Below, piece after piece: positions 1 to 64,000 of a stretch of DNA of 64,000 nt. The position numbers and the translations under genes were made by a program. The number at the start of each line of letters is the position of its first letter. Position 1 is the stretch's first letter. The stretch is from Aquabacterium humicola (GTDB lineage Bacteria; Pseudomonadota; Gammaproteobacteria; Burkholderiales; Burkholderiaceae_C). The notes beneath the pieces were generated by a model. The model ran no database searches. It had not been told where the DNA came from and was given only the letters and a program-made list of their open reading frames with translations. The stretch covers positions 868,001 to 932,000 of the forward strand of contig NZ_JARGNB010000002.1 in the NCBI RefSeq assembly GCF_030167915.1, given 5' to 3'.

Positions 1-415
1 TGTGGAACTTGCCGGCGCCGCCGAACAGCGCGTCGATCACCGCGAAGACCAGCGTCGGGTCGCAGACGATCAGGCCCGAGCCGCGCAGCGGGCGCACCGA
101 GACGATGTTGAAGTTCGTCGGCACGACGATCTCGCGCAGGAAGGCGCTGTACTTCTGCACCTTGATGCCGCCGATCGCGACCTCGGGGCTCTTGCGGATG
201 AGATTGAACAAGCCGATGCGGATGTTCCGCGCGAACCGCTCGTTGATGATCTCCATCGTGGGCATGCGCCCACGAACGATGCGTTCCTGGCTGGCGAGGT
301 CGTAGTCGCGTATGCCGCCGGTGGGCGTGTCTTCCTGCTCGAGCTTCTGGCTCTCGCCGGTGATGCCTTGCAGCAGCGCATCGACTTCGTCTTGCGACAG
401 GATCTGCTGATTCAT
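1..415 (-). CDS. fliM: Flagellar motor switch protein FliM, N-terminal part (cut by window edge)
   Basis: The visible 138 codons encode the N-terminus of FliM, the C-ring protein that binds phospho-CheY and sets rotation direction. The first residues carry the conserved CheY-binding peptide (SQDEVDALL), followed by the start of the middle domain with the typical GRMPTMEIINERFARN segment and a LFGG stretch near the edge. The ATG is at 415; fliL lies 42 bp upstream on the same strand. The gene continues beyond base 1, so only the CheY-binding peptide and part of the FliG-binding domain can be judged. Family assignment is firm from motif and position. Confidence 0.96.
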   Translation of the reverse strand, partial: MNQQILSQDEVDALLQGITGESQKLEQEDTPTGGIRDYDLASQERIVRGRMPTMEIINERFARNIRIGLFNLIRKSPEVAIGGIKVQKYSAFLREIVVPTNFNIVSVRPLRGSGLIVCDPTLVFAVIDALFGGAGKFH

Positions 416-457
416 GCGCTCGGCTCGAACGAAGGAGTGGGCCGCGTCACTGCGGAG

Positions 458-1066
458 TTATTGAATGATGATGTTGCTGAACTGCACGGCCTTGACCGGG
501 TAGTCCACCGGCGCCTTCTTCTTCTTTTTCTTCGTGCCGGCGGCCGGCGGATCCTCGTCGTCCAGCTGCAGCGTGATGCCCAGCGGGCGCATGGCCTCGC
601 GGCGGATCTCCTGCGCCAGGCGCAGCTTGCCTTCTCGGGTCAGCAGCTCGCCGGCGGTCTTGTGCGCCAGCAGCATCAGGATGTTGTTGCGGATCGCCGG
701 CATGTAGAGCTTGAGCTCCTCGCCGACCTTGGCGTCCTCGATCTGCAGCGTCACGCCGATCTGCGCATAGCGCTCGGCATCGCGGTCGGCGAGGTTGACG
801 GTGAAGGGGTCCAGCGGCACGAAGATCGGCGGCACGCGCTTCTCCTCGACCTTCTCCTCTTCGAGCTTGGCCTTCGCGACGGCCTTGCCGTCGGTCTCCT
901 CGGCCTCCGCTTCCGCAGCGGCGCGCGACTTCTTCAGCAGGAACAGCCCGGTGCCGCCGCCGGCCAGCACCAGCAGCAGCGCGGCGGCGACGATGATGAT
1001 CAGCTTCTTCTTGCCGGCGGCCTTCGGCGGGGTGGCATCGGCGACATCGGCGGTGGCGGTGGACAT
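458..1066 (-). CDS. fliL: Flagellar basal body-associated protein FliL
   Basis: The 202-residue protein has a short lysine-bearing cytoplasmic N-terminus, one membrane helix at about residues 23-43, an acidic, lysine-rich linker and a periplasmic FliL domain (VPLDPFTVNL ... RYAQIGVTLQI). FliL surrounds the MotA/B stator and helps torque output. A run of six or seven lysines near residue 180 is unusual for the family and sits just before the conserved C-terminal PVKAVQFSN segment. It lies between fliK (185 bp upstream) and fliM (42 bp downstream), the usual order. The 185-bp gap before it could hold a separate promoter for fliLM, but I see no clear one. Confidence 0.93.
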   Translation of the reverse strand: MSTATADVADATPPKAAGKKKLIIIVAAALLLVLAGGGTGLFLLKKSRAAAEAEAEETDGKAVAKAKLEEEKVEEKRVPPIFVPLDPFTVNLADRDAERYAQIGVTLQIEDAKVGEELKLYMPAIRNNILMLLAHKTAGELLTREGKLRLAQEIRREAMRPLGITLQLDDEDPPAAGTKKKKKKAPVDYPVKAVQFSNIIIQ

Positions 1067-1157
1067 GCAAGCTCCGGCAGATCAGACCCATCACGGGTGT
1101 TGCCGGCCATTGTTCGGCCGCGGGGGGATCGGCGAAGTCGCGAATAGCGGGGGAAAG

Positions 1158-1176
1158 CGGCCGCGATTTGCGGCCG
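1158..1176 (-). terminator. Possible weak terminator after fliK
   Basis: A perfect 7-bp stem (CGGCCGC / GCGGCCG) with a 5-base loop lies about 75 bp past the fliK stop in the fliK-fliL gap. On the minus strand it is followed by CTTTCCCCC, a poor T-run, so it may only attenuate transcription into fliLM. Confidence 0.35.
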
Positions 1177-1251
1177 GGGACGGCTTGACGCGGTGAACGA
1201 CCGGGTGCCCGCCGGGCCGCTGCGGCCGGCAGGCGCCCCGACGCCGGGGGG

Positions 1252-3138
1252 TCAGGCGACCAGGTCGACCAGCCCGCGGCGCGGCGCGGCGCTGACGGTG
1301 CTCACGCCGGCAGGGCCGGCCGAAGCGTCGTCGTCGCGCCCGCGCGGGCCGCTGCCGCGGCGGTGGCCGTCGTCGCCGTGGCGGCCCGGCGACGATTGCT
1401 GCTGCGGCTGCTGGAACACGCCGCCGCCGGCCAGCGTCATGCCGGCATCGCGCAGCGAGCCGGCCAGGGTCGGCAGCGAGGATTCGATGGCCTGGCGCGT
1501 CGAGGCCACCTCGGCATGGAAATCGACCCGCGCGGCGTTGCCGTCCAGCGAGATCTGCACCAGCACCGGCCCCAGGTCGAGCGGGTTGAGCTCGATGCGC
1601 GCCTGCTGCACGCCCTCCTTGGCCATCAGCGAGATCTGCGCGCCCATCGCCGGCGCGAACTCGGGGCTTTGCGGCGAGGTGGGCAGGGTGTAGGTCGGCG
1701 CGTCGGCGAAGCTCGGCGCGGGGCTGGCCGGAGTGGCCGGCGCGGGCGCGAGCAGCGATTGCAGCTGGTCTGCGAAGCGCGGCAGCGCGGCGGGCGATGC
1801 GGCGGGCGCCGGGCCGGCGGCCGGCGTGGAAGCGGCCGCGGCGAAGCGGTCGCTGCCGCCGGCGCCGTCGCGGCCGTCCTGCGCAGCGCCACGGCCGGCC
1901 AGGGGTGCGACGTCGCCCGGGTTGCGGCCGGTGGCGTCGGCGGTAAAGCGTTCGGTGGCGGCATCCGTGCGCGATGCGCGGGACGGGCCGCGCGTCGCGG
2001 CCGGTTCGCCGGCACGGTCATCGGCGCTGCGGCCCGGGCGGGTCGTCGCGCCACCGGGCGCCGCCGCCGACGGCTCGGCAGCGCGCACGGCGCCGATGCC
2101 GGCCGGCAGCGGACGGGCGGGCGGCGATGTGGCGGCGAGGGCGGCGGTGGAGGGGGCAGCCTCGGCCGCCGACGTCGGCGCCGTGGCGGCGGGGGGTGTC
2201 GCGGGGACCGGCGCTGCCAGGACGGCGGGCACCGGCGCCTGGGCGGCGGACGCCGCTTCGGCGCCAGGGGGTAGTGCGGTCGGGGCCGGGTCGGCGCCGG
2301 CTGCCACGGCCGCCGTCGCCGCGCGCGGCTCGACGGTCTGTGTGGACAAATCCGTGGGTGCGGGCGCGGTGGGCTCGGCCGTTGTCGAGGGCCGGACGGC
2401 GACCGGCGCCGCGGGTTCGGCGGACGCGGCGTCGTGTGCCGGCGCGCCCGGCAACGGATCGATCGGCGCGGGCAGGGCCTTCGGCGTGGCCGCGTCGGGC
2501 AGCGGCCGCGCGGCGGCGGCGATGCGTTCGGCGGCGCGGGCGGCGACAGCGGGCGCGGTGGCGACGGGTGGCGCGGTGGCGACGGCCGGCGCCGGAGCGC
2601 CGGCCCGGGCGCTCGTCGGGGACGCCGGCACGGCGCCCGCCGGGGGCAGCGTCGCGGTCGCCGGATCGCCGTCGGGGGCGTCCGTCGCGATCGGCGTCGC
2701 CGGCGCGGGCAGCAGGCCGGCGGCGCGGCTGATGTCGGGATCGATCGCCGGCAGCGGCGCCGGCAGGGCGGTGGCGGGCAGGGTGTCGGACAGACCCGGC
2801 TCGGCGGGGTCGGCCAGGCCGCAGTCGCCCGCGAGGGTCGGCTCGGTGCCGTCGTCGTCCACCGGCGGCGGTTCCACGTCCTGCGCCGGCGCGCGGCCGG
2901 CGGCCGCGCGGCGGGCGTCGGCGGCTGCGACGGCCCGGCGGGCCACGGCGAGGCCGGGTGCCGCAGCGGCGGCGTCGTCCTGCAGCGCGTCGGCGCTGCG
3001 CTGCAGCGCGCCGGCAAAACCACCGGGTCCGGCGCCGTCGCTGTCACCGGGCCCATCGGCGCGCAGGCCGCCGCCGAGCGGGTCGGCGGCGATCGCCGGG
3101 CGGGCGGGTGAAGCCGAGGGGTTCAGCAGGCTCAACAT
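1252..3138 (-). CDS. fliK: Flagellar hook-length control protein FliK
   Basis: This 628-residue protein is the molecular ruler that sets hook length and switches export specificity. Residues 1 to about 480 are low-complexity and rich in alanine and proline, as in GC-rich FliK proteins. The conserved C-terminal Flg_hook domain begins near residue 510 and contains ARIELNPLDLGPVLVQI and a FHAEVASTRQAIE segment. The ATG at 3138 is 18 bp after fliJ. It is longer than enteric FliK (about 400 aa), the excess being in the disordered ruler region. The very high GC makes long open frames on the other strand, but only this frame carries a recognisable domain. Confidence 0.9.
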   Translation of the reverse strand: MLSLLNPSASPARPAIAADPLGGGLRADGPGDSDGAGPGGFAGALQRSADALQDDAAAAAPGLAVARRAVAAADARRAAAGRAPAQDVEPPPVDDDGTEPTLAGDCGLADPAEPGLSDTLPATALPAPLPAIDPDISRAAGLLPAPATPIATDAPDGDPATATLPPAGAVPASPTSARAGAPAPAVATAPPVATAPAVAARAAERIAAAARPLPDAATPKALPAPIDPLPGAPAHDAASAEPAAPVAVRPSTTAEPTAPAPTDLSTQTVEPRAATAAVAAGADPAPTALPPGAEAASAAQAPVPAVLAAPVPATPPAATAPTSAAEAAPSTAALAATSPPARPLPAGIGAVRAAEPSAAAPGGATTRPGRSADDRAGEPAATRGPSRASRTDAATERFTADATGRNPGDVAPLAGRGAAQDGRDGAGGSDRFAAAASTPAAGPAPAASPAALPRFADQLQSLLAPAPATPASPAPSFADAPTYTLPTSPQSPEFAPAMGAQISLMAKEGVQQARIELNPLDLGPVLVQISLDGNAARVDFHAEVASTRQAIESSLPTLAGSLRDAGMTLAGGGVFQQPQQQSSPGRHGDDGHRRGSGPRGRDDDASAGPAGVSTVSAAPRRGLVDLVA

Positions 3139-3156
3139 GCGCGGTGCCTTCGAGGG

Positions 3157-3633
3157 TTACATGAAGGACGCGGCCAGGCGCGCGACGCCGTGCTCGCGGC
3201 CGCCACTGGCGCTGCCGGCGCGGGAGGCGGCTTCGTCGGTGCTGCGCTGCTCGCGGCGGTCGGCGACGCGGCGCTGTTCCTGCTCGCGGCGTTCGATCAG
3301 CTTCTTGACCGCGGCGACGCGCTGTTCACGCTCGAGCAGCAGCGCCCGCGCCTGCGCGACGCGGTTCTGCGCCTGCGCGGCGACATGGCCCTGCTGGGTG
3401 ATCGCCTGGTCCAGCCGCTGGCCGAAGCCCTGGTAGCACTGCAGCAGCTCGATCGTGCCGGTCTGCCGGAACTGCATCGACCAGCGCTGCTGGTACTGCG
3501 TGCGGTAGGTGTTCAGCTGCTCGGCCTGGGCCTGCGCGCTCGCGGCGGCGGCCTCGGCGTTGCGCAACGCCGTCAGCGCGGCGTCGCGCTCGGCTTCGGC
3601 GTGTTCGAGCAGCGTATGGAGCGAGGTGTTCAT
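3157..3633 (-). CDS. fliJ: Flagellar export chaperone FliJ
   Basis: The 158-residue protein is predicted almost entirely coiled coil, rich in glutamine, alanine, arginine and glutamate, with the family's typical length and composition. FliJ sits inside the FliI ATPase ring and escorts export chaperones. It lies 23 bp downstream of fliI and 18 bp upstream of fliK, the canonical order. Sequence conservation in FliJ is low, so the call rests on length, coiled-coil pattern (for example ARALLLEREQRVAAVKKLIERREQEQ-like heptads) and position. Confidence 0.88.
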   Translation of the reverse strand: MNTSLHTLLEHAEAERDAALTALRNAEAAAASAQAQAEQLNTYRTQYQQRWSMQFRQTGTIELLQCYQGFGQRLDQAITQQGHVAAQAQNRVAQARALLLEREQRVAAVKKLIERREQEQRRVADRREQRSTDEAASRAGSASGGREHGVARLAASFM

Positions 3634-3656
3634 CGGTCAGGCCTGGTGGGGTTCGG

Positions 3657-5111
3657 TCAGACGCCGACCAGCCGGCACAGCTGGCTGCGGCTCATGTCGA
3701 GCGGGGCACGGTCATGCATGTCCTGCTGCAGCAGCGCGACCAGCTGCGGCTGCAGGCGCACCGCGAGGTCGAGCTCGTGGTCGTGGCCCGGCTGGTAGGC
3801 GCCGAGCTGGATCAGGTCGCGCGCGCGCGTCAGCTTCGACAGCAGCGCACGGGCGCGGCGCGCGGCGTCGAGCTGCTCGCGCGGCGCGACGCTGGTCATC
3901 ACGCGGGAGATCGAGCGCTCGACGTCGATCGCCGGGAAATGGCCGGATTCGGCGAGCTCGCGCGACAGCACGATGTGGCCGTCGAGGATGCCTCGCGCGG
4001 CGTCGGCGATCGGGTCCTGCTGGTCGTCGCCTTCGGACAGCACGGTGTAGAAGGCGGTGATCGAGCCGACGCCGTTGAGGCCGTTGCCCGAGCGCTCGAC
4101 CAGCTGCGGCAGCTTCGCGAAGCACGACGGCGGGTAGCCCTTGGTGGCCGGCGGCTCGCCGATGGCCAGCGCAATCTCACGCTGGGCCATCGCGTAGCGA
4201 GTGAGCGAATCCATCAACAGCAGCACGTGGCGGCCCTCGTCGCGGAAGTGCTCGGCGATGGCGGTGGCGTAGGTCGCCCCCTGCATGCGCACCAGCGGCG
4301 GCGCATCGGCGGGCGCCGCAACGACCACGGACCGCTGCAGCCCTTCCTCGCCGAGGATGTCCTCGATGAATTCCTTGACCTCGCGGCCGCGTTCGCCGAT
4401 CAGCCCGACGACGATCACGTCGGCCGCGGTGTAGCGGGCCATCATGCCCAGCAGCACCGACTTGCCGACGCCGGTGCCGGCGAACAGGCCGATGCGCTGA
4501 CCGCGGCCGATCGTCAGCATCGAATTGATCGCCCGCACGCCGGTGTCCAGCGGCGTGCGCACCGGGTCGCGGTCCATCGCGTTGATCGGGCGGCGCACCA
4601 TCGGCTCGGGCCGCACGTACTGCAGCGGTCCGTTGCGGTCCATCGGGTGGCCGTGCGCGTCGACGACGCGGCCGAGCAGGCCGTCGCCCATCGGCAGGTG
4701 CAGGCCGCGGTCTTCCGTCCGGCGCCAGAGCTGGTTGTCCTTGCCCAGCAGCGGCGGCGCCTGCGGCGTCGAGCGCGCCGAGACGCGCGCGCCGCTGGTC
4801 AGGCCGTGCACCTCGCCGGTGGGCATCAGGAAGGCGCGGTCGCCGTTGAAGCCGACCACCTCGGCCAGCACCGGGTCCTTGGCATCGCCGTGCACCTCGC
4901 ACACCGAGCCGACCGGCGCGCGCACGCCCGCGGCTTCCAGCACCAGGCCGGTCACGCGCACCAGCGTGCCCTGGTTCTGCAGCGGCGTGCGCAGCGCGGC
5001 GTAGTTCTCGAGGTCCTTCAGATAGTGGTGCCAGCGTTGCACGCGGGCCGGCACGCCGGTGTCGATGTCGACATCGGCGTCGGGGGCGGCGGCTGGCGGC
5101 GTGGCGGACAT
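3657..5111 (-). CDS. fliI: Flagellum-specific ATP synthase FliI
   Basis: The 484-residue ATPase powers flagellar type III export at the cytoplasmic base. Walker A (AGTGVGKS) is at residues 211-218, a Walker B-like [17 protein letters not shown] segment follows, and the family signature [16 protein letters not shown] is intact. It heads the fliIJKLM run, but is separated from fliH by 11.6 kb of non-flagellar genes, which is unusual because fliH and fliI are normally adjacent. The 150-bp upstream region (5112-5261) must therefore supply a promoter; I could not identify one with confidence. Confidence 0.97.
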
Positions 5112-5261
5112 GCGGGTCGGGCGTTGGGGCCGGGCGTTCGGGCCGGGCGCGCAGGCCCGGCGACGGTGAATGTCCGGATGTTGCCGGTCGGCTGGCGCCC
5201 GAAGCGGCGGATAAGTGGCGGAAAAGCCGGCTGACTCCGGGCCTTCGCCCGCCGCGCGCGC

Positions 5262-7397
5262 TCAGCCGCCGGACGATCCGGCGCCCAGCAGGGGCAGCGC
5301 GCGCAGGCGTTCTCCGGTCAGGCGCGCCCAGGCGTTGGCCACCGCCGGCGCGACCAGCGGCAGCGCGATCTCGCCGACGCCGCGCGGCTCGGCATCGCCG
5401 GCGTCGACGAAGCGGCAGTCGATCGCCGGCGGCAGCTCGGTCAGGCGGGCGACGGCGTAGTCGGCCAGCGAGCGCTGGCGCGCGCGGCCGTCGGCGAAGT
5501 CCAGCACCTCGGCGCGGGCGATCGACCAGCCCATCAGCGCCGCGCCTTCGATCTGCGCCTGCGCCAGCGCCGGGTTGACGATGCGGCCGGCGTCGACCGC
5601 GAACTGCAGCCGGTGCAGCCGCGGCCGGCCGGCGTCGTCGCGGCCGACCAGCGCCCGCAGCGCGATGTGCGAGCCGCGCAGGCTCATGAAGGCATGGCCG
5701 GCGGCGAGACCGGGCGGGACCGGCGGGTCGCCCAGCGCCTCGACCACGCGCCGCGCGCGGGCGTCGTCCAGCATCGCCAGCCGGTAGGCCAGCGGGTCGG
5801 CCCGGGCGGCCAACGCGCACTCGTCGACCAGCGTCTCGATCGCGAAGACGTTGAAGCCCGCGCCGACGCCGCGCAGGAAGCCGCAGGCCACCGGCAGCGG
5901 GCGGTGGATCGACTCGATGCGCTGCTGCGCGATGGCGTAGCCGTGCTCCGAGCCGTCGACCAGGGTCTGGTCGAAGCCCTCCTTCGCGAAGCGCTCGGGG
6001 AACAAGCGCGCGGTGGTCGCGCTGCCGACGCTGCGGTGCAGCCAGCGCACGATGCGCCCGCGCTCGTCGAGGCCGGCCTCGAGCTGCTGCGCGGCGATCG
6101 TGCGCACCTGGCCGTTCGGAATGTCGTCACCGACGAACTGCAGCACGTGCACCGGGCGTTGCAGCTGCAGCGCGAGCCAGGCGGCAGCGCCGGCGGCATC
6201 GTTGTCGACGCGGCGGCCGAAGGCGCCGCCGACCAGCGTGGACTGCACCGAGAACGCCGGCGGCGGGCGCTTGGCGGTCTGCGCCGCGCGGCGCATGTCC
6301 AGGCTGGGGGCCTGCGTCGAGGCGACCAGGTCCGCGCCCTGGTTGAACCACGCCGGCGTGGCCTGCGCGTTCAGCGGCTCCAGCGCGGCGTGGGTGACGT
6401 GCCGGCTGAGCACCAGCGCCTGCAGCGTCTGCACGACCGGCGCGCCGCCGGACGCCGGCCGGGCATCGCGCACGACATGGGCATCGGCGGCGCCTTCGCG
6501 CGCGATGGCGGCGAAGCGCTGCAGCGCCGCTTCGCTGTCGTAGGGCTCGGCGGGAGGCTGCCAGCGCGGCCGCAGCGCGGCGCGGGCCTGCAGCGCCGAC
6601 CAGGTGTCCTGCGCGATCACCGCGATCGGCGCCGAAGCGCCGGGCAGCGGGCGCACGTCGATCACGCCCGGCAGCGCGCGCGCCGCGCCCGCCCCGGCGT
6701 CGACCAGCGTCGCGCCGAGGCGATCCGGCGGCAGCAGCACCGCGACCAGCGCGTCCGCGCCGCGGGCATCGACGCCGTAGACGGCGCGGCCGGCGAGCTT
6801 GTCGATCAGGTCCAGCCGCGGCAGCGCGCGGCCGACCAGCCGCGACGGCGGCGGCGGCAGCGCGGGCAGGCGGTCGAGCAGGCCGGGCAGTTCGGCGCGC
6901 GGGCCGAGCTCGGCATAGGCCAGGCGGCGGCCGTCGCGGTGCAGCAGCCAGCCGGACTCGGTGCGCACGTCCGCCGCCGCGCAGCGCCAGCGCTGCATCG
7001 CGTTCCACACCAGCACCGCGCGGGCCTGCGCGCCGGCCGCGCGCAGCACCGGCCAGAACGCACGCGTCGCGGCGCTGTCGGCGGTGACCAGGCGCAGGCC
7101 GAAGTGCGGGTTGCCGTAGGCCTCGTCGTAGGGGGCCGGCTCGACGCGCAGGGCGTGCCAGTCGGCATCCAGCGCATCGGCCAGCACCTGCGCCAGCGCC
7201 GTCGTGCTGCCCTGGCCCATCTCGACGGCCGGGTTGACCAGCACGATGCGGCCGTCGCCCTCGAAGCGCACGAAGGCGTTGACGCGGCGCGGCGCGGCAT
7301 CGGCGCGCACGGCGGCGGCGCCGAACAGCACCGCGGCGCTGCCGGCGGCGCCGCCGACGAGCAGCGCGCGGCGGCTGAGGCGCAGGGCGCCGTTCAT
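5262..7397 (-). CDS. Molybdopterin-binding subunit of a periplasmic xanthine dehydrogenase-family oxidoreductase (IorB-like)
   Basis: The 711-residue protein matches the large subunit of isoquinoline 1-oxidoreductase/aldehyde oxidase-type molybdenum hydroxylases. The N-terminus has a twin-arginine export signal (SRRALLVGG at residues 8-16), so the enzyme should work in the periplasm. Conserved cofactor segments include EMGQGSTTALAQVLA, GGAFGRRVDNDAA, FLRGVGAGFNVFAIE and a late RGVGEIALPLVAPAVANA with the expected Glu. The ATG at 7397 overlaps the small-subunit stop (ATGA), giving translational coupling. No cytochrome c subunit or XdhC-type maturase is in the window, so the electron acceptor and substrate are unknown. 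Confidence 0.9.
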   Translation of the reverse strand: MNGALRLSRRALLVGGAAGSAAVLFGAAAVRADAAPRRVNAFVRFEGDGRIVLVNPAVEMGQGSTTALAQVLADALDADWHALRVEPAPYDEAYGNPHFGLRLVTADSAATRAFWPVLRAAGAQARAVLVWNAMQRWRCAAADVRTESGWLLHRDGRRLAYAELGPRAELPGLLDRLPALPPPPSRLVGRALPRLDLIDKLAGRAVYGVDARGADALVAVLLPPDRLGATLVDAGAGAARALPGVIDVRPLPGASAPIAVIAQDTWSALQARAALRPRWQPPAEPYDSEAALQRFAAIAREGAADAHVVRDARPASGGAPVVQTLQALVLSRHVTHAALEPLNAQATPAWFNQGADLVASTQAPSLDMRRAAQTAKRPPPAFSVQSTLVGGAFGRRVDNDAAGAAAWLALQLQRPVHVLQFVGDDIPNGQVRTIAAQQLEAGLDERGRIVRWLHRSVGSATTARLFPERFAKEGFDQTLVDGSEHGYAIAQQRIESIHRPLPVACGFLRGVGAGFNVFAIETLVDECALAARADPLAYRLAMLDDARARRVVEALGDPPVPPGLAAGHAFMSLRGSHIALRALVGRDDAGRPRLHRLQFAVDAGRIVNPALAQAQIEGAALMGWSIARAEVLDFADGRARQRSLADYAVARLTELPPAIDCRFVDAGDAEPRGVGEIALPLVAPAVANAWARLTGERLRALPLLGAGSSGG

Positions 7398-7888
7398 CGC
7401 GCGCTCCGCGGCGCCGCGGCGAGGGCAGCCTGCGCGGCTTTCACGACGCGCGGCCCGGTGCCGCAGCGGCACAGGTGGCCGGCCAGCGCGGCTTCGAGGG
7501 CCGCGGGCGAGGGCGGCTCGGGCGCCGCGAGCAGGGCCGCGCAGGTCATGGCCTGGCCGGGCTGGCAGTAGCCGCACTGCAGCGCCTGGTGCGCGGTCCA
7601 GCCCGCCTCGAGGCGCGTGCGCAGCGAGGTGTCCAGGCCCTCGATCGTCGTCACCGCGCGGCCGGCGACCGCCGACAGCGGCAGCTGGCAGGCGCGCGCC
7701 GGTGCGCCGTCCAGGTGCACGGTGCAGGCGCCGCAGGCGCCCTGCAGGCAGCCAGGCTTGGTGCCGCGCAGCTGCAGGCGGTCGCGCAAGGCCCACAGCA
7801 GCGGCATCGCGGGGTCGGCGTCCAGCCGCGCGGCGCGACCGTTCAGCTTGAAGTGGATCGGGGTCCAGGGACTGGGGGATGGGCTCAC
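7394..7888 (-). CDS. 2Fe-2S subunit of the molybdenum hydroxylase (IorA-like)
   Basis: The 164-residue protein carries the two iron-sulfur clusters that pass electrons from the molybdenum subunit. Eight cysteines are in place: C47, C52, C55 and C67 (plant-type ferredoxin fold, GCLQGACGACTV) and C105, C108, C140, C142 (CGYC and HLCRCG). I chose the GTG at 7888 because an AGGAG lies nine bases upstream and no suitable ATG exists in frame. Its upstream region contains the two operators shared with the divergent TetR gene, so the pair is probably TetR-repressed. Confidence 0.9.
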   Translation of the reverse strand: MSPSPSPWTPIHFKLNGRAARLDADPAMPLLWALRDRLQLRGTKPGCLQGACGACTVHLDGAPARACQLPLSAVAGRAVTTIEGLDTSLRTRLEAGWTAHQALQCGYCQPGQAMTCAALLAAPEPPSPAALEAALAGHLCRCGTGPRVVKAAQAALAAAPRSAR

Positions 7889-7900
7889 GGTGGCTCCTTG

Positions 7901-7916
7901 AGTACCGATCGGTACT
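7901..7916. promoter_or_regulatory. Perfect 16-bp palindromic operator, probably for the TetR regulator
   Basis: AGTACCGATCGGTACT is a perfect inverted repeat in the divergent region between the hydroxylase operon and the tetR-type gene, 12 bp upstream of the iorA-like GTG. A second copy of the AGTACC-N4-GGTACT form lies exactly 30 bp away, about three helical turns. Confidence 0.75.
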
Positions 7917-7930
7917 GGCCACGTGATGCT

Positions 7931-7946
7931 AGTACCATGCGGTACT
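7931..7946. promoter_or_regulatory. Second AGTACC-N4-GGTACT operator
   Basis: AGTACCATGCGGTACT has identical outer arms to the first site and a different 4-bp centre. An in-frame ATG for the TetR gene lies inside this site (7937), which argues that translation begins further downstream at 7991. Confidence 0.72.
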
Positions 7947-7990
7947 GGCGCGGTGTCTCGCTGCGTCTCGTTTTGTTTCGCGAACAGGCC

Positions 7991-8617
7991 ATGCAGCCGC
8001 CCCCACCGACCGACGACGACGGCGCCGCCCGCCGGCGCGACGAGATCCTGGACGCCGCGCTCGCGCTGCTGGAGGAGCACGGCTACCGCGACACCTCGAT
8101 GCTGAAGGTGGCGACGCGCGCGCGGGCCTCGAAGAACACGCTGTACCAGCACTTCCCGACCAAGCAGGCCCTCTTCGCCGCGCTGGTGGCGCGCGCCGCG
8201 GCGGCGATGAACGCCGACATCGTCGAGGCCTTGACCGCCGATGAGCCGCTGGCGCCGACGCTGCAGACCTTCGGCGAGCACCTGCTGCGGCTGCTGAGCG
8301 GCCCGCAGTCGCTGGCGATCAACCGCGCGGCAATCGCCGAGGCGAAGCTCGCGCCCGAGCTGGCGCAGGCGCTGGCGGCCAACGGGCGCGACAACACCGC
8401 GCCGCTGCTGGCGCGCTATCTCGCAAGGCAAGTGGCCGCGGGGCGCTTGCGCGCCGACGTGCCGCTGCCCGAGGCGATCGAGGCCTTCATCGGGCTGCTG
8501 CTGGGCGACCTGCAGGTGCGGCTGCTCTGGGGCATCGCCGCGCCGCCGGACGACGCGGCGATCCGCGCGCGTGCGCGCCGCGCCACCGAGCGCTTCCTGG
8601 CGCTGTTCAGGGCGTGA
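7991..8617 (+). CDS. TetR/AcrR family transcriptional regulator
   Basis: The 208-residue protein has a TetR helix-turn-helix at about residues 17-63, with the hallmark ASKNTLYQHFPTKQALFAALV segment, and an all-helical ligand domain. It is divergent from the iorAB-like operon, and the two AGTACC-N4-GGTACT palindromes between them are the natural targets, so it most likely represses both directions and releases on an inducer related to the hydroxylase substrate. The start at 7991 (MQPPPP) is preferred over the ATG at 7937, which lies inside an operator. Its 3' end overlaps the next convergent gene by 11 bp. Confidence 0.88.
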   Translation: MQPPPPTDDDGAARRRDEILDAALALLEEHGYRDTSMLKVATRARASKNTLYQHFPTKQALFAALVARAAAAMNADIVEALTADEPLAPTLQTFGEHLLRLLSGPQSLAINRAAIAEAKLAPELAQALAANGRDNTAPLLARYLARQVAAGRLRADVPLPEAIEAFIGLLLGDLQVRLLWGIAAPPDDAAIRARARRATERFLALFRA

Positions 8618-9044
8618 TCGGCGTCTTGGCGATCGCGTCGCTGGGACGGGGCTGTCGCCACGTCGCCTGCGTGTCGACGAACGCCGGCGGGGGCTCCGTC
8701 GTCTCGGCGGGGTCATCGCGCCGCTCGGCCTGCGCCGAGCGCCACGGCGTCCACGCGAAGTCGATGACCACGAAGGCCAGTCCCAGCAGGGCCGGCACCG
8801 CGAGGGCCGCCAGCACCGCATCGCCCGCAGGCACGCCGTGCAGCAGCGCCACCGTGCCGATGGTGGCCAGCGCGCAGGCCGCCAGGGCCTTCACGGGCCA
8901 CGGCACGGCATGGGGCCGTTTGTCCGGTGGCACGGGACCGGGCCGTTCGTTCGGTGGCACGGAACGTGGCCGCTCGTTCGGCGCGTCGATCTCCGGCGCG
9001 GCCTCCAGGTGGGCGGCAGGCGATGTGGGATCGGTCGAAGGCAT
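8607..9044 (-). CDS. Small two-helix membrane protein of unknown function
   Basis: The 145-residue protein has a proline-rich N-terminal third made of about three nine-residue repeats (PNERPGPVP type), then two hydrophobic helices (roughly residues 54-70 and 78-96) and a charged tail. I do not recognise a family. The ATG at 9044 avoids running into the upstream low-complexity DNA. It is convergent with tetR and overlaps it by 11 bp. Coding status is supported by clear membrane helices and by codon use similar to neighbours, but function is unknown. Confidence 0.55.
   Translation of the reverse strand: MPSTDPTSPAAHLEAAPEIDAPNERPRSVPPNERPGPVPPDKRPHAVPWPVKALAACALATIGTVALLHGVPAGDAVLAALAVPALLGLAFVVIDFAWTPWRSAQAERRDDPAETTEPPPAFVDTQATWRQPRPSDAIAKTPITP
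8913..8986. repeat. 27-bp tandem repeat, about 2.7 copies
   Basis: Units start at 8913, 8940 and 8967 with the core GGGCCGTTCGTTCGGTGGCA; they lie inside the small membrane-protein gene and encode a nine-residue repeat, so copy change keeps the frame. Confidence 0.75.
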
Positions 9045-9223
9045 CGGCCCAAGGTAGGCAGCTCGCGCGGCCGGGTCTGTTCGATAGCGCACGCAGCGCG
9101 CGCCTCGCTGCTCGCGCCCGCGCCTGTACCAGCCGGAATGCCGGCCCTGCGCGCAGCTGGGTTCGCGCGCGCACAGACGGCGCGCGCGCGCCGGTGCAGA
9201 GTGCAGCGAAACCGGAGCCCACC

Positions 9224-9640
9224 ATGACACGCAAGCATCGCAGGACCACCGACGAGCGCTCGTACGCCGCGGCCGAAGACACGCTCACGGCGGAAGGCGG
9301 CCGGCCCTCGGCCCTCCCGCCGGAACTGACGATGAGCGAGTTCGGCATCGGCTTCGACGGCCGGCAGTACGTGTACAACGGCTACCGCTACGACCGCCTC
9401 GCGGACGCCGCCGCGTACGCCGGACTGATCCGCTCGCGGCCGACCCAGCTGGATGCCGGCGGCTCGTTCACGCTCGGCGTCCGGTCCGACGCCCCGAGCG
9501 ACGCACAGCGCAGCCTGATGGCGGCGCTGTCGATCGGGTTCGACGGCCGTGCCTACCACTTCGACGGCTTTCGCTACGACAACCTCGCCGACGCGGTGAG
9601 CTACGCGAAGCTGACGCGACCGATCGGCGACCGCGCCTGA
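9224..9640 (+). CDS. Hypothetical protein with a duplicated IGFDGR...YRYD domain
   Basis: The 138-residue protein contains two copies of a segment of about 27 residues: IGFDGRQYVYNGYRYDRLAD near residues 43-62 and IGFDGRAYHFDGFRYDNLAD near residues 104-123. Each continues with A-x-x-YA-x-L. The pattern suggests a small internally duplicated fold with conserved aromatic and Asp residues. No signal peptide or membrane helix is seen. It lies between a small membrane protein and a Crp-type regulator. I do not recognise a named family and assign no function. Confidence 0.65.
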   Translation: MTRKHRRTTDERSYAAAEDTLTAEGGRPSALPPELTMSEFGIGFDGRQYVYNGYRYDRLADAAAYAGLIRSRPTQLDAGGSFTLGVRSDAPSDAQRSLMAALSIGFDGRAYHFDGFRYDNLADAVSYAKLTRPIGDRA

Positions 9641-9725
9641 GTCCGCTCGCGGGCGCACCGGGCGCAAGGGGGCGCAAAGGGGGGGCGCACGAGGCTCCCG
9701 CGTGGGCTGCCTATACTCGGGCAGC

Positions 9726-10448
9726 ATGGCTGAACAGGCGACCGCCACCGATCCGCGCGCAAACCGCCTGCTCGCCGCGCTGCCCGCCGACGAGTGGGCG
9801 CGCTGGTTCCCGGCGCTCGAACCCGTCGAGATGCCGCTGGGCGCGGTGCTCTACGAGTCGGGCATGCCGATGGGCCACGTCTATTTCCCGACCTCGTCGA
9901 TCGTGTCGCTGCTGTACGTGATGGAAGACGGCGCGTCGGCCGAGATCGCGGTGGTCGGCAACGAGGGCATTGTCGGCATCGCGCTGTTCATGGGCGGCGA
10001 GACCACGCCCAGCCGATCGGTCGTGCAAAGCGCCGGCATGGGGTTTCGCATGCGCGGCCAGCTGCTCAAGGACGAGTTCAACCGCTCCGGGCCGGTGCTG
10101 CACCTGCTGCTGCGCTACACGCAGGCGCTGATCACGCAGATGGCGCAGACGGCGGTCTGCAACCGCCACCATTCGCTGGACCAGCAACTGTGCCGCTGGC
10201 TGCTGCTGAGCCTCGATCGCCTGCGTTCGCCCGAGCTGGTGATGACGCAGGAGCTGATCGCCAACATGCTGGGCGTGCGCCGCGAGGGTGTGACCGAGGC
10301 CGCCTCCAACCTGCAGCGCACGGGCCTGATCCGCTACCGGCGCGGCCACATCACGGTGCTGGACCGCGAGGGGCTCGAACGCCGCACCTGCGAGTGCTAC
10401 TCGGTCGTCAAGAAGGAGTACGACCGCCTGCTGCCGCCGCCGGTCTAG
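9726..10448 (+). CDS. Crp/Fnr family transcriptional regulator
   Basis: The 240-residue protein has an N-terminal cyclic-nucleotide-binding-like barrel (HVYFPTSSIVSLLY, then a PSRSVV segment) and a C-terminal helix-turn-helix (TQELIANMLGVRREGVTEAA). It ends in a family-specific CECY motif. The ligand pocket lacks the Arg/Ser phosphate cassette of true Crp, so cAMP is unlikely. A second gene at 15960-16652 is a clear paralogue with the same layout and CxCY tail. ATG 9726 was chosen because the in-frame codons before it (MGCLYSGS) are not family-like. A role in stress or nutrient response is inferred only. Confidence 0.85.
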   Translation: MAEQATATDPRANRLLAALPADEWARWFPALEPVEMPLGAVLYESGMPMGHVYFPTSSIVSLLYVMEDGASAEIAVVGNEGIVGIALFMGGETTPSRSVVQSAGMGFRMRGQLLKDEFNRSGPVLHLLLRYTQALITQMAQTAVCNRHHSLDQQLCRWLLLSLDRLRSPELVMTQELIANMLGVRREGVTEAASNLQRTGLIRYRRGHITVLDREGLERRTCECYSVVKKEYDRLLPPPV

Positions 10449-10675
10449 GCCAAGGGGGTCATGGCACATTGCCGGCGGTTTGCCCTGCGTCGTGTGCGCA
10501 CCCGGCGCCGCGCGCGGCACGCCGCGCGCCGCGCGCGGCACGCTCAATGTGCTCCAGCGGACAGACGGGCCGCCGAGGCGAAGTCATGCTGTCCAGCGGA
10601 ACTCGATACGGTGCATGTCTGCACGTCGCTCGCGCGTCCGCTGCGGGTGCTGCGCACCCGGAAGAAAGGTTGACC

Positions 10676-11026
10676 ATGAACATTCCCATCGAAACCAAGC
10701 CGGCGCTGTGGGGCGCCTTCGGCGGCGCGGTCGCGGCCGCGATCATCGGCTTCAGCTGGGGCGGCTGGACCACGGGTGGCAAAGCCGAGGCGGCCGCGTC
10801 GATGCGCGCCAACGACGCCGTCGTGGGTGCGCTGGCGCCGGTGTGCGTCGAGCGCTTCCAGCGCGCGGGTGACGCGGCAGCCAACCTGGCGGCCCTGAAG
10901 AAGGCCGACAGCTGGGCGCAGGGCGAATTCGTCGAGAAGGGCGGCTGGGCGGCCATTCCCGGCACCAGTGCCCCCGATCGCGTGACCGCGGTGGCGAGGG
11001 CCTGCGCCGCGCTGCTGGTCGTCTAA
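10676..11026 (+). CDS. Small membrane-anchored protein of unknown function
   Basis: The 116-residue protein has one strong N-terminal hydrophobic helix (about residues 12-30, WGAFGGAVAAAIIGFSWGG) and a soluble remainder with PVCVERF and a terminal RACAALLVV. This looks like a membrane-anchored periplasmic protein common in Burkholderiales but without known role. An AAGAAAGG element lies about 6 bases before the ATG. It precedes the small lysine-rich gene by 32 bp on the same strand. Confidence 0.7.
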   Translation: MNIPIETKPALWGAFGGAVAAAIIGFSWGGWTTGGKAEAAASMRANDAVVGALAPVCVERFQRAGDAAANLAALKKADSWAQGEFVEKGGWAAIPGTSAPDRVTAVARACAALLVV

Positions 11027-11058
11027 GGCGCCGTTCGCGGCAATGAAGGAGAACGACC

Positions 11059-11196
11059 ATGTCCAAGGGACAACGCGGCAACAAGGAAGCGAAGAAGCCG
11101 AAGAAAGCGCCGCAGGCGCAGCCGCCTGCCGGCCCCGCGCCGCCGGCGACGCCACCGGCAGCGGCGACGGTGCCGCCGCGGTTCACGAGGAAGTAG
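11059..11196 (+). CDS. Short lysine/proline-rich protein (45 aa)
   Basis: The frame opens with MSKGQRGNKEAKKPKKAPQA and ends PPRFTRK. A good AAGGAG ribosome site lies seven bases before the ATG. Very short basic proteins starting MSKG(Q)..NKE.KKPKK are a recurring, unexplained group in beta-proteobacteria, which supports coding. It overlaps in another frame the possible N-terminal extension of the following permease, so only one of the two frames is likely real between 11059 and 11196; this one has the better start signal. Function unknown; nucleic-acid binding is conceivable from the charge. Confidence 0.6.
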   Translation: MSKGQRGNKEAKKPKKAPQAQPPAGPAPPATPPAAATVPPRFTRK

Positions 11197-11216
11197 CGCC
11201 GCAGCGCGCCGGCGCC

Positions 11217-12275
11217 GTGGCGGCGCCCGAGCGCGAGCTGACACGCCCGCTGCTGGGGCTGCTCAGTCTCGGCGCGCTGATCGTCGCTTCGTTCTGGACC
11301 CTGCGCCCGTTCCTCGCGCCGGGGATCTGGGCGGCGATGATCGTCGTCGCGACCTGGCCGGCGATGCTCTGGCTGCAGGCGCGGCTGTGGCAACGCCGGG
11401 CCTGGGCCGTGGTCGCGATGACCGTGCTGCTGCTGCTGGTGTTCATCGTCCCGCTGGCGCTGGCCATCGGCACGATCGTCACGAATGCCGAGGAGATCGG
11501 CGCCGGGCTCAAGGCGATCGCCGCCTTCCGGATGCCGGCGGCGCCGGACTGGCTGGCCGGCCTGCCGGTCATCGGCGCGCCGCTCGCGCAGGCCTGGCAG
11601 CAGGCCGTGGCCGCCGGCATGGACGGCCTGCTGGCGCGTTCGATGCCCTACGCGGGCAGCGTGACCCGCTGGATCGTCGCCGAAGCCGGCAACCTCGGCT
11701 TCCTGTTCCTGCAGTTCCTCTTGACGCTGATCCTCGCCGCGCTGATGTACGCGCACGGCGAAACCGCCGCGGCCACGATTCAGCGCTTCGGCCACCGGCT
11801 GGCCGGGGAACGCGGCGAGAACGCGGTGCTGCTGGCGGCGCAGGCGATCCGCAGCGTCGCGCTCGGCGTGGTGCTCACCGCGGTGGCGCAGTCCGGGCTC
11901 GGGGCACTCGGCCTGGCGGTCGCCGGCGTGCCGTACACGGGCCTGCTGGCGGCGGTGATGCTGCTGCTGTGCATTGCGCAGATCGGACCGTCGCCGGTGC
12001 TGGTTCCGGCGGTCATCTGGCTCTACTGGAGCGGCGAGTCGGCCTGGGGCACCGCGCTGCTCGCGTGGTCGGTGGCCGTGGTGACGATGGACAACGTGCT
12101 GCGGCCGATGTTGATCCGCCGCGGCGCCGACCTGCCGCTGCTGCTGATCTTCGCCGGCGTCATCGGCGGGCTGCTGGGCTTCGGCCTCGTCGGGATCTTC
12201 GTCGGGCCGGTGGTGCTGGCCGTGGCCTACACGCTGCTCAAGGCCTGGCTGGAGGAGCGTACAGCGGCAGCGTGA
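11217..12275 (+). CDS. AI-2E family permease (YdiK/TqsA-like)
   Basis: From the GTG at 11217 the protein is 352 residues with about eight membrane helices, including the opening LLGLLSLGALIVASFWTLRP and the family-typical late PFLAP/GPSPVLVPAVIWLYW and GLVGIFVGPVVLAVAYTLLKAW segments. Members export signalling molecules or ions; the substrate here is unknown. An in-frame ATG exists at 11043, but that extension has poor composition and overlaps the 45-residue gene, so the start is uncertain. Its 3' end overlaps the convergent GGDEF-kinase gene by 38 bp. Confidence 0.82.
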   Translation: MAAPERELTRPLLGLLSLGALIVASFWTLRPFLAPGIWAAMIVVATWPAMLWLQARLWQRRAWAVVAMTVLLLLVFIVPLALAIGTIVTNAEEIGAGLKAIAAFRMPAAPDWLAGLPVIGAPLAQAWQQAVAAGMDGLLARSMPYAGSVTRWIVAEAGNLGFLFLQFLLTLILAALMYAHGETAAATIQRFGHRLAGERGENAVLLAAQAIRSVALGVVLTAVAQSGLGALGLAVAGVPYTGLLAAVMLLLCIAQIGPSPVLVPAVIWLYWSGESAWGTALLAWSVAVVTMDNVLRPMLIRRGADLPLLLIFAGVIGGLLGFGLVGIFVGPVVLAVAYTLLKAWLEERTAAA

Positions 12276-13872
12276 CGACGAAGCGGCTGCCGAAGCCGAT
12301 GCCCGCGCTGCTGGCGACGACGCTGCCGCCGTGCGCCTCGACCAGCTCGCGCACCACGGTGAGCCCGATGCCCAGCCCGCTGCCGTTGAAGCCGATCGCA
12401 TGGCGGTCCTGCGCGAAGGGCTCGAAGACCTTCTGCAGGGCCTCCGCCGTGATGCCGATGCCGTTGTCCGACACCGCGATGGCCAGCGTGTCGTCGGCGG
12501 CGGTGGCCGACAGGCCGATCTCGCCGCCGACCTGCGTGTACTTGGAGGCGTTGTCGAGCAGGTTGCACAGCACCTGCGTCAGGCGCACCGGGTCGCCGTC
12601 GACCACCATCGCGCCTTCGGGCACGAAGGCGAGGAAGTGCTGCAGGCGGGCGTCCATTGCCGGCCGGCAGGCCTGCACGGCGGCGTCGATCAGCTCGCTC
12701 AGGTCGACGGGCTGGCGCTGCAGCCGCAGCTTGCCGGTGGAACTGCGCGAGACGTCGAGCAGGTCACCCACCAGCCGCGTCATGTGCACGACCTGGCGCT
12801 CGATGACCGCCTGCACGTACTGCAGCAGCGGCGCATCCGCGCGACCCTGGTTCAGCAACGCGGCCGCGGCACGGATCGGCGCCAGCGGCGAGCGCAGCTC
12901 GTGCGCCACCACCGCGAGGATCTCGGTCTGCCGCACCTGCGCCTGCTCGGCAGCCGCCTGCAGCTGCTGCGCGGTGAGGGCGGCCATCACCAGGTGCTCG
13001 TTGGCCTCCTGCAGCAGCGCGCGCTGCTGCTCGTGATCGGCGTGGGCCTGTTCGTAGGCGGTCAGCGGCCGCTGCAGCGCGCGCAGCGTCGCCGGCGACG
13101 GACCCGTGCCTTGCACGGCCTCTTCGACGTGCCGGAAGACGAAGCTGCGCAGCCCGCGCCGCTTGGCGGCGTACATCGCGTCGTCGGCCCGCGCGATCAG
13201 CGTGTCGGCCTCGTCGCCGTCGTCGGGATACAGGCTGATGCCGATGCTGGCGCTCAACCGGATCACGTGGTCGCCGATGCGCCCGGGGGCGCCGAGCGCC
13301 GCGCCGATCTTCTCGGCGATGCCCTGCGCGTCGCCCGCGTGGCCCACGTCACCGAGCAGGATCACGAACTCGTCGCCGCCGAGGCGGCTGACGGTGTCGA
13401 CCTCGCGCACCGACGCGGCCAGGCGGCCCGCCGCCAGCCGCAGCACCTGGTCGCCCACCGCGTGGCCGAGCGTGTCGTTGATCTGCTTGAAGTTGTTCAG
13501 GTCCATGAACAGCACCGCGGCGCGGCAGCGATGCCGCTTCGCGCTGGCGATGGCCCGGGCCAGCCGGTCGCGCAGCAGCAGGCGGTTCGGCAGCCCCGTC
13601 AGGGCGTCGAGCTCCGCCGAGCGCGACGCCTCCCGCAACGCCACCGCGGCTTCCTGGGCCGCGGTGTCGGCCTGCGTCTGCACGCGCAGCGCCGACAGCA
13701 CCAGCTGCTCGTTGGCCTCGAGCAACTGCGCCGCTGCGTGGCTGCCGAAATGCCGCTCGGCCGCGACCACGTCGGCACGCAGGGCCGCCAGCGTGGCGTG
13801 CGCCTGCGCGATGGCCAGCCTCACCGTGGCCAGCTCGCGCGCGGGGTCGTCGGAGTGATCGGCCGTGTTCAT
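12238..13872 (-). CDS. Diguanylate cyclase-histidine kinase fusion
   Basis: The 544-residue protein is predicted soluble and joins a GGDEF domain to a kinase. GGDEF is at residues 165-169, with an intact inhibitory RxxD site (REVD, 156-159) five residues before it, so both c-di-GMP synthesis and product inhibition look possible. After a helical linker comes HisKA with the phospho-acceptor His324 (VAHELRSPL) and a full HATPase (N box about 437-446, DNGIG 469-473, GSGLGIGL 497-504). Two similar helical segments (EANEQLV near 52 and EANEHLV near 290) flank the cyclase. It starts 12 bp after the kaiC-like gene, so the two form one operon. The arrangement suggests linking KaiC-type ATPase state to c-di-GMP. 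Confidence 0.88.
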   Translation of the reverse strand: MNTADHSDDPARELATVRLAIAQAHATLAALRADVVAAERHFGSHAAAQLLEANEQLVLSALRVQTQADTAAQEAAVALREASRSAELDALTGLPNRLLLRDRLARAIASAKRHRCRAAVLFMDLNNFKQINDTLGHAVGDQVLRLAAGRLAASVREVDTVSRLGGDEFVILLGDVGHAGDAQGIAEKIGAALGAPGRIGDHVIRLSASIGISLYPDDGDEADTLIARADDAMYAAKRRGLRSFVFRHVEEAVQGTGPSPATLRALQRPLTAYEQAHADHEQQRALLQEANEHLVMAALTAQQLQAAAEQAQVRQTEILAVVAHELRSPLAPIRAAAALLNQGRADAPLLQYVQAVIERQVVHMTRLVGDLLDVSRSSTGKLRLQRQPVDLSELIDAAVQACRPAMDARLQHFLAFVPEGAMVVDGDPVRLTQVLCNLLDNASKYTQVGGEIGLSATAADDTLAIAVSDNGIGITAEALQKVFEPFAQDRHAIGFNGSGLGIGLTVVRELVEAHGGSVVASSAGIGFGSRFVVTLPLYAPPARP

Positions 13873-13884
13873 CGCTCGCCGGCG

Positions 13885-15375
13885 TCAGCCGCTCCCTTCG
13901 GCCGCGGGCACCGGCAGCGCGCCGTCCGCCGCCACGCGGACCGGCCGCCCGCCGAGCAGGCCCACGTGGTCGGTGAGCCGCTCGCCGACCCGGATGCCGC
14001 TGCCGTCGATGCTGAACAGGCGCAGCTCGTTCGAGTGCGCGCTCGCGCGCACCTTGACCACCGCCATCACGCGCAGCAGCCGGCTGTCGACCTCGACATA
14101 GCGCTGCACGATGATCGCGTCGGTCAGGAAGGCGGTGCCGTAGGGGCTGAAGCGCAGGTCGTTGTAGCGGTCCTCCAGCTCGGAGGTCATCAACACCGTG
14201 ACGCCGGCGCCCGCCAGCGCGGTGACCAGGCGCGCCAGCGATTCGCGGAAGTCCTCGCGGAAGGTCGGCGCGAGCGCCAGCTCGAAGCCCGACAGCGAGT
14301 CGATCACCACGCGCCGCGCCTGCAGGCGCCGGATCTCGCCCAGCAGCAGGCCGACGATCTCGTCGATCGACAGGTCGGGCGCGCGGCTGTCGATCAGCGC
14401 GACGTGGCCGCCATCGATCAGCTCGGCGAGCAGCCGGTTGCGCAGCCGGCGCGGCTGCGGCTCGAAGACCGCGACGACGCCTTTCTCGCCGCGGCGCACG
14501 CCTTCGGCGAGGAACGATGCGGCCAGGATGCTCTTGCCCGAGCCCGACGGCCCGGCCACCAGCACCGAGTAGCCCGCCGGCACGCCGCCGCCCAGCATCT
14601 CGTCCAGCTGCGGCACGCCGGTCAGGACGCGCCCGCCGGCGGACGGGGCCGCCGCGACGGCCCCGGTCAGTCCCGCCGGCGCGAAGACCTCGAGGCCCGC
14701 GGCGCCGATGCGGAAGGTGTGCAGCCCCGGCAGCGTCGGCTGGCCGCGCATCTTCATGATCTCCATCTTGCGGACCATCGAGTTGCGCTGCACGCTCTGG
14801 CGCAGCCAGATCAGGCCGTCGGCCAAGGTGAACACCGGGTTCGCATTGGCGTCGGTCTCGCTGCAGTACTCGCCGATCAGGAAGGTCGTGGCCTGCCAGC
14901 TGGTCATCAGCATGCCCAGCTGCTGCACGAAGTGCTGCAGCTCGTTGTGCGGATGGCCGCCGTCGGCGCCTGCCAGCACGACGGAGCGGAAGGAATCGAC
15001 GAAGACCAGGCCCGGTCCGCGCGCCTGGACCTCGGCGACGATGCGGCGCAGCACCTTGTCGAGGTCGCCGTCGCGGGTCTCCTCGCCCAGGTTGACGAAG
15101 TGCACCGAGCGGTTGATGGCCTCGTTGTCGAAGAACCCGAACTGCTGCTGGTAGCGCAGCATCTTCAGCGGCGGTTCGCCGAGCACGGTGAAATACAGCG
15201 CCGGGCGCTGCGGCGTCGCCAGCGCGAACATCATCTGGTGCGCCAGCGTGGTCTTGCCGCTGCCGGGCGGCCCGGCGATCAGGTTGAACGAGAACTCGGG
15301 CAGGCCGCCGCCGAGCACGGCGTCCAGGCCCGGCACGCCTGTGGCCAGGCGGTTGATCGTGACGGAGGTGCTCAT
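13885..15375 (-). CDS. KaiC-like double RecA-domain ATPase
   Basis: The 496-residue protein has two KaiC/RadA-type ATPase domains: Walker A GPPGSGKTT at residues 35-43 and GPSGSGKS at 275-282, each followed by a Walker B region (LVFVDSF, RVVIDSL). This is the architecture of the cyanobacterial clock protein. In the second domain the segment GTAFLTDAII (413-422) takes the place of the clock protein's ISTITDTII, so the two phospho-acceptor positions appear to be Ala and Phe; the glutamate pair after Walker A is also incomplete (FEPQ). No kaiA or kaiB is present. ATG 15375 overlaps the upstream gene's stop (ATGA). It is more likely a signalling ATPase than a full clock. Confidence 0.87.
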   Translation of the reverse strand: MSTSVTINRLATGVPGLDAVLGGGLPEFSFNLIAGPPGSGKTTLAHQMMFALATPQRPALYFTVLGEPPLKMLRYQQQFGFFDNEAINRSVHFVNLGEETRDGDLDKVLRRIVAEVQARGPGLVFVDSFRSVVLAGADGGHPHNELQHFVQQLGMLMTSWQATTFLIGEYCSETDANANPVFTLADGLIWLRQSVQRNSMVRKMEIMKMRGQPTLPGLHTFRIGAAGLEVFAPAGLTGAVAAAPSAGGRVLTGVPQLDEMLGGGVPAGYSVLVAGPSGSGKSILAASFLAEGVRRGEKGVVAVFEPQPRRLRNRLLAELIDGGHVALIDSRAPDLSIDEIVGLLLGEIRRLQARRVVIDSLSGFELALAPTFREDFRESLARLVTALAGAGVTVLMTSELEDRYNDLRFSPYGTAFLTDAIIVQRYVEVDSRLLRVMAVVKVRASAHSNELRLFSIDGSGIRVGERLTDHVGLLGGRPVRVAADGALPVPAAEGSG

Positions 15376-15815
15376 GGGGTGCTGTCCTGCGCGGGCGGGT
15401 CGCTCGAAGGGGCTGCCCACACCGCGCCCAGCAGGCGATCGGTGAGCGACGGTCCGATCAGGCTGCCGAGCAACTCCTGGAGCGTCGCCAGCAGGGCATT
15501 GCCGACCTGCAGGGCCTCGGTGCGGCCTTGCGCGGAGACGATGGCGCGCAGTGCCGCGAGGTCGGTCAGGCCGTCGGCGTCATCGTCCACCTTCGACAGG
15601 CAGGGGTGCGTCGCGGCCGCGAGGTGGAGGCTGCGCCGCAGCAGCGCGGCGACGCCGCGGCGCCCGATGATGGGGGCGAGGGCCGCGCCGACCTGCTGCC
15701 AGGTCGCGACCAGCGCCTCGGCCACCTCCGCGGCGCCGGCGCCGGACCCGACCCGGCGGGTCAGGGGCGCGGCGGCGCTGTCGGGGGGGGGCACATCAAA
15801 AGAAGGTGTAGTCAC
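15372..15815 (-). CDS. Hypothetical protein coupled to the KaiC-like gene
   Basis: The 147-residue predicted helical, soluble protein (core SLHLAAATHPCLSKV and ALRAIVSAQG) has no family I recognise. Its stop overlaps the kaiC-like start (ATGA), and its start is a GTG at 15815 without a clear ribosome site, so the true start may be slightly downstream. Being first in a three-gene operon with a KaiC-like ATPase and a GGDEF-kinase, it may be a partner or adaptor of the ATPase, which is inference from coupling only. Confidence 0.68.
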   Translation of the reverse strand: MTTPSFDVPPPDSAAAPLTRRVGSGAGAAEVAEALVATWQQVGAALAPIIGRRGVAALLRRSLHLAAATHPCLSKVDDDADGLTDLAALRAIVSAQGRTEALQVGNALLATLQELLGSLIGPSLTDRLLGAVWAAPSSDPPAQDSTP

Positions 15816-15959
15816 TGGGGCTGTTCGATCACACGCCTGCGCATGCGCAGGCGCTTCATTGGAGGCATGGCCAACGCCCGTGCCTGCAGCTTCCGTTGCG
15901 GCCGGGCGCCGGTCTGTTCGCTGGCGAACCGACGGCGCCCCGCGCCCGGCGCACCCATC

Positions 15960-16652
15960 TCAGCCCACCGTCATGCGGTAGACCCGCCGATCGTCGGCAT
16001 AACAGCTGCAGGCCGTCGACTCCAGGCCGGCGCGATCGAGCACGGTGATGTCGCCGCGGTGGTAGCGGATCAGGCCCCGCCGCTGCAGCGCGCCGGCGGC
16101 GGCGGTGATGCCGACGCGGCGCACGCCCAGCATGTGCGCCAGCAACTCGTGCGTCAGGTGGAAGTTGTCCGAATGCGCGCGATCCTGGGTCATCAGCAGC
16201 CAGCGGGCGAGCCGCGGTCCGACCTGGTGGAACCGTGTGCAGGCCGTCGCCGTCGCCAGCTGGGCCATCAGCACGTAGACGTAGCGGCTCAGCGACTGCT
16301 GCAGCCCGGCGTTGCGCGACAGCTCGCGCCGGAACGGGGCCGCCGCGATGCGCAGCGCGCTGCCCGCGCCCTGGACCTGCGCCTGCAGCGGGATGGCGCT
16401 GACGCCCAGCACCAGTTGCGCACCGAGCATGCCCTCGCGGCCGATCAGGCCGACCTCGAGGCCGGGCCGGCCGGTGCCCGCCGTCACCAGCGAGACGAAG
16501 CAGTCTGCGGGGAAATACACATGGCGCGTCGGCTCGCCGGCCTCGCCGAGCAGGTCCCCCTGGGCCAGCTGCACCGGCTCGCCGGCGGCGATGACGCACG
16601 CGCGGTCGCGCGGCTGCAGTCTGGCCAGCAGATGGTTCTCGGCGGGTGCCAT
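15960..16652 (-). CDS. Crp/Fnr family transcriptional regulator, paralogue of the 9726-10448 gene
   Basis: The 230-residue protein shares the layout of the other Crp-type regulator in the block: HVYFPADCFVSLV in the sensor barrel, a helix-turn-helix THELLAHMLGVRRVGITAAA, the segment LIRYHRGDITVLDRAGLE and a terminal ACSCY. The ATG at 16652 (MAPAENHLL) is favoured over an in-frame upstream start. It lies 75 bp past fliH and 144 bp upstream of the KaiC operon on the same strand, so it might control that operon. The ligand is unknown. Confidence 0.85.
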   Translation of the reverse strand: MAPAENHLLARLQPRDRACVIAAGEPVQLAQGDLLGEAGEPTRHVYFPADCFVSLVTAGTGRPGLEVGLIGREGMLGAQLVLGVSAIPLQAQVQGAGSALRIAAAPFRRELSRNAGLQQSLSRYVYVLMAQLATATACTRFHQVGPRLARWLLMTQDRAHSDNFHLTHELLAHMLGVRRVGITAAAGALQRRGLIRYHRGDITVLDRAGLESTACSCYADDRRVYRMTVG

Positions 16653-16727
16653 GCCGGCAGTGTGGACGGGGCGCGGCGCCCCGACCGTCTGCCACCGCAC
16701 GAAGCGCCACGCGGGCGCGCGGCGCGA

Positions 16728-17474
16728 TCAGTCGGCGTCGGGCGCCCAGTCCACGCCGGTGCCCAGCGCCTGCACGGCCTGGCTCCAGCGCGCGCCGATG
16801 CGTGCGTCGACGGTGCCGGCGTCGCTTTCGATCAGCACGCCGCCGCGCTCGACGTTCGGCTGGCCGACCAGCCGCGCACCGCGGGCGGCGAGCACCTCGC
16901 CGGCGCCGGCGGCGATCATCGCCTGGTCGTCGGGGTGCACGTAGACGGTGATCTGGCGGGCGCTCATCAGCACCGCGTTGACCGCGTCGATGGCGACCTG
17001 CACCACCAGCTCGGGGCGCGTCTCGAGTTCGCTGCGCACGACCTGGCGCGCCAGCTGCGTCGCGATGCGCGAGACGCTGGTGGCGATGTGCTGCTCGAGC
17101 GCGCCGAGCTCATGGTCGAAGTTGGTCAGCACCAGGCCGAACTGGCCGGCCAGCTGCTGCGCGAAGCTCTGCTTGAAGCTCTCCAGCGCGACCAGGCCGT
17201 CGCGATAGCCGTCGCGGTAGCCTTCCTGGCGCGCGGCATGCAGCTGCGCCTGGATGATCTGCGCGGCGGCCTCGGCGCTCGGCTCCGGCTCGGGCGGCAC
17301 CGCGGCACGCACCGTCGCCTGCGCGGCCGCGCTGTCGCCGAAGGTGTCGGGCATCCAGTTCTCGAAGCCCTGCAGCTCCTCGCGCGGGATGAAGCGCGTG
17401 TAGGACTGGCCGGCGCGCGAGTTGGGCGGCGGCGGCACCTGCCGCGGGCCGGTGTTCGATTTAGAGGAACTCAT
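16728..17474 (-). CDS. fliH: Flagellar assembly protein FliH
   Basis: The 248-residue protein is the regulator of the FliI ATPase and links it to the C-ring. It has a disordered proline-bearing N-terminus, a FIPREELQ-FENW segment with conserved Trp residues for FliM/FliN binding, a glutamine-rich helix with a GYRDGYRDG motif (FliH-type GxxxG helix), and a C-terminal V-ATPase E-subunit-like domain. Its start overlaps fliG by 14 bp, implying coupled translation. Unlike most operons, fliI does not follow; the next flagellar gene on this strand is 11.6 kb away. Confidence 0.94.
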   Translation of the reverse strand: MSSSKSNTGPRQVPPPPNSRAGQSYTRFIPREELQGFENWMPDTFGDSAAAQATVRAAVPPEPEPSAEAAAQIIQAQLHAARQEGYRDGYRDGLVALESFKQSFAQQLAGQFGLVLTNFDHELGALEQHIATSVSRIATQLARQVVRSELETRPELVVQVAIDAVNAVLMSARQITVYVHPDDQAMIAAGAGEVLAARGARLVGQPNVERGGVLIESDAGTVDARIGARWSQAVQALGTGVDWAPDAD

Positions 17475-18468
17475 CCGCGCCTCCGCTGGCGAGCACGATC
17501 TGACCTTCGTCGACCAGGCGGCGGACGGTCTTCAGCATTTCCTTCTGCTCCGCCTCGACCTCGCTGACCCGCACCGGGCCGCGCGACTCGAGGTCTTCGC
17601 GCAGCGTCTCGGCGGCGCGCGTGGACATGTTGCGGAACACCTTCTCGCGCATCTCCGGCGTCGCGCCCTTCAGCGCGATGACCAGCGATTCGCTCTGCAC
17701 TTCCTTCAGCAGGGCCTGCACGCCCTTGTCGTCCAGCTTCGCGAGGTCGTCGAAGGTGAACATGTTGTCCATGATCCGCTGGGCCAGGTCGTTGTCGGCC
17801 TCGCGGATGAAGTCGAGCACCGTGGTCTCGATCGAGGTGCCCAGCAGGTTGATGATCTCGGCCGCGGTCTTCACGCCGCCGAGCGATGCCTTGCGCAGCT
17901 TCTCGCCGCCGGCCAGCACCTTGCTCATCACCTCGTTGAGGTCCTTCAGCGCCGAGGGCTGGATGCCGTCGAGCGTGGCGATGCGCACCAGCACCTCGTT
18001 GCGCTGGCGTTCGCCGAAGGCCTTGATCACCGACGAGCTCTGGTCGTAGTCCAGGTGCACGAGGATGGCCGCGACGATCTGCGGATGTTCGTTGCGCAGC
18101 AGCTCGGCCACCGAGCCGGCGTCCATCCACTTCAGGCTCTCGATGCCGGTGACGTCGCTGCCCTGCAGGATGCGGTCGATCAGCAGGTTGGCCTTGTCGT
18201 CGCCGAGCGCCTTCTTCAGCACCGCCTTGACGTACTCGTCGGTATCGGCCACCAGCGTGTGCTGCTCCGCGGCCATGACGTTGAACTTGTCGAGCACGCC
18301 CTCGAGCTTCTCCTTGGGCACGATCTTCAGCTTGGCGATGGTCTCGCCCAGGCGCTGCACTTCCTTCGGCGCCAGGTGCTTGAAGACCTCGGCGGCTTCT
18401 TCCTCGCCGAGGGACATCAGCAGGATCGCCGCGTTCTCCAGGCCCTTGTCGTCCATGCTCGAATTCAT
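17461..18468 (-). CDS. fliG: Flagellar motor switch protein FliG
   Basis: The 335-residue rotor protein contains the N-terminal FliF-binding domain (ENAAILLMSLGEEEAAEVFK), the middle EHPQ motif (LRNEHPQIVAAILVHL) and the C-terminal charged torque helix region (IREADNDLAQRIMDNMFTFDDLAKLDD) that contacts MotA. Length and order are typical. It lies 19 bp after fliF and overlaps fliH. Confidence 0.97.
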   Translation of the reverse strand: MNSSMDDKGLENAAILLMSLGEEEAAEVFKHLAPKEVQRLGETIAKLKIVPKEKLEGVLDKFNVMAAEQHTLVADTDEYVKAVLKKALGDDKANLLIDRILQGSDVTGIESLKWMDAGSVAELLRNEHPQIVAAILVHLDYDQSSSVIKAFGERQRNEVLVRIATLDGIQPSALKDLNEVMSKVLAGGEKLRKASLGGVKTAAEIINLLGTSIETTVLDFIREADNDLAQRIMDNMFTFDDLAKLDDKGVQALLKEVQSESLVIALKGATPEMREKVFRNMSTRAAETLREDLESRGPVRVSEVEAEQKEMLKTVRRLVDEGQIVLASGGADEFL

Positions 18469-18487
18469 GTGGGGTTCCGGACGGCGA

Positions 18488-20158
18488 TCAGCTTACTTCG
18501 CCGCTGACCCAGCCGCGCACGATGTTCGCCACGGCCGCCGGGTTTTCCTTGGCCAGGGAGCGGGCGCTCGCCAGTTGCAGCGTGGCCTTCGCCGGCGCCA
18601 CCGGCACGAGCTCTTCCGGCTCCGGCAGCTGCGGCTTGTCGTCGACGACGACCTCCACCTTCGGCGCCGGCGGCGGCTCGATCTGGCGCATGGCCGGGCG
18701 CACGACCGCGAAGACCAGCAGCAGCGCGACGACGGTCAGGCCGGCGGGCACGGCGCTGGCGCGCACCAGGTCGATCAGCCATGGCTGCTGCCACAGCGGC
18801 AGGTCCTCGGCCTTGGGCACCGGCACGGCGCGGAACGGGATGTTGACCACCTTCACCGAATCGCCGCGCTGCTTGTTGAAGCCGACGCTTTCCTGCACCA
18901 GCGCGGTCAGCTTCTCGAGCTCTTCCGGCGTCAGCGCGGTGGTCGTCGTCTTGCCCTTGGCGTCGGTGGTCGTGCGGTGATTGACCAGCACGGCGGCATT
19001 GATGCGCTTGACCGTGCCGACCGCCTTGCGCTGCATGCTGACGGTCTTGTCGACCTCGTAGTTCGTCGTCGCTTCCTTGCGGCCGGCGGCGCCGGTCGAG
19101 CCCATTTGCGCGGCCTGCAGCGGCGCCGAGGCGCCGACGATCGGTGCGGCGGCGGCCTGCGGCGGCTGGTTGCTGGCGGCGCCGGGGATGCCCGAGGGCA
19201 CCGGCGTGCCGGGCGTGTTCGCCTCGTTGGTGCGCTGGCTGCGGATGGTCGCTTCGCCGGCCTGGTTGGGCTTGAACTCTTCCGAGGTCGATTCGATCTG
19301 GTTGAAGTCGAGCTCGGCGGTGACGGTGGCGCGCAGGTTGTCGCGGCCGAGCGCGGGCTCGAGGATCTCGATCACGCGCTTCAGGTAGGTCGCCTCGACC
19401 TGCTGCAGGTACTGCAGCTGCTGCGTGTCCAGGCCCTGCTGGGCGGCGGCGTCGGGCGGCGCCGACAGCAGCGCGGAGTTCTGGTCGACGATCGACACCG
19501 CCTTCGGCGACAGCTCCGGCACCGACGAGGACACCAGGTGCACGATGCCGGCGACCTGCGAGCGGTCGAGCGTGCGGCCGGGGTGCAGCGTCAGCAGCAC
19601 CGAGGCGCTGGGCTTCTGCTGCTCGCGGAAGAAGCCGTTCTGCACCGGCAGCGCCAGGTGCACGCGGGCCGACTGCACCGCGGTGATCGAGCCGATCGAG
19701 CGCACCAGCTCGCCTTCGAGCGCGCGCTGCAGGTTGGTGCGCTCCTGCAGCTGCGACTGGCCGAAGCGGGCGTTGTCCATCAGCTCGAAGCCGGTGGTCG
19801 TGCCCTTGGGCAGGCCGGCCTGCGCGAGCTTCAGGCGCAGCTCGGGCACCATCTCGATCGGCACCAGCAGCGTCGTGCCGTCACCGGCCGACTTGTAGGG
19901 CACCTTCAGCGCCACCAGCTGCGTCATCACCGCGGCGGCGTCCTTGTCCGACAGGCTGGGATACAGCGGCGCCAGGTTGCCGGAATCCTTCCACATGAAC
20001 AGCGCGATCAGCACCGCGACGATGCCGGCCAGGCCGGCGCCCAGCAGCATCTTCGCGCGGGCCGGCATGCGGGCCAGGCGGGCGAGGGCGCCGTTGGAAT
20101 CCTCGGCGGCAACCGCGGCGGCATTCTGCGGGGTGATCGGCGTGATGGCGGCGTCCAT
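18488..20158 (-). CDS. fliF: Flagellar MS-ring protein FliF
   Basis: The 556-residue protein forms the membrane ring on which the rotor is built. It has two membrane helices (about residues 37-56 and 455-475), YscJ-like periplasmic ring domains between them with the segment RALEGELVRSIGSITAVQSARVHLALP, and a cytoplasmic C-terminal tail that binds FliG (ANIVRGWVSGEVS). It is divergently placed from fliE, with 161 bp between the two starts. Confidence 0.97.
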   Translation of the reverse strand: MDAAITPITPQNAAAVAAEDSNGALARLARMPARAKMLLGAGLAGIVAVLIALFMWKDSGNLAPLYPSLSDKDAAAVMTQLVALKVPYKSAGDGTTLLVPIEMVPELRLKLAQAGLPKGTTTGFELMDNARFGQSQLQERTNLQRALEGELVRSIGSITAVQSARVHLALPVQNGFFREQQKPSASVLLTLHPGRTLDRSQVAGIVHLVSSSVPELSPKAVSIVDQNSALLSAPPDAAAQQGLDTQQLQYLQQVEATYLKRVIEILEPALGRDNLRATVTAELDFNQIESTSEEFKPNQAGEATIRSQRTNEANTPGTPVPSGIPGAASNQPPQAAAAPIVGASAPLQAAQMGSTGAAGRKEATTNYEVDKTVSMQRKAVGTVKRINAAVLVNHRTTTDAKGKTTTTALTPEELEKLTALVQESVGFNKQRGDSVKVVNIPFRAVPVPKAEDLPLWQQPWLIDLVRASAVPAGLTVVALLLVFAVVRPAMRQIEPPPAPKVEVVVDDKPQLPEPEELVPVAPAKATLQLASARSLAKENPAAVANIVRGWVSGEVS

Positions 20159-20231
20159 GGAGGGTGGGTGCGGTCGGTCTGACGGTTGCCGCAGATTGTT
20201 CGACAGCGCGCTGCCGGACCAAGGCGCAAAC

Positions 20232-20248
20232 AGCCCGCATTTCGGGCT
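20232..20248. promoter_or_regulatory. Inverted repeat in the fliF-fliE divergent region
   Basis: AGCCCG-CATTT-CGGGCT is a perfect 6-bp inverted repeat about midway between the divergent starts of fliF and fliE. It is a candidate site for a shared flagellar regulator such as FlhDC; no consensus for this organism is available to confirm it. Confidence 0.3.
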
Positions 20249-20319
20249 TCAGTTCCCGCCATCGCGGCCGAGGGGTGTCCGTACAGTCCATCTCCGTGGA
20301 AAACCCGCGACGGTGACCT

Positions 20320-20673
20320 ATGGATCTCAAGCTGAAGCCCTTTGATTTCGCCCAGGCCGTGGCGCGCGCCGGACTGCGTCCGGACGGCACCCCGCTCGCC
20401 GGCGGTGTCGGCGGCGTGGCAGCGCCCGGGAAGACCGAGGCCGCCGGCGGCGTCAGCTTCCAGAACGCGATGAGCCAGGCGCTGAAGCAGGTCAGCGAGA
20501 TGCAGAACGAGGCCAGCACGCTGCAGAAGGAATTCCAGCTCGGCAACTCGTCGGTCAGCCTGGAAGAGACCATGGTCGCGGCCGAGAAGGCTCGGCTGGG
20601 GTTCACGGCCGCCGTGTCGGTGCGCAACCGGCTGGTGCAGGCCTATTCGGACATCATGAACATGCAGGTGTGA
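20320..20673 (+). CDS. fliE: Flagellar hook-basal body protein FliE
   Basis: The 117-residue protein joins the MS ring to the rod. The C-terminal half has the family core SFQNAMSQALKQVSEMQNEA and ends with RNRLVQAYSDIMNMQV, the canonical FliE terminus. The N-terminus is slightly extended and glycine/alanine-rich. It is transcribed away from fliF, a common beta-proteobacterial arrangement. No strong ribosome site is visible before the ATG at 20320. Confidence 0.95.
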   Translation: MDLKLKPFDFAQAVARAGLRPDGTPLAGGVGGVAAPGKTEAAGGVSFQNAMSQALKQVSEMQNEASTLQKEFQLGNSSVSLEETMVAAEKARLGFTAAVSVRNRLVQAYSDIMNMQV

Positions 20674-20737
20674 GGCCTCCGGCCGGGGTGGCGCCGCCCG
20701 AGCGCTGCTCGCGGCGTGGGCCGGCCCGGCGCGCGCT

Positions 20738-22141
20738 TCAGGGGCGGGGCGGCCCGCCCGGGGCGGATGCCGGCGCCGCCAGGAAGTCGGACAGGATCTG
20801 CTCGACCTGGTCGTCCGGCAGCGGCGGCGGCCGCCGCGCGCCGAGGTCGACGGCCAGCTCCGGGAAGCCGATGACCAGCGCGGCGGCCAGCAACTGCATC
20901 GCGATGAACGGCAGCGCGCCCCGGTAGAGGTGGCGGCTCTCGAGCGACGCCGGCGCGACCGAGCGCAGCGTGTACAGCGCGACGCCGAAGGGCGGGTGCA
21001 TGAACGAGGTCTGCAGCGCGATGCACACCAGCACGCCGAACCACGCGGCATCGATGCCCAGGGCCACCGCGGCCGGCACCAGCAGCGGCAGCGCGAGGAA
21101 GGCGATCTCGAAGAAGTCGAGGAAGAAGGCCAGCACGAACACCAGCAGCGTCGCCGCGACGAGGAATCCGGTCGGCCCGCCGGGCAGGTGCGAGAAGACC
21201 TCGCCGACCCACACCTTGCCGTCCATCGCATTGAACGGCAGCGTGAAGAACAGCGCGCCGATCATCACGAACAGCGCACTGCAGCTGATCAGCGTGGTGC
21301 CGTCGACGATCGACCGAAGCGCCGCCAGGTCCAGCCGGCGGCGGCTGGCGGCCAGCGCCAGCGACGCGGTGGCGCCGAAACCGCCGCTCTCGGTGGGCGT
21401 CGCGACGCCGGCCAGCACCGATCCGATCGTGGCCGCGACGATCAGCGCCGGCGGCGCCAGCGAGCGCAGCGCCGCGAGTACCGACCGCCACGACGGCGCG
21501 CCGGCGCCGGACGGTGCGGCGCCGGGCCGCAGCCGCGTCAGCACCGCGATGTAGGCCAGGTACAGCCCGGCGAGGAACAGGCCGGGGACCAGCGCCTTCT
21601 CGTACATGCGGAAGATCGGCACGCCGGTGGCATCGGCGATGACGATGAGCACCAGGCTCGGCGGGATCAGCTGCGCGAGCGTGCCCGCCGCGGCGATGCT
21701 GCCCGCCGCCAGCCCCGGCGCATAGCCCGCGCGCAGCATCGCCGGCAACGCGATCAGCCCCATTGGGATGATGCTGGCCTGCACCACGCCGGTGGTCGCC
21801 GCGAGCACCGTGCCGACGATGATGACCGCCATCGCCAGCCCGCCGCGGGCGCCCTGCAGCAACGTCGACACGGCCTGCAGCATCTGCTCGGCGATGCCGC
21901 TGCGTTCGAGCACCAGCCCCATCAGCGTGAAGAACGGGATGGCGAGCAGCACCTCGCTGAAGAGCAGGCCGTACACCCGCAGCATGTGCGCCTGCGCCAT
22001 CGCCAGCGGGAAGAGGTCGAGCGCTGCACCGAGCAGCGTGAAGGCGAAGCCGTGCACGATGAGCGTCAGGCCGACGGGAAAGCCGAGCATCAGCGCGCCG
22101 GCCATGCTGAGGAACATCAGCGCCGCGAGGCCGTGGTTCAT
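20738..22141 (-). CDS. dctM: TRAP transporter large permease subunit (DctM family)
   Basis: The 467-residue protein has about 12-13 hydrophobic helices and family segments such as IPFFTLMGLVLERSG, GTLAQLIPPSLVLIVIAD, GVATPTESGGFGA and ALQTSFMHPPFGVALYTL. It is the ion-coupled translocation subunit for a carboxylate-like solute. Its ATG at 22141 overlaps the dctQ-type stop (ATGA). No DctP periplasmic binding protein lies in the operon, which is unusual, so the substrate cannot be inferred. Confidence 0.93.
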   Translation of the reverse strand: MNHGLAALMFLSMAGALMLGFPVGLTLIVHGFAFTLLGAALDLFPLAMAQAHMLRVYGLLFSEVLLAIPFFTLMGLVLERSGIAEQMLQAVSTLLQGARGGLAMAVIIVGTVLAATTGVVQASIIPMGLIALPAMLRAGYAPGLAAGSIAAAGTLAQLIPPSLVLIVIADATGVPIFRMYEKALVPGLFLAGLYLAYIAVLTRLRPGAAPSGAGAPSWRSVLAALRSLAPPALIVAATIGSVLAGVATPTESGGFGATASLALAASRRRLDLAALRSIVDGTTLISCSALFVMIGALFFTLPFNAMDGKVWVGEVFSHLPGGPTGFLVAATLLVFVLAFFLDFFEIAFLALPLLVPAAVALGIDAAWFGVLVCIALQTSFMHPPFGVALYTLRSVAPASLESRHLYRGALPFIAMQLLAAALVIGFPELAVDLGARRPPPLPDDQVEQILSDFLAAPASAPGGPPRP

Positions 22142-22722
22142 GGCGCTGACCCCGGATCGCAGCGGCCAAGCGGCGCATCGCCTGCCGTTGCGGGCGGCGC
22201 GGCCGCCGGCCAGCCGCGCAGCGCGCCCACCAGCCGCAGCGCCTCGGCCAGGCACTGCAGCGCCAGCAGCGTGAAGCCGGCGAAGAGCGCCAGCTTGACC
22301 GGCCAGCGCTCCAGTCCCACCAGCACGTCCTCCGGCCCCTCGCGCTGGCGCAGCGAGACGGTCCAGAAGGTCCAGTACGCCCAGGCCAGGTAGCCGCAGA
22401 TCGGCGCCAGCAACGACAGGCCCACGAGGTCGATGATCCAGCGCGTGCGCTGCGGGAACCGCCGCCACAGCACGTCGACGCGGACGTGCCCCTGGCGCAG
22501 CAGCGTGTAGCCGGCGGCGACCAGGTAGACGCAGGCGAACAGGTACCACTGCAGTTCGCTGAAGCCGTTGTGGCCCCAGCGGAACAGCTTGCGCACGAGC
22601 GCGTAGGACACGCAGACGACCGGTATGGCGAGCGTCAGCCAGCGCGCCGTTTCGCCGGCGCGCAGCGTCACGGCGTCGATGCGGGCGACGAGGCGGGGGA
22701 GCGCCTGGCGCAGCGGCATCAT
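22138..22722 (-). CDS. dctQ: TRAP transporter small permease subunit (DctQ family)
   Basis: The 194-residue membrane protein has four helices and the DctQ pattern (LQWYLFACVYLVAAGYTLLRQGHVRVDVLW, shown here only in part as ELQWYLFACVYLVAAGY, then HVRVDVLWRRF). The double ATG at 22722/22719 overlaps the stop of the DUF4865 gene, and its own stop overlaps dctM, so all three genes are translationally coupled. Confidence 0.92.
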   Translation of the reverse strand: MMPLRQALPRLVARIDAVTLRAGETARWLTLAIPVVCVSYALVRKLFRWGHNGFSELQWYLFACVYLVAAGYTLLRQGHVRVDVLWRRFPQRTRWIIDLVGLSLLAPICGYLAWAYWTFWTVSLRQREGPEDVLVGLERWPVKLALFAGFTLLALQCLAEALRLVGALRGWPAAAPPATAGDAPLGRCDPGSAP

Positions 22723-23306
22723 GGCCGGGCCGGCTCCGGTGCCGGTGCCGGTGCCGGTGCAGGTGCCGGTGCCGACACCGCGCCGACCTCGAACACCACG
22801 CCGCCTTCGGCCGCGTCGGCCGCCGCGGCGGGCGCGTGGTCCCAGAACCGGAACAGCCGCAGCTGCATCCGGCCGATGTCGAGCATCGAGGCCTGCCCGA
22901 GCAGGCCTGCGCGCGCGGCCGGCGGGTGCCCGCTGTGCGCGAGCAGCGCGGCATGGCTGCGCAGCTCGATCACGTGCCGCGTGCAGCTGCGGGCCCCGTG
23001 CAGCGCCGGCGCCGCCGCGCCGAGCAGCGGGCCGGTGCTCGGCTGCACCCAGCCGAACGTCTGCGTGACGCCTGCGTACAGCGGACCGAGCAGGAAGTCG
23101 CGCGCGGCGGTCGCATGCTCGAAGAGATACAGCGGCGCGTAGCGGTTGCCGTGCGCCGGCAGCCGCGACGCATCGGCCAGCAGCCAGGCCTTCCACAGCA
23201 GGCCGTCGTGGCGGTCGAACAGATGGCGCTTGGCCTCGATGCGCCGGCGGATCGCCTGCATGTCGAACGACGGCGGCAGGTCGAACTCGTATTGCAGCAG
23301 CAGCAT
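22719..23306 (-). CDS. DUF4865 family protein, first gene of a TRAP operon
   Basis: The 195-residue protein opens with LLQYEFDLPPSFDMQAIRRR and contains the YAPLYLFE and FLLGPLYAGVTQTFGW segments typical of DUF4865, a family of unknown function commonly found beside LysR regulators, as here. The C-terminus ends in a run of Ala-Pro repeats encoded by a hexanucleotide microsatellite. It is coupled by ATGA to dctQ. Its small ferredoxin-like/monooxygenase-like look is only an impression; the role may be catabolic or a solute-handling step for the TRAP substrate. Confidence 0.82.
   Translation of the reverse strand: MLLLQYEFDLPPSFDMQAIRRRIEAKRHLFDRHDGLLWKAWLLADASRLPAHGNRYAPLYLFEHATAARDFLLGPLYAGVTQTFGWVQPSTGPLLGAAAPALHGARSCTRHVIELRSHAALLAHSGHPPAARAGLLGQASMLDIGRMQLRLFRFWDHAPAAAADAAEGGVVFEVGAVSAPAPAPAPAPAPEPARP
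22738..22773. repeat. Hexanucleotide microsatellite (GGTGCC) x6
   Basis: Six GGTGCC units, one with a single change (GGTGCA), lie near the 3' end of the DUF4865 gene and encode its Ala-Pro tail. Unit gain or loss would alter tail length without a frameshift, 16 bp before the dctQ start. Confidence 0.85.
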
Positions 23307-23436
23307 GTCGCGTCTCTCCTGGCGCCCAGGTTAGGGCGCCGGGCTGCAGGCGACCAGCGAGAAGTGCTGAAGCGGCCGTTTGGAAAAACTCAATCCTAGA
23401 ATCGCCGCCCGGGGGCCGTTGCCCCGGGGAGCGCGC

Positions 23437-24291
23437 GTGGAAGGTCTTGTTCATCGCAGCCTGCGGGCGTTCCTCGTGCTGGCCGAGGAAGGCTCGCTGG
23501 CGGCCGCCGGCAACAGCCTGGGGCGCACGCCGTCGGCGCTGAGCCTGCAGATCTCGGCGCTGGAGCAGCGCATCGGCCGCCGCCTGTTCACCCGCGGCGC
23601 GCGCGGCATGGCGCTGTCACCCGCCGGCGAGGTGCTGCTGCGCTACGCGCGCGAGATGGTGGCGGTGGAGGCCGCTGCGCACGCGGCGGTGCGCGGGCTG
23701 TCGGTGGCCGGCGACGTCACCTTCGGCATGCCGCAGGACTTCGCGTCGTCGCGCCTGGCCGCGACGCTGCAACGCTTTCGCCGCACGCATGCCGGCGTCC
23801 GGGTGCACGCGGTCATCGAACGCAACAACGTCATCGCGCGCCAGGTCAGCGAGCGCGCGCTCGACCTCGCGCTGCTGATCGGGCGCCGGCGCCATGCGCT
23901 GGCGGTGACGGCCTGCGCGCGGCCGACCCGCTGGTACGCGGCCCCGGGGCTGCAGTGGAAAGGCGCCGCGCCGCTGCCGCTGGTGATGCTGGAGGAACCC
24001 TGCATCTACCGCGACGACGCGCTGAAGGCGCTGCAGCGCGCCGGCGTGCGCCACGAGATCGCGTTCACGACCGGCAGCGTGCCGGCGATGTGGGCGGCCG
24101 TGCAGGCCGGCACGGGCGTCACGGCGCGCATGGACCTGGGCGCCGCGCGCGACGTCGCCGATGCGGGCGCCCGCCTGGGCCTGCCGGCGCTGCCGTCGAC
24201 GCAGCTGTCGCTGGTCAGGTGCCGGCCGAGCACGGTCGACGCCGTGGAAGCGCTGGCCGAGCAGGTGCGCACCTCGTTGAACGAGCGCTGA
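23437..24291 (+). CDS. LysR family transcriptional regulator
   Basis: The 284-residue protein has the LysR winged helix at residues 1-65 (FLVLAEEGSLAAAGNSLGRTP) and a periplasmic-binding-like effector domain. I chose the GTG at 23437 because GGGGAG lies six bases before it and the alternative upstream starts add a non-family N-terminus. It is divergent from the DUF4865-dctQM operon across 130 bp and is the likely regulator of that operon. Confidence 0.87.
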   Translation: MEGLVHRSLRAFLVLAEEGSLAAAGNSLGRTPSALSLQISALEQRIGRRLFTRGARGMALSPAGEVLLRYAREMVAVEAAAHAAVRGLSVAGDVTFGMPQDFASSRLAATLQRFRRTHAGVRVHAVIERNNVIARQVSERALDLALLIGRRRHALAVTACARPTRWYAAPGLQWKGAAPLPLVMLEEPCIYRDDALKALQRAGVRHEIAFTTGSVPAMWAAVQAGTGVTARMDLGAARDVADAGARLGLPALPSTQLSLVRCRPSTVDAVEALAEQVRTSLNER

Positions 24292-24307
24292 GCGCGCGGG
24301 ACCCGGG

Positions 24308-24769
24308 CTACCCGGGGGGATGGACCGGCGTCGCGCGGCGGCCCGGCCGCGGCGCGGCAGCCTCTCCCTCGGCCACGCGCCGCGCCTGGACCTCGAACGC
24401 GTTGTCCCAGTAGGGCCGCCGCCCGCGCAGCAGCTGCCACAGGCTGGACAGCGCATAGGCCGGGAAGAACAGCAGCCCCCAGCGCTCGTACTGCCGCACG
24501 TGCACCAGTTCGTGCGCGAGCGAATGCCGCAGGTCGCGCCAGGTGACGCCGACGATGACATGGCCGAGGGTGATCGCGCGGTAGGGCAGGCGCTTCGCGA
24601 GCGGTCCGCAGTCGGCGTCGCCCGTGCGCCAGATCGCCAGCAGCACGCCGTCCGAGCGGTGCAGGCGGGCGCCGAAGGTCCGCAGCAGTGCGACCAGCAG
24701 CAGGCCGACAAGCGAGCAGGGGCCGGCCCAGAGGACCTTCAGCAGCTGTCTGGAATCGCCCGCGCGCAT
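24308..24769 (-). CDS. Small membrane protein with an HExxH metallopeptidase-like motif
   Basis: The 153-residue protein has a hydrophobic helix at about residues 13-31 and a central SLAHELVHVRQYERWG, an HExxH-type zinc motif, followed by another hydrophobic stretch (FFPAYALSSLWQLL). It ends in a proline/arginine-rich tail. I know no named family; a membrane metallopeptidase fold is plausible but no third zinc ligand can be assigned. It lies 22 bp past the FimT-like gene and may be the last gene of the fliS operon. Confidence 0.65.
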   Translation of the reverse strand: MRAGDSRQLLKVLWAGPCSLVGLLLVALLRTFGARLHRSDGVLLAIWRTGDADCGPLAKRLPYRAITLGHVIVGVTWRDLRHSLAHELVHVRQYERWGLLFFPAYALSSLWQLLRGRRPYWDNAFEVQARRVAEGEAAAPRPGRRATPVHPPG

Positions 24770-24791
24770 CGCGGCGGCAGGTTAGCAGCGA

Positions 24792-25301
24792 CTAGCAGTG
24801 CGCGACGTCCTTGATCGCGCCGTCCGGCGAGCAGACGCTCGGGCGGCCGAGCCGGCTCATGCGCACCTGCAGCAGGTCGCCGGCGGTGGACAGCAGCTGC
24901 ACGGCGGCGGGCGCCTGCAGCGCGGCGCCGGTGCGGCCGTCGAGCTCGAAGGTCTGGGCCATCGTGATGGTCACGCCGGGATGGTCCTTGCTGCCGACGC
25001 GCTTGAGCACCGCCGGGTGGCCGATGTTGTCGCAGCGCGCCGCGGAGTCGACGGTGATGGCATAGCACCACTCGCTGCCCTGCGTGAAGTTCACGCGCAG
25101 CACCTGGCCGCGGCGGGCGGCTTCGTGGCGCGCCTCCGACAGGTCGGCGACGAGGTGCTGGGCGGCCGCCTGCACGCGCTGGCGCGCGAAGAAGGCGCCC
25201 ATCGGCCCGGCGGCCAGCGTGCCGAGCACGGCGAGGATCGCCAGCGCGATCATCAGCTCGACGAGGGTGAGGCCGCGCGCGGGCTGGAAGGTCCGCTTCA
25301 T
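24792..25301 (-). CDS. GspH/FimT-type minor pseudopilin
   Basis: The 169-residue protein has a prepilin signal ending RG followed by LTLVELMIALAILAVLG, including the conserved Glu5 of the mature protein, and a GspH/FimT-like globular domain with paired cysteines (WCY ... ARCD). Such proteins prime type IV pili or type II secretion pseudopili. The start overlaps the PilE-like stop (ATGA). Its location downstream of ycgR, fliT and fliS, with no terminator in between, is unusual. Confidence 0.85.
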   Translation of the reverse strand: MKRTFQPARGLTLVELMIALAILAVLGTLAAGPMGAFFARQRVQAAAQHLVADLSEARHEAARRGQVLRVNFTQGSEWCYAITVDSAARCDNIGHPAVLKRVGSKDHPGVTITMAQTFELDGRTGAALQAPAAVQLLSTAGDLLQVRMSRLGRPSVCSPDGAIKDVAHC

Positions 25302-25717
25302 GACTGCCAGCACCGGGCGTCCGGTCCCTGGAAGCTCAGCGCGCCGTCGATGCGCAGCGTCACTTCGCTGCAATCGGTGTCGGCGGCCTGCGCGCCGTCG
25401 GCGATCGCGGTCGCGGTGTAGGCCAGGCCGTCGGCGCTGCCTTGCAGCACCAGGCGGTAGCGGCCCTGCAGGCTGCGGCCGGCGGCGAAGCCGGGCAGCT
25501 GCTCGAGCTTGTCGGCATAGCCGCCGTGGCGCTCGCGGTAGGTTTCCTGCTCGCGCTGCAGCTCCTGCAGCGAGCTGGTCGCGTCGACGCGCTGGCCGCG
25601 CAGCTGCGCACCGCGGTAGCTGGGCAGGGCCACCGAGGCCAGCACGCCGGTGACGGCCACGGCCACCAGGGTCTCGACCAGGGTCAGGCCGCGGCTGCGG
25701 TGCGTCGCGCGAATCAT
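25298..25717 (-). CDS. PilE-type type IV pilin-like protein
   Basis: The 139-residue protein begins with the prepilin signal SRG followed by LTLVETLVAVAVTGVLA (Glu5 present), the YR...YADKLEQLPGF pattern of PilE minor pilins and a C-terminal disulfide-capable pair (TDCSE ... ARCWQS). It lies 12 bp after the YcgR gene and overlaps the FimT-like gene, so the three are probably co-transcribed. It could be a minor pilin or a competence pseudopilin. Confidence 0.85.
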   Translation of the reverse strand: MIRATHRSRGLTLVETLVAVAVTGVLASVALPSYRGAQLRGQRVDATSSLQELQREQETYRERHGGYADKLEQLPGFAAGRSLQGRYRLVLQGSADGLAYTATAIADGAQAADTDCSEVTLRIDGALSFQGPDARCWQS

Positions 25718-25729
25718 CGGGCGGCCTCG

Positions 25730-26494
25730 TCAGCCGACCGACAGCAGCCGGCGCCGCTTCTGGGTCAGGTCGATGTAGCGCTGCAGCGCCCGCTCGGCGT
25801 GGCCGTCCAGCTCCACCAGCTCGCAGCCCAGGCGCATGCCGCGGGCATTCGGCTGGATTGAGCTGATGTGGTGCACATGCAGCGTCGCGTTGAAGCGCGT
25901 GTCCGGGTCGAGCTCGAAGCGCACGTTGTGCAGCGTCAGGCCGGCGGCCAGCGGCGGCGTGTCCTCGGGCAGCCAGAGCGCGCAGCCGCCGATGCTGACG
26001 TCGAGCACGCGCAGCGACAGCTGCATGTCGGGCAGCGACGGATGGCGCAGCAGCGCCACCGGCGAGCTGCGCTCGAGCGTGCGCACGCGGTAGGCCTGGC
26101 GGCGCTGGAAGCGGTAGAGCCGGCGCGGCAGCTCGGTCTGCAGCGCGCAGGACTTGACGCCGCGCACCAGCATCAGGTGCTGCAGGTCGAACTGCAGCTT
26201 CACCGCGTCGAGGTAGCTGACGGCGGTGACCTCGTCGCTCTCGACCAGCGATTGCAGGTGCGGGTTCGTCAGCTCGGCCTGGAAGGCCAGGCGCTGGCTG
26301 GCCGAATCGACGGTCCACAGCGCGGTGGCGAAGCTCACGCCCCCGGGCGCGTTGAGGTGGATCGGCGTGGCGCCTTCCATCAGCTGACGCATCAGCGACA
26401 GCACCTCGCGCGGCGATTCGATGCGGAACGCGGCGTACGGATCGATGCCGTCCAGGTCATCCATCGGCGCCGGTTGGGTGTCCATGAAGGCCAT
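25730..26494 (-). CDS. ycgR: YcgR-type flagellar brake with PilZ domain
   Basis: The 254-residue protein has an N-terminal YcgR/PilZN domain (about residues 20-125) and a C-terminal PilZ domain. The c-di-GMP-binding signature is present as RRQAYR near residue 130 and the later LDVSIGGCALW. In enteric relatives YcgR binds c-di-GMP, contacts FliG or MotA and slows the motor. It lies 22 bp after fliT and 12 bp before the pilin genes, which suggests FliA-dependent expression from the promoter before fliS. Confidence 0.88.
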   Translation of the reverse strand: MAFMDTQPAPMDDLDGIDPYAAFRIESPREVLSLMRQLMEGATPIHLNAPGGVSFATALWTVDSASQRLAFQAELTNPHLQSLVESDEVTAVSYLDAVKLQFDLQHLMLVRGVKSCALQTELPRRLYRFQRRQAYRVRTLERSSPVALLRHPSLPDMQLSLRVLDVSIGGCALWLPEDTPPLAAGLTLHNVRFELDPDTRFNATLHVHHISSIQPNARGMRLGCELVELDGHAERALQRYIDLTQKRRRLLSVG

Positions 26495-26516
26495 GGCGGC
26501 TCCTCGCGGCGTCGGA

Positions 26517-26816
26517 TCAGTGCAGCGTCTTCGGCTTGCCGGCCATCATGTGGTCGAGGTCTTCGAGCCACGGTTCGGCCAGGTGGCGGATCTCGGCGTC
26601 GTTGACCAGGATGCGCTTCATGATGCGCGACTTCAGCTGGCTTTCTTCGTTCGACAGCGCACCGCCCTTGGCGGCGTTCTTCAGCTGGCTGATGAGCAGC
26701 ACGCAAGCCCCTTCGAGCTTGATGACGTGGTCCCAGTTGCCGGCGCGGGCGGCGTCGAGCATGTCGGCGCTGGCCTTTTCGATGGCTTCGTAGTAGCTCA
26801 GGAGGCTGCTGTTCAT
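26517..26816 (-). CDS. fliT: Flagellar protein FliT
   Basis: The 99-residue helical protein (MNSSLLSYYEAIEKAS start, NDAEIRHLAEPWLEDL later) fits FliT, the FliD export chaperone and negative modulator of FlhDC. ATG 26816 was chosen over the upstream in-frame start because it restores the normal family length. It lies 30 bp after fliS and 22 bp before ycgR, the standard fliD-fliS-fliT order. Confidence 0.85.
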   Translation of the reverse strand: MNSSLLSYYEAIEKASADMLDAARAGNWDHVIKLEGACVLLISQLKNAAKGGALSNEESQLKSRIMKRILVNDAEIRHLAEPWLEDLDHMMAGKPKTLH

Positions 26817-26846
26817 GGTGTGGACTGGAGACGTGGAGGCCATTGA

Positions 26847-27284
26847 TCAGTTGCGGGCGCGGGCATCGGCCGACTCGCCGATCGCGTTCCAGGCGTCGCG
26901 CAGCGGGCTCATCAGGCCCAGGCACTCGTCGAGCGCCTTCTCGTCGTTGCGCAGGTTGGCCTGCGTCAGGCGCAGGCAGACATAGGCGTACAGGTCCGAC
27001 AGGTCGGCCGCGAGCTTGCCGCCGGCACTCAGGTTCAGGCTCGCCTTCAGGCCCTCGTCGACGATGCGCACGGCCTGCGTCAGCGCGGCGCCCTTGGAGG
27101 CGGCATCGCCCGCGCGCATCGCGCCGCGGCCGCGCGCCACGGCGGCGAAGAAGCCGTCGAACAGCAGGGTGACCAGCTGGTGCGGCGAGGCGCCGTGCAC
27201 CATCGTCTGCACGCCCACCTGCTGGTAGGCGCCGGCGAACTGGCGTGCGCGGCTCGAAGGGGAGGCGATCGTGGCGCTGAACAT
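26847..27284 (-). CDS. fliS: Flagellin export chaperone FliS
   Basis: The 145-residue four-helix protein has the FliS hallmarks YQQVGVQT near the N-terminus, SPHQLVTLLFDG and a helix with LSDLYAYVCLRLTQANLRND. It binds flagellin in the cytoplasm to stop premature polymerisation. A FliA-type promoter begins about 40 bp upstream, and a terminator separates it from fliD, so it heads its own operon. Confidence 0.95.
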   Translation of the reverse strand: MFSATIASPSSRARQFAGAYQQVGVQTMVHGASPHQLVTLLFDGFFAAVARGRGAMRAGDAASKGAALTQAVRIVDEGLKASLNLSAGGKLAADLSDLYAYVCLRLTQANLRNDEKALDECLGLMSPLRDAWNAIGESADARARN

Positions 27285-27323
27285 GGTGGGAGGTCTTGTC
27301 GTCAGGGCGATGGCGTTGACCTG

Positions 27324-27350
27324 TTATCGGTGCCGGCGGGAGGCACTTGA
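27324..27350 (-). promoter_or_regulatory. FliA (sigma-28) promoter for fliS-fliT-ycgR and downstream genes
   Basis: On the minus strand TCAA, 15 bases, then ACCGATAA matches the beta/gamma sigma-28 form TMAA-N15-GCCGATAA in 7 of 8 positions of the -10. It lies about 40 bp upstream of the fliS start. Confidence 0.75.
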
Positions 27351-27400
27351 GCCGGGGAAAACGGGCGTTTCCCGCGCTTGCAGCTGTGATCGGAAAGGGC

Positions 27401-27445
27401 CGGGATTCGATCCCGCAAAACGCGAACGCCGCCCGAAGGCGGCGT
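27401..27445 (-). terminator. Terminator after fliD
   Basis: Two hairpins follow the fliD stop by about 90 bp on the minus strand. The first has a perfect 8-bp stem (ACGCCGCC, loop TTCG, GGCGGCGT) followed by CGTTTTGC, and the second is CGGGAT-CGA-ATCCCG. They isolate fliD from the fliS promoter. Confidence 0.65.
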
Positions 27446-27534
27446 CTGGAGAATCGGCAAAAGTGCGCCCGGGCGCTGCGCTCCAGGCCTGGGCATCAGG
27501 CCTGCGGGTCAGGCCCGCGCATCAGTCCTGCCGA

Positions 27535-28995
27535 TCACGCCTGTGTATTGATGTTCAGCGACTTCAGCTGCTGGCCGAGGTAGCTCGACAGGCCGTTGAG
27601 CTGCGACATCGTCGCGTCGAGCGCGGTGTACTGCCGGCGCAGCCGCGCCTCGGTCTGCGCCAGACGCACCTCGTAGGCGTCCTGGTTCTTGCCGTTGCGG
27701 CTGAGCATTTCCTTCAGACTCGCGTTGCGGTTCTCGAAGGTGCCTTCCGAGCCCAGTGCGGCATCGGCCAGCTCCTTGAAGCGGCGGATGAAGCCGGAGC
27801 TCGCGGTGTCGGCGCCGTCGGTGGCCAGCAGCTTCTTCAGCTCCGGCAGGTTCGCCAGGCCGTTGCCGAGCTTGGTCGAATCGATCGCCAGCGTGCCGTC
27901 GCCCTTCATCGAGATGCCGACTTCCGACAGCCGCGTCCAGGTGCCCGAGGCGCTGCTCTCGACGTTGATGACGCCGCGCAGCTGGTTCAGCAGCGACACC
28001 GCCGCCCGGTCGCCCTGCAGCGCGCCGCCGGTCTTGCTGTCGGCGTTGTAGGCCATCTGCGTGCGCATGAAGTTGGCCAGGTCGTTGAACGCGGTGACGA
28101 ACTCGGTGACCTTGGTCTTCACGGTCTCGGTGTCGACCGCCACCGAGACGTCGACCGGGCTGGCCGTCGTCTTCATCAGGTTCAGCGTCAGCCCGTCGAC
28201 GACGTCGACCAGCGTATTGCTGGCCGAGCTGATGGCGATGCCGTTGACCGTCAGCGTCGCGTTGGACGCCTGCTGCGCCGCGGTCATCTGCGTCAGGCCG
28301 CCGGCGGGGTCGTAGTCGAGCGCCGACAGGCCGGCGGTGGCGTCGGCATCGCCGACCGTCTCCACCGTGGTGATGCGGAAGCCGTTCTCGAGGCCGGTGT
28401 CCTTGGAGCGGATCGACAGCCGCGCGCCGCTGGCATCGTTGACGATGCTGGCGATGACGCCGGCGCCGGCGCCGTTGATCTTGTCGCGCACCGCCTCGAT
28501 GCTGGTCTCGCCGGCGCCGATGTCGATGGTCACCGGCACCGAGCTGGCCTTGGCGGTGAAGGTGTCGATCGGGTCACCGGTCCACGCGCCGAGTTCGATC
28601 GTGATGCTGCCTTCATTGAAGGTGCTCGACGCGGCGGCCGACGCGGTGAGCGTCTGCGCCTTCGCCAGCGTCGACACGTTGACCTGGTAGCTGCCCGCCG
28701 CGGCGGCCGCGCCCGAGGTGACCTTCACCGCGGTGGCGTCGCCCGAGGTGGCGGTGGTGCCGTTCCACAGGCTGGTCGAGGTGAGCGCGTTGCTCTTGTC
28801 GCGCAGCACCGAGAAGAAGCTCTGCAGCTTGCCGAAGGTGGAGATCTGGCTGTCGAGGTCCTTGGCCTGGGACTTCAGCATGTCCAGCGGACGCGCCTCG
28901 ACGGCCATCAGCGAGGCGACGATGGAGTTGACGTCCAGCCCGCTGCCCAACCCTGCCGAGCTGAGGCTGCCGACGCCGCTGATGGATGTGGCCAT
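27535..28995 (-). CDS. fliD: Flagellar filament cap protein FliD
   Basis: The 486-residue protein caps the growing filament and folds flagellin at the tip. N-terminal ISGVGSLSSAGLGSGLDVNS and the C-terminal coiled segment (RLAQTEARLRRQYTALDATM, then LNGLSSYLGQQL) are diagnostic. Length is typical. The gene has its own FliA promoter just upstream and a terminator downstream. Confidence 0.96.
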   Translation of the reverse strand: MATSISGVGSLSSAGLGSGLDVNSIVASLMAVEARPLDMLKSQAKDLDSQISTFGKLQSFFSVLRDKSNALTSTSLWNGTTATSGDATAVKVTSGAAAAAGSYQVNVSTLAKAQTLTASAAASSTFNEGSITIELGAWTGDPIDTFTAKASSVPVTIDIGAGETSIEAVRDKINGAGAGVIASIVNDASGARLSIRSKDTGLENGFRITTVETVGDADATAGLSALDYDPAGGLTQMTAAQQASNATLTVNGIAISSASNTLVDVVDGLTLNLMKTTASPVDVSVAVDTETVKTKVTEFVTAFNDLANFMRTQMAYNADSKTGGALQGDRAAVSLLNQLRGVINVESSASGTWTRLSEVGISMKGDGTLAIDSTKLGNGLANLPELKKLLATDGADTASSGFIRRFKELADAALGSEGTFENRNASLKEMLSRNGKNQDAYEVRLAQTEARLRRQYTALDATMSQLNGLSSYLGQQLKSLNINTQA

Positions 28996-29019
28996 GGATG
29001 ATCTTCCTTCGCGTACGGT

Positions 29020-29047
29020 TTATCGGACGCGGGGGCGCGGTACTTGA
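29020..29047 (-). promoter_or_regulatory. FliA (sigma-28) promoter for fliD
   Basis: On the minus strand TCAA, 16 bases, then TCCGATAA. The -10 matches 7 of 8 positions of GCCGATAA; spacing is one base longer than optimal. It lies 25-52 bp upstream of the fliD start and immediately after the fliC1 terminator. Confidence 0.7.
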
Positions 29048-29060
29048 GGGGTACCGCGAA

Positions 29061-29091
29061 GAAAAAAGGGCCAGCCCCTGCGGACCGGCCC
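29061..29091 (-). terminator. Strong intrinsic terminator after fliC1
   Basis: On the minus strand a GGGCCGG / CTGGCCC stem (one G-U pair) is followed at once by TTTTTTC. It lies 30 bp past the flagellin stop and 14 bp before the fliD promoter. Confidence 0.85.
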
Positions 29092-29120
29092 GAACACGTC
29101 TCACCCCTTGCGGGGCCTCA

Positions 29121-29987
29121 TCACCCTTGAAGCAACTTCAGGACTTGCTGCGGCAGCTGGTTGGCCTGCGCGATCATCGCGTTGCCGGCCTGCTGCAGGA
29201 TCTGCGCGCGCGACAGCGCGGCGGTTTCCGCGGCGAAGTCGGCGTCCATGATGCGGGCCCGTGCGGCGGACTGGTTCTCGACCGAGATCTGCAGGTTCGA
29301 GATCACCGCGTCGAAGCGCGACTGGGTGGCGCCGAAGATCGCGCGCTGGCTGTTGATCGTGTCCAGCGCGGTGTCGATGTTGTCGATCACCGTGTTGATC
29401 GCCGCGGCGTTCGCCGTGTTGTCGATCACCGCGCGGCCGGTGCCGGCGTTGTCGGTGCCGGCGACGGCGGTGATCGTCGCGTCGACCGTCATGTCGACGG
29501 TGGTCACGGTGATCGAGTCGTTGGTCGAGGTATTGGCGCCGATCTGGAAGGTCTGCGGGCCGGCGTCGGCGGCCATGATGTTCTTGCTGTTGAAGGTCGT
29601 GCCGTTGAGCACGCGCTGCACTTCCTGCGCGAGCTGGCCGAACTCCTGGTCCAGCGAATCCTTGTCGTCGTCGCTGTTCGACGCGTTGGCCGACTGCACC
29701 GCCAGTTCGCGCATGCGCTGCAGCGCGTCGGCCGTCTTGCCCAGCGCGCCTTCGGCGGTCTGCGCCAGCGAGATGCCGTCGTTGGCATTGCGGATCGCGA
29801 CGTTCATGCCGCGCACCTGGGCGTTCATGCGCTCGGCGATCGCCATGCCGGCGGCATCGTCCTTCGCGCTGTTGACGCGCAGGCCCGAGGACAGGCGCTG
29901 CATCGCGCTCGACAGCGACGACTGCGAGGCGTTCATGTTGCGCTGCGCGTTGAGCGAAGCGATGTTCGTATTGATGGTCTGGGGCAT
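29121..29987 (-). CDS. fliC: Flagellin (first copy)
   Basis: The 288-residue flagellin has intact N- and C-terminal D0/D1 helices (INTNIASLNAQRN at the start, QANQLPQQVLKLLQG at the end) and only a short central part, so the outer D2/D3 domains are essentially absent. ATG 29987 has AGGAG eight bases upstream. It is a close paralogue of the adjacent gene at 30257-31120; both keep the FliS-binding C-terminus. Unlike fliC2, no good sigma-28 site is visible in the 260-bp gap upstream; GCCGACAT at about 30085 is the nearest -10-like match. Confidence 0.96.
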   Translation of the reverse strand: MPQTINTNIASLNAQRNMNASQSSLSSAMQRLSSGLRVNSAKDDAAGMAIAERMNAQVRGMNVAIRNANDGISLAQTAEGALGKTADALQRMRELAVQSANASNSDDDKDSLDQEFGQLAQEVQRVLNGTTFNSKNIMAADAGPQTFQIGANTSTNDSITVTTVDMTVDATITAVAGTDNAGTGRAVIDNTANAAAINTVIDNIDTALDTINSQRAIFGATQSRFDAVISNLQISVENQSAARARIMDADFAAETAALSRAQILQQAGNAMIAQANQLPQQVLKLLQG

Positions 29988-30176
29988 GGTCAGCACTCCT
30001 GAAGAATCAAAGACTCCCGGCGTACGTGCCGTGCCCTTTCTTGTCAGGCAGGTGGCAGTGCTTCCGGACTACAGATCAGCCGAATGTCGGCGTAGGGAAA
30101 TGCTAAGGACCCTGACCGTGAAGCAATCGGCTGAAATGCGGCCTTCCAACCCGCCAGTTCGCGCCAGAAACGGCAA

Positions 30177-30205
30177 CGCGCCGCTCCCTTGCGGGAAGCG
30201 GCGCG
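30177..30205 (-). terminator. Terminator after fliC2
   Basis: A 12-bp stem (CGCGCCGCTCCC against GGGAAGCGGCGCG with one bulged A, loop TTGC) lies about 52 bp past the fliC2 stop in the gap between the flagellins. The T-run is weak (GTTGCCGTTT), so some read-through into fliC1 is possible. Confidence 0.6.
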
Positions 30206-30256
30206 TCGAGTGCGACCAGGCTGCGGCCGCGGGAGCGGCCGGAGCAGGGCTGGCGA

Positions 30257-31120
30257 TCAGCGCAGCAGGCTGAGCACGCCCTGCGGCAGCTGGTTGGCCT
30301 GCGCGATCATCGCGTTGCCGGCCTGCTGCAGGATCTGCGCGCGGCTCAGGTTCGCGGTTTCCGCGGCGAAGTCGGCGTCCATGATGCGGGCACGGGCGGC
30401 CGACTGGTTCTCGACCGAGACCTGCAGGTTCGAGATCACCGCGTCGAAGCGCGACTGCGTGGCACCGAAGGTGGCGCGTTCGCTGTTGACCGTGTCCAGC
30501 GCGGTGTCGATGTTGTCGATGACCGTGTTGATCGCCGCGGCGTTGGCGGTGTTGTCGATCACGGCGCGGCCGGCGCCCGTGTTGTCCGTGCCGGCGACGA
30601 CGGTGATCGTGGCATCGGTCGTCATGTTGGTCGTCGTGACCGTGATCTCGTCGTTGGTCGTCGTGTTGGCGCCGATCTTGAAGGTCTGCGCGCCGGCGTC
30701 GGCACCCAGGATGGCCTGGCCGTTGAACGTGGTGCCGCCGAGCACGCGCTGGATTTCCTGCGACAGCTGGCCGAATTCTTCGTCGAGCGAGTCCTTGTCG
30801 TCGTCGCTGTTCGAGGCGTTGGCGGCCTGCACCGCCAGTTCACGCATGCGCTGCAGCGAGTCGGCCACCTTGCCGAGCGCGCCTTCGGACGTCTGCGCCA
30901 GCGAGATGCCGTCGTTGGCGTTGCGGACCGCGACGTTCATGCCGCGAACCTGGGCGCTCATGCGCTCGGCGATCGCCATGCCGGCGGCGTCGTCCTTGGC
31001 GCTGTTGACGCGCAGGCCCGACGACAGGCGCTGCATGGAGGTGGACAGCGACGCTTGCGACGAGGTCACATTGCGCTGCGCATTCATGGACTGAATGTTG
31101 GTGTTGATGGTCAAAGGCAC
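30257..31120 (-). CDS. fliC: Flagellin (second copy)
   Basis: The 287-residue flagellin has the same layout as fliC1 (INTNIQSMNAQRNV start, QANQLPQGVLSLLR end) and a short central region. I chose a GTG start at 31120 because AAGGAG lies six bases upstream and the flagellin N-terminus begins right there (VPLTINTNI); in-frame ATG codons further up give a non-flagellin extension. A FliA promoter lies about 213 bp upstream, leaving an unusually long leader of roughly 200 nt. Confidence 0.95.
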   Translation of the reverse strand: MPLTINTNIQSMNAQRNVTSSQASLSTSMQRLSSGLRVNSAKDDAAGMAIAERMSAQVRGMNVAVRNANDGISLAQTSEGALGKVADSLQRMRELAVQAANASNSDDDKDSLDEEFGQLSQEIQRVLGGTTFNGQAILGADAGAQTFKIGANTTTNDEITVTTTNMTTDATITVVAGTDNTGAGRAVIDNTANAAAINTVIDNIDTALDTVNSERATFGATQSRFDAVISNLQVSVENQSAARARIMDADFAAETANLSRAQILQQAGNAMIAQANQLPQGVLSLLR

Positions 31121-31332
31121 GATGAACTCCTTAGGTTGCCAATATCCCGGCGGGAAGCGCCGACGTTTACTCAGGTGATGCGGCGGTACTGCAAGCCGCC
31201 CCACCGTTGCTGACCGGATCGGGCTCATCGCCTCTTCCGGTCCGCCCGCGCTAGTCGCCTTGGGACTTGTTGGTTTCGTCCCTCGGCCGGCTAACCGGAC
31301 CGCGGGGGCCTTTCGACCGCCCGTTGGTTTGG

Positions 31333-31360
31333 GTATCGGCCCGCCGTTCGCACAACTTGA
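31333..31360 (-). promoter_or_regulatory. FliA (sigma-28) promoter for fliC2
   Basis: On the minus strand TCAA, 16 bases, then GCCGATAC. The -10 matches 7 of 8 positions. The distance to the GTG start (213 bp) implies a long leader. Confidence 0.72.
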
Positions 31361-31564
31361 GGGTGTTTGGCCCGGCTTTTTGAGGCGCTGTCAATGCGCG
31401 ATGCTGGCAAATTCGTGATGCCCCGCACGTTTTGCGCATTCAACTTCCGGACGGTGGTGCCGCCACGGGCGCCGATCGCCGCCTTTCCCCACAGGCCGGC
31501 CGCCGTGTGTCGCGACGTGCGCCGATCCCGGACTCCCCACGCGCCGGACGGCGTGCAGCGGCCT

Positions 31565-31583
31565 TGTAGGAATTTGCCTTACA
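31565..31583. promoter_or_regulatory. Imperfect dyad upstream of flhDC
   Basis: TGTAGGAATTTGCCTTACA is a TGTA-N11-TACA dyad about 120 bp before flhD in an AT-richer patch. The shape resembles sites of NarL/FixJ-type regulators such as RcsB, which control flhDC in enteric bacteria; the regulator here is unknown. Confidence 0.35.
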
Positions 31584-31703
31584 GGCCGCACGGAAGAAGC
31601 GGGACTCCAGATGACGAATTGGCCTGATGTTGCCGCCCAGTTCCGGCGTCTACAGTTCGTTTCACCGCAGACGCACTCTCACCAACACCGGAGCAGACGA
31701 CAC

Positions 31704-32027
31704 ATGAACGCCGACCAGATCCTCGCCGAAATCCGCGAAGCCAACCTGTCCTACCTGATGCTGGCGCAAAGCCTGATCCGCGCCGACCGCGAGCAGGCCC
31801 TGTTCCGCCTGGGAGTGAGCGAGGACACCGCGACGCTGCTGGCGACCCTGACCCCGGCGCAGATGATGAAGATCGCCTCCAGCAATACGCTGCTGTGCCG
31901 CATGCGCTGCGAGGACGACCTGGTCTGGAGCCTGCTGACCAGCCACGGCAAGTCGGCCGCCAACGACGGTGTCTCCCGCCTGCACGCCTCGATCCTGATG
32001 GCCGGCCGCCATCAAGAAGCCGCCTGA
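31704..32027 (+). CDS. flhD: Flagellar master regulator subunit FlhD
   Basis: The 107-residue helical protein (QILAEIREANLSYLMLAQSL, FRLGVSEDTATLLATLTPAQ) is the FlhD subunit of the FlhD4C2 activator of class II flagellar genes. ATG 31704 gives the standard length; the upstream in-frame codons are not conserved. It is followed by flhC after 54 bp, and both end before a strong terminator. Confidence 0.96.
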   Translation: MNADQILAEIREANLSYLMLAQSLIRADREQALFRLGVSEDTATLLATLTPAQMMKIASSNTLLCRMRCEDDLVWSLLTSHGKSAANDGVSRLHASILMAGRHQEAA

Positions 32028-32081
32028 CCCGGCGAGCCTGAACACCGCGATCCAGCACAAGCAGACTTAGGAGAGAACACC

Positions 32082-32648
32082 ATGGGCGCCAAGAGCATCC
32101 TCACCGAAGCCAAGCAGATCGAGACCGCCGTCGAGCTGATCCGCCTGGGCGCCCGCCTGCAAGTGCTGGAGAGCGAGACCGACCTGAGCTACGAGCGCCT
32201 GCTGCGCCTGTACAAGGAAGTCGCCGGCAAGAGCCCGAGCAAGGGCCAGCTGCCGTTCTCGACCGACTGGTTCATGACCTGGCAGCCGAACATCCATGCC
32301 AGCCTGTTCCTGAACATCCACGAGTACCTGAACAAGGTGGCCGAGCTCGACGAGATCGACACCGTGATCAAGGCCTACAAGCTGTACCTGGAGCAGGTGA
32401 ACGCGCAGGAGATCGAGCCGCAGCTGTCGGTCACCCGCGCCTGGCGCCTGGTGAAGTTCATCGACAACGGCATGCTGTCGATGACCAAGTGCAGCAAGTG
32501 CGGCGGCCACTTCGTGACCCATCCGCACGAGATCGCCCGCCACTATGTCTGCGGCCTGTGCAATCCGCCCGCGCGCGCCGGCAAGGGCCGCGCCGCCGGT
32601 GGCCTGCGGCTGGGGCAAAGCGAAGAGCGCGTCGAGCACCACCATTGA
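32082..32648 (+). CDS. flhC: Flagellar master regulator subunit FlhC
   Basis: The 188-residue protein carries the four zinc-binding cysteines C137, C140, C157 and C160 (KCSKCGG and YVCGLC) of FlhC. A GGAGAG element lies seven to ten bases before the ATG at 32082. With FlhD it forms the DNA-binding activator of the flagellar regulon. The C-terminal tail ends in a His-rich EHHH. Confidence 0.97.
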   Translation: MGAKSILTEAKQIETAVELIRLGARLQVLESETDLSYERLLRLYKEVAGKSPSKGQLPFSTDWFMTWQPNIHASLFLNIHEYLNKVAELDEIDTVIKAYKLYLEQVNAQEIEPQLSVTRAWRLVKFIDNGMLSMTKCSKCGGHFVTHPHEIARHYVCGLCNPPARAGKGRAAGGLRLGQSEERVEHHH

Positions 32649-32794
32649 ATCCGGGCGTGACAAGCGTCTACTCCGTCACGCCTCGCCGCCGAATCCGTTC
32701 CGGCCTGCTCAAGTTCTGTTCCCCGGTGCCGAAGAACAGGCCAGAGTTTCCTGAATTGCTGTCTCCTCCTAAGTCACATCCCCTGTGACTTTCC

Positions 32795-32830
32795 GGGCGG
32801 GTTCCCTCGTGGAGTCCGCCCTTTTTCTTT
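32795..32830 (+). terminator. Terminator after flhDC
   Basis: GGGCGGGTTCC pairs with GGAGTCCGCCC (11 bp with two wobble pairs, loop CTCGT) and is followed by TTTTTCTTT, a strong intrinsic terminator 147 bp past flhC and 63 bp before the next start. Confidence 0.88.
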
Positions 32831-32892
32831 GCGTCGAACCCTGTCGAGCCCGCCGCGCTCAAGCCGGCGCGCCCCGCGTCGATAACCGCATC

Positions 32893-34104
32893 GTGAACCT
32901 CGTCCCGTTCTCCAAGCAGTACCTGCGCCTCAACGAGGCGCTGCCCTTCGGGCTGCGCGACGCCGCCGGGCGACTGCTGCTGGCTGCCGGGGCGCGCGTG
33001 GACAACGCCGATCGGCTGGACGAACTGCGCAGCGCCGAGCTCTATGCCGACGAAGGCGAGTCCAGCGACTGGCGCCGCCGCCTGGGCGGCGCGATCGACG
33101 CGATGCTGCTGCGCAATGCGCCGCTGGGCCGCATCGCCGAAGCGCGGCCCGACCTGAGCCAGGACGATCCGAACACCGTGCGCGGCTTCACGCTGCGCTT
33201 CGGCGAGCAGTGGGACGAGCTGACGTCGTCGCTCGATGCGCTGCTTCGCGAGCCGGTGGCCGAGCGCGTGTGGCTGCAGCGCCTGCTCGCGCTCGCCGAG
33301 CGCGTGCGCACGCTCGGCAGCCGCCGCTTCGACGATTCGCTCTACCACCTGATCTACACCGCCGGCCACAGCACCGAGTCGTACAGCAGCCACCATGCGC
33401 TGCTGTGCATGCTGGTGGCGCAGGAGGTCGCGCGCATGCTGCGCTGGGAGCCCGAGCTCACCGCCAGCCTGGAGCATGCGGCGCTGACGATGAACGTCTC
33501 GGTGCGCCGCCTGCAGGACATGCTGGCCGCGCACGCGCCGACCATGACCCCGGCGATGCGCGCCGAGCTCGATGCGCATCCGCGCAAGTCGGCCGACATG
33601 CTGGCCGCCGCCGGCGTCACCGATGCCGCGTGGCTGGCGATCGTGCAGCACCACCACGACGACAGCCTGGGCCACCGGCCGCTGGACAGCCTGACGCCCG
33701 AGCAGCAGGCGGCGCGACTGCTGCGCCGCGTCGACATCTTCACGGCCAAGCTGAGCCGGCGCGCGACGCGCATCCCGTCCACGCCGGTGCAGGCGGCGCG
33801 CGAGGCCTGCCTCGGCGCCGACGGCGTGCCCGACGAGATCGGCGGCGCGCTGCTGAAGTCCGTGGGTCTCTATCCCCCCGGCAGCTTCGTCGAGCTGATG
33901 AGCGGCGAGACCGCCATCGTCATCGGCCGCGGCCGCCGCGCGAACCTGCCGCTGGTGGCCACGCTCGTCGCCCCGTCGGGTGCGCCGATGGGCACGCCGG
34001 CGCTGCGCGACACGCTGGACCGGCGCTACGCCGTCAAGCGCGCGGTGAGTGTCGACGCCGTCAAGGTCATCCCGCCGCACGAGCGGCTGATGATGATGCG
34101 CTGA
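32893..34104 (+). CDS. Degenerate HD-GYP domain protein
   Basis: From the GTG at 32893 the protein is 403 residues. Residues 1-110 resemble the N-terminal domain of HD-GYP phosphodiesterases, and the C-terminal part keeps their helical pattern (YHLIYTAGHSTESYSSHHALLCMLVA in outline, then AHPRKSADML and QHHHDDSLGHRP). The catalytic HDIGK motif is replaced by EHAALTMNV and the GYP by GHRP, so several metal ligands are missing and c-di-GMP hydrolysis is doubtful. Following flhDC and preceding motAB, it may be a c-di-GMP sensor of motility. The start is uncertain; an earlier frame opens at 32785 inside the terminator. Confidence 0.78.
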   Translation: MNLVPFSKQYLRLNEALPFGLRDAAGRLLLAAGARVDNADRLDELRSAELYADEGESSDWRRRLGGAIDAMLLRNAPLGRIAEARPDLSQDDPNTVRGFTLRFGEQWDELTSSLDALLREPVAERVWLQRLLALAERVRTLGSRRFDDSLYHLIYTAGHSTESYSSHHALLCMLVAQEVARMLRWEPELTASLEHAALTMNVSVRRLQDMLAAHAPTMTPAMRAELDAHPRKSADMLAAAGVTDAAWLAIVQHHHDDSLGHRPLDSLTPEQQAARLLRRVDIFTAKLSRRATRIPSTPVQAAREACLGADGVPDEIGGALLKSVGLYPPGSFVELMSGETAIVIGRGRRANLPLVATLVAPSGAPMGTPALRDTLDRRYAVKRAVSVDAVKVIPPHERLMMMR

Positions 34105-34201
34105 CGGCGGCACGCCGGCGGGCGGCCATCGTCCGTCCTGAAACGCGCCCCTTTTCCACCGATCGCGAAACACCCCGGCCCGGGACACTGGCCGGGTGTA
34201 C

Positions 34202-34268
34202 AGCCCCCTGCTCACTTCGTTCGCTCCCCCCGAGGGGGGCTCATCGCCCTACGGGCGGCCGGGCGGGC
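34202..34268 (-). repeat. REP-like palindromic repeat, copy A
   Basis: A G/C-rich element with an internal CCCCCC/GGGGGG hairpin and TTCGTTCGC arm lies directly before the methyltransferase start. Its minus strand begins GCCCGCCCGGCCG and shares that 13-mer and a related layout with the element at 53521-53575. Confidence 0.6.
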
Positions 34269-34269
34269 G

Positions 34270-35085
34270 ATGAAGGTCCTGCCCTCGTCGCGTCCGCTCG
34301 CGCTCGCGCTGCCGTGGCCGCTGCCCGCTTTGCTGGCGTGGCTGGCGGCGGCGCTGGCCTGGCGCAGCCTGGGCGGGCTGGGCGAGGGCACCGCCGCGGC
34401 CGCGGCCACCGTCGCCGGCACCGGGATCGCGCTGGCCTGGCCCGCGCTCGGCCGCTGGCGGCGTGTGCTGATGGCCGTCGGCTTCCCCGTCGCGATCGTG
34501 CTGCAGTCCATCGCCACCGGCAGCCTGCCGCCCTGGGCCTGGCTGGTGCCGGTCGCGCTGCTGCTGGCGGCCTACCCGCTGCGCACCTGGGGCGATGCGC
34601 CGCTGTTCCCGACCCCGCCCGATGCGCTCGCCGGCCTGCAGGCCGCGACCGGGCTGCCCGCCGATGCCCGCGTGCTCGATGCCGGCTGCGGCCTCGGCCA
34701 CGGGCTCGAGGCGCTGAAGGCGGCGCTGCCGCAGGCGCGCCTCGAGGGCATCGAATTCAGCCGCCCGATCGCCTTCGCCGCGCGCCGGCGCTGCGGCTTC
34801 GCGCAGGTCCTGCGCGGCGACATGTGGCGCCTGGACTGGTCCGGCTACGACCTGGTCTACCTGTTCCAGCGTCCCGACACGATGGCCCGCGCCGCCGAGA
34901 AGGCCGCGCGCGAGCTGCGGCCCGACGCCTGGCTGGCAAGCCTGGAGTTCGAGGTGCCCGGCGTGAAGGCTGGTGCCGTGCTGCGCAACGTCGCCGGCAA
35001 GCCGGTCTGGCTGTACCAGGCCCGGCACGTCGCCGGTCTTTTCGACCTTTCGGATCGCTCAACCGCCGCCGCGCGCGGCCGATAA
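34270..35085 (+). CDS. Class I SAM-dependent methyltransferase with N-terminal membrane helices
   Basis: The 271-residue protein has three or four hydrophobic helices in its first 110 residues and then a Rossmann methyltransferase domain with motif I VLDAGCGLGHGLEAL, an acidic IEF after strand 2 and YDLVYLFQRP at motif IV. The substrate is unknown. The stop codon TAA (35083-35085) forms part of the -10 of the motA promoter. The start immediately follows a REP-like repeat and lacks a good ribosome site, so a downstream start is possible. Confidence 0.82.
   Translation: MKVLPSSRPLALALPWPLPALLAWLAAALAWRSLGGLGEGTAAAAATVAGTGIALAWPALGRWRRVLMAVGFPVAIVLQSIATGSLPPWAWLVPVALLLAAYPLRTWGDAPLFPTPPDALAGLQAATGLPADARVLDAGCGLGHGLEALKAALPQARLEGIEFSRPIAFAARRRCGFAQVLRGDMWRLDWSGYDLVYLFQRPDTMARAAEKAARELRPDAWLASLEFEVPGVKAGAVLRNVAGKPVWLYQARHVAGLFDLSDRSTAAARGR
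35059..35085 (+). promoter_or_regulatory. FliA (sigma-28) promoter for motAB
   Basis: TCAA, 15 bases, GCCGATAA: a full match to the sigma-28 -10 with ideal spacing, placed inside the end of the methyltransferase gene. The -10 ends 10 bp before the motA ATG, so transcription should start within about five bases of the start codon. Confidence 0.85.
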
Positions 35086-35095
35086 CCGTCGCACT

Positions 35096-35956
35096 ATGTT
35101 CGTCATCATCGGCTGGCTCGTCGCCATCGGCTGCATCTTCGGGGTGTTCATCGCCCACGGGGGCAACATCGGCGTCGTGCTGAAGGCGCTGCCCTTCGAG
35201 ATGGTGACCATCCTCGGCGGCGCGCTCGGCGCCTTCGTCGCCAACAACCAGCCCAAGGTGCTCAAGGCCACCGCCAAGGGCCTGGGCGCCTGCTTCAAGG
35301 GCTCGAAGTACAGCAAGGCGCGCGCGATGGAGCTGCTGGCGCTGCTGTACGACATCCTGCAGAAGGCCCGCAAGGAGGGCCTGATGTCGATCGAGAAGGA
35401 CGTCGAGGACCCGCACAACTCGCCGCTGTTCCAGAAGTACGGCACCGTCGGCTCGGACCACCACGTCAGCGAGTTCATCACCGACTACCTGCGCATGATG
35501 GTCTCGGGCAACTTGAACGCCCACGAGATCGAGTCGCTGATGGACAGCGAGATCGAGACGCACCACCACGAGGCCCACGCCGCCGCCGCCGCGATCCAGC
35601 GCCTGGCCGGCGCGCTGCCGGCCTTCGGCATCGTCGCCGCGGTGCTGGGCGTCGTGAACACGATGGGCTCGGTCGGCCAGCCGCCGGCGGTGCTGGGCGC
35701 GATGATCGGCTCGGCGCTGGTCGGCACCTTCCTCGGCATCCTGCTGGCCTACGGCTTCGCCGAACCGCTCGCCGGCCTGCTCGAGCAGAAGATCGACGAG
35801 GACGGCAAGGAACTGCAGTGCATCAAGACGACGCTGCTGGCGTCGATGCAGGGCTACGCGCCGCAGGTGGCGATCGAGTTCGGCCGCAAGGTGCTGTACT
35901 CCACCGAGCGCCCGACCTTCATCGAGCTCGAGTCCCACGTGAAGGGCAAGAAGTAA
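35096..35956 (+). CDS. motA: Flagellar stator protein MotA
   Basis: The 286-residue protein has the four MotA membrane helices (FVIIGWLVAIGCIFGVFI first; ALPAFGIVAAVLGVV with the channel proline in helix 3), a large cytoplasmic loop with charged residues contacting FliG, and the GYGFAEPL-like tail segment (AYGFAEPLAGLL). No ribosome site precedes the ATG at 35096; with the promoter ending ten bases upstream, the mRNA is likely leaderless. motB follows by 26 bp. Confidence 0.97.
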   Translation: MFVIIGWLVAIGCIFGVFIAHGGNIGVVLKALPFEMVTILGGALGAFVANNQPKVLKATAKGLGACFKGSKYSKARAMELLALLYDILQKARKEGLMSIEKDVEDPHNSPLFQKYGTVGSDHHVSEFITDYLRMMVSGNLNAHEIESLMDSEIETHHHEAHAAAAAIQRLAGALPAFGIVAAVLGVVNTMGSVGQPPAVLGAMIGSALVGTFLGILLAYGFAEPLAGLLEQKIDEDGKELQCIKTTLLASMQGYAPQVAIEFGRKVLYSTERPTFIELESHVKGKK

Positions 35957-35982
35957 GCCCTCGCGGCTAACGGACAAAGACC

Positions 35983-36954
35983 ATGGCCGGCGACGCCAAG
36001 AAACTTCAGCCGATCATCATCAAGCGCGTCAAGAAGGGCGGCCACGGCCACCATGGCGGCGCGTGGAAGATCGCCTACGCGGACTTCGTGACCGCGATGA
36101 TGGCCTTCTTCCTGCTGATGTGGCTGCTGGGCTCGACCACCGAAGGCGACAAGAAGGGCATCGCGGACTATTTCGCGTCGCCGCTGAAGGTGGCGCTGCT
36201 CGGCGGCGGCTCCGGCTCCGGCGATTCGTCTCACGTCGTCAAGGGCGGCGGCCAGGACCTGTCGCGCTCGAACGGCCAGGTGCGCCGCGGCGACGTCGAG
36301 GCCACGCGCTCGACGATCAACCTGCACGTGCTGAAGGAACAGCAGCGCAAGGCCGAGGCCTCGCGCCTGGAGCAGCTGAAGGACCAGATCGAGAACGACC
36401 TGCGCAACAACGCCAAGTTCGCGCAGTTCTCGTCGCAGATCAAGCTCGACATGACCAAGGACGGCCTGCGCATCCAGATCGTCGACGAGCACCAGCGGCC
36501 GATGTTCGACGTCGGCAGCGCGAGCGTGAAACCCTACATGCGCGAACTGCTGCGCGCGATCGGCGCCATCCTCGTCGAGGTGCCGAACCGGCTGACGCTG
36601 GAAGGCCACACCGACGCGACGCCCTTCGGCAGCAACGACCGCGGTTACAGCAACTGGGAGCTGTCGTCCGACCGCGCCAACGCCTCGCGCCGCGAGCTGA
36701 TGGCCGGCGGCCTGGCCGAGGACCGCGTGCTGCGCGTGCAGGGGCTCGCGTCGAGCGCGCCCTTCATCGCCGACGACCCGCTCGACCCGCAGAACCGCCG
36801 CATCAGCATCATCGTGATGAACCGCGACGCCGAGGACCGTTTCTTCCGCCCGCAGCTCGAGTCCGCCGCCCCGGAACCGGCTGCGCAATCCGAGCCGTCG
36901 ATCCGTCCCGAACGACCGATGGTGGTGTCAAGTCAGCCGATCGTCGGCCGATAA
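35983..36954 (+). CDS. motB: Flagellar stator protein MotB
   Basis: The 323-residue protein has the single MotB helix with its proton-carrying Asp34 ([20 protein letters not shown]) and a C-terminal OmpA-like peptidoglycan-binding domain ([11 protein letters not shown] ... [16 protein letters not shown]). It anchors the stator to the cell wall and forms the ion channel with MotA. The aspartate context and length are standard. Confidence 0.97.
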
Positions 36955-37012
36955 GACCCCCAGCACCTTCTTTCACCGCCGCTCCCCAAAAGCACCATCC
37001 CCGAGGACAGTC

Positions 37013-37411
37013 ATGAGCAACCCCTCCGATCTGAAGTTCCTGATCGTCGATGATTTCTCCACCATGCGCCGCATCGTGCGCGGCCTGCTCAAGGAGATGG
37101 GCTGCAACAACGCCGACGAGGCCGAGGACGGCGCCGTGGCGCTGTCGATGCTGAAGACCTCGCGCTTCGACTTCGTCGTCAGCGACATCAACATGCCGAA
37201 CATGAACGGCTTCGAGCTGCTCAAGGCCATCAAGGCCGACGAGACGCTGAAGCACCTGCCGGTGCTGATGGTGACCGCGGAAGCGCGCAAGGAAGACATC
37301 GTGCTGGCGGCGCAGAGCGGCGCGGCCGGCTACATCGTCAAGCCCTTCACCAAGGCCACCTTGGAAGAGAAGGTGCAGAAGATCATGCAGAAGCTGGCCG
37401 CCACGGCCTGA
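37013..37411 (+). CDS. cheY: Chemotaxis response regulator CheY
   Basis: The 132-residue receiver has the acidic pair at D13/D14 ([12 protein letters not shown]), phospho-acceptor D58 ([12 protein letters not shown]), the switch Thr (VTAEARKED) and the Lys in IVKPFT. It carries the signal from CheA to FliM. It follows motB by 58 bp and precedes cheZ by 26 bp; no cheA/cheW lies in the window. Confidence 0.96.
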
Positions 37412-37437
37412 CCCTGACACCACCGGAGTCCACGAAC

Positions 37438-38070
37438 ATGAAGATGGAAGACTTGACCGCGATGGTGCCGAATCAGCCGATCGTCGCCTCGCCCGAGGTG
37501 TTCCAGCAGATCGGCACGATCACGCGCCTGCTGCACGACACGATGCAGCAGCTGGGCGTGATGCCCAAGCTGCAGATCGCCACCGACGGCCTGCCCGACG
37601 CGCGCAGCCGCCTGAGCTACATCGCCACCAAGACCGCCGCGGCGGCCGAGAAGGTGCTGAACTCGGTCGACCAGGCGAAGAGCGAACACGCGAGCATCTC
37701 GGCCGAGACCCGCCGGCTGGCCGATGCGCTGGTGGCCGATCCGGTCAAGGCGGTGGCCTCGGGCGCGGTGATGAACTTCGTCAACGACGTCGAGGCGCGC
37801 ACGCAGAAGATCGATGCGCACCTGACCGACATCATGATGGCCCAGGACTTCCACGACCTGACCGGCCAGGTGGTGGCCAAGGTCGTGACGCTGGCCAACG
37901 ACCTGGAAGACAGCCTCGTCAAGCTGCTGGTGCAGGTGGTGCCGCCCGAGCAGCGCGAGAAGGTCGACCCGAACATCCTGCAGGGCCCGGTCGTCAACCA
38001 CGAGGGTCGCACCGACGTGGTGGCCAACCAGGGCGAGGTCGACGACCTGCTGGCGAGCCTCGGGTTCTGA
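37438..38070 (+). CDS. cheZ: CheY-P phosphatase CheZ
   Basis: The 210-residue helical hairpin protein includes the catalytic segment MAQDFHDLTGQVV, with D140 and Q144 equivalent to the Asp/Gln used to dephosphorylate CheY-P, and the C-terminal CheY-binding peptide (GEVDDLLASLGF). It directly follows cheY. Transcription after it meets three tandem hairpins. Confidence 0.96.
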   Translation: MKMEDLTAMVPNQPIVASPEVFQQIGTITRLLHDTMQQLGVMPKLQIATDGLPDARSRLSYIATKTAAAAEKVLNSVDQAKSEHASISAETRRLADALVADPVKAVASGAVMNFVNDVEARTQKIDAHLTDIMMAQDFHDLTGQVVAKVVTLANDLEDSLVKLLVQVVPPEQREKVDPNILQGPVVNHEGRTDVVANQGEVDDLLASLGF

Positions 38071-38094
38071 CGCCAAAGGGCGTCCTTGGAACAC

Positions 38095-38199
38095 GGCGGC
38101 CTGCGGGCCGCCGTTCGCATTTCTGGCGGCCTGCGGGCCGCCGTTCGCATTTCTGGCGGCCTGCGGGCCGCCGTTGGCATTTCTGGTCGCGTGCGGGCC
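38095..38199 (+). repeat. Three and a half tandem 30-bp hairpin repeats after cheZ (likely terminator array)
   Basis: Three near-identical 30-bp units start at 38095, 38125 and 38155, plus a degraded half-unit at 38185. Each contains GGCGGCCTGCGGGCCGCC, a perfect 7-bp hairpin, then GTTCGCATTTCT. They lie between convergent genes (cheZ and a periplasmic binding protein). They look like a duplicated bidirectional terminator. Confidence 0.8.
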
Positions 38200-38218
38200 T
38201 GAAGGCACCGCGTCCGGA

Positions 38219-38995
38219 TCAGTCGAAGTTCGACTCGATCTTGCGGAACGCCGCCGATTCGCGCGCCGCGGCCAGCGCAGCCCAGAACTTCGCGGCCAGC
38301 GCCGGATGTTCGGCGTGGAAGGGCTTCGAGAAGACCAGGTAGTAGGGCTTCTCGGCCAGCGGCTGCGGCAGGCGCTCGATGCGGGCGCGGAAGGCCGGCT
38401 CGCGCAGCAGGTAGTCGCCTTCCTGCGTCAGCAGCGCGGCGGCCTCCAGGCGGCCGGCCAGCATCTTGCGGAACAGGTCGGCGGCATTCGCGGTGGCTTC
38501 GTCGACCGCGACGCCGGAGCTCTTCAGCTGGTCCACGATCGAGTAGCCCAGCTGCGCGCCGATCGGCTTGTCTGTGCCGTGGATGCGCTTGCCGTCCCAC
38601 TGCACGCCGCTGCCGCGGAGCCGGAACAGGCTGTAGCTCTCGGTGCGCATGCGGCGTTCGACGTCGGGCTTGTCGCCGGCCATCGGGTAGACGGCGAACT
38701 CCAGCCGCTCGCTGCGGAAGCTCGCGGCGACCGCGCCGTCCTGCTTGCCTTGCTCGACCTCGGCGAGGCAGCGCTTCCACGGCTGGGCGGACAACTGCAC
38801 CGACAGCCCGCTGCGCTTGACCGCCAGGTCCAGCAGCGCGAAGTCCAGCCCCTTGGCGTCGACGCCGGTGCGCCAGGGGTACAGCGGGGCCTGGTCGTAG
38901 CACAGCCGCAGCGAGGCCGGCTGCGAACCGGCCGGCGCCATCGCGCCGACGGCGAGCAGCAGACCGAGCGAGCGGAGCAGGCGGGCGAGGGGCAT
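38219..38995 (-). CDS. Periplasmic solute-binding protein (ABC transporter family 3-like)
   Basis: The 258-residue protein has a signal peptide (cleavage near AMAPAGSQPA) and a family-3-like binding domain (LRLCYDQAPLYPW start, QLGYSIVDQLKSSG, DLFRKMLAGRLEAAAL). No permease or ATPase is adjacent, so it may serve as a binding protein for a distant transporter or as a sensor domain protein. ATG 38995 gives a proper signal peptide. It is convergent with cheZ across the hairpin array. Confidence 0.8.
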   Translation of the reverse strand: MPLARLLRSLGLLLAVGAMAPAGSQPASLRLCYDQAPLYPWRTGVDAKGLDFALLDLAVKRSGLSVQLSAQPWKRCLAEVEQGKQDGAVAASFRSERLEFAVYPMAGDKPDVERRMRTESYSLFRLRGSGVQWDGKRIHGTDKPIGAQLGYSIVDQLKSSGVAVDEATANAADLFRKMLAGRLEAAALLTQEGDYLLREPAFRARIERLPQPLAEKPYYLVFSKPFHAEHPALAAKFWAALAAARESAAFRKIESNFD

Positions 38996-39069
38996 CGGGC
39001 GGCGACGGCCCGCGATGGCCGCCGTGCCGCCGATGCTACGCCCGGGCCGGCGTGCCGGCGCAGCGCGCG

Positions 39070-40797
39070 CTACTGGAACGACACGATGCTGAGGATGCTG
39101 TTGTCGCCGCGATCGCTGTAGAAGATCGTGAACTCGCCGTAGGTCTTGGCGGACTGGTCGGCCGGCTTGGCCGTCACGCTCCAGGCGGGGTTGGCGGTCG
39201 CCGTCGGGCCGGGGTAGTTGTAGAAGATGTTGCGGTAGGCCGGGTTCGTGGCGCCGCCGGCATTGCCGACCTTCGGGCCCTGGTTGAATTCCCAGCCCTG
39301 GAACAGCGCCAGCCCGCGGCCGCCCGGCAGCGCCGGCGGTGCGTTCCAGGTCACGCTCATCGGCGCGGGCGTCGCGCTGACGAGGTTGCTCGCCACCTGG
39401 GCCGTCGACAAGGCGCCGAAGTTCAGGCGCGGGAAGCGGTCGGCACTCGGGCCGCTGCCGGCCATGTCGACGAAGCGGACGGGCAGCGTGGTGAGGGTTT
39501 CGTAGTAGGTGGCGATCGGCGTGCGGCCGGCATGGCCGTTGACGGTCTTCCAGCCATCGTCGCTGTAGACATCGAAGCGGAAGACGCTGCCGGCCACCCA
39601 GCCCTGGCCATCGAAGGTGGCGTCGTTGGCGGCGTTGGGCGTGGCGGTGGTGTGGCCGTAGTCGAAGGCGGTCGCGCCCAGGCCGGTGCAGTCGGCGATG
39701 GCCGCCACGGCCGGGTTCGTCGCCGCACGGCAATAGCGGAAGCCGTCTTCATCGAGCCAGTTCAGGAAGTTGCCGGGCTTGCCCAGCAGCTCGGGCGCGC
39801 TGCGCAGCAGGCGCGGGGAGATGAATTTCAGCGAGAACTGCGTCGCGACGCCGCCGACCGTCGCGGCGGGTCCCGGGCCGGTCACGATCACGTAGCTCGC
39901 GTTGCCCATCGGGTCCTCGATGCCCCACTGCACCGAGCGCCGGTAGTTCACCGCGGGCGACAGCGCGGCGCCGCCGGCCAGGGCATGGCGCTGGTCGCGC
40001 ACGTTGCGCGAGCGCACTTCGGCGCGCACCAGCTGCTGGTTGCCGAAGCCGCGCAGCGTCGTCGCCGACTGCGGCGTCGTGCAGCCCGGCGTGCCCGCGG
40101 AACTGCCGCTGATCAGCGTTGTGGTCTGGCCCGCGGCGCGCGTGCCGTCCTTGAAGACGAGGTCGTACTGCACGTCGATCTCCTGGCGCTGGCTGCCGTC
40201 CGGATTGCTGCGGTTGCGTACCGCCAGCACCTGCACGTTGCTGCGCGTGCGGCCGACCTGGTAGGCGTCGCGCTGCGCGTACTTCGCGGCATTGGCGTCC
40301 CAGTCGGCGATGAAGTTGGCCTTGGTGCGGCCGTCGTCGCGCCAGCAGCCGTCGTTCAGCGACATGCGCAGCGCGCCGGTGGCCGGCACCGCGGTGGCGA
40401 ACATCGCGTCGGCGGCGGTGAACAGCGCGTTCACCGCGTCCAGCGTCGCCGCCGGCAGCGGCGTTGCCGACTGCAGCGTGAAGCTCAGGTTGCCGGCGTC
40501 GCGCAGCGTGACGTCGAGGTAGGTCTGGCTGCCGACCTGCACCGCGGGCAGCGTCAGCAGGCCGTCGGCGAAGGTCGCGACGCCGGGCGTCGCCGGCTGC
40601 TGCGGCGTGGCCGCGGCGACCGAGAAGACGAAGTTCGCGTCGGCCTGCAGCCGCACGTTCACGTAGGTGCTGGTGCCGACGCTGACCGAGGGGATGGTCA
40701 CCACGCCGGTCGCGGCATCGAAGTTGATCACCTCGGCCGGGCAGGGGATGCATGCCAGCGCGAACAGGGCCGCGGCGGGAACGGTGAGGCGGGTCAT
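39070..40797 (-). CDS. Secreted protein of unknown function with a duplicated beta-motif
   Basis: The 575-residue protein has a Sec signal (FALACIPCPA before EVINF) and two related N-terminal motifs: VVTIPSVSVGTSTYVNVRLQ near residue 32 and LLTLPAVQVGSQTYLDVTLR near residue 80. The rest is rich in Thr, Asn and Gly, with several Cys (DGCWRDDG, PGCTTP, RYCRA, DCTG) able to form disulfides. I do not recognise a family. GGAGGAA lies before the ATG. It is divergent from the GT41/type I secretion operon but uses its own signal peptide, so it is not obviously that system's substrate. Confidence 0.72.
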   Translation of the reverse strand: MTRLTVPAAALFALACIPCPAEVINFDAATGVVTIPSVSVGTSTYVNVRLQADANFVFSVAAATPQQPATPGVATFADGLLTLPAVQVGSQTYLDVTLRDAGNLSFTLQSATPLPAATLDAVNALFTAADAMFATAVPATGALRMSLNDGCWRDDGRTKANFIADWDANAAKYAQRDAYQVGRTRSNVQVLAVRNRSNPDGSQRQEIDVQYDLVFKDGTRAAGQTTTLISGSSAGTPGCTTPQSATTLRGFGNQQLVRAEVRSRNVRDQRHALAGGAALSPAVNYRRSVQWGIEDPMGNASYVIVTGPGPAATVGGVATQFSLKFISPRLLRSAPELLGKPGNFLNWLDEDGFRYCRAATNPAVAAIADCTGLGATAFDYGHTTATPNAANDATFDGQGWVAGSVFRFDVYSDDGWKTVNGHAGRTPIATYYETLTTLPVRFVDMAGSGPSADRFPRLNFGALSTAQVASNLVSATPAPMSVTWNAPPALPGGRGLALFQGWEFNQGPKVGNAGGATNPAYRNIFYNYPGPTATANPAWSVTAKPADQSAKTYGEFTIFYSDRGDNSILSIVSFQ

Positions 40798-40979
40798 GGA
40801 CTTCCTCCAGCGATGGTGCGAAGGATTCTGGGGAGGTGGCCCCGGCGAGTAATCGTCAGAACCGATGAGGCCCGCCGCGGGGGAAAGGCGCCGGATTCCC
40901 GCGCTTATACGCCCATCGCGCCCGGCGGGGCGCTCCTACGATCGCAGCAGCCCTTCGTCCGTCCGCGACAGCCCCTGCC

Positions 40980-42764
40980 ATGCCCACGACCACTGCAGTG
41001 CCTCCCGCCACCGGCGCCCTGAGCGTGCCCGAGCTGCTGACGCAGGCCAGCGTGCTGCAGCAGGCCGGCCAGCCGGCCGCCGCGGCGGCGCTGTACGAAG
41101 GCTGGCTGGCGACGCAGGACGCGCCGCTGCGCCATGTCGTGCTGTTCAACCTCGGCACGCTGCTGTCGACGCTGCAGCGCGATGCCGACGCCGAAGTCGC
41201 CTACCGCGACGCGCTGCGGCGCCAGCCCGACTTCGCGCATGCGCTGCTGAACCTCGGCCACGTGCTCGAGCGCCGCGGCGCGCACGACGAGGCGCTGGCG
41301 ACCTGGCAGCGTGTCGTCGATACGCAGGCCGTGCCCGAGCTGCGCCTGCATGCGCACAACAACCGCGGCCGGCTGCTCGAGCTGCTGCGCCGCTTCCCGG
41401 AAGCCGAAGCCGAGCTCGCCGCCAGCCTGCAGCTCGAGCCGAAGCAGTTCGACGCCATCCAGCACTACGTGCACCTGCGCCAGAAGCAGTGCAAGTGGCC
41501 TGCGGCCTTGCCGGTCGGCGAGGTGACGCCGTACATGCTGATGATCGGCACCTCGCTGCTGGCGATGATGAGCGAGAGCGACGACCCGGCGCTGCAGCTG
41601 CTGACCGCGCAGCGCTTCGTGCACGAGCGCTGCCCGAAGCCGCCCGCCGCGGCCTTGCACGCCGCGGGCCCGAAGCGCAGCGGCCGCATCCGCATCGGCT
41701 ACCTGTCGGGCGACCTGCACATGCATGCGGTCGGCCTGCTGATCCCCGAGCTCCTGGAACTGCACGACCGCTCGAAGTTCGAGGTCTTCGGCTTTTGCTG
41801 GACGCCCGAGTCGCAGATGCCGCAGCGCCAGCGCCTGCTGCGCGCGCTGGACCAGCATGTGCGGCTGGCCGGCGTCGACGATGCCACCGCCGCGAAGCTG
41901 ATCGCCGAGGCCGGCATCGACGTGCTGGTCGACCTGCAGGGCCTGACCAGCGGCGCGCGGCCCGGCATCCTCGGCCACCGCGCGGCGCCGGTGCAGGTCA
42001 GCTACCTCGGCCTGCCCGGGACGTCGGCGCTGCCGGGCGTCGACTGGATCCTGGCCGACCGCTTCGTGATCCCCGAGCACATGCAGCGCTTCTACAGCGA
42101 GAAGCCGATCTACCTGCCGCATTGCTACCAGGTGTCCGATCGCCATCGCGAGGTGGCGCCGACGCCGCAGCGTTCGAGCTACGGGCTTCCCGACGACCGC
42201 TTCGTCTTCTGCTCGTTCAACAACAACTTCAAGTTCACGCAGGACATGTTCCGCTGCTGGATGCGCATCCTGCAGCAGGTACCGGACAGCGTGCTGTGGC
42301 TGCTGGCCGACAACGAGACCGCGCGCGACAACATGCTGCGCGAGGCCGACGCCCACGCCATCGCGCGGGAGCGCCTGATCTTCGCGCCGCGCGTCGCGCC
42401 GCCGGAATACCTGGCGCGCTTCCAGCTGGCCGACCTGGTGCTCGACACCTTCCCGTACAACGCCGGCACCACCGCCAGCGACGCGCTGTGGATGGGCACG
42501 CCGATCCTGACGCTGGCCGGGCGCAGCTACATCTCGCGCATGGCCGGCAGCCTGCTGACCGCCGTCGGCCTGCCGGACCTCATCACCGAGACACTCGCCG
42601 ACTACGAGCGCCTGGCCGTGGCCATCGGCCGCACGCCGGCGCGGGCCGCGTCGTACAAGCGTTATCTCGCCGAGCACGGCCGGCAGTCGCCGCTGTTCGA
42701 CCTGCCGCGCCTGGTGCGCGACATCGAGACACAATTCGAGCGCCTGGCGCTCGCGCAGCGTTGA
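40980..42764 (+). CDS. TPR-containing O-GlcNAc transferase-like glycosyltransferase (GT41, SPINDLY type)
   Basis: The 594-residue protein has TPR repeats in residues 15-165 (AEVAYRDALRRQPDFAHALL) and a GT41 catalytic part: RIRIGYLSGDLHMHAVG, the GHRAAPVQVSYLGLPGTS region, a CSFNNNFKFTQDM segment and DTFPYNAGTTASDALWMGTP, which binds the UDP-sugar. Such enzymes add sugar to Ser/Thr or Asn of proteins in the cytoplasm. Its stop shares a base with the next gene (TGATG), tying it to a type I secretion ABC transporter; glycosylation of the exported protein is the natural inference, with flagellin as an alternative target. Confidence 0.88.
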   Translation: MPTTTAVPPATGALSVPELLTQASVLQQAGQPAAAAALYEGWLATQDAPLRHVVLFNLGTLLSTLQRDADAEVAYRDALRRQPDFAHALLNLGHVLERRGAHDEALATWQRVVDTQAVPELRLHAHNNRGRLLELLRRFPEAEAELAASLQLEPKQFDAIQHYVHLRQKQCKWPAALPVGEVTPYMLMIGTSLLAMMSESDDPALQLLTAQRFVHERCPKPPAAALHAAGPKRSGRIRIGYLSGDLHMHAVGLLIPELLELHDRSKFEVFGFCWTPESQMPQRQRLLRALDQHVRLAGVDDATAAKLIAEAGIDVLVDLQGLTSGARPGILGHRAAPVQVSYLGLPGTSALPGVDWILADRFVIPEHMQRFYSEKPIYLPHCYQVSDRHREVAPTPQRSSYGLPDDRFVFCSFNNNFKFTQDMFRCWMRILQQVPDSVLWLLADNETARDNMLREADAHAIARERLIFAPRVAPPEYLARFQLADLVLDTFPYNAGTTASDALWMGTPILTLAGRSYISRMAGSLLTAVGLPDLITETLADYERLAVAIGRTPARAASYKRYLAEHGRQSPLFDLPRLVRDIETQFERLALAQR

Positions 42765-44959
42765 TGGAAGCCGCGCTGCAGGAGCCCTTGCCGGCCGCCG
42801 AAGCCGCCGGCTGGCGCTACGAAACCGATGCGCTGGCGCAGGCGATCGCCTGGCTGACGAGGCACCATGGCCGCGAACGCTCGGTCGAGTCGCTGCTCGC
42901 CGACCAGCCGGTGTCCGGGGCCCTCACGCCCGGCCTCGCGCTGCGCGTGCTCGACGACGCCGGCTACAACGCCGGCGTGATCGAGCGGCGCCTGGCCGAG
43001 CTGCACGAGCTGCTGCTGCCGGCGGTGCTGCTGTGCCGCGACGGCTCGGCGCTGATCCTGATCCGCCGGGATGCCGCCAGTGGCCGGTGCGACGTCGTCG
43101 TGCCCGGCAAGCCCTGGCTGCAGCGCTCGGTGATCGAGGCCGACCTGGCGCGCGACTACACCGGCCGCGCGCTGGTCGCGACGCCGCGGATCGACGCCCG
43201 CGCGACCCGGCTCGATGCCTCGCTCGCCGAGCCCGGCCGCCACTGGCTGTGGGGCACGCTGCGCCGCTTCCTGCCGTACTACCGCTCGGCGCTGCTCGCG
43301 GCGCTGCTGTCGAACGCGCTGATGCTGGTCACCGGGCTCGTGACCTCGGTGGTCTACGACAAGGTCATCCCGAACAAGGCGCTGGTGACGCTGTGGGCCT
43401 TGGCGGCGGCGGGCGGCATCGCGCTCGTCTTCGACCTGGCGGCGCGGCAGCTGCGCGCCTACCTGATCGACCTCGCCGGCCGCAAGACCGACCTGCTGGT
43501 GGGCTCCGCGCTCTTCCGCCAGAGCCTCGCGGTGCGCATGGAGCAGCGGCCCAACTCGTCCGGTGCCTATGCCCACATCCTCGGCCAGATCGAGACCGTG
43601 CGCGAGTTCTTCTCGTCGGCCACCTTGTCGGCGATCTCGGACCTGCCGTTCATCGTGATCTTCGTCGCGATGACCTTCCTGATCGGCGGCCCGCTCGGCT
43701 GGGTGCTGCTGATCACGATCCCCATCATCCTGGGCATCGCGCTGATGATCCAGGGCCGGCTGCGGCGTGCGATGTCGGCGAACATGGAGCAGCTCGCCGA
43801 CCTGCACGGCGTGCTGGTCGAAGCCGTCGACGGCATGGAAGACCTGAAGGCCGCCGGCGCGCAAGGGCGCTTCCTGCAGCGCTTCGAGGCCTCGAACGCC
43901 GCGGCCGCCGAATCGATGCTGCGCTCGCGCCGCATCAGTGCGTGGACCATCAACCTGACCTCGGTCGCGCAGCAGGTGGTGACGCTGGTGATGCTGGTCT
44001 GGGGCGTGCATCTGATCCAGGACAAGGTGATCACCGGCGGCGCGCTGATCGGCGCGGTGATGTTCGCGATGCGCGGCATCGCGCCGCTGACCTCCATCGT
44101 GATGCTGGCCACGCGCTTCCAGGGCGCGCTGGCGGCGATGCGCGCGCTCGACCGCGTGATGCAGCAGCCCACCGAGCGCGATGCCGGCAAGACCTACCTG
44201 CCGCCGCGCACCTTCACCGGCCGCCTCGGCCTGCACGACGCGAGCTTCGCCTACCCGCCGCCGGCGGACGACCCCGGCGCGCCGACGCCACGCGTGCTGA
44301 AGAACGTCACGCTGCAGTTCGCGCCCGGCGAACGCGTCGCGATCCTCGGCCGCATCGGCAGCGGCAAGTCGACCATCCTGCGCCTGCTCGCCGGGCTGTA
44401 CCAGCCGAGCGAAGGCCAGGTCGAGGTCGACGGCATCGACCTGCGCCAGGTCGACCCCGCGGACTACCGCGCGCAGGTCGGCTTCGTCGCGCAGGATCCG
44501 CGCCTGTTCAACGGCACGCTGCGCGACAACGTGCTGCTCGACCGCCCCGCGGCCGATCCGGCGCGGCTGGCCGAGGTGGCGCAGCTGACGGGCCTCGCGC
44601 GCCTGGTGGCCGCTCATCCTCAGGGTTGGGAACTGCCGGTCGGCCAGGCGGGCTCGCTGCTGTCGGGCGGCCAGCGCCAGCTGGTCGCGCTGGCCCGCTG
44701 CCTGATCACGCGGCCGAAGATGCTGCTGATGGACGAGCCGACGAGCTCGATGGACGCGCAGTCCGAAGCCGCGTTCCTGAAGCAGCTGCATGAGGCCACC
44801 TGCGCGACGGCCGGCGACTGCACGCTGCTGGTCGTCACGCACCGCCCGGCGGTGCTGGAACTGGTGAACCGCGTGATCGTCGTCGACGGCGGCCGCGTGG
44901 TGCTCGACGGGCCGAAGGCCCAGGTGCTGGCGGCGCTGGCCGGCAAGGGGAACGGCTGA
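42764..44959 (+). CDS. Type I secretion ABC transporter (LapB/HlyB-like permease-ATPase)
   Basis: The 731-residue protein has an N-terminal C39-like domain (about residues 20-140) without the catalytic Cys, a six-helix membrane domain (about 165-450, with GGALIGAVMFAMRGIAPL) and an ATPase with Walker A GRIGSGKS near residue 529, signature LLSGGQRQLVAL, Walker B MLLMDEPTSSMD and the H-loop THR. This fits the LapB/RTX class that exports giant adhesins or toxins. The start at 42764 overlaps the glycosyltransferase stop and its stop overlaps the HlyD-type gene; no TolC or RTX substrate gene is in the window. Confidence 0.92.
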   Translation: MEAALQEPLPAAEAAGWRYETDALAQAIAWLTRHHGRERSVESLLADQPVSGALTPGLALRVLDDAGYNAGVIERRLAELHELLLPAVLLCRDGSALILIRRDAASGRCDVVVPGKPWLQRSVIEADLARDYTGRALVATPRIDARATRLDASLAEPGRHWLWGTLRRFLPYYRSALLAALLSNALMLVTGLVTSVVYDKVIPNKALVTLWALAAAGGIALVFDLAARQLRAYLIDLAGRKTDLLVGSALFRQSLAVRMEQRPNSSGAYAHILGQIETVREFFSSATLSAISDLPFIVIFVAMTFLIGGPLGWVLLITIPIILGIALMIQGRLRRAMSANMEQLADLHGVLVEAVDGMEDLKAAGAQGRFLQRFEASNAAAAESMLRSRRISAWTINLTSVAQQVVTLVMLVWGVHLIQDKVITGGALIGAVMFAMRGIAPLTSIVMLATRFQGALAAMRALDRVMQQPTERDAGKTYLPPRTFTGRLGLHDASFAYPPPADDPGAPTPRVLKNVTLQFAPGERVAILGRIGSGKSTILRLLAGLYQPSEGQVEVDGIDLRQVDPADYRAQVGFVAQDPRLFNGTLRDNVLLDRPAADPARLAEVAQLTGLARLVAAHPQGWELPVGQAGSLLSGGQRQLVALARCLITRPKMLLMDEPTSSMDAQSEAAFLKQLHEATCATAGDCTLLVVTHRPAVLELVNRVIVVDGGRVVLDGPKAQVLAALAGKGNG

Positions 44960-46197
44960 TGGGCTGGTTCGGTGCACGGTCGTCGAACGGCGCGGTCGAG
45001 CTGCGCGCCGACGAGCTGGCCTATGTCTCGCTGCAGGACGCGGCGCAGATCGCCGAGCCGGCGCGTGCCGCCAGCTGGGCGCTGTGGCTGATGACGGCGG
45101 CGCTGGCCGCCGGCGTCGGCTGGTCGACCCTGGCGCGGGTCGACATGATCACCCGCGGCGATGCCCGCGTGATCCCCGAGGGCCGCGAGCAGGTCATCGC
45201 CAGCCTCGAAGGCGGCATCCTGCGTGAGCTTCTCGTGCGCGAAGGTGATGCGGTGAAGGCCGGCCAGCCGCTGGCGCTGCTGGACCCGACGCGCGTGGAG
45301 TCGGTGCAGGCCGAAGGCCAGGTCAAGCGCCTGGCGCTGCGCGCGGCGATCGCCCGCGCGCAGGCCGAGACCAGCGGCCAGCCGCTGCGCTTCGGCCCCG
45401 AGCTGAAGGCTGCGAAGTCGCCGGTGGCCGCCGAGACCGCGTCCTACCAGGCGCGCCAGCGCGGGCTGCAGGAAGCGCTGGTGATGAACCAGCGCAACCT
45501 GGCGCTGCTGGAGAAGGAGCTGGCGGTCGCCGAGTCGATGTCCGCCAAGGGCCTGATGAGCGAGGTCGAGGTGATGCGCGTGCGGCGCCAGGTCAACGAC
45601 CTGAACCTGCAGACGCAGGAGCGCGTGAACCGCTTCCGCCAGGAGGCCAGCGCCGAGCTCGCGCGGCTGCAGACCGAGCTGACGCAGCTGGAGGAGAACC
45701 TCGTCGTGCGCGACGACGCGGTCAGGCGCACGACGCTGGTGTCGCCGGTGAACGGCCTCGTCAAGCAGATCCGCAACCACACGGTCGGCGGCATCGTCGG
45801 TCCCGGTGCGGCGCTGCTGGAGATCGTGCCGGTGGGCGAGAAGGTGCTGGTCGAGATGCGGGTCAAGCCCGGCGAGATCGGCTTCCTGAAGGTCGGCCAG
45901 ACCGCCGAGGTCAAGCTTGCCGCCTACGACTTCACCGTCTACGGCAGCCTGACCGGCAAGGTGGTGTCGATCAGCCCCGATGCGCTGGGCGACCCCGAAC
46001 GCGCCGCGGCGCCGGACGCCACCTGGTACCGCGCGTTCGTCGAGGCGGACCGCTCGACCCTGCAGGCCGGCGGCAAGCCGCTGGCGGCGATCCCCGGCAT
46101 GACCGGCACCGCCGAGGTCAACGTCGGCGAACGCACGGTGCTGAGCTACCTGCTGCGCCCGATGATGAAGGCGCGCGAGGCGTTCCAGGAGCGCTGA
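44959..46197 (+). CDS. HlyD/LapC-type membrane fusion protein of type I secretion
   Basis: The 412-residue protein has a cytoplasmic tail, one membrane helix (about residues 40-58), a biotinyl-lipoyl-like half motif (LEGGILRELLVREGDAVKAG), a long coiled coil (residues about 110-265) and a C-terminal beta domain (VEMRVKPGEIGFLKVGQTAE). It bridges the ABC transporter to an outer-membrane TolC-type channel. Coupled to the ABC gene by TGATG. Confidence 0.93.
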   Translation: MGWFGARSSNGAVELRADELAYVSLQDAAQIAEPARAASWALWLMTAALAAGVGWSTLARVDMITRGDARVIPEGREQVIASLEGGILRELLVREGDAVKAGQPLALLDPTRVESVQAEGQVKRLALRAAIARAQAETSGQPLRFGPELKAAKSPVAAETASYQARQRGLQEALVMNQRNLALLEKELAVAESMSAKGLMSEVEVMRVRRQVNDLNLQTQERVNRFRQEASAELARLQTELTQLEENLVVRDDAVRRTTLVSPVNGLVKQIRNHTVGGIVGPGAALLEIVPVGEKVLVEMRVKPGEIGFLKVGQTAEVKLAAYDFTVYGSLTGKVVSISPDALGDPERAAAPDATWYRAFVEADRSTLQAGGKPLAAIPGMTGTAEVNVGERTVLSYLLRPMMKAREAFQER

Positions 46198-46302
46198 CCG
46201 GGCCGCTTCGCACCCCGCCGGATTTTGCCGACACGAAGGCCGCGGCGACCTGAAGGCACGCCGGTTGCTCGATGTCCGCCAGTCGGGACATCGGGACACC
46301 TC

Positions 46303-47061
46303 ATGGATCAGAACCAAGCGGCGCCCACCGTCGCGCCACCCTCGATCGGCCTGCTCGGCATCGAGCCGCTGCGGGCCCTGTGCGAGTTCGTCGGCTCGCG
46401 TTTCCTCAACGCCCAGGCGCTGCCGCCGGGCGACGGCCACCCGGTCGTGATGTTTCCGGGCCTGGCGTCGGACCGGCATGCGCTGATCCCTTTGCGCGAC
46501 TGCTGCGAATCCCTGGGCTACGTGGTCTACGACTGGGCCCAGGGCTTCAACACCGGCCCACCGCCGGCCTACGAGCCCTGGCTCGACGGGCTGGCCGCGC
46601 ACGTCGGCTCGATCGCCCGCCGGCATGGCCGCCGCGCCAGCGTGCTCGGCTGGAGCCTGGGCGGCATCTACGCGCGCGAGGTGGCCAAGCGTGTGCCGCA
46701 GGCCACGCGCCACGTCATCACGCTGGGCTCGCCTTTCGCCGGCACCGGCCGCGAGAACAACGTCGCGTGGGTCTACCGGCTGCTCGCCGGCGAGAAGCCG
46801 ATCGTCGACGAGGCGCTCGCCGCGCGCCTGCGCAGCAACCCGCCGGTGCCGACCACCTCGGTCTACAGCCGCTCCGACGGCGTCGTCGCGTGGCAGGCCT
46901 GCCTGCTCGACGAGACCGAGGGCGAGGCCGAGAACATCGAAGTCGACGGCAGCCACATCGGCCTGGGCTGGAATGCCGAGGTGCTGCGCATCGTCGCCGA
47001 CCGGCTGTCGCAGCCCGAAGGCGAATGGCAGCGCTGGGGCGCGGAGGCCTGCGATGCCTGA
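46303..47061 (+). CDS. Alpha/beta hydrolase (lipase/esterase-like)
   Basis: The 252-residue protein has an alpha/beta hydrolase core: VVMFPGLASDR near the oxyanion strand, the nucleophile elbow GWSLGG (Ser118), an Asp in SRSDGVVAW and a His in DGSHIGLG, giving a full Ser-Asp-His triad. No signal peptide is seen, so it acts in the cytoplasm. Substrate unknown. Its 3' end overlaps the iron-permease-like gene by 8 bp. Confidence 0.85.
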   Translation: MDQNQAAPTVAPPSIGLLGIEPLRALCEFVGSRFLNAQALPPGDGHPVVMFPGLASDRHALIPLRDCCESLGYVVYDWAQGFNTGPPPAYEPWLDGLAAHVGSIARRHGRRASVLGWSLGGIYAREVAKRVPQATRHVITLGSPFAGTGRENNVAWVYRLLAGEKPIVDEALAARLRSNPPVPTTSVYSRSDGVVAWQACLLDETEGEAENIEVDGSHIGLGWNAEVLRIVADRLSQPEGEWQRWGAEACDA

Positions 47062-47611
47062 GCCCGCGGGTCGGGCCGCCGCGGCAGCGCCGGCGCCGGT
47101 GGCCGCGACGCCGCACGGCCCGGTGCCGCCGCCACCGCTGCACCAGAACGGCGGCGGCTACTCGACCTTCTCCCGCTTCGCGTCGCGCTGGTGCGCGAAG
47201 CCGGTGACCTTCGTGCTGGCGTTCGCGGTGGTCATCGTCTGGCTGCTGACCGGGCCGCTGTTCGGCTTCAGCGACACCTGGCAGCTGGTGATCAACACCG
47301 GCACGACCATCGTGACCTTCCTGATGGTCTTCCTGATCCACAACGCGCAGAGCCGCGACACCGAGGCCATCCAGCTCAAGCTCGACGAGCTGATCCGCGC
47401 GACCAAGGGCGCGCACAACGTGCTGCTCGACGTCGAGGAGCTCGGCGAGGAGGCGCTGGAGGACCTGCGCAGGCAGTACGCGCAGATCGCCCAGGTGGCG
47501 CGCGACGAAGCGCCGGACGAACCCGGTGCGCCGGGGCGGCGGGGGCAGCCCGCGGCTGAGGGGGAGGGCGGCGCTGCCGATGCTGCGTCCGCGCGACAGC
47601 CGGCATCGTAG
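47054..47611 (+). CDS. Low-affinity iron permease family membrane protein
   Basis: The 185-residue protein has a proline-rich N-terminus, two membrane helices (TFVLAFAVVIVWLLTGPLFG and TGTTIVTFLMVFLI) and the family-typical HNAQSRDTEAIQLKLDELI, as in the low-affinity Fe permease-like family (PF04120). In bacteria these small proteins have no proven transport role. The acidic C-terminal tail is low-complexity. The ATG at 47054 overlaps the hydrolase stop. Confidence 0.8.
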   Translation: MPEPAGRAAAAAPAPVAATPHGPVPPPPLHQNGGGYSTFSRFASRWCAKPVTFVLAFAVVIVWLLTGPLFGFSDTWQLVINTGTTIVTFLMVFLIHNAQSRDTEAIQLKLDELIRATKGAHNVLLDVEELGEEALEDLRRQYAQIAQVARDEAPDEPGAPGRRGQPAAEGEGGAADAASARQPAS

Positions 47612-47673
47612 GTAGGGACAGCCACGGCGCGAGGCTTCCGCTTCGCCGCCGTGATCCTGTACCCTGCCGCCCG

Positions 47674-48270
47674 ATGACGAATGTCGCCGCTCCCGCCCGC
47701 ACCAACGAGGAACTCGCCCGCCTGCTCGGCCGCGTCGCGCTGCAGGACCGGCGCGCGTTCGAGGCCGTCTACCGGCTCACCTCGGCCCATCTGCTGGGCC
47801 TGGCCGAAGGCGTGCTGGGTCGCCGCGACCGCGCCGAGGACGTGCTGCAGGAGGCGTTCATGAACGTCTGGTACGGCGCGGCCGGCTTCAACCCGGCGAT
47901 CGCGACGCCGATGACCTGGCTCATCAACATCGTGCGCAACAAGGCGATCGACAAGCTGCGCAGCGGCAAGACGGAGCGCGCGTCGACCGTCGAGCTCGAC
48001 GACGAAGCGATGGCCGTGCCGGCCGACGCGTCGTCGCAGCCGCAGGCGCTGTTCGACGACAGCATCAAGAAGCTCCACATCGAGGCCTGCATGGGCGAGC
48101 TCACCGCGCAGCAGCGCCAGGCCATCGCGCTGGCCTACTACCGCGGCCTCGTGCACACCGAGATCGCCGAGGCGCTGCACGCGCCGCTGGGCACCGTGAA
48201 GGCCTGGGTGCGGCGTGGCGTCGACAGGCTGAAGAGCTGCCTCGAGGCGGCTGGGGTGCAGGCCGCATGA
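47674..48270 (+). CDS. ECF-family RNA polymerase sigma factor (SigK/RpoE-like)
   Basis: The 198-residue protein has sigma region 2 (LGRRDRAEDVLQEAFMNVWY) and region 4 (LTAQQRQAIALAYYRGLVHT followed by EIAEALHAPLGTVKAWVRRG), separated by a short linker, and lacks region 3, as ECF factors do. It is coupled by ATGA to an RskA-like anti-sigma factor, so it is probably held inactive at the membrane until a signal destroys or alters the partner. Confidence 0.93.
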   Translation: MTNVAAPARTNEELARLLGRVALQDRRAFEAVYRLTSAHLLGLAEGVLGRRDRAEDVLQEAFMNVWYGAAGFNPAIATPMTWLINIVRNKAIDKLRSGKTERASTVELDDEAMAVPADASSQPQALFDDSIKKLHIEACMGELTAQQRQAIALAYYRGLVHTEIAEALHAPLGTVKAWVRRGVDRLKSCLEAAGVQAA

Positions 48271-49022
48271 ACTACCTGCATCCGCCCCGGCTGGACGCGC
48301 TGGCGCGCGACTACGCGCTCGGCACGATGACCGGCGCCGCGCGCCGCCGTTTCGAGCGCGTGATGCGCGACCACGCCGCCGCGCGCGGCGCGGTGATGCA
48401 GTGGTCCGGCCGGCTCGCACACCTGGCGAATTCGATCCCGCCGTCGCCGCCGAGCGACGCGGTATGGGCCGGGCTGCAGCAGCGGCTGTTCCCGGGCGAG
48501 GCCGCGCGCGCTCACGAAGCGCAGCAACCGTGGTGGCGCGCCTGGTTCGGCGCCAACACCTGGCGCGGCGCGGCCGGTGGCGTGCTGGCCGGGCTGGCGC
48601 TGTGCCTCGTGGTCGTGCGCCAGCAGCCGGAGTGGCTGGGCGTCGAGGTGCGCGAGGAAGCGCTGCCGCAGAGCTACGTGGGCCTCTTGAGCAATGCCCA
48701 GGGCGTGCCGTCGGTGTTGGCGAGCTCGCGCCGCCAGGGCCGGCAGCTCAGCGTGAAGCTGCTGCAGCCGCTGGTCATCCCCGCGGGCCGCGTCGCGCAG
48801 CTGTGGGCGCTGCCGAAGGAGGGCGCGCCGTTCCCCATCGGCGTGGTGCCGGCGGGCGTGGCGCAGGGCAAGTCGGTGGTACTGCCGTTGAGCGACACCT
48901 CGGAGAAGCTCTTCTTCACCGTGCCGCGGCTGGGCGTCAGCTTCGAGGCCGCTGCGGCGGCGCCGGGTGCGTCGCCGAGCGGCGAGTTCGTGCTGTCCGG
49001 GCCCTGCGTGAAGCTCTGGTAG
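48267..49022 (+). CDS. RskA-type anti-sigma factor
   Basis: The 251-residue protein has a cytoplasmic N-terminal anti-sigma domain (LDALARDYALGTMTGAARRR), one membrane helix (about residues 98-114) and a periplasmic RskA domain (GRVAQLWALPKEGAPFPIGV ... SFEAAAAAPG). It should hold the upstream ECF sigma factor at the inner membrane. The start overlaps the sigma gene stop (ATGA). Confidence 0.9.
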   Translation: MNYLHPPRLDALARDYALGTMTGAARRRFERVMRDHAAARGAVMQWSGRLAHLANSIPPSPPSDAVWAGLQQRLFPGEAARAHEAQQPWWRAWFGANTWRGAAGGVLAGLALCLVVVRQQPEWLGVEVREEALPQSYVGLLSNAQGVPSVLASSRRQGRQLSVKLLQPLVIPAGRVAQLWALPKEGAPFPIGVVPAGVAQGKSVVLPLSDTSEKLFFTVPRLGVSFEAAAAAPGASPSGEFVLSGPCVKLW

Positions 49023-49031
49023 CCGGCACCC

Positions 49032-50438
49032 TCAGTCGCACTTGCTGGTGAGGCCCGAGCGCATGTCCACTCTGGTCTCGTTGAAGTTCCACTGAAGACC
49101 GTCATCCCTGTCGAGCAGCAAGGACGCGCGGTCGATGCCGTTCAGATAGATCCCGAAGTAGATCTTTCCGGTGTCTGCATAGCGCTTTTCTCTCACCGAC
49201 CACCCGCCGCGTGTCCCGTCGATGAACTTGCGTTCCGAGACCTCGCCATACGCGACGCAGTGCGAGCTGACATGGGTGCCATCCGGCTCGAACGTGTGGT
49301 TGGAGAAACTCGGCATGTCGACCAGCGACCGATCGACGAAGTGGTAGCTGCCGACGACATAGTCGTGCGCGAGCGCCTCCCGTTCGGCCTGGGAGATCGA
49401 GGTGTCGAACAGGCTTCTCAGCGATGGCCGCTTCCTGTTCTGGACGCGTGCCGGCGCAGGCTGGGGCGGCGCCGCTTCAGCGGGCGGGCCTGAGTTCGTG
49501 CCCGGCATCGACTTCGCTTCTCTGCCGGCCACGATCTGCGCCTGAACTCGCTCGAGGGCTTGCCGCTCCCTCTCCGTTGCCGACCAGCGCTTGTGTTCGT
49601 CCGTGGCCGTCGACTCCGACACCCCGCCGAGGATTGCGAGGGTGAGAACGACGGCGAGCGGACAGAGCACGAGGGCAGCGATGAGCCCCTTCCTGCGCCT
49701 CAAGCTTCGGTAGGCGACCCAGCCCGCCGGAATCGGCAGCAGGATCGCGAGGACCGCGAACGTGGCGCTGACTGCTCCCCGGCCAGGCTCTTGCCGAGTC
49801 GCGACCGGCACGGGTTGGCCCGCCTGGCGGGTCGCCGCGGCCGGCGTGACCGCGGCCGGCGTGACCGCGGCAGAAGGCTCGGGTGTCACGGCACCGACGG
49901 ACGCCGCGGCGGGCTCGCTCGCGCCGCGCTCGGGCGCTCCGGGCGCTCCGGGCGGGTTCGAGGTGCTGGCCGACGACGCAGCGCCGGCGACGACCGTGGC
50001 CGGGTTCGGAACCGCCGAACCCGCAGGACGGTTGTTCCCGCCGAGGCACCAGGCCTCGGCCTTCACCTCGCCCGCGAAGCGGATCGTGAGCTGCCCATGG
50101 GCGTCGGCCGGTGGCGCGCGTTCACCGCAGTCGGCGGAGTCCGTCACCAGGTATTCGTATTGGCCATTCCTGAACGACCACCAGCGTGCGCGGCAGGCGC
50201 CGGTACCTTCGACGCGCATGGTTCCGCGCAGTGTCAAGGCAGGCTGCGCCCCGGGTTGGCCGATCCGCCATGAGCGGTACTCGAATGCGTCGCCCCCGGC
50301 GGCGTCGATCTCGATGCGGTGCGTGGGCGTTGCGCACGTGAACGTGGGCTCGGCTCTTGCGTTCAATGGCAGCGCGAAGGAGGCCGCCAGCCAAGCGCAC
50401 GAAGCGGCCGCCCTCAGCATCGATTGTCGGAGTCGCAT
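49032..50438 (-). CDS. Exported/membrane protein of unknown function
   Basis: The 468-residue protein has a signal peptide (ASFALPLNARA before EPTF), a first extracytoplasmic part with six or so Cys (FTCATP, GACRARWWSF, SADCGER, AWCLGG), an Ala/Pro/Thr-rich linker with VTPAA repeats, two membrane helices at about residues 220-240 and 252-270, and a C-terminal domain with conserved aromatic residues. Its codons are noticeably less GC-biased than neighbours (more A/T at third positions), which suggests recent acquisition or relaxed selection. It is convergent with the anti-sigma gene, 9 bp apart. No family recognised. Confidence 0.65.
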   Translation of the reverse strand: MRLRQSMLRAAASCAWLAASFALPLNARAEPTFTCATPTHRIEIDAAGGDAFEYRSWRIGQPGAQPALTLRGTMRVEGTGACRARWWSFRNGQYEYLVTDSADCGERAPPADAHGQLTIRFAGEVKAEAWCLGGNNRPAGSAVPNPATVVAGAASSASTSNPPGAPGAPERGASEPAAASVGAVTPEPSAAVTPAAVTPAAATRQAGQPVPVATRQEPGRGAVSATFAVLAILLPIPAGWVAYRSLRRRKGLIAALVLCPLAVVLTLAILGGVSESTATDEHKRWSATERERQALERVQAQIVAGREAKSMPGTNSGPPAEAAPPQPAPARVQNRKRPSLRSLFDTSISQAEREALAHDYVVGSYHFVDRSLVDMPSFSNHTFEPDGTHVSSHCVAYGEVSERKFIDGTRGGWSVREKRYADTGKIYFGIYLNGIDRASLLLDRDDGLQWNFNETRVDMRSGLTSKCD

Positions 50439-50589
50439 TTTTCAGGGCAGTTCGGGGTACTCCTGGCCTTCGACGCCGGAGCGTCCAAACTTGAGCGCGG
50501 CCTGGCTCGAGGGCGACTCGCATGTCACAGAGTTCGGGCGGCGCTCTTGCCGTGTCGCTCCATCGCCGGCGCAGCGTTCTTGGCGTCGG

Positions 50590-50605
50590 ATCAAGAATCC
50601 TTGAT
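50590..50605. promoter_or_regulatory. Palindrome ATCAAG-N4-CTTGAT in the 50439-50734 gap
   Basis: A perfect 6-bp-arm dyad lies 130 bp before the TPR gene and 152 bp before the exported-protein gene, between divergent starts. It is a candidate operator. The rest of the 296-bp gap shows no credible gene. Confidence 0.4.
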
Positions 50606-50734
50606 GCGAGTCCAGATCGTCGCGGCATGATCCGGACGGTGGCCGCCGCGACCGATGCGTCCATCCGTGGAGTCGGCTCGTAAGTGCGCCCAGGACCGCC
50701 AAGCCCGGCGGCCGTCACCTGAAGAGGACAAGCC

Positions 50735-51214
50735 ATGAAGACCACCATCGCCCTGCTGACCCGCTTCGTCGCCGTGGCCGCGCTGGCCGCGAGCACCAGC
50801 GCCTTCGCCGCCGACACCACGCCGGCGCCGTCGAACGCCCCCGACAAGCTCTCCGCCGCGCGCGCCGAGATCAAGGCCGAGCGCTGGAAGGCGGCGATCG
50901 ACGAGCTGGTGAAGGTCAACGACACCGGCAGCGCCGACTGGAACAACCTGATGGGCTACAGCTGGCGCAAGGCCAAGCAGCCCGACTACCAGGCCGCCGA
51001 GCGCTACTACAACGAGGCGCTGCGCATCGACCCCAAGCATCGCGGCGCGCTGGAGTATTCCGGCGAGCTCTACCTGATGCTGGGCGACCTCGCCAAGGCC
51101 GAGGAGCGCCTGGCCGCGCTGGACAAGGCCTGCTTCCTGCCGTGCGAGGAATACACCGACCTGAAGAAGGCGGTCGCCAAGTTCAAGGCCAACGGCAACA
51201 AGTACCAGCCCTGA
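50735..51214 (+). CDS. Periplasmic TPR protein
   Basis: The 159-residue protein has a Sec signal (AALAASTSAFA before ADTTP) and two to three TPR-like helical hairpins (YQAAERYYNEALRIDPKHRG, LMLGDLAKAEERLAAL). A Cys pair at KACFLPCEEY may form a disulfide. GAAGAGGA lies about 10 bases before the ATG. Likely a periplasmic scaffold; partner unknown. Confidence 0.82.
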   Translation: MKTTIALLTRFVAVAALAASTSAFAADTTPAPSNAPDKLSAARAEIKAERWKAAIDELVKVNDTGSADWNNLMGYSWRKAKQPDYQAAERYYNEALRIDPKHRGALEYSGELYLMLGDLAKAEERLAALDKACFLPCEEYTDLKKAVAKFKANGNKYQP

Positions 51215-51308
51215 GGTGTCGTGGCGGTGATGCGGGGCCTGCCGCCGGCCGCCCCGCCCGCCGCCGGCCCGCCCGCCCGCCGCAGGGCACATCCCGCACA
51301 ATGCGGGC

Positions 51309-52289
51309 ATGCCTGCCGCCCCGGTTCGCCTGTCGATGCGCACGCACGCCGCGCCGCTGCGGCGCCGGACGCTGGAACGCATGCGGCGCTGTGTGCCGGT
51401 GGCGCTGGCGGCCGGCCTGCTGGCGGGCCTGGTGTCGCTCGCGCAGGCCTCGACCGATTCGTTCACGCTGCGCAAGATCCGCGAGGTCGGCGTGATCTCG
51501 ATCGGCTACCGCGACGCGTCGGTGCCGTTCTCCTACCTCGACGAGCAGCAGCGGCCGATCGGCTATTCGATGTCGATCTGCGACCACGTGGTGCAGGCGG
51601 TGAAGGCCAAGCTGAACCTGCGCGAGCTCGAGGTCCGCTACCTGCCGGTCAGCTCGGCCACGCGCATTCCGCTGGTGGCCAACGGCAGCGTCGACCTGGA
51701 ATGCGGCGTGACGACCAACAACGTCGAGCGCCAGCGCAAGGTGGCCTTCAGCGTCACCACCTTCGTCGCCGCGAGCAAGCTGCTGTCGAAGAAGTCGCAG
51801 CCGGTGGTCCGCATCGACGACCTGCGCGGCAAGGTCGTCACCTCGACCGTCGGCACCACCTCGCTGCGCTACCTGCAGGAGCTGGCCGACGAACGCGGGC
51901 TGGACATGCGCATCATCGCGGCGAAGGACGATGCCGAGGCCTTCCGCCTCGTCGAGACCGGCCGCGCCACCGCCTATGCGATGGACGACGTGCTGCTGCG
52001 CGGCACCATCGCCGCCGCACGCACACCCGAGGCCTACCAGGTGTCGGAGGAAGCGCTGTCGGTCGAGCCCTACGGGATCATGCTCAACCGCGACGATCCC
52101 GAGTTCAAGCGCCTCGTCGACGACACCATCGTCGGCCTGTTCAGGAGCGGCGAGATCCACAAGCTGTACCGGCGCTGGTTCCAGTCGACCATCCCCGGCG
52201 GCATCAACCTCGGCCTGCCGATGCACCCGTCGATGCGGCGGGTGGTCGACAAGCCGACCGATTCGGGCGACCCGGCGCTGTACCGCTAG
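51309..52289 (+). CDS. Amino-acid-type ABC substrate-binding protein (GltI-like), orphan
   Basis: The protein is up to 326 residues with a signal peptide around residues 25-47 (VALAAGLLAGLVSLAQA) and a family-3 binding domain close to glutamate/aspartate-binding proteins: GVISIGYRDASVPFSYLD, GSVDLECGVTTNNVERQ and AYAMDDVLL. ATG codons at 51309, 51336 and 51381 all fit; none has a clear ribosome site. A hairpin (CCCGCA-CAA-TGCGGG) abuts the first ATG. No transporter permease or ATPase follows; instead a kinase gene starts 29 bp downstream, so it may feed a signal rather than uptake. Confidence 0.84.
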   Translation: MPAAPVRLSMRTHAAPLRRRTLERMRRCVPVALAAGLLAGLVSLAQASTDSFTLRKIREVGVISIGYRDASVPFSYLDEQQRPIGYSMSICDHVVQAVKAKLNLRELEVRYLPVSSATRIPLVANGSVDLECGVTTNNVERQRKVAFSVTTFVAASKLLSKKSQPVVRIDDLRGKVVTSTVGTTSLRYLQELADERGLDMRIIAAKDDAEAFRLVETGRATAYAMDDVLLRGTIAAARTPEAYQVSEEALSVEPYGIMLNRDDPEFKRLVDDTIVGLFRSGEIHKLYRRWFQSTIPGGINLGLPMHPSMRRVVDKPTDSGDPALYR

Positions 52290-52318
52290 GTGAGCGCACC
52301 GGACTTGCCGCAGCGACC

Positions 52319-53520
<1,202 letters not shown>

Positions 53521-53521
<1 letters not shown>

Positions 53522-53575
53522 GCCCGCCCGGCCGTTCCGAAGGGCTCATCCCGAAGCACGCAGTGCGCAGGGGCG
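53521..53575 (+). repeat. REP-like repeat, copy B
   Basis: The element begins GCCCGCCCGGCCG like the minus strand of 34202-34268 and continues with a shortened, diverged version ending GCGCAGGGGCG. It fills the 58-bp gap between two kinase genes. Confidence 0.5.
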
Positions 53576-53579
53576 TCGA

Positions 53580-54764
53580 ATGAGCGCCTCGCTGCTGCTG
53601 ATCGAGGACAACCCGGGCGATGCGCGCCTCATCGCCGCGCTGCTCGAGGACGCCGCGGCCTTCGGGCTGGCGACCACGCTGGTCACCGTCGACACGCTGG
53701 CCGCCGGCATCGAGCGCCTGCGCCCCGGCGGCTTCGAGCTGGTGCTGCTGGACCTCGGGCTGCCCGAGAGCAGTGGCCTGGAGACCGTGCAGCGCCTGCG
53801 CACCGCGGTGCCACGGCTGCCGCCGCTGGTGGTGCTGAGCGGCCTGAACGACGAGGACGTCGCCGTGCAGGCGTTGCAGGCGGGCGCGCAGGACTACCTC
53901 GTCAAGGGCCGTGTCGAACCCAGCGCCCTGGCGCGGGCGATCCGCTACGCGCTCGGTCGCCACCAGGCCGAGCAGGCGCTGAAGAACGAGCTCGAGCGCT
54001 CGCGCGAGCTGGCCACCGAACGCGCGGCCCGCGCGCGCGTCGAAGGTGAGTCCGAAAGCCTGCGCCGGCTGCTCGACGAGCGCGACCAGCTGCTGCGCCT
54101 GCTCGCGCACGAGGTGCGCCAGCCGCTGCACAACGCCGGCGCCGCGCTGCAGAGCGCGCTCGACGCCATCGCCGGGGCCGGCACGGCCGCGCCGCCGGGC
54201 GTGCAGCCACCGCTTCAGCATGCGCAGCAGGTGATGGCGCATGTCATCGGCACGCTGAACAACGCGCTGGCCGCTGCGCTGCTGCTGACCGCCGGGGGGC
54301 ACGGCGTGCCGGTCGACACGGACCTCGATACGCTGGTCGCGCTGGTGCTCGGCGACATCGGGCCCGAGGACCGCGGCCGCGTCGCGCTGTCGATCGACAG
54401 CGGGCTGCGCACCGCGCAGCTGCAGCCGACGCTGATGCGGCTGGCGCTGTGCAACCTGCTGGTGAACGCGCTGAAGTACTCGCCGGCGCCGGCACCGGTG
54501 CAGCTGCGCATCGTCGACCGCGACGATCCGCCGGCGCTCGGCTTCGAGGTCAGCGATCTCGGCAGCGGCATCGATGCCGCGCTGCTGCCCACCGTGTTCG
54601 ATCGCGGCACCCGCGGCCCGGATGCGCGCCCCGGCACCGGGGCCGGGCTGGGCCTGTACATCGTGCGGCAGGTGACCGACATGCACCGCGGCAGCATCGT
54701 GATCGAGCCCAACCTGCCCCACGGTACGATCGTGCGCATGTGGATTCCGCAGGGCGAAGGATGA
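53580..54764 (+). CDS. Receiver-histidine kinase hybrid
   Basis: The 394-residue protein has an Rcp-like receiver (IEDNPGDARL, D58, K109) and then a helical linker and kinase with LAHEVRQPLHNAG (His177), N box CNLLVNALKYS, DLGSGI and GAGLGLYIV. The HisKA motif is divergent (HEVRQPL). It is coupled by ATGA to the OmpR-type regulator, its most likely phosphorylation partner. Confidence 0.88.
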   Translation: MSASLLLIEDNPGDARLIAALLEDAAAFGLATTLVTVDTLAAGIERLRPGGFELVLLDLGLPESSGLETVQRLRTAVPRLPPLVVLSGLNDEDVAVQALQAGAQDYLVKGRVEPSALARAIRYALGRHQAEQALKNELERSRELATERAARARVEGESESLRRLLDERDQLLRLLAHEVRQPLHNAGAALQSALDAIAGAGTAAPPGVQPPLQHAQQVMAHVIGTLNNALAAALLLTAGGHGVPVDTDLDTLVALVLGDIGPEDRGRVALSIDSGLRTAQLQPTLMRLALCNLLVNALKYSPAPAPVQLRIVDRDDPPALGFEVSDLGSGIDAALLPTVFDRGTRGPDARPGTGAGLGLYIVRQVTDMHRGSIVIEPNLPHGTIVRMWIPQGEG

Positions 54765-55450
54765 CCCTTCCGCACAAGCTCGCCATCATCGACGACGACC
54801 GCGACCATGCCGCCTACCTGGCGGAGCACCTCGGCCAGCGCGGCGTCGAGGTCATGGTGTTCCACGACAGCGACGAGTTCCTGACCTCGCCGCAGGCCTT
54901 CGAGTTCGAGTTCTACGTCATCGACCTGATGCTGCCGGGCATCGACGGCGTCGACCTGATCCGCCTGGTGCGCCGCCGCGGCAACGCCGGCATCGTCGTC
55001 GTCTCCGGCCGCATGGATGCGGACGTGTTCGACTCGGTGATGCGCAACGGCGCCGACATGCACCTGATGAAGCCGGTGCGCATGGAGCAGGTGGCGCTGG
55101 CGATCGAAGCGGTGCAGCGGCGCATCGAGGCCGGCCGCGCGCAGGCCGGCGCCTGGCGGCTGGACCGCAAGGCGCGGCAGCTGATCGCGCCCGAGGGCAC
55201 GCGCATCGACCTGAGCGACAACAACCTCGCTGTCATCGAGTGCTTCGTCGACGCGCAGGGCGAGACCGTGACGCACGGCATGCTGTGCGAGCGCCTCGGC
55301 CGCGACCCGGCCCAGGAGGCCGACAACCTGCTGCACGCGGCCATCTACCGCCTGCGCCGGCGCATCGAGCGCGCGACGCCGGCCAGCGTGCCGCTGCAGG
55401 TCGAGCCGCGCGTCGGTTATGCCTTCCGGGGCACGCTGACGGCCGTCTGA
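54761..55450 (+). CDS. OmpR-family response regulator
   Basis: The 229-residue protein has a receiver with phospho-acceptor D55 (YVIDLMLPGIDG) and K104, then a winged-helix DNA-binding domain (NLAVIECFVDAQGETVTHGM, VGYAFRG at the end). It starts within the stop of the preceding kinase gene. It ends 34 bp inside the convergent small gene at 55417. Confidence 0.92.
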   Translation: MTLPHKLAIIDDDRDHAAYLAEHLGQRGVEVMVFHDSDEFLTSPQAFEFEFYVIDLMLPGIDGVDLIRLVRRRGNAGIVVVSGRMDADVFDSVMRNGADMHLMKPVRMEQVALAIEAVQRRIEAGRAQAGAWRLDRKARQLIAPEGTRIDLSDNNLAVIECFVDAQGETVTHGMLCERLGRDPAQEADNLLHAAIYRLRRRIERATPASVPLQVEPRVGYAFRGTLTAV

Positions 55451-55743
55451 GCCGCGGCGCCGGCGCCGTGCTCGACCGGCCCCGGCTGCTGCAGCCCGTG
55501 GCCGAGCGTCTCGGTGACCACCGCGATGTCGCGCGCGACGCCCGAGACCTCGGCCAGCACCGCCGCCAAGGTGGCGGCCGGCGCCTGCAGGCGCGGGTCG
55601 CGCCGGACCAGCGCGAGCACCGTCTCGAGCTCGTTGCACAACATCTGCAGCTGCTCGCCCTGGACCGCGACCATCGCCAGGCGTGCCACCATCTGCCGGG
55701 CGGCGCGCGGGTCGCGGGCCGGCACGCCGTCAGGCCGCTGCAC
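55417..55743 (-). CDS. Small helical protein overlapping the chemoreceptor gene
   Basis: The frame of 108 residues from a GTG at 55743 (or about 91 from the ATG at 55692) encodes an alpha-helical protein ([20 protein letters not shown]). It overlaps the chemoreceptor stop by 14 bp and the OmpR gene end by 34 bp on the other strand. Absence of known domain and the overlaps lower confidence; the helix pattern and coupling to the receptor suggest it may be real, perhaps an accessory chemotaxis protein. Confidence 0.5.
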
Positions 55744-57391
55744 GGGGCGCCTCCTGCAGCCGGAAGCTGCCGATCACGCGGGTGAGGCCCTCGGCCTGCT
55801 GGCGCAGGCTCTCGGCGGCGGCGGCGCTTTCCTCGACCAGCGCGGCGTTCTGCTGCGTGCCGTTGTCCAGCGACGTGACGGCCTGGTTGACCTGCACGAT
55901 GCCGGCGCTCTGCTCGGTCGTCGCGGCGTCGATCTCGGCGATCAGCTCGGTCACCCGCGACACCTGCTGCACCACCTCCGCCATCGTCGCGCCGGCCTGG
56001 TCCACCAGCGCGCTGCCGCCGTGCACGCGGTCGACCGAGTTGCCGATCAGCGCCTTGATTTCCCGCGCGGCCTGCGCGCTGCGCTGGGCGAGCGTGCGCA
56101 CCTCGCCGGCCACCACCGCGAAGCCGCGGCCGGCCTCGCCGGCGCGCGCCGCCTCGACGGCCGCGTTCAGCGCCAGGATGTTGGTCTGGAAGGCGATGCC
56201 GTCGATGACGCCGATGATGTCGGCGATCTGCGCGCTGGACTCGCTGATCTGCTTCATCGTCGCGACGACCTGCTGCACCACGTCCCCGCCGCGGCCGGCC
56301 ACCGCGGCGGCCGCGGTGGCGAGCTGGTTGGCCTGGCGTGCGCTGTCGGCATTCGTGCGCACGGTCTCGGTCATCTGCTGCATCGACGCCGCGGTCTGCT
56401 GCAGCGCGCTCGCCTGCTGCTCGGTGCGGCCGGACAGGTCGGCGTTGCCGGTGGCGATCTGCGCCGACGCGGTCGCGATGCACTCGGCGCTGAGGCGCAC
56501 CTGGCCGATCAGCGCAACCAGGTTGCGCTGCATCTGGCCCATCGACGCCAGCACGCACCCGGCGCGCGCGGCGTCGGCACCGGGCACCGGGCGCAGGTCG
56601 CCGGCGGCCACGCGCTGCGCGGCCTCGCCCAGCTCGGCGGGCTCGGCGCCCAGCGCGCCGACCAGGCGCCGCGTGATCAGCAGCCCGAGCACCGACGACA
56701 CCAGCACGGCCAGGCCGCAGGCGACCGCCAGCAGCGCGCGGTTGGTCTCGTAGTGGGACTCCGCGTCCTTCACCGCCTGCTGGGCTTGCGCGCGGCCATG
56801 CTCGGCGAAGCCGGTCGAAGCCTTGCGCAGCGTCTCCAGCAGCGGCAGGGCGCGCCGGCGCAGCTCGGCGTACGCGGCCTCGCGCTGGCCGGCCATCGCC
56901 TGATCGACGATCGCCCGTGCGATCGGCACGTAGGCGGTCTCGATGCGTTCCATCTCGGCCACATGCTCGATGTCCTTCGGGTCGACGGTGTGTGCGCCGC
57001 GCACGCGCGCTGACAAGTCGGCCAGCGCCTTGCCCAAATCGTCCTGGGCCGAGTCGATCGCCTTCTGCGCGGCGGCGCGCTGGGCCGGCTCGTCGGCCAG
57101 CATCACGTCGCGCAGGGCGATGGCTCGCCGGTTGGCCGCCGCGCGCACCTCCACCGCGAGGTGTTCCTGCGCCAGCTCCTCGTGCACGAAGCTGCGGAAG
57201 TCGTCGTTCGAGTCCCGCAGCGAACGCAGGCTCAGCAGCGCCACCAGCACCAGCAGCAGCGTCAGCGCGGCGAATGCCAGCCCCAGCTGCATGCGCACCG
57301 TCATCGGCGTGCGTCCGCGTGCCCGGTCGGCCGCCGTTACCGTTGCCTCGCCCCCGGCCGCGCGGCCGCCTGCTTCGAGTGCCCTAACCAT
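55730..57391 (-). CDS. Methyl-accepting chemotaxis protein
   Basis: The 553-residue receptor has a cytoplasmic N-terminus, membrane helix 1 near residues 36-55, a four-helix periplasmic sensor domain, helix 2 near 218-240, a HAMP region, and the signalling hairpin with the invariant tip [20 protein letters not shown]. Methylation helices rich in Glu/Gln/Ala flank it. There is no C-terminal NWETF-type tether. ATG 57391 has AAGGAGA seven bases upstream. It is divergent from the Rcp-type regulator. Confidence 0.93.
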
Positions 57392-57508
57392 CAGAGATCT
57401 CCTTGCGTCATTGCGCAGCAGTGCGCCATCAGTTGGCTGTGCGGCCGCCGCGGCGGTCGCTGCCCACGGTGGCTGCCCGGCCGGAGGAATTTCCGGCGCG
57501 GCAGCAAA

Positions 57509-57533
57509 TGATCAGTTGAATCAGAACTGATCA
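57509..57533. promoter_or_regulatory. Perfect 9-bp-arm inverted repeat overlapping a -35 region
   Basis: TGATCAGTT, a 7-base spacer, then AACTGATCA. The spacer contains part of the -35 hexamer of the promoter below, so a dimeric protein bound here would block it. Confidence 0.7.
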
Positions 57534-57544
57534 AAGACTAGAAT
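57516..57544 (+). promoter_or_regulatory. Sigma-70-like promoter for the Rcp/kinase/TonB receptor genes
   Basis: TTGAAT, a 17-bp spacer, then TAGAAT; 4/6 and 5/6 matches with ideal spacing. Predicted transcription starts near 57551, about 160 bp before the regulator ATG. Confidence 0.6.
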
Positions 57545-57713
57545 AGTCTGACAATCTCGGCTCATTTGGATCATGCTTCGAAAGCGGAAGCCACCGGCGG
57601 TCAGCGCAGCGAGGCACCATCCGGTCGTGCACTCCGGGTCCATGCCCTTACCCGCAGCAGGGCATCCTGCCTATAGTCGGTTCGAGGCGCTGCCTGCGCC
57701 CGGGAGCCGCGAG

Positions 57714-58166
57714 ATGGCCGACTTCGAGAGCCTGCGTGCCATCGAGATCCTGATGGTCGAGGACAACCCCGGCGACGTGCGCCTGACGCGCGAGGCCTTC
57801 AAGGACGGCCGCGTGTGGAACCGCCTGCACGTGGTCGAGGACGGCCTGCTGGCAATGGACTTCCTGTACCGCCGGCCGCCCTTCGAAGAAGCGCCGCGGC
57901 CCGACATCATCCTGCTCGACCTCAACCTGCCGCGCATGGACGGCCGCGAGGTGCTCGCGGCGATCAAGTCCGACCCCGCGCTGCGCATCATCCCGGTCGT
58001 CGTGCTGACCACCTCGCAGGCCGAGGAAGACGTGCTGCGCGCCTACCACCTGAACGCCAACTGCTACGTCACCAAGCCGGTCGACCTGGAGCAGTTCATC
58101 CGCATCGTGCAGGCCATCGAGGATTTCTGGCTCACCGTCGTGCGCCTGCCCCTGTCGCCTCCCTAG
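57714..58166 (+). CDS. Rcp1-type single-domain response regulator
   Basis: The 150-residue receiver has [15 protein letters not shown], phospho-acceptor D69 ([16 protein letters not shown]), a Thr pair and [12 protein letters not shown]. This is the form that partners bacteriophytochrome-type kinases. It is first in the run that continues with a receiver-kinase 18 bp later. ATG 57714 follows a GGAGCCGCGAG element; an in-frame ATG at 57573 would add a non-family tail. Confidence 0.9.
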
Positions 58167-58184
58167 CTGTCGAAAGGAGCGTCC

Positions 58185-59279
58185 ATGTCCAAGCCGATCC
58201 ATGTGCTGCTGATCGAGGACAACCCGGCCGATGCGCGGCTGCTGGCCGAGATGCTCGTGGAGCTCGGTGCCGAGGGCCTGGACTGCGAGCTGGCCTGGTC
58301 GCAGACGCTGGAAGCCGGCCGACGCCGGCTGGAGGACGATCACCCGGTCGACGTGGTGCTGCTCGACCTGGGCCTGCCCGGCTCCAGCGGCCTGCCGACG
58401 CTGCGGCGGCTGCTCGAAGGCGGCCGCTGCCGGCCCGCGCTGCTGGTGTGCACCGGCGTGGGCGACGAGGAGCTCGCGCTGCAGGCGCTGCAGGCCGGCG
58501 CCCAGGACTACCTCGTCAAGGGCCAGATCGACGCACCGGTGCTGGCGCGCGCGATCCGCCGCGCGCTCGGCCGCGCCCAGTCCGAACGCGACCGGCGCAC
58601 CTTCCTCGCCGGCATCAGCCACGAGCTGCGCACGCCCTTGTCGGGCATCCTCGGCTTCGCGCAGCTGATGCAGCTCGACGAGGCGCTGCCCGATCGCCAC
58701 CGCCATGCCGCCCGCATGATCCAGTCCAGCGGCGAGCACCTGCTCGCGCTGATCAACGACATCCTCGACCTCGCCAAGGCCGAGGCGGGCCGCCTGGAGC
58801 TCGATCGCCATGCCTTCGAGCTGCCGTCGCTGGTGCAGCTGGTGGCCGGCATCGCCCGCGTCAAGGCGATGCAGAAGCCGCAGCTGGTGCTGGGCGTGGA
58901 CCTCGCGCCCGAGCTGCCGCGCCAGGTGCAGGGCGACGAGCAGCGCCTGCGCCAGGTGCTGCTGAACCTGCTGGACAACGCGGTCAAGTTCACCGATGCC
59001 GGCGCGGTGACGCTGCGCCTGCGCGCCGCCGGCCCCGCCCGCATCGCCTGCGAGGTCGAGGACACCGGCGTCGGCCTCACCGACGAGCAGCGCGCGCGGC
59101 TGTTCCAGCCCTACGAGCAGGTCGGCGACGGCAGCCAGCGGCGGCAGGGCACGGGGCTGGGCCTGGCGATCTCGCGCCAGCTGGTGCGCCTGATGGGCGG
59201 CGAGCTGCGGGCGAGCCCGCGCGAGGGCGGCGGCAACCGCTTCGCCTTCGAAGTGGACCTCGAGCCTGCGGAGGCGTGA
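58185..59279 (+). CDS. Receiver-histidine kinase hybrid coupled to a TonB-dependent receptor
   Basis: The 364-residue protein has an N-terminal receiver (IEDNPADARLL, D61, K112) and a kinase with SHELRTPLSGILGF (His146), NLLDNAVKF, DTGVGL and GTGLGLAIS. AAAGGAGC precedes the ATG. Its stop shares a base with the TonB-dependent receptor start (TGATG). The SHELRTPLSGILGFA stretch is nearly the same as in the TPR-PAS-kinase downstream, pointing to shared ancestry or exchange. Confidence 0.92.
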   Translation: MSKPIHVLLIEDNPADARLLAEMLVELGAEGLDCELAWSQTLEAGRRRLEDDHPVDVVLLDLGLPGSSGLPTLRRLLEGGRCRPALLVCTGVGDEELALQALQAGAQDYLVKGQIDAPVLARAIRRALGRAQSERDRRTFLAGISHELRTPLSGILGFAQLMQLDEALPDRHRHAARMIQSSGEHLLALINDILDLAKAEAGRLELDRHAFELPSLVQLVAGIARVKAMQKPQLVLGVDLAPELPRQVQGDEQRLRQVLLNLLDNAVKFTDAGAVTLRLRAAGPARIACEVEDTGVGLTDEQRARLFQPYEQVGDGSQRRQGTGLGLAISRQLVRLMGGELRASPREGGGNRFAFEVDLEPAEA

Positions 59280-61840
59280 TGGCGGCCCGGTGTGCGCTGG
59301 TGCCCGCGCTGGCACTGGCGGCGGCGGTGCCCGAGGCGCCAGCGCAGCCCGTGCCTGTCGAGCCGGCCGGCAGCGTGGTGGTGGTCGGCCGGCGCGAGAG
59401 CCTGGCCGCGGGCCTGGCCCTGAAGCGCCACCGCGAGGAGATCAGCGACGCGGTGGTCGCCGACGAGATCGGCAAGTTGCCCGACTTCAACCTCACCGAG
59501 GCGCTGCAGCGCATCACCGGCGTGCAGGCCGCGCGCGACCGCGGCGAGGGCGCCGGCCTCACCGTGCGCGGGCTGACGCAGGTGGAGGCGACACTCAACG
59601 GCCGCGAGATCTTTACCGCCGGCACCGGCCGCACGCTCGACTTCGCCGACCTGCCGTCGGAAATGATCGCCACCGCGACGGTGTTCAAGTCGGCCTCGGC
59701 CGAACAGCTCGAGGGCGGTGTCGGCGGGCTGGTCGACCTGCGCACGCGCCGGCCCTTCGACTTTCCCGGCCAGGCGGGCGTGCTGTCGCTGCGCGCGGTG
59801 CACGGCGACCTGGCCCGCCGCACCGAGGGCCAGGCCTCGGCGCTGTGGAGCGGGCGCTGGCAGGCCGGCGGCGGCGAGTTCGGCGTGCTGCTGAACGCGT
59901 CGCTGCAGCAGCGCGCCTTCCGCGAGGACCTCAAGGGCACCGGCAACCCGCAGCGGCGCGACGACCTCGTGCCCGGCCGCACCGTCACCGTCGCCTCGTC
60001 GACCAGCGAGACCAGCAGTGCCGGCACACGGCGCCGCGGCACCGGCTCGCTGATCGCGCAGTGGCGGCCGGCGGCCGGCTGGCTGCTGCAGGGCGAGGCG
60101 CACCTGGCGGAGTTTCGCACGCGCCAGGATTCGCAGCAGATCAACCTCGGCAGCGGCCGGTCCGTCGAGCCCGGCAGCGTGCAGCTCTTCGACGGCAGCA
60201 GCGACGTGCGCCGCATCACCTGGCTGGACGCCCCGGTGTCGGTGCTGAGCTTCGCGCGCGACACGGTCGACCGGCTGCAGCAGGCCGCCCTGGCCGTGCA
60301 GCGCGAGGCCGACGGCGTGCGCTGGAGCGCCGACCTGAGCCACACCCGCAGCTTCAACAGCCTGTACTTCAGCGGCCCGGTGTTCGGCGGCCGCGTCGCG
60401 AGCTTCACCCACGACCTGTCGGGCCCGGTGCCGGCCACGGCCGTCGCCGGCACCGACCTGCTCGATCCGTCGAACCTGCGCTACACGCTGCTCGCGCTGC
60501 GCACGCGCGTCTTCGAGGGCACGCTCGATGCGGCGCGCGCCGACGTGCAGTGGCAGCGCACGGGCTGGCTGCACACGGTCGCCGCCGGCCTGCGCAGCGC
60601 GCGGCGCGCAGCGGGCAATGCCCCCGGCCTGATCTTCGCCGACGCGGCGCTGACCGGCCCGTCGGCGGCGCAGACGCCCGACCGCGTGCAGCCCAACCCG
60701 TATGCCGACTTCCTGCCCGGCTCGACCAGCATCGGCCGCTTCCTGACCGGCCGCCTCGACGACGCACGCGACGCGCAGGCGCTGCGCGATGCCTTCGGCG
60801 TCGCGACGCCGGTGCCGCTGTCGGCCAATCCGCTGAGCCTGTGGCAGATCGACGAGCGCACCGACGCGGCCTACCTGATGGGCCGCTTCGACACCGGCGC
60901 GGTCGACGGCAATGCCGGCCTGCGCGTCGTGCACACGCGCCTCGGCGTGTCCGGCTGGCGATCGGTGCCGGCCAGCGGCGGCGTCGAGCCGCTGGCGGTG
61001 GAGCGGGCCAAGACCGACTGGCTGCCGAGCCTGAACCTGCGCTGGACGCTGCGCCCGACGCTGCTGGCGCGGCTGGCCCTGTCGAAGACCCTGGCGCGGG
61101 CGAACTTCGACCAGCTGTCGCCGTCGCTGTCGCTGCTGCGCAATCCGGTGAACCCGTCGCTGAACCAGGGGGCCGCCGGCAACCCGGACCTGCGGCCGGT
61201 GCGTTCGGACAACCTCGACCTCGCGCTGGAGTTCATGCCGCGCAGCGGCAGCGCGCTGCATGCCACCGCGTTCGCCAAGCGTGTCGACGGCTTCCCGGCG
61301 AACGCCAGTGCGTCGGAGACGCACGACGGCGTGGTCTACCTCGTCACCCGGCCCTACAACAGCGGGGCCGCGCGCATCGACGGCCTGGAGCTCGGCGGGC
61401 AGCACTTCCTCGACACGCTGCCGGGCGCCTGGCGCGGGCTCGGCGTGCAGGCCAACATCACCTGGCTGCACAGCCGCACCGACGACCGCCTGCTCGGCGC
61501 CGGCGTGCCGCTGCAGAACCTCTCGCGCCGCAGCGCGAACCTGATCGGCCTGTACGAGCACGGCCCCTGGTCGGCGCGGCTGGCCTGGAACTGGCGCAGC
61601 CGCTTCCTCAGCGGTGCCACGAGCGTCGTCGGCGTGGGGGTGCTGCCGAGCTACACCGAGGCCTACGGCTGGCTCGATGCCTCGCTCGCGATGAAGCTGT
61701 CGGAGCGCATCACCGTCGCGTTCGAAGGCACGAACCTGACGCGCACGCGCCGCGGCGCCAACTTCGGCTCGCCGCTGCGGCCGCAGAGCAACCTGCTCAA
61801 TGATCGGCAGCTCGGCGCGCGCCTGACGGTGCAGCTCTGA
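59279..61840 (+). CDS. TonB-dependent outer-membrane receptor (TIGR01782-like)
   Basis: The 853-residue protein has a signal peptide (ALAAAVPEAPAQ), a plug domain (VADEIGKLPDFNLTEALQRI, LTVRGLTQVEATLNGREI, VFKSASAEQLEGGVGG) and a 22-strand-type barrel ending in ARLTVQL with a terminal hydrophobic residue. The plug wording matches the Xanthomonas/Caulobacter group of receptors often tied to carbohydrate uptake. It overlaps the kinase upstream and the TPR-PAS-kinase downstream by one base each (TGATG). Confidence 0.9.
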   Translation: MAARCALVPALALAAAVPEAPAQPVPVEPAGSVVVVGRRESLAAGLALKRHREEISDAVVADEIGKLPDFNLTEALQRITGVQAARDRGEGAGLTVRGLTQVEATLNGREIFTAGTGRTLDFADLPSEMIATATVFKSASAEQLEGGVGGLVDLRTRRPFDFPGQAGVLSLRAVHGDLARRTEGQASALWSGRWQAGGGEFGVLLNASLQQRAFREDLKGTGNPQRRDDLVPGRTVTVASSTSETSSAGTRRRGTGSLIAQWRPAAGWLLQGEAHLAEFRTRQDSQQINLGSGRSVEPGSVQLFDGSSDVRRITWLDAPVSVLSFARDTVDRLQQAALAVQREADGVRWSADLSHTRSFNSLYFSGPVFGGRVASFTHDLSGPVPATAVAGTDLLDPSNLRYTLLALRTRVFEGTLDAARADVQWQRTGWLHTVAAGLRSARRAAGNAPGLIFADAALTGPSAAQTPDRVQPNPYADFLPGSTSIGRFLTGRLDDARDAQALRDAFGVATPVPLSANPLSLWQIDERTDAAYLMGRFDTGAVDGNAGLRVVHTRLGVSGWRSVPASGGVEPLAVERAKTDWLPSLNLRWTLRPTLLARLALSKTLARANFDQLSPSLSLLRNPVNPSLNQGAAGNPDLRPVRSDNLDLALEFMPRSGSALHATAFAKRVDGFPANASASETHDGVVYLVTRPYNSGAARIDGLELGGQHFLDTLPGAWRGLGVQANITWLHSRTDDRLLGAGVPLQNLSRRSANLIGLYEHGPWSARLAWNWRSRFLSGATSVVGVGVLPSYTEAYGWLDASLAMKLSERITVAFEGTNLTRTRRGANFGSPLRPQSNLLNDRQLGARLTVQL

Positions 61841-64000
61841 TGCCCCGGCACCTGCACCGCGCCTGCGCGAGCGCGCTGCTGGGCCTGGCCGCCGTCGCGG
61901 CCGGCGCCGGTCCGCTGGAAGACTGGCGCGCGCAGGCCGAGCGGGTGCGCGCGCTGGCCGACAACGACGTGCCGCGCGCCCATGCCGAGGCGCTGGGCCT
62001 GCAGCAGGCGCTGCCGCCCGATGCCACGCTGGCCGATCGCGCGAAGGCGCTGAACGTGCGCGCGCGCACAGAGACCTACCTGGGGATGACCGAGGCGGCG
62101 GCCCGGCATGCGGGCGAGGCCTTCGCGCTGGCGAGCCAGGCCCACGACCGTGTGGGCCAGGCCGAGTCGGACCTCGTGGTGGTGCTGAACTCGATCAACC
62201 AGGGCCGGCTCGACGAGCTGGTGAAAGCCACGCAGCGTGCCGTCGTCACGCTGGAGGGCGTGACCGACCGGCCCGACCTGCTGGCGGAGGCGATGCTGCG
62301 GCTGGCCGTGATGTACCGCCGCTTCGAGCAGATCGACGAGTCGGTCCAGGTGGCGATGCAGACGATGGAGATCGCCCGCCGCTCCGGGCATCCGATGGCC
62401 CTGGTGCTTGCGCACCAGGGGCTGGCGCTGGCGTACGGGCAGAGCGGCCGGCAGGGTGAATCGTTGGACCACCTGGAGCAGGCGCGGCTGCAGGCGCGCA
62501 AGGTGCCCACGCGCATGCTCGAGGCCTTCGCCACCGCCGGCATGGCGGGCGACCTGCGCAACCGCGGCGACCTCGAGCGCGCCGAGCAGCTGGCCCGCGA
62601 GGCGCTGGCGATGCACCGCGAGGTCGGCGCGCCGTTCGCGATCAGCTTCGGCCTGTACGGCCTGGCGGACGTGCTGTCGGCCCGCGGCCGCCCGCAGGAG
62701 GCGCTGCAGCTGCTCGACGAATCGGTGGGCATCTACGATCGCCACCCCAATCCGATCGGCCAGTGGTTCTCGCTGAACGCGCGCAGCGCGACGTACCAGG
62801 CGCTGGGCGACCCGGCGCGCGCGCTGGCCGATGCACAACGCGGTTATGGTCTGGCGCAGCAGCTGGGGCACCCGGTCTATCTCAGCGGCAGCGCGAGCCG
62901 GCTGTCCGCGCTTGCCGCGAAGGCGGGCGACTTCAAGCGCGCCTACGAGCTGGCGGTGGAGGCCGCGCAGATGACGAGCAAGGCGGTGCGCGACAAGGCC
63001 GGCGCCCGCATGCTGCAGCTGACCCAGCGCTACGAGAGCGAAAGCAAGCAGCGCGCGATCGACGAGCTGCGGCGGCAGACCGAACAGCAGCAGGCGCAGC
63101 TCCGGCAGCGCGAGCTGCAGCAGCGCTGGCTGTGGACGCTGCTGGCCGCGGTGGCGATGGCGCTGGCGGGCGCCGCGCTGCACGTGCGCCGGTCGCGCCA
63201 GGCGCAGCGCGCGCTGCAGGCGCTGAACGAGCAGCTGCAGGCGTCGGAGAACGCCGTGCGTGCGCTCAACACCGAGCTCGAGCAGCGCGTGAACCAGCGC
63301 ACCGATGCGCTGCGCCGCCAGGCCCGCTACCTGCGCACGCTGATCGACATGCTGCCGATGTGGACCTGGTTCAAGGACACCGGCAGCCGCTACCTGGTGA
63401 CCAACCGCGCCCACGCCCAGGCCCACCGGCGCGAGGTCGACGAGGTGATCGGCCGCACCGACGCCGAGCTCCAGGCCGACGGCGCGGCGCAGGCTTCGCT
63501 GGCCGACGATGCCGAGGTGATGGCCTCGGGCAGGCGCATGACCGTCGAGCAGGCGGTGGGCGAGGGCGACGCGACGCGCTGGATGGAGGTGTTCAAGGCG
63601 CCGGTCAGCGACGAGGACGGCACGTTGCTGGGCACCGTCGGCGTCGCGCGCGACATCAGTGCGCAGAAGGCCGCCGAGGCGGCGCGCGAATCGGCGCTGG
63701 CGGAGGCCGAACGCCTCGCGCAGCTGCGCAGCGACTTTCTCGCGCGCATGAGCCACGAGCTGCGCACGCCGCTGTCGGGCATCCTGGGCTTCGCCGAACT
63801 GCTGCGCACGGAGGCCCCGCTGGGCGAGCGCCAGGAACGCTGCGTGCGCATCATCCAGCAGAGCGGGCAGCACCTGCTGAACCTGATCAACGACCTGCTG
63901 GACATGTCGCGCATCGATGCCGGACGGCTGGAGCTGCATCCGACACCGGTGCGGCTGGCTGGCTTCGTGCACGCGGTCGGCGACATCGTGGCCGTCAAGG
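61840..64000 (+). CDS. Periplasmic-TPR, PAS, histidine kinase (cut by window end)
   Basis: At least 720 residues are visible. Residues 1-24 are a signal peptide. Residues 25 to about 425 are TPR-like hairpins facing the periplasm, then comes a membrane helix at about 430-449, a coiled coil, a PAS domain (from about residue 500; WTWFKDTGSRYLVTN), and HisKA with SHELRTPLSGILGFAELL (His639). The ATPase domain, and any receiver, lie beyond the end. The start overlaps the TonB receptor stop (TGATG). It may sense the receptor or its ligand in the periplasm. Confidence 0.9.
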   Translation, partial: MPRHLHRACASALLGLAAVAAGAGPLEDWRAQAERVRALADNDVPRAHAEALGLQQALPPDATLADRAKALNVRARTETYLGMTEAAARHAGEAFALASQAHDRVGQAESDLVVVLNSINQGRLDELVKATQRAVVTLEGVTDRPDLLAEAMLRLAVMYRRFEQIDESVQVAMQTMEIARRSGHPMALVLAHQGLALAYGQSGRQGESLDHLEQARLQARKVPTRMLEAFATAGMAGDLRNRGDLERAEQLAREALAMHREVGAPFAISFGLYGLADVLSARGRPQEALQLLDESVGIYDRHPNPIGQWFSLNARSATYQALGDPARALADAQRGYGLAQQLGHPVYLSGSASRLSALAAKAGDFKRAYELAVEAAQMTSKAVRDKAGARMLQLTQRYESESKQRAIDELRRQTEQQQAQLRQRELQQRWLWTLLAAVAMALAGAALHVRRSRQAQRALQALNEQLQASENAVRALNTELEQRVNQRTDALRRQARYLRTLIDMLPMWTWFKDTGSRYLVTNRAHAQAHRREVDEVIGRTDAELQADGAAQASLADDAEVMASGRRMTVEQAVGEGDATRWMEVFKAPVSDEDGTLLGTVGVARDISAQKAAEAARESALAEAERLAQLRSDFLARMSHELRTPLSGILGFAELLRTEAPLGERQERCVRIIQQSGQHLLNLINDLLDMSRIDAGRLELHPTPVRLAGFVHAVGDIVAVK

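Follow-up and report, generated by a model that had tools for sequence, protein, structure and literature searches.

A gene for a TonB-dependent receptor (TBDR) in Aquabacterium humicola is followed directly by one for a sensor kinase with a TPR solenoid (TPR-HK), and comparison with related genomes suggests that the two form a conserved, co-inherited unit. We interpret the locus, from its inferred function, as a variant of receptor-linked two-component signalling that is new in its TPR sensor. In the explanation that we prefer, which we put at about even odds (a probability of roughly 0.5), the core of the locus is a receptor–sensor pair: the TBDR would import a substrate, and the TPR-HK would sense it and pass phosphate to separate regulators.

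Organization of the locus

The pair closes a four-gene locus at the edge of the window, by which we mean the whole stretch of 64,000 nucleotides that was analysed. The locus and the genes ahead of it are as follows (positions are those of the window).

51309–52289, plus strand: solute-binding protein (SBP_bac_3), directly 5′ of RR-HK3
52319–53521, plus strand: RR-HK3 (receiver, HisKA and HATPase_c)
53580–54764, plus strand: RR-HK2 (receiver and HATPase_c, no HisKA match), sharing 4 bases with the gene of the OmpR-type regulator
54761–55450, plus strand: OmpR-type response regulator (Pfam Response_reg and Trans_reg_C)
55730–57304, minus strand: methyl-accepting chemotaxis protein (MCP; 4HB_MCP_1 and MCPsignal), divergent from the operon
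57516–57544, plus strand: sigma-70-like promoter match TTGAAT-17-TAGAAT, 170 bases ahead of the first gene (consensus match only)
57714–58166, plus strand: single-domain response regulator, 150 aa (Pfam Response_reg), first gene of the presumed operon
58185–59279, plus strand: RR-HK1, 364 aa (Pfam Response_reg, HisKA and HATPase_c, and no further Pfam domain)
59279–61840, plus strand: TBDR, 853 aa (Pfam Plug and TonB barrel; TIGR01782)
61840 to window-equivalent 64803, plus strand: TPR-HK, 987 aa (Pfam TPR, PAS_4, HisKA and HATPase_c)

A preliminary description of this DNA had listed a regulator, which it labelled Rcp-type and for which Pfam gives Response_reg, a receiver-kinase, a TBDR and a TPR-PAS kinase, with one gap of 18 bases and two overlaps of a single base. 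Both coordinates and Pfam matches agree with this layout: the gap (58167–58184) lies between regulator and RR-HK1, and the shared bases are 59279 (RR-HK1/TBDR) and 61840 (TBDR/TPR-HK). It had also proposed reading past position 64000, where the TPR-HK crosses the window edge, and on the host contig the kinase indeed completes at 987 aa, with its stop at 64803. Behind it, on the opposite strand, lie convergent open reading frames in which CxxCH motifs can be read; we infer a transcript end there, and a scan for terminator-like sites gave none behind the TPR-HK. The promoter match was the sole one in the 10 kb scanned, against a mean of 0.1 in shuffled sequence.

Conservation and co-inheritance of the pair

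Clear orthologues of the TPR sensor numbered 11, in ten of the 399 family genomes (E ≤ 6.5e-79; next match 1.2e-13), and those of the TBDR numbered ten, in the same ten genomes, at 51–100% identity and at least 833 bits (runner-up 450 bits, 40%); as the searches scored only the few best first-look candidates per genome (4 for the sensor and 2 for the TBDR in the family, 4 or up to 9 in the wider samples), these counts could miss paralogues. With the TPR-sensor profile no full-length relative beyond the window's own was found in a sample of the order (399 genomes, some from the family), and none in a sample of the class (185 genomes), both of which yielded partial TPR matches alone (best 5.4e-14; threshold 1e-10). 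In all ten orthologous loci the TPR-HK gene lies 3′ of the TBDR gene on the same strand, at a spacing of −4 to about +96 bases when the likeliest starts are taken, and the ten genomes represent seven genera in which the further neighbours differ. Judged from these arrangements, chance is a poor account of the adjacency. The conservation survey that the preliminary description had called for upholds the TBDR/TPR-HK core; the whole four-gene order recurs in just two of the ten loci, both of one genus, in which the small regulator and RR-HK1 lie directly 5′ of the TBDR. The 19 kb examined around a TPR-HK paralogue, G066b (genome G066, locus L093, 8982–12344), contain no TBDR, and this paralogue could reveal the role of the sensor without a receptor.

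Pairwise distances among the TBDRs follow those among the TPR sensors closely (r = 0.89, nine genomes), and each follows recA more loosely (r = 0.46 and 0.43); the partial correlation of receptor and sensor given recA is 0.86 (permutation values 0.0001 and 0.0002). This comparison placed recA by tblastn and was made without G104, where no recA was found, and without the paralogue G066b, which has no TBDR. Specifically, G156 and G271 belong to different genera and are mutual nearest relatives in both TBDR and sensor, though not in recA; the same holds for G066 and G197, whereas G271 and G197 share a genus and stand far apart in both proteins. Given the distance correlation, and the closeness of G156 and G271 set against the distance between G197 and G271, the pair has apparently been inherited or moved as a unit. 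In G293 the nearest relatives differ, being G197 for the TBDR and G000 (the genome of the window) for the sensor.

A constant sensor half and a variable output half

The TPR-HK begins with a signal-peptide-like start, followed by the TPR solenoid and a presumed membrane helix, after which come PAS, HisKA and HATPase_c domains and a C-terminal tail; the start and the helix were read from the sequence rather than from a topology predictor, and we presume that the solenoid is periplasmic. AlphaFold2, applied to the window protein and one relative, predicts a TPR solenoid that continues as a long helix; pLDDT averages 86.6, falling to about 55 near residues 381–400. By E-value the solved folds nearest to the predicted sensor are the TPRs of LGN, with Rap and NprR lower; TM-scores are modest (0.3–0.6 over the query), and the structure matches, made with a predicted model, speak for the TPR fold class only. 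A profile of the 11 sensors matched the same LGN, Rap and NprR kinds at the sequence level, together with engineered TPRs, kinesin light chains and AfsR. The best-matching TPR folds are peptide- or protein-binding, not sugar-binding.

In contrast to the constant input half, the output half varies among the aligned relatives. Receivers are present in eight of the 11 TPR-HKs, and the window's copy has none: Pfam found neither a receiver nor a DNA-binding family in it. The alignment gives a PAS-kinase-tail form without receiver in G000 and G143, one added receiver in G066a and G197, a PAS-like region with two receiver-like stretches and an Hpt-like end in G293, G267 and G388, and two receivers with an Hpt-like end and no PAS in G271, G066b and G156; the G104 copy is cut short by a contig edge. 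The Pfam assignments cover three of the 11 (G000, G197 and G156), the others being judged from the alignment.

The receiver-less lineage is the one in which the small regulator and RR-HK1 lie directly 5′ of the TBDR, but with a single event, in one genus, loss of the receiver and its replacement by these two proteins are a guess. The idea that the missing receiver had itself relocated into one of the neighbouring regulators was rejected: comparison of four receivers of the hybrid relatives with the five of the cluster gave no likely source, the best match (47 of 108 positions) being with RR-HK3, a protein conserved independently.

The receptor

The TBDR scores 574.2 bits against TIGR01782 (cut-off 310) over residues 33–848, covering plug and barrel, and no solved structure related to it by sequence was found. 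In FecA/FecR/FecI-type transducers an outer-membrane receptor is tied to signalling. Unlike the receptors of that type, the present TBDR has no STN domain that Pfam could find at E 0.01, where Plug and barrel families alone matched, and its N-terminus is short in the alignment, with a brief stretch ahead of a region that we take to be TonB-box-like. Neither FecI nor FecR lies beside it, its immediate neighbours being RR-HK1 and the TPR-HK, and no FecR was found among the scanned neighbours. A sigma-70-family (ECF-like) factor gene followed, with a 4-base overlap, by an RskA-type anti-sigma gene (RskA_C) occurs at 47674–49022, about 10 kb from the TBDR; the pair is of the RskA type, not FecR.

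Other TBDRs, at 30–40% identity, sit in loci that resemble those for arabinan and galactan use (L106, L107, L113 and L114). Pfam confirmed GH53 near two of these receptors (G218 and G306; L106 and L107) and an arabinofuranosidase near a third (G111; L113), the remaining arabinan and galactan gene content being read from sequence. This hints at plant oligosaccharides as ligands of the wider TBDR group and says little on the present subfamily. Among the subset of neighbours scanned, none in the ten loci was recognisable as a glycosidase gene adjoining the pair, and neither SusD nor a polysaccharide-degrading gene was recognised at the window's locus.

Neighbouring candidate output genes

The OmpR-type regulator, about 4 kb 5′ of the TBDR in the window, is the likeliest candidate for a transcriptional output. 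It lies near the pair in four of the ten loci, the window's included, with copies 91, 75 and 68% identical in G143, G197 and G066, where RR-HK2 has copies of 82, 46 and 46% identity. Its best matches elsewhere, on other contigs, are 71% identical in G271 and 54–56% in G388, G267 and G156; none above threshold was found in the incomplete genomes G104 and G293. Within about 9 kb of the pair, G000, G066, G197 and G293 each have an MCP whose sensor is of the 4HB type, and the MCP of G143 is 78% identical. The association of MCP and pair is weak, as MCPs are common and the G197 protein aligns in its signalling half only, which makes orthology there doubtful.

Elsewhere in the window, a region that reads as flagellar holds a double-domain KaiC-type ATPase (13885–15375) flanked by open reading frames at 12238–13872 and 15372–15794. 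Downstream of motility-like genes lies a cluster (40998–46197) of a GT41/OGT-like TPR glycosyltransferase, an ABC transporter and a third gene, joined by one-base overlaps.

Proposed mechanism and alternatives

Because the two genes adjoin in ten related genomes, their products probably work jointly, telling the cell what is imported. The periplasmic location, the direction of signalling, the ligand and the phosphotransfer partners are inferred. The TBDR would carry into the periplasm a substrate that, judged from distant relatives alone, is perhaps a plant-cell-wall oligosaccharide; the TPR solenoid of the TPR-HK would detect what has been imported, either directly or by way of a carrier protein in the periplasm, and the signal would pass through the membrane helix to the PAS domain and the kinase. 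Phosphate would then move to separate response regulators, of which the OmpR-type regulator at 54761–55450 is the likeliest for gene control. In the lineage of the window, where the TPR-HK has no receiver of its own, the small regulator and RR-HK1 may be further phosphate acceptors. Weighing against the scheme are the paralogue G066b without a TBDR, the discordant nearest relatives in G293, the presence of the OmpR-type regulator near the pair in four loci of the ten, the lack of a recognised glycosidase gene among the neighbours scanned, and the preference of the best-matching TPR folds for peptides or proteins.

How far these last two belong to the system bears on an earlier proposal, that the two kinases flanking the TBDR form a unit and that their HisKA motifs are nearly the same. 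The motifs are indeed nearly equal, and yet not special: the kinase core of the TPR-HK has 125 matches in its own genome, itself included, and of the other 124 six outscore RR-HK1. As RR-HK1 is only the seventh-best match, the likeness carries little weight, and we rejected it as a tie between the two kinases. Nor is the two-kinase unit supported by comparison of genomes, as the small regulator, with relatives of RR-HK1 and RR-HK3, forms a cluster of its own in G197, 178 kb from the pair, and in G066 and G271, on other contigs, where short contigs leave a loose linkage possible. The small regulator and RR-HK1 might therefore be a separate cytoplasmic module that shares a promoter with the pair, the TBDR and TPR-HK alone cooperating; this is compatible with our preferred explanation, and we hold it tentatively, with the balance tilted slightly against it. 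The small regulator occurs at 70% identity or more in nine of the 399 family genomes, itself included, three of which (G096, G334 and G375) have no pair; however, six of the nine do hold it, where a frequency of 10 in 399 would predict about 0.2, an excess that related genera inflate. Moreover, in G293, from another genus, the same regulator/RR-HK1 module stands divergent from the pair, as does a 64% identical copy of RR-HK3. The RR-HK3 copy of G293 adjoins an SBP_bac_1 solute-binding protein, where the window has SBP_bac_3.

Other readings concern what the sensor detects, or whether the pair means anything at all. The TPR solenoid might read the TBDR itself, by the plug or TonB box on its periplasmic face, or TonB, and so report receptor occupancy rather than free substrate. 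Co-inheritance of TBDR and sensor and the resemblance of the sensor to protein- and peptide-binding TPRs are consistent with this, and the same idea has been put forward for hybrid systems and their SusC (PMC3243724); but the absence of a recognisable STN domain and the short stretch ahead of the TonB-box-like region speak against it, the sequences are too few for co-variation, and we regard it as unlikely. Still less probable, in our judgement, is a full trans-envelope switch in which the inner-membrane TPR solenoid would directly read the loaded state of the TBDR and the signal would be split among the OmpR-type regulator, the receiver-kinase relay and chemotaxis through the MCP. At a single locus, so many kinase-like genes in one genome could make receptor and kinase chance neighbours, co-transcribed by happenstance; an adjacency kept in all ten orthologous loci, across seven genera and amid otherwise different neighbours, makes such an origin very improbable. 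Furthermore, no TPR sensor match occurred in 20 loci of other TBDRs (sets of 14 and 6), and another kinase lay about 7 kb off in one of the 14 and about 3 kb off in one of the six; the set of 14 includes two near-duplicates and several short flanks, and in that set kinase matches below 80 bits were dropped.

Comparison with known receptor-linked systems

The preliminary description held that known signalling receptors use FecI/FecR systems, and saw in the locus an undescribed transport-sensing relay. Exclusive use of FecI/FecR is not supported: PfeS/PfeR serves the receptor PfeA (PMC8001512), and hybrid systems serve SusC-type TBDRs (PMC3243724). Of the relay, the conserved link between TBDR and TPR kinase stands, and the two-kinase unit finds no support. 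In Pseudomonas aeruginosa the PfeS response requires that ferric enterobactin first be imported by PfeA or PirA (PMC8001512). As in PfeA-PfeS/PfeR and PirA-PirS/PirR, the TBDR gene here adjoins a sensor-kinase gene, in all ten loci. PfeS and PirS are inner-membrane kinases that detect imported ligand in the periplasm (PMC8001512); the signal-peptide-like start of the TPR-HK and the long helix after its TPRs would fit a periplasmic sensor as well. In PfeSR-type systems an OmpR-type regulator controls the TBDR gene, a role for which the one about 4 kb 5′ of the present receptor is a candidate. Unlike PfeS and PirS, the TPR-HK carries a large TPR solenoid followed by PAS, and most of its relatives are hybrid kinases by alignment; no evidence points to iron in the present locus.

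The hybrid two-component systems of Bacteroides serve SusC-type TBDRs, and contact between sensor and SusC has already been considered there (PMC3243724). Similarly, our TBDR lies beside a kinase with a large, presumably periplasmic, sensor, and most TPR-HKs carry receivers, as noted above. In contrast to the Bacteroides hybrids, as that report portrays them (PMC3243724), the sensor is by Pfam and predicted structure a TPR and not a Reg_prop beta-propeller; where those hybrids unite kinase, receiver and DNA-binding domain in one chain, the DNA-binding domain here belongs to a different protein. OmpS, a TBDR of Alcanivorax dieselolei, reportedly senses alkanes and sets off a chemotaxis response (as cited in PMC6304351), and an MCP gene is present in our locus too; OmpS belongs to an alkane system, however, and no TPR kinase is described in the passage that cites it (PMC6304351). 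We set aside the TPR pair of PMC12282931 as a precedent, as no receptor is involved. Among the matches listed in the open-licence literature, we found no account that links a TPR-type sensor with a TBDR.

Implications

Sigma-factor systems supply the best-known outer-membrane receptors that report on import. A TPR-sensor kinase that travels with one TBDR offers a compact two-gene case in which to ask which of the two, substrate or receptor, such a kinase detects, and its changing output half shows an unchanging sensor being rewired, now to hybrid and now to split kinases.
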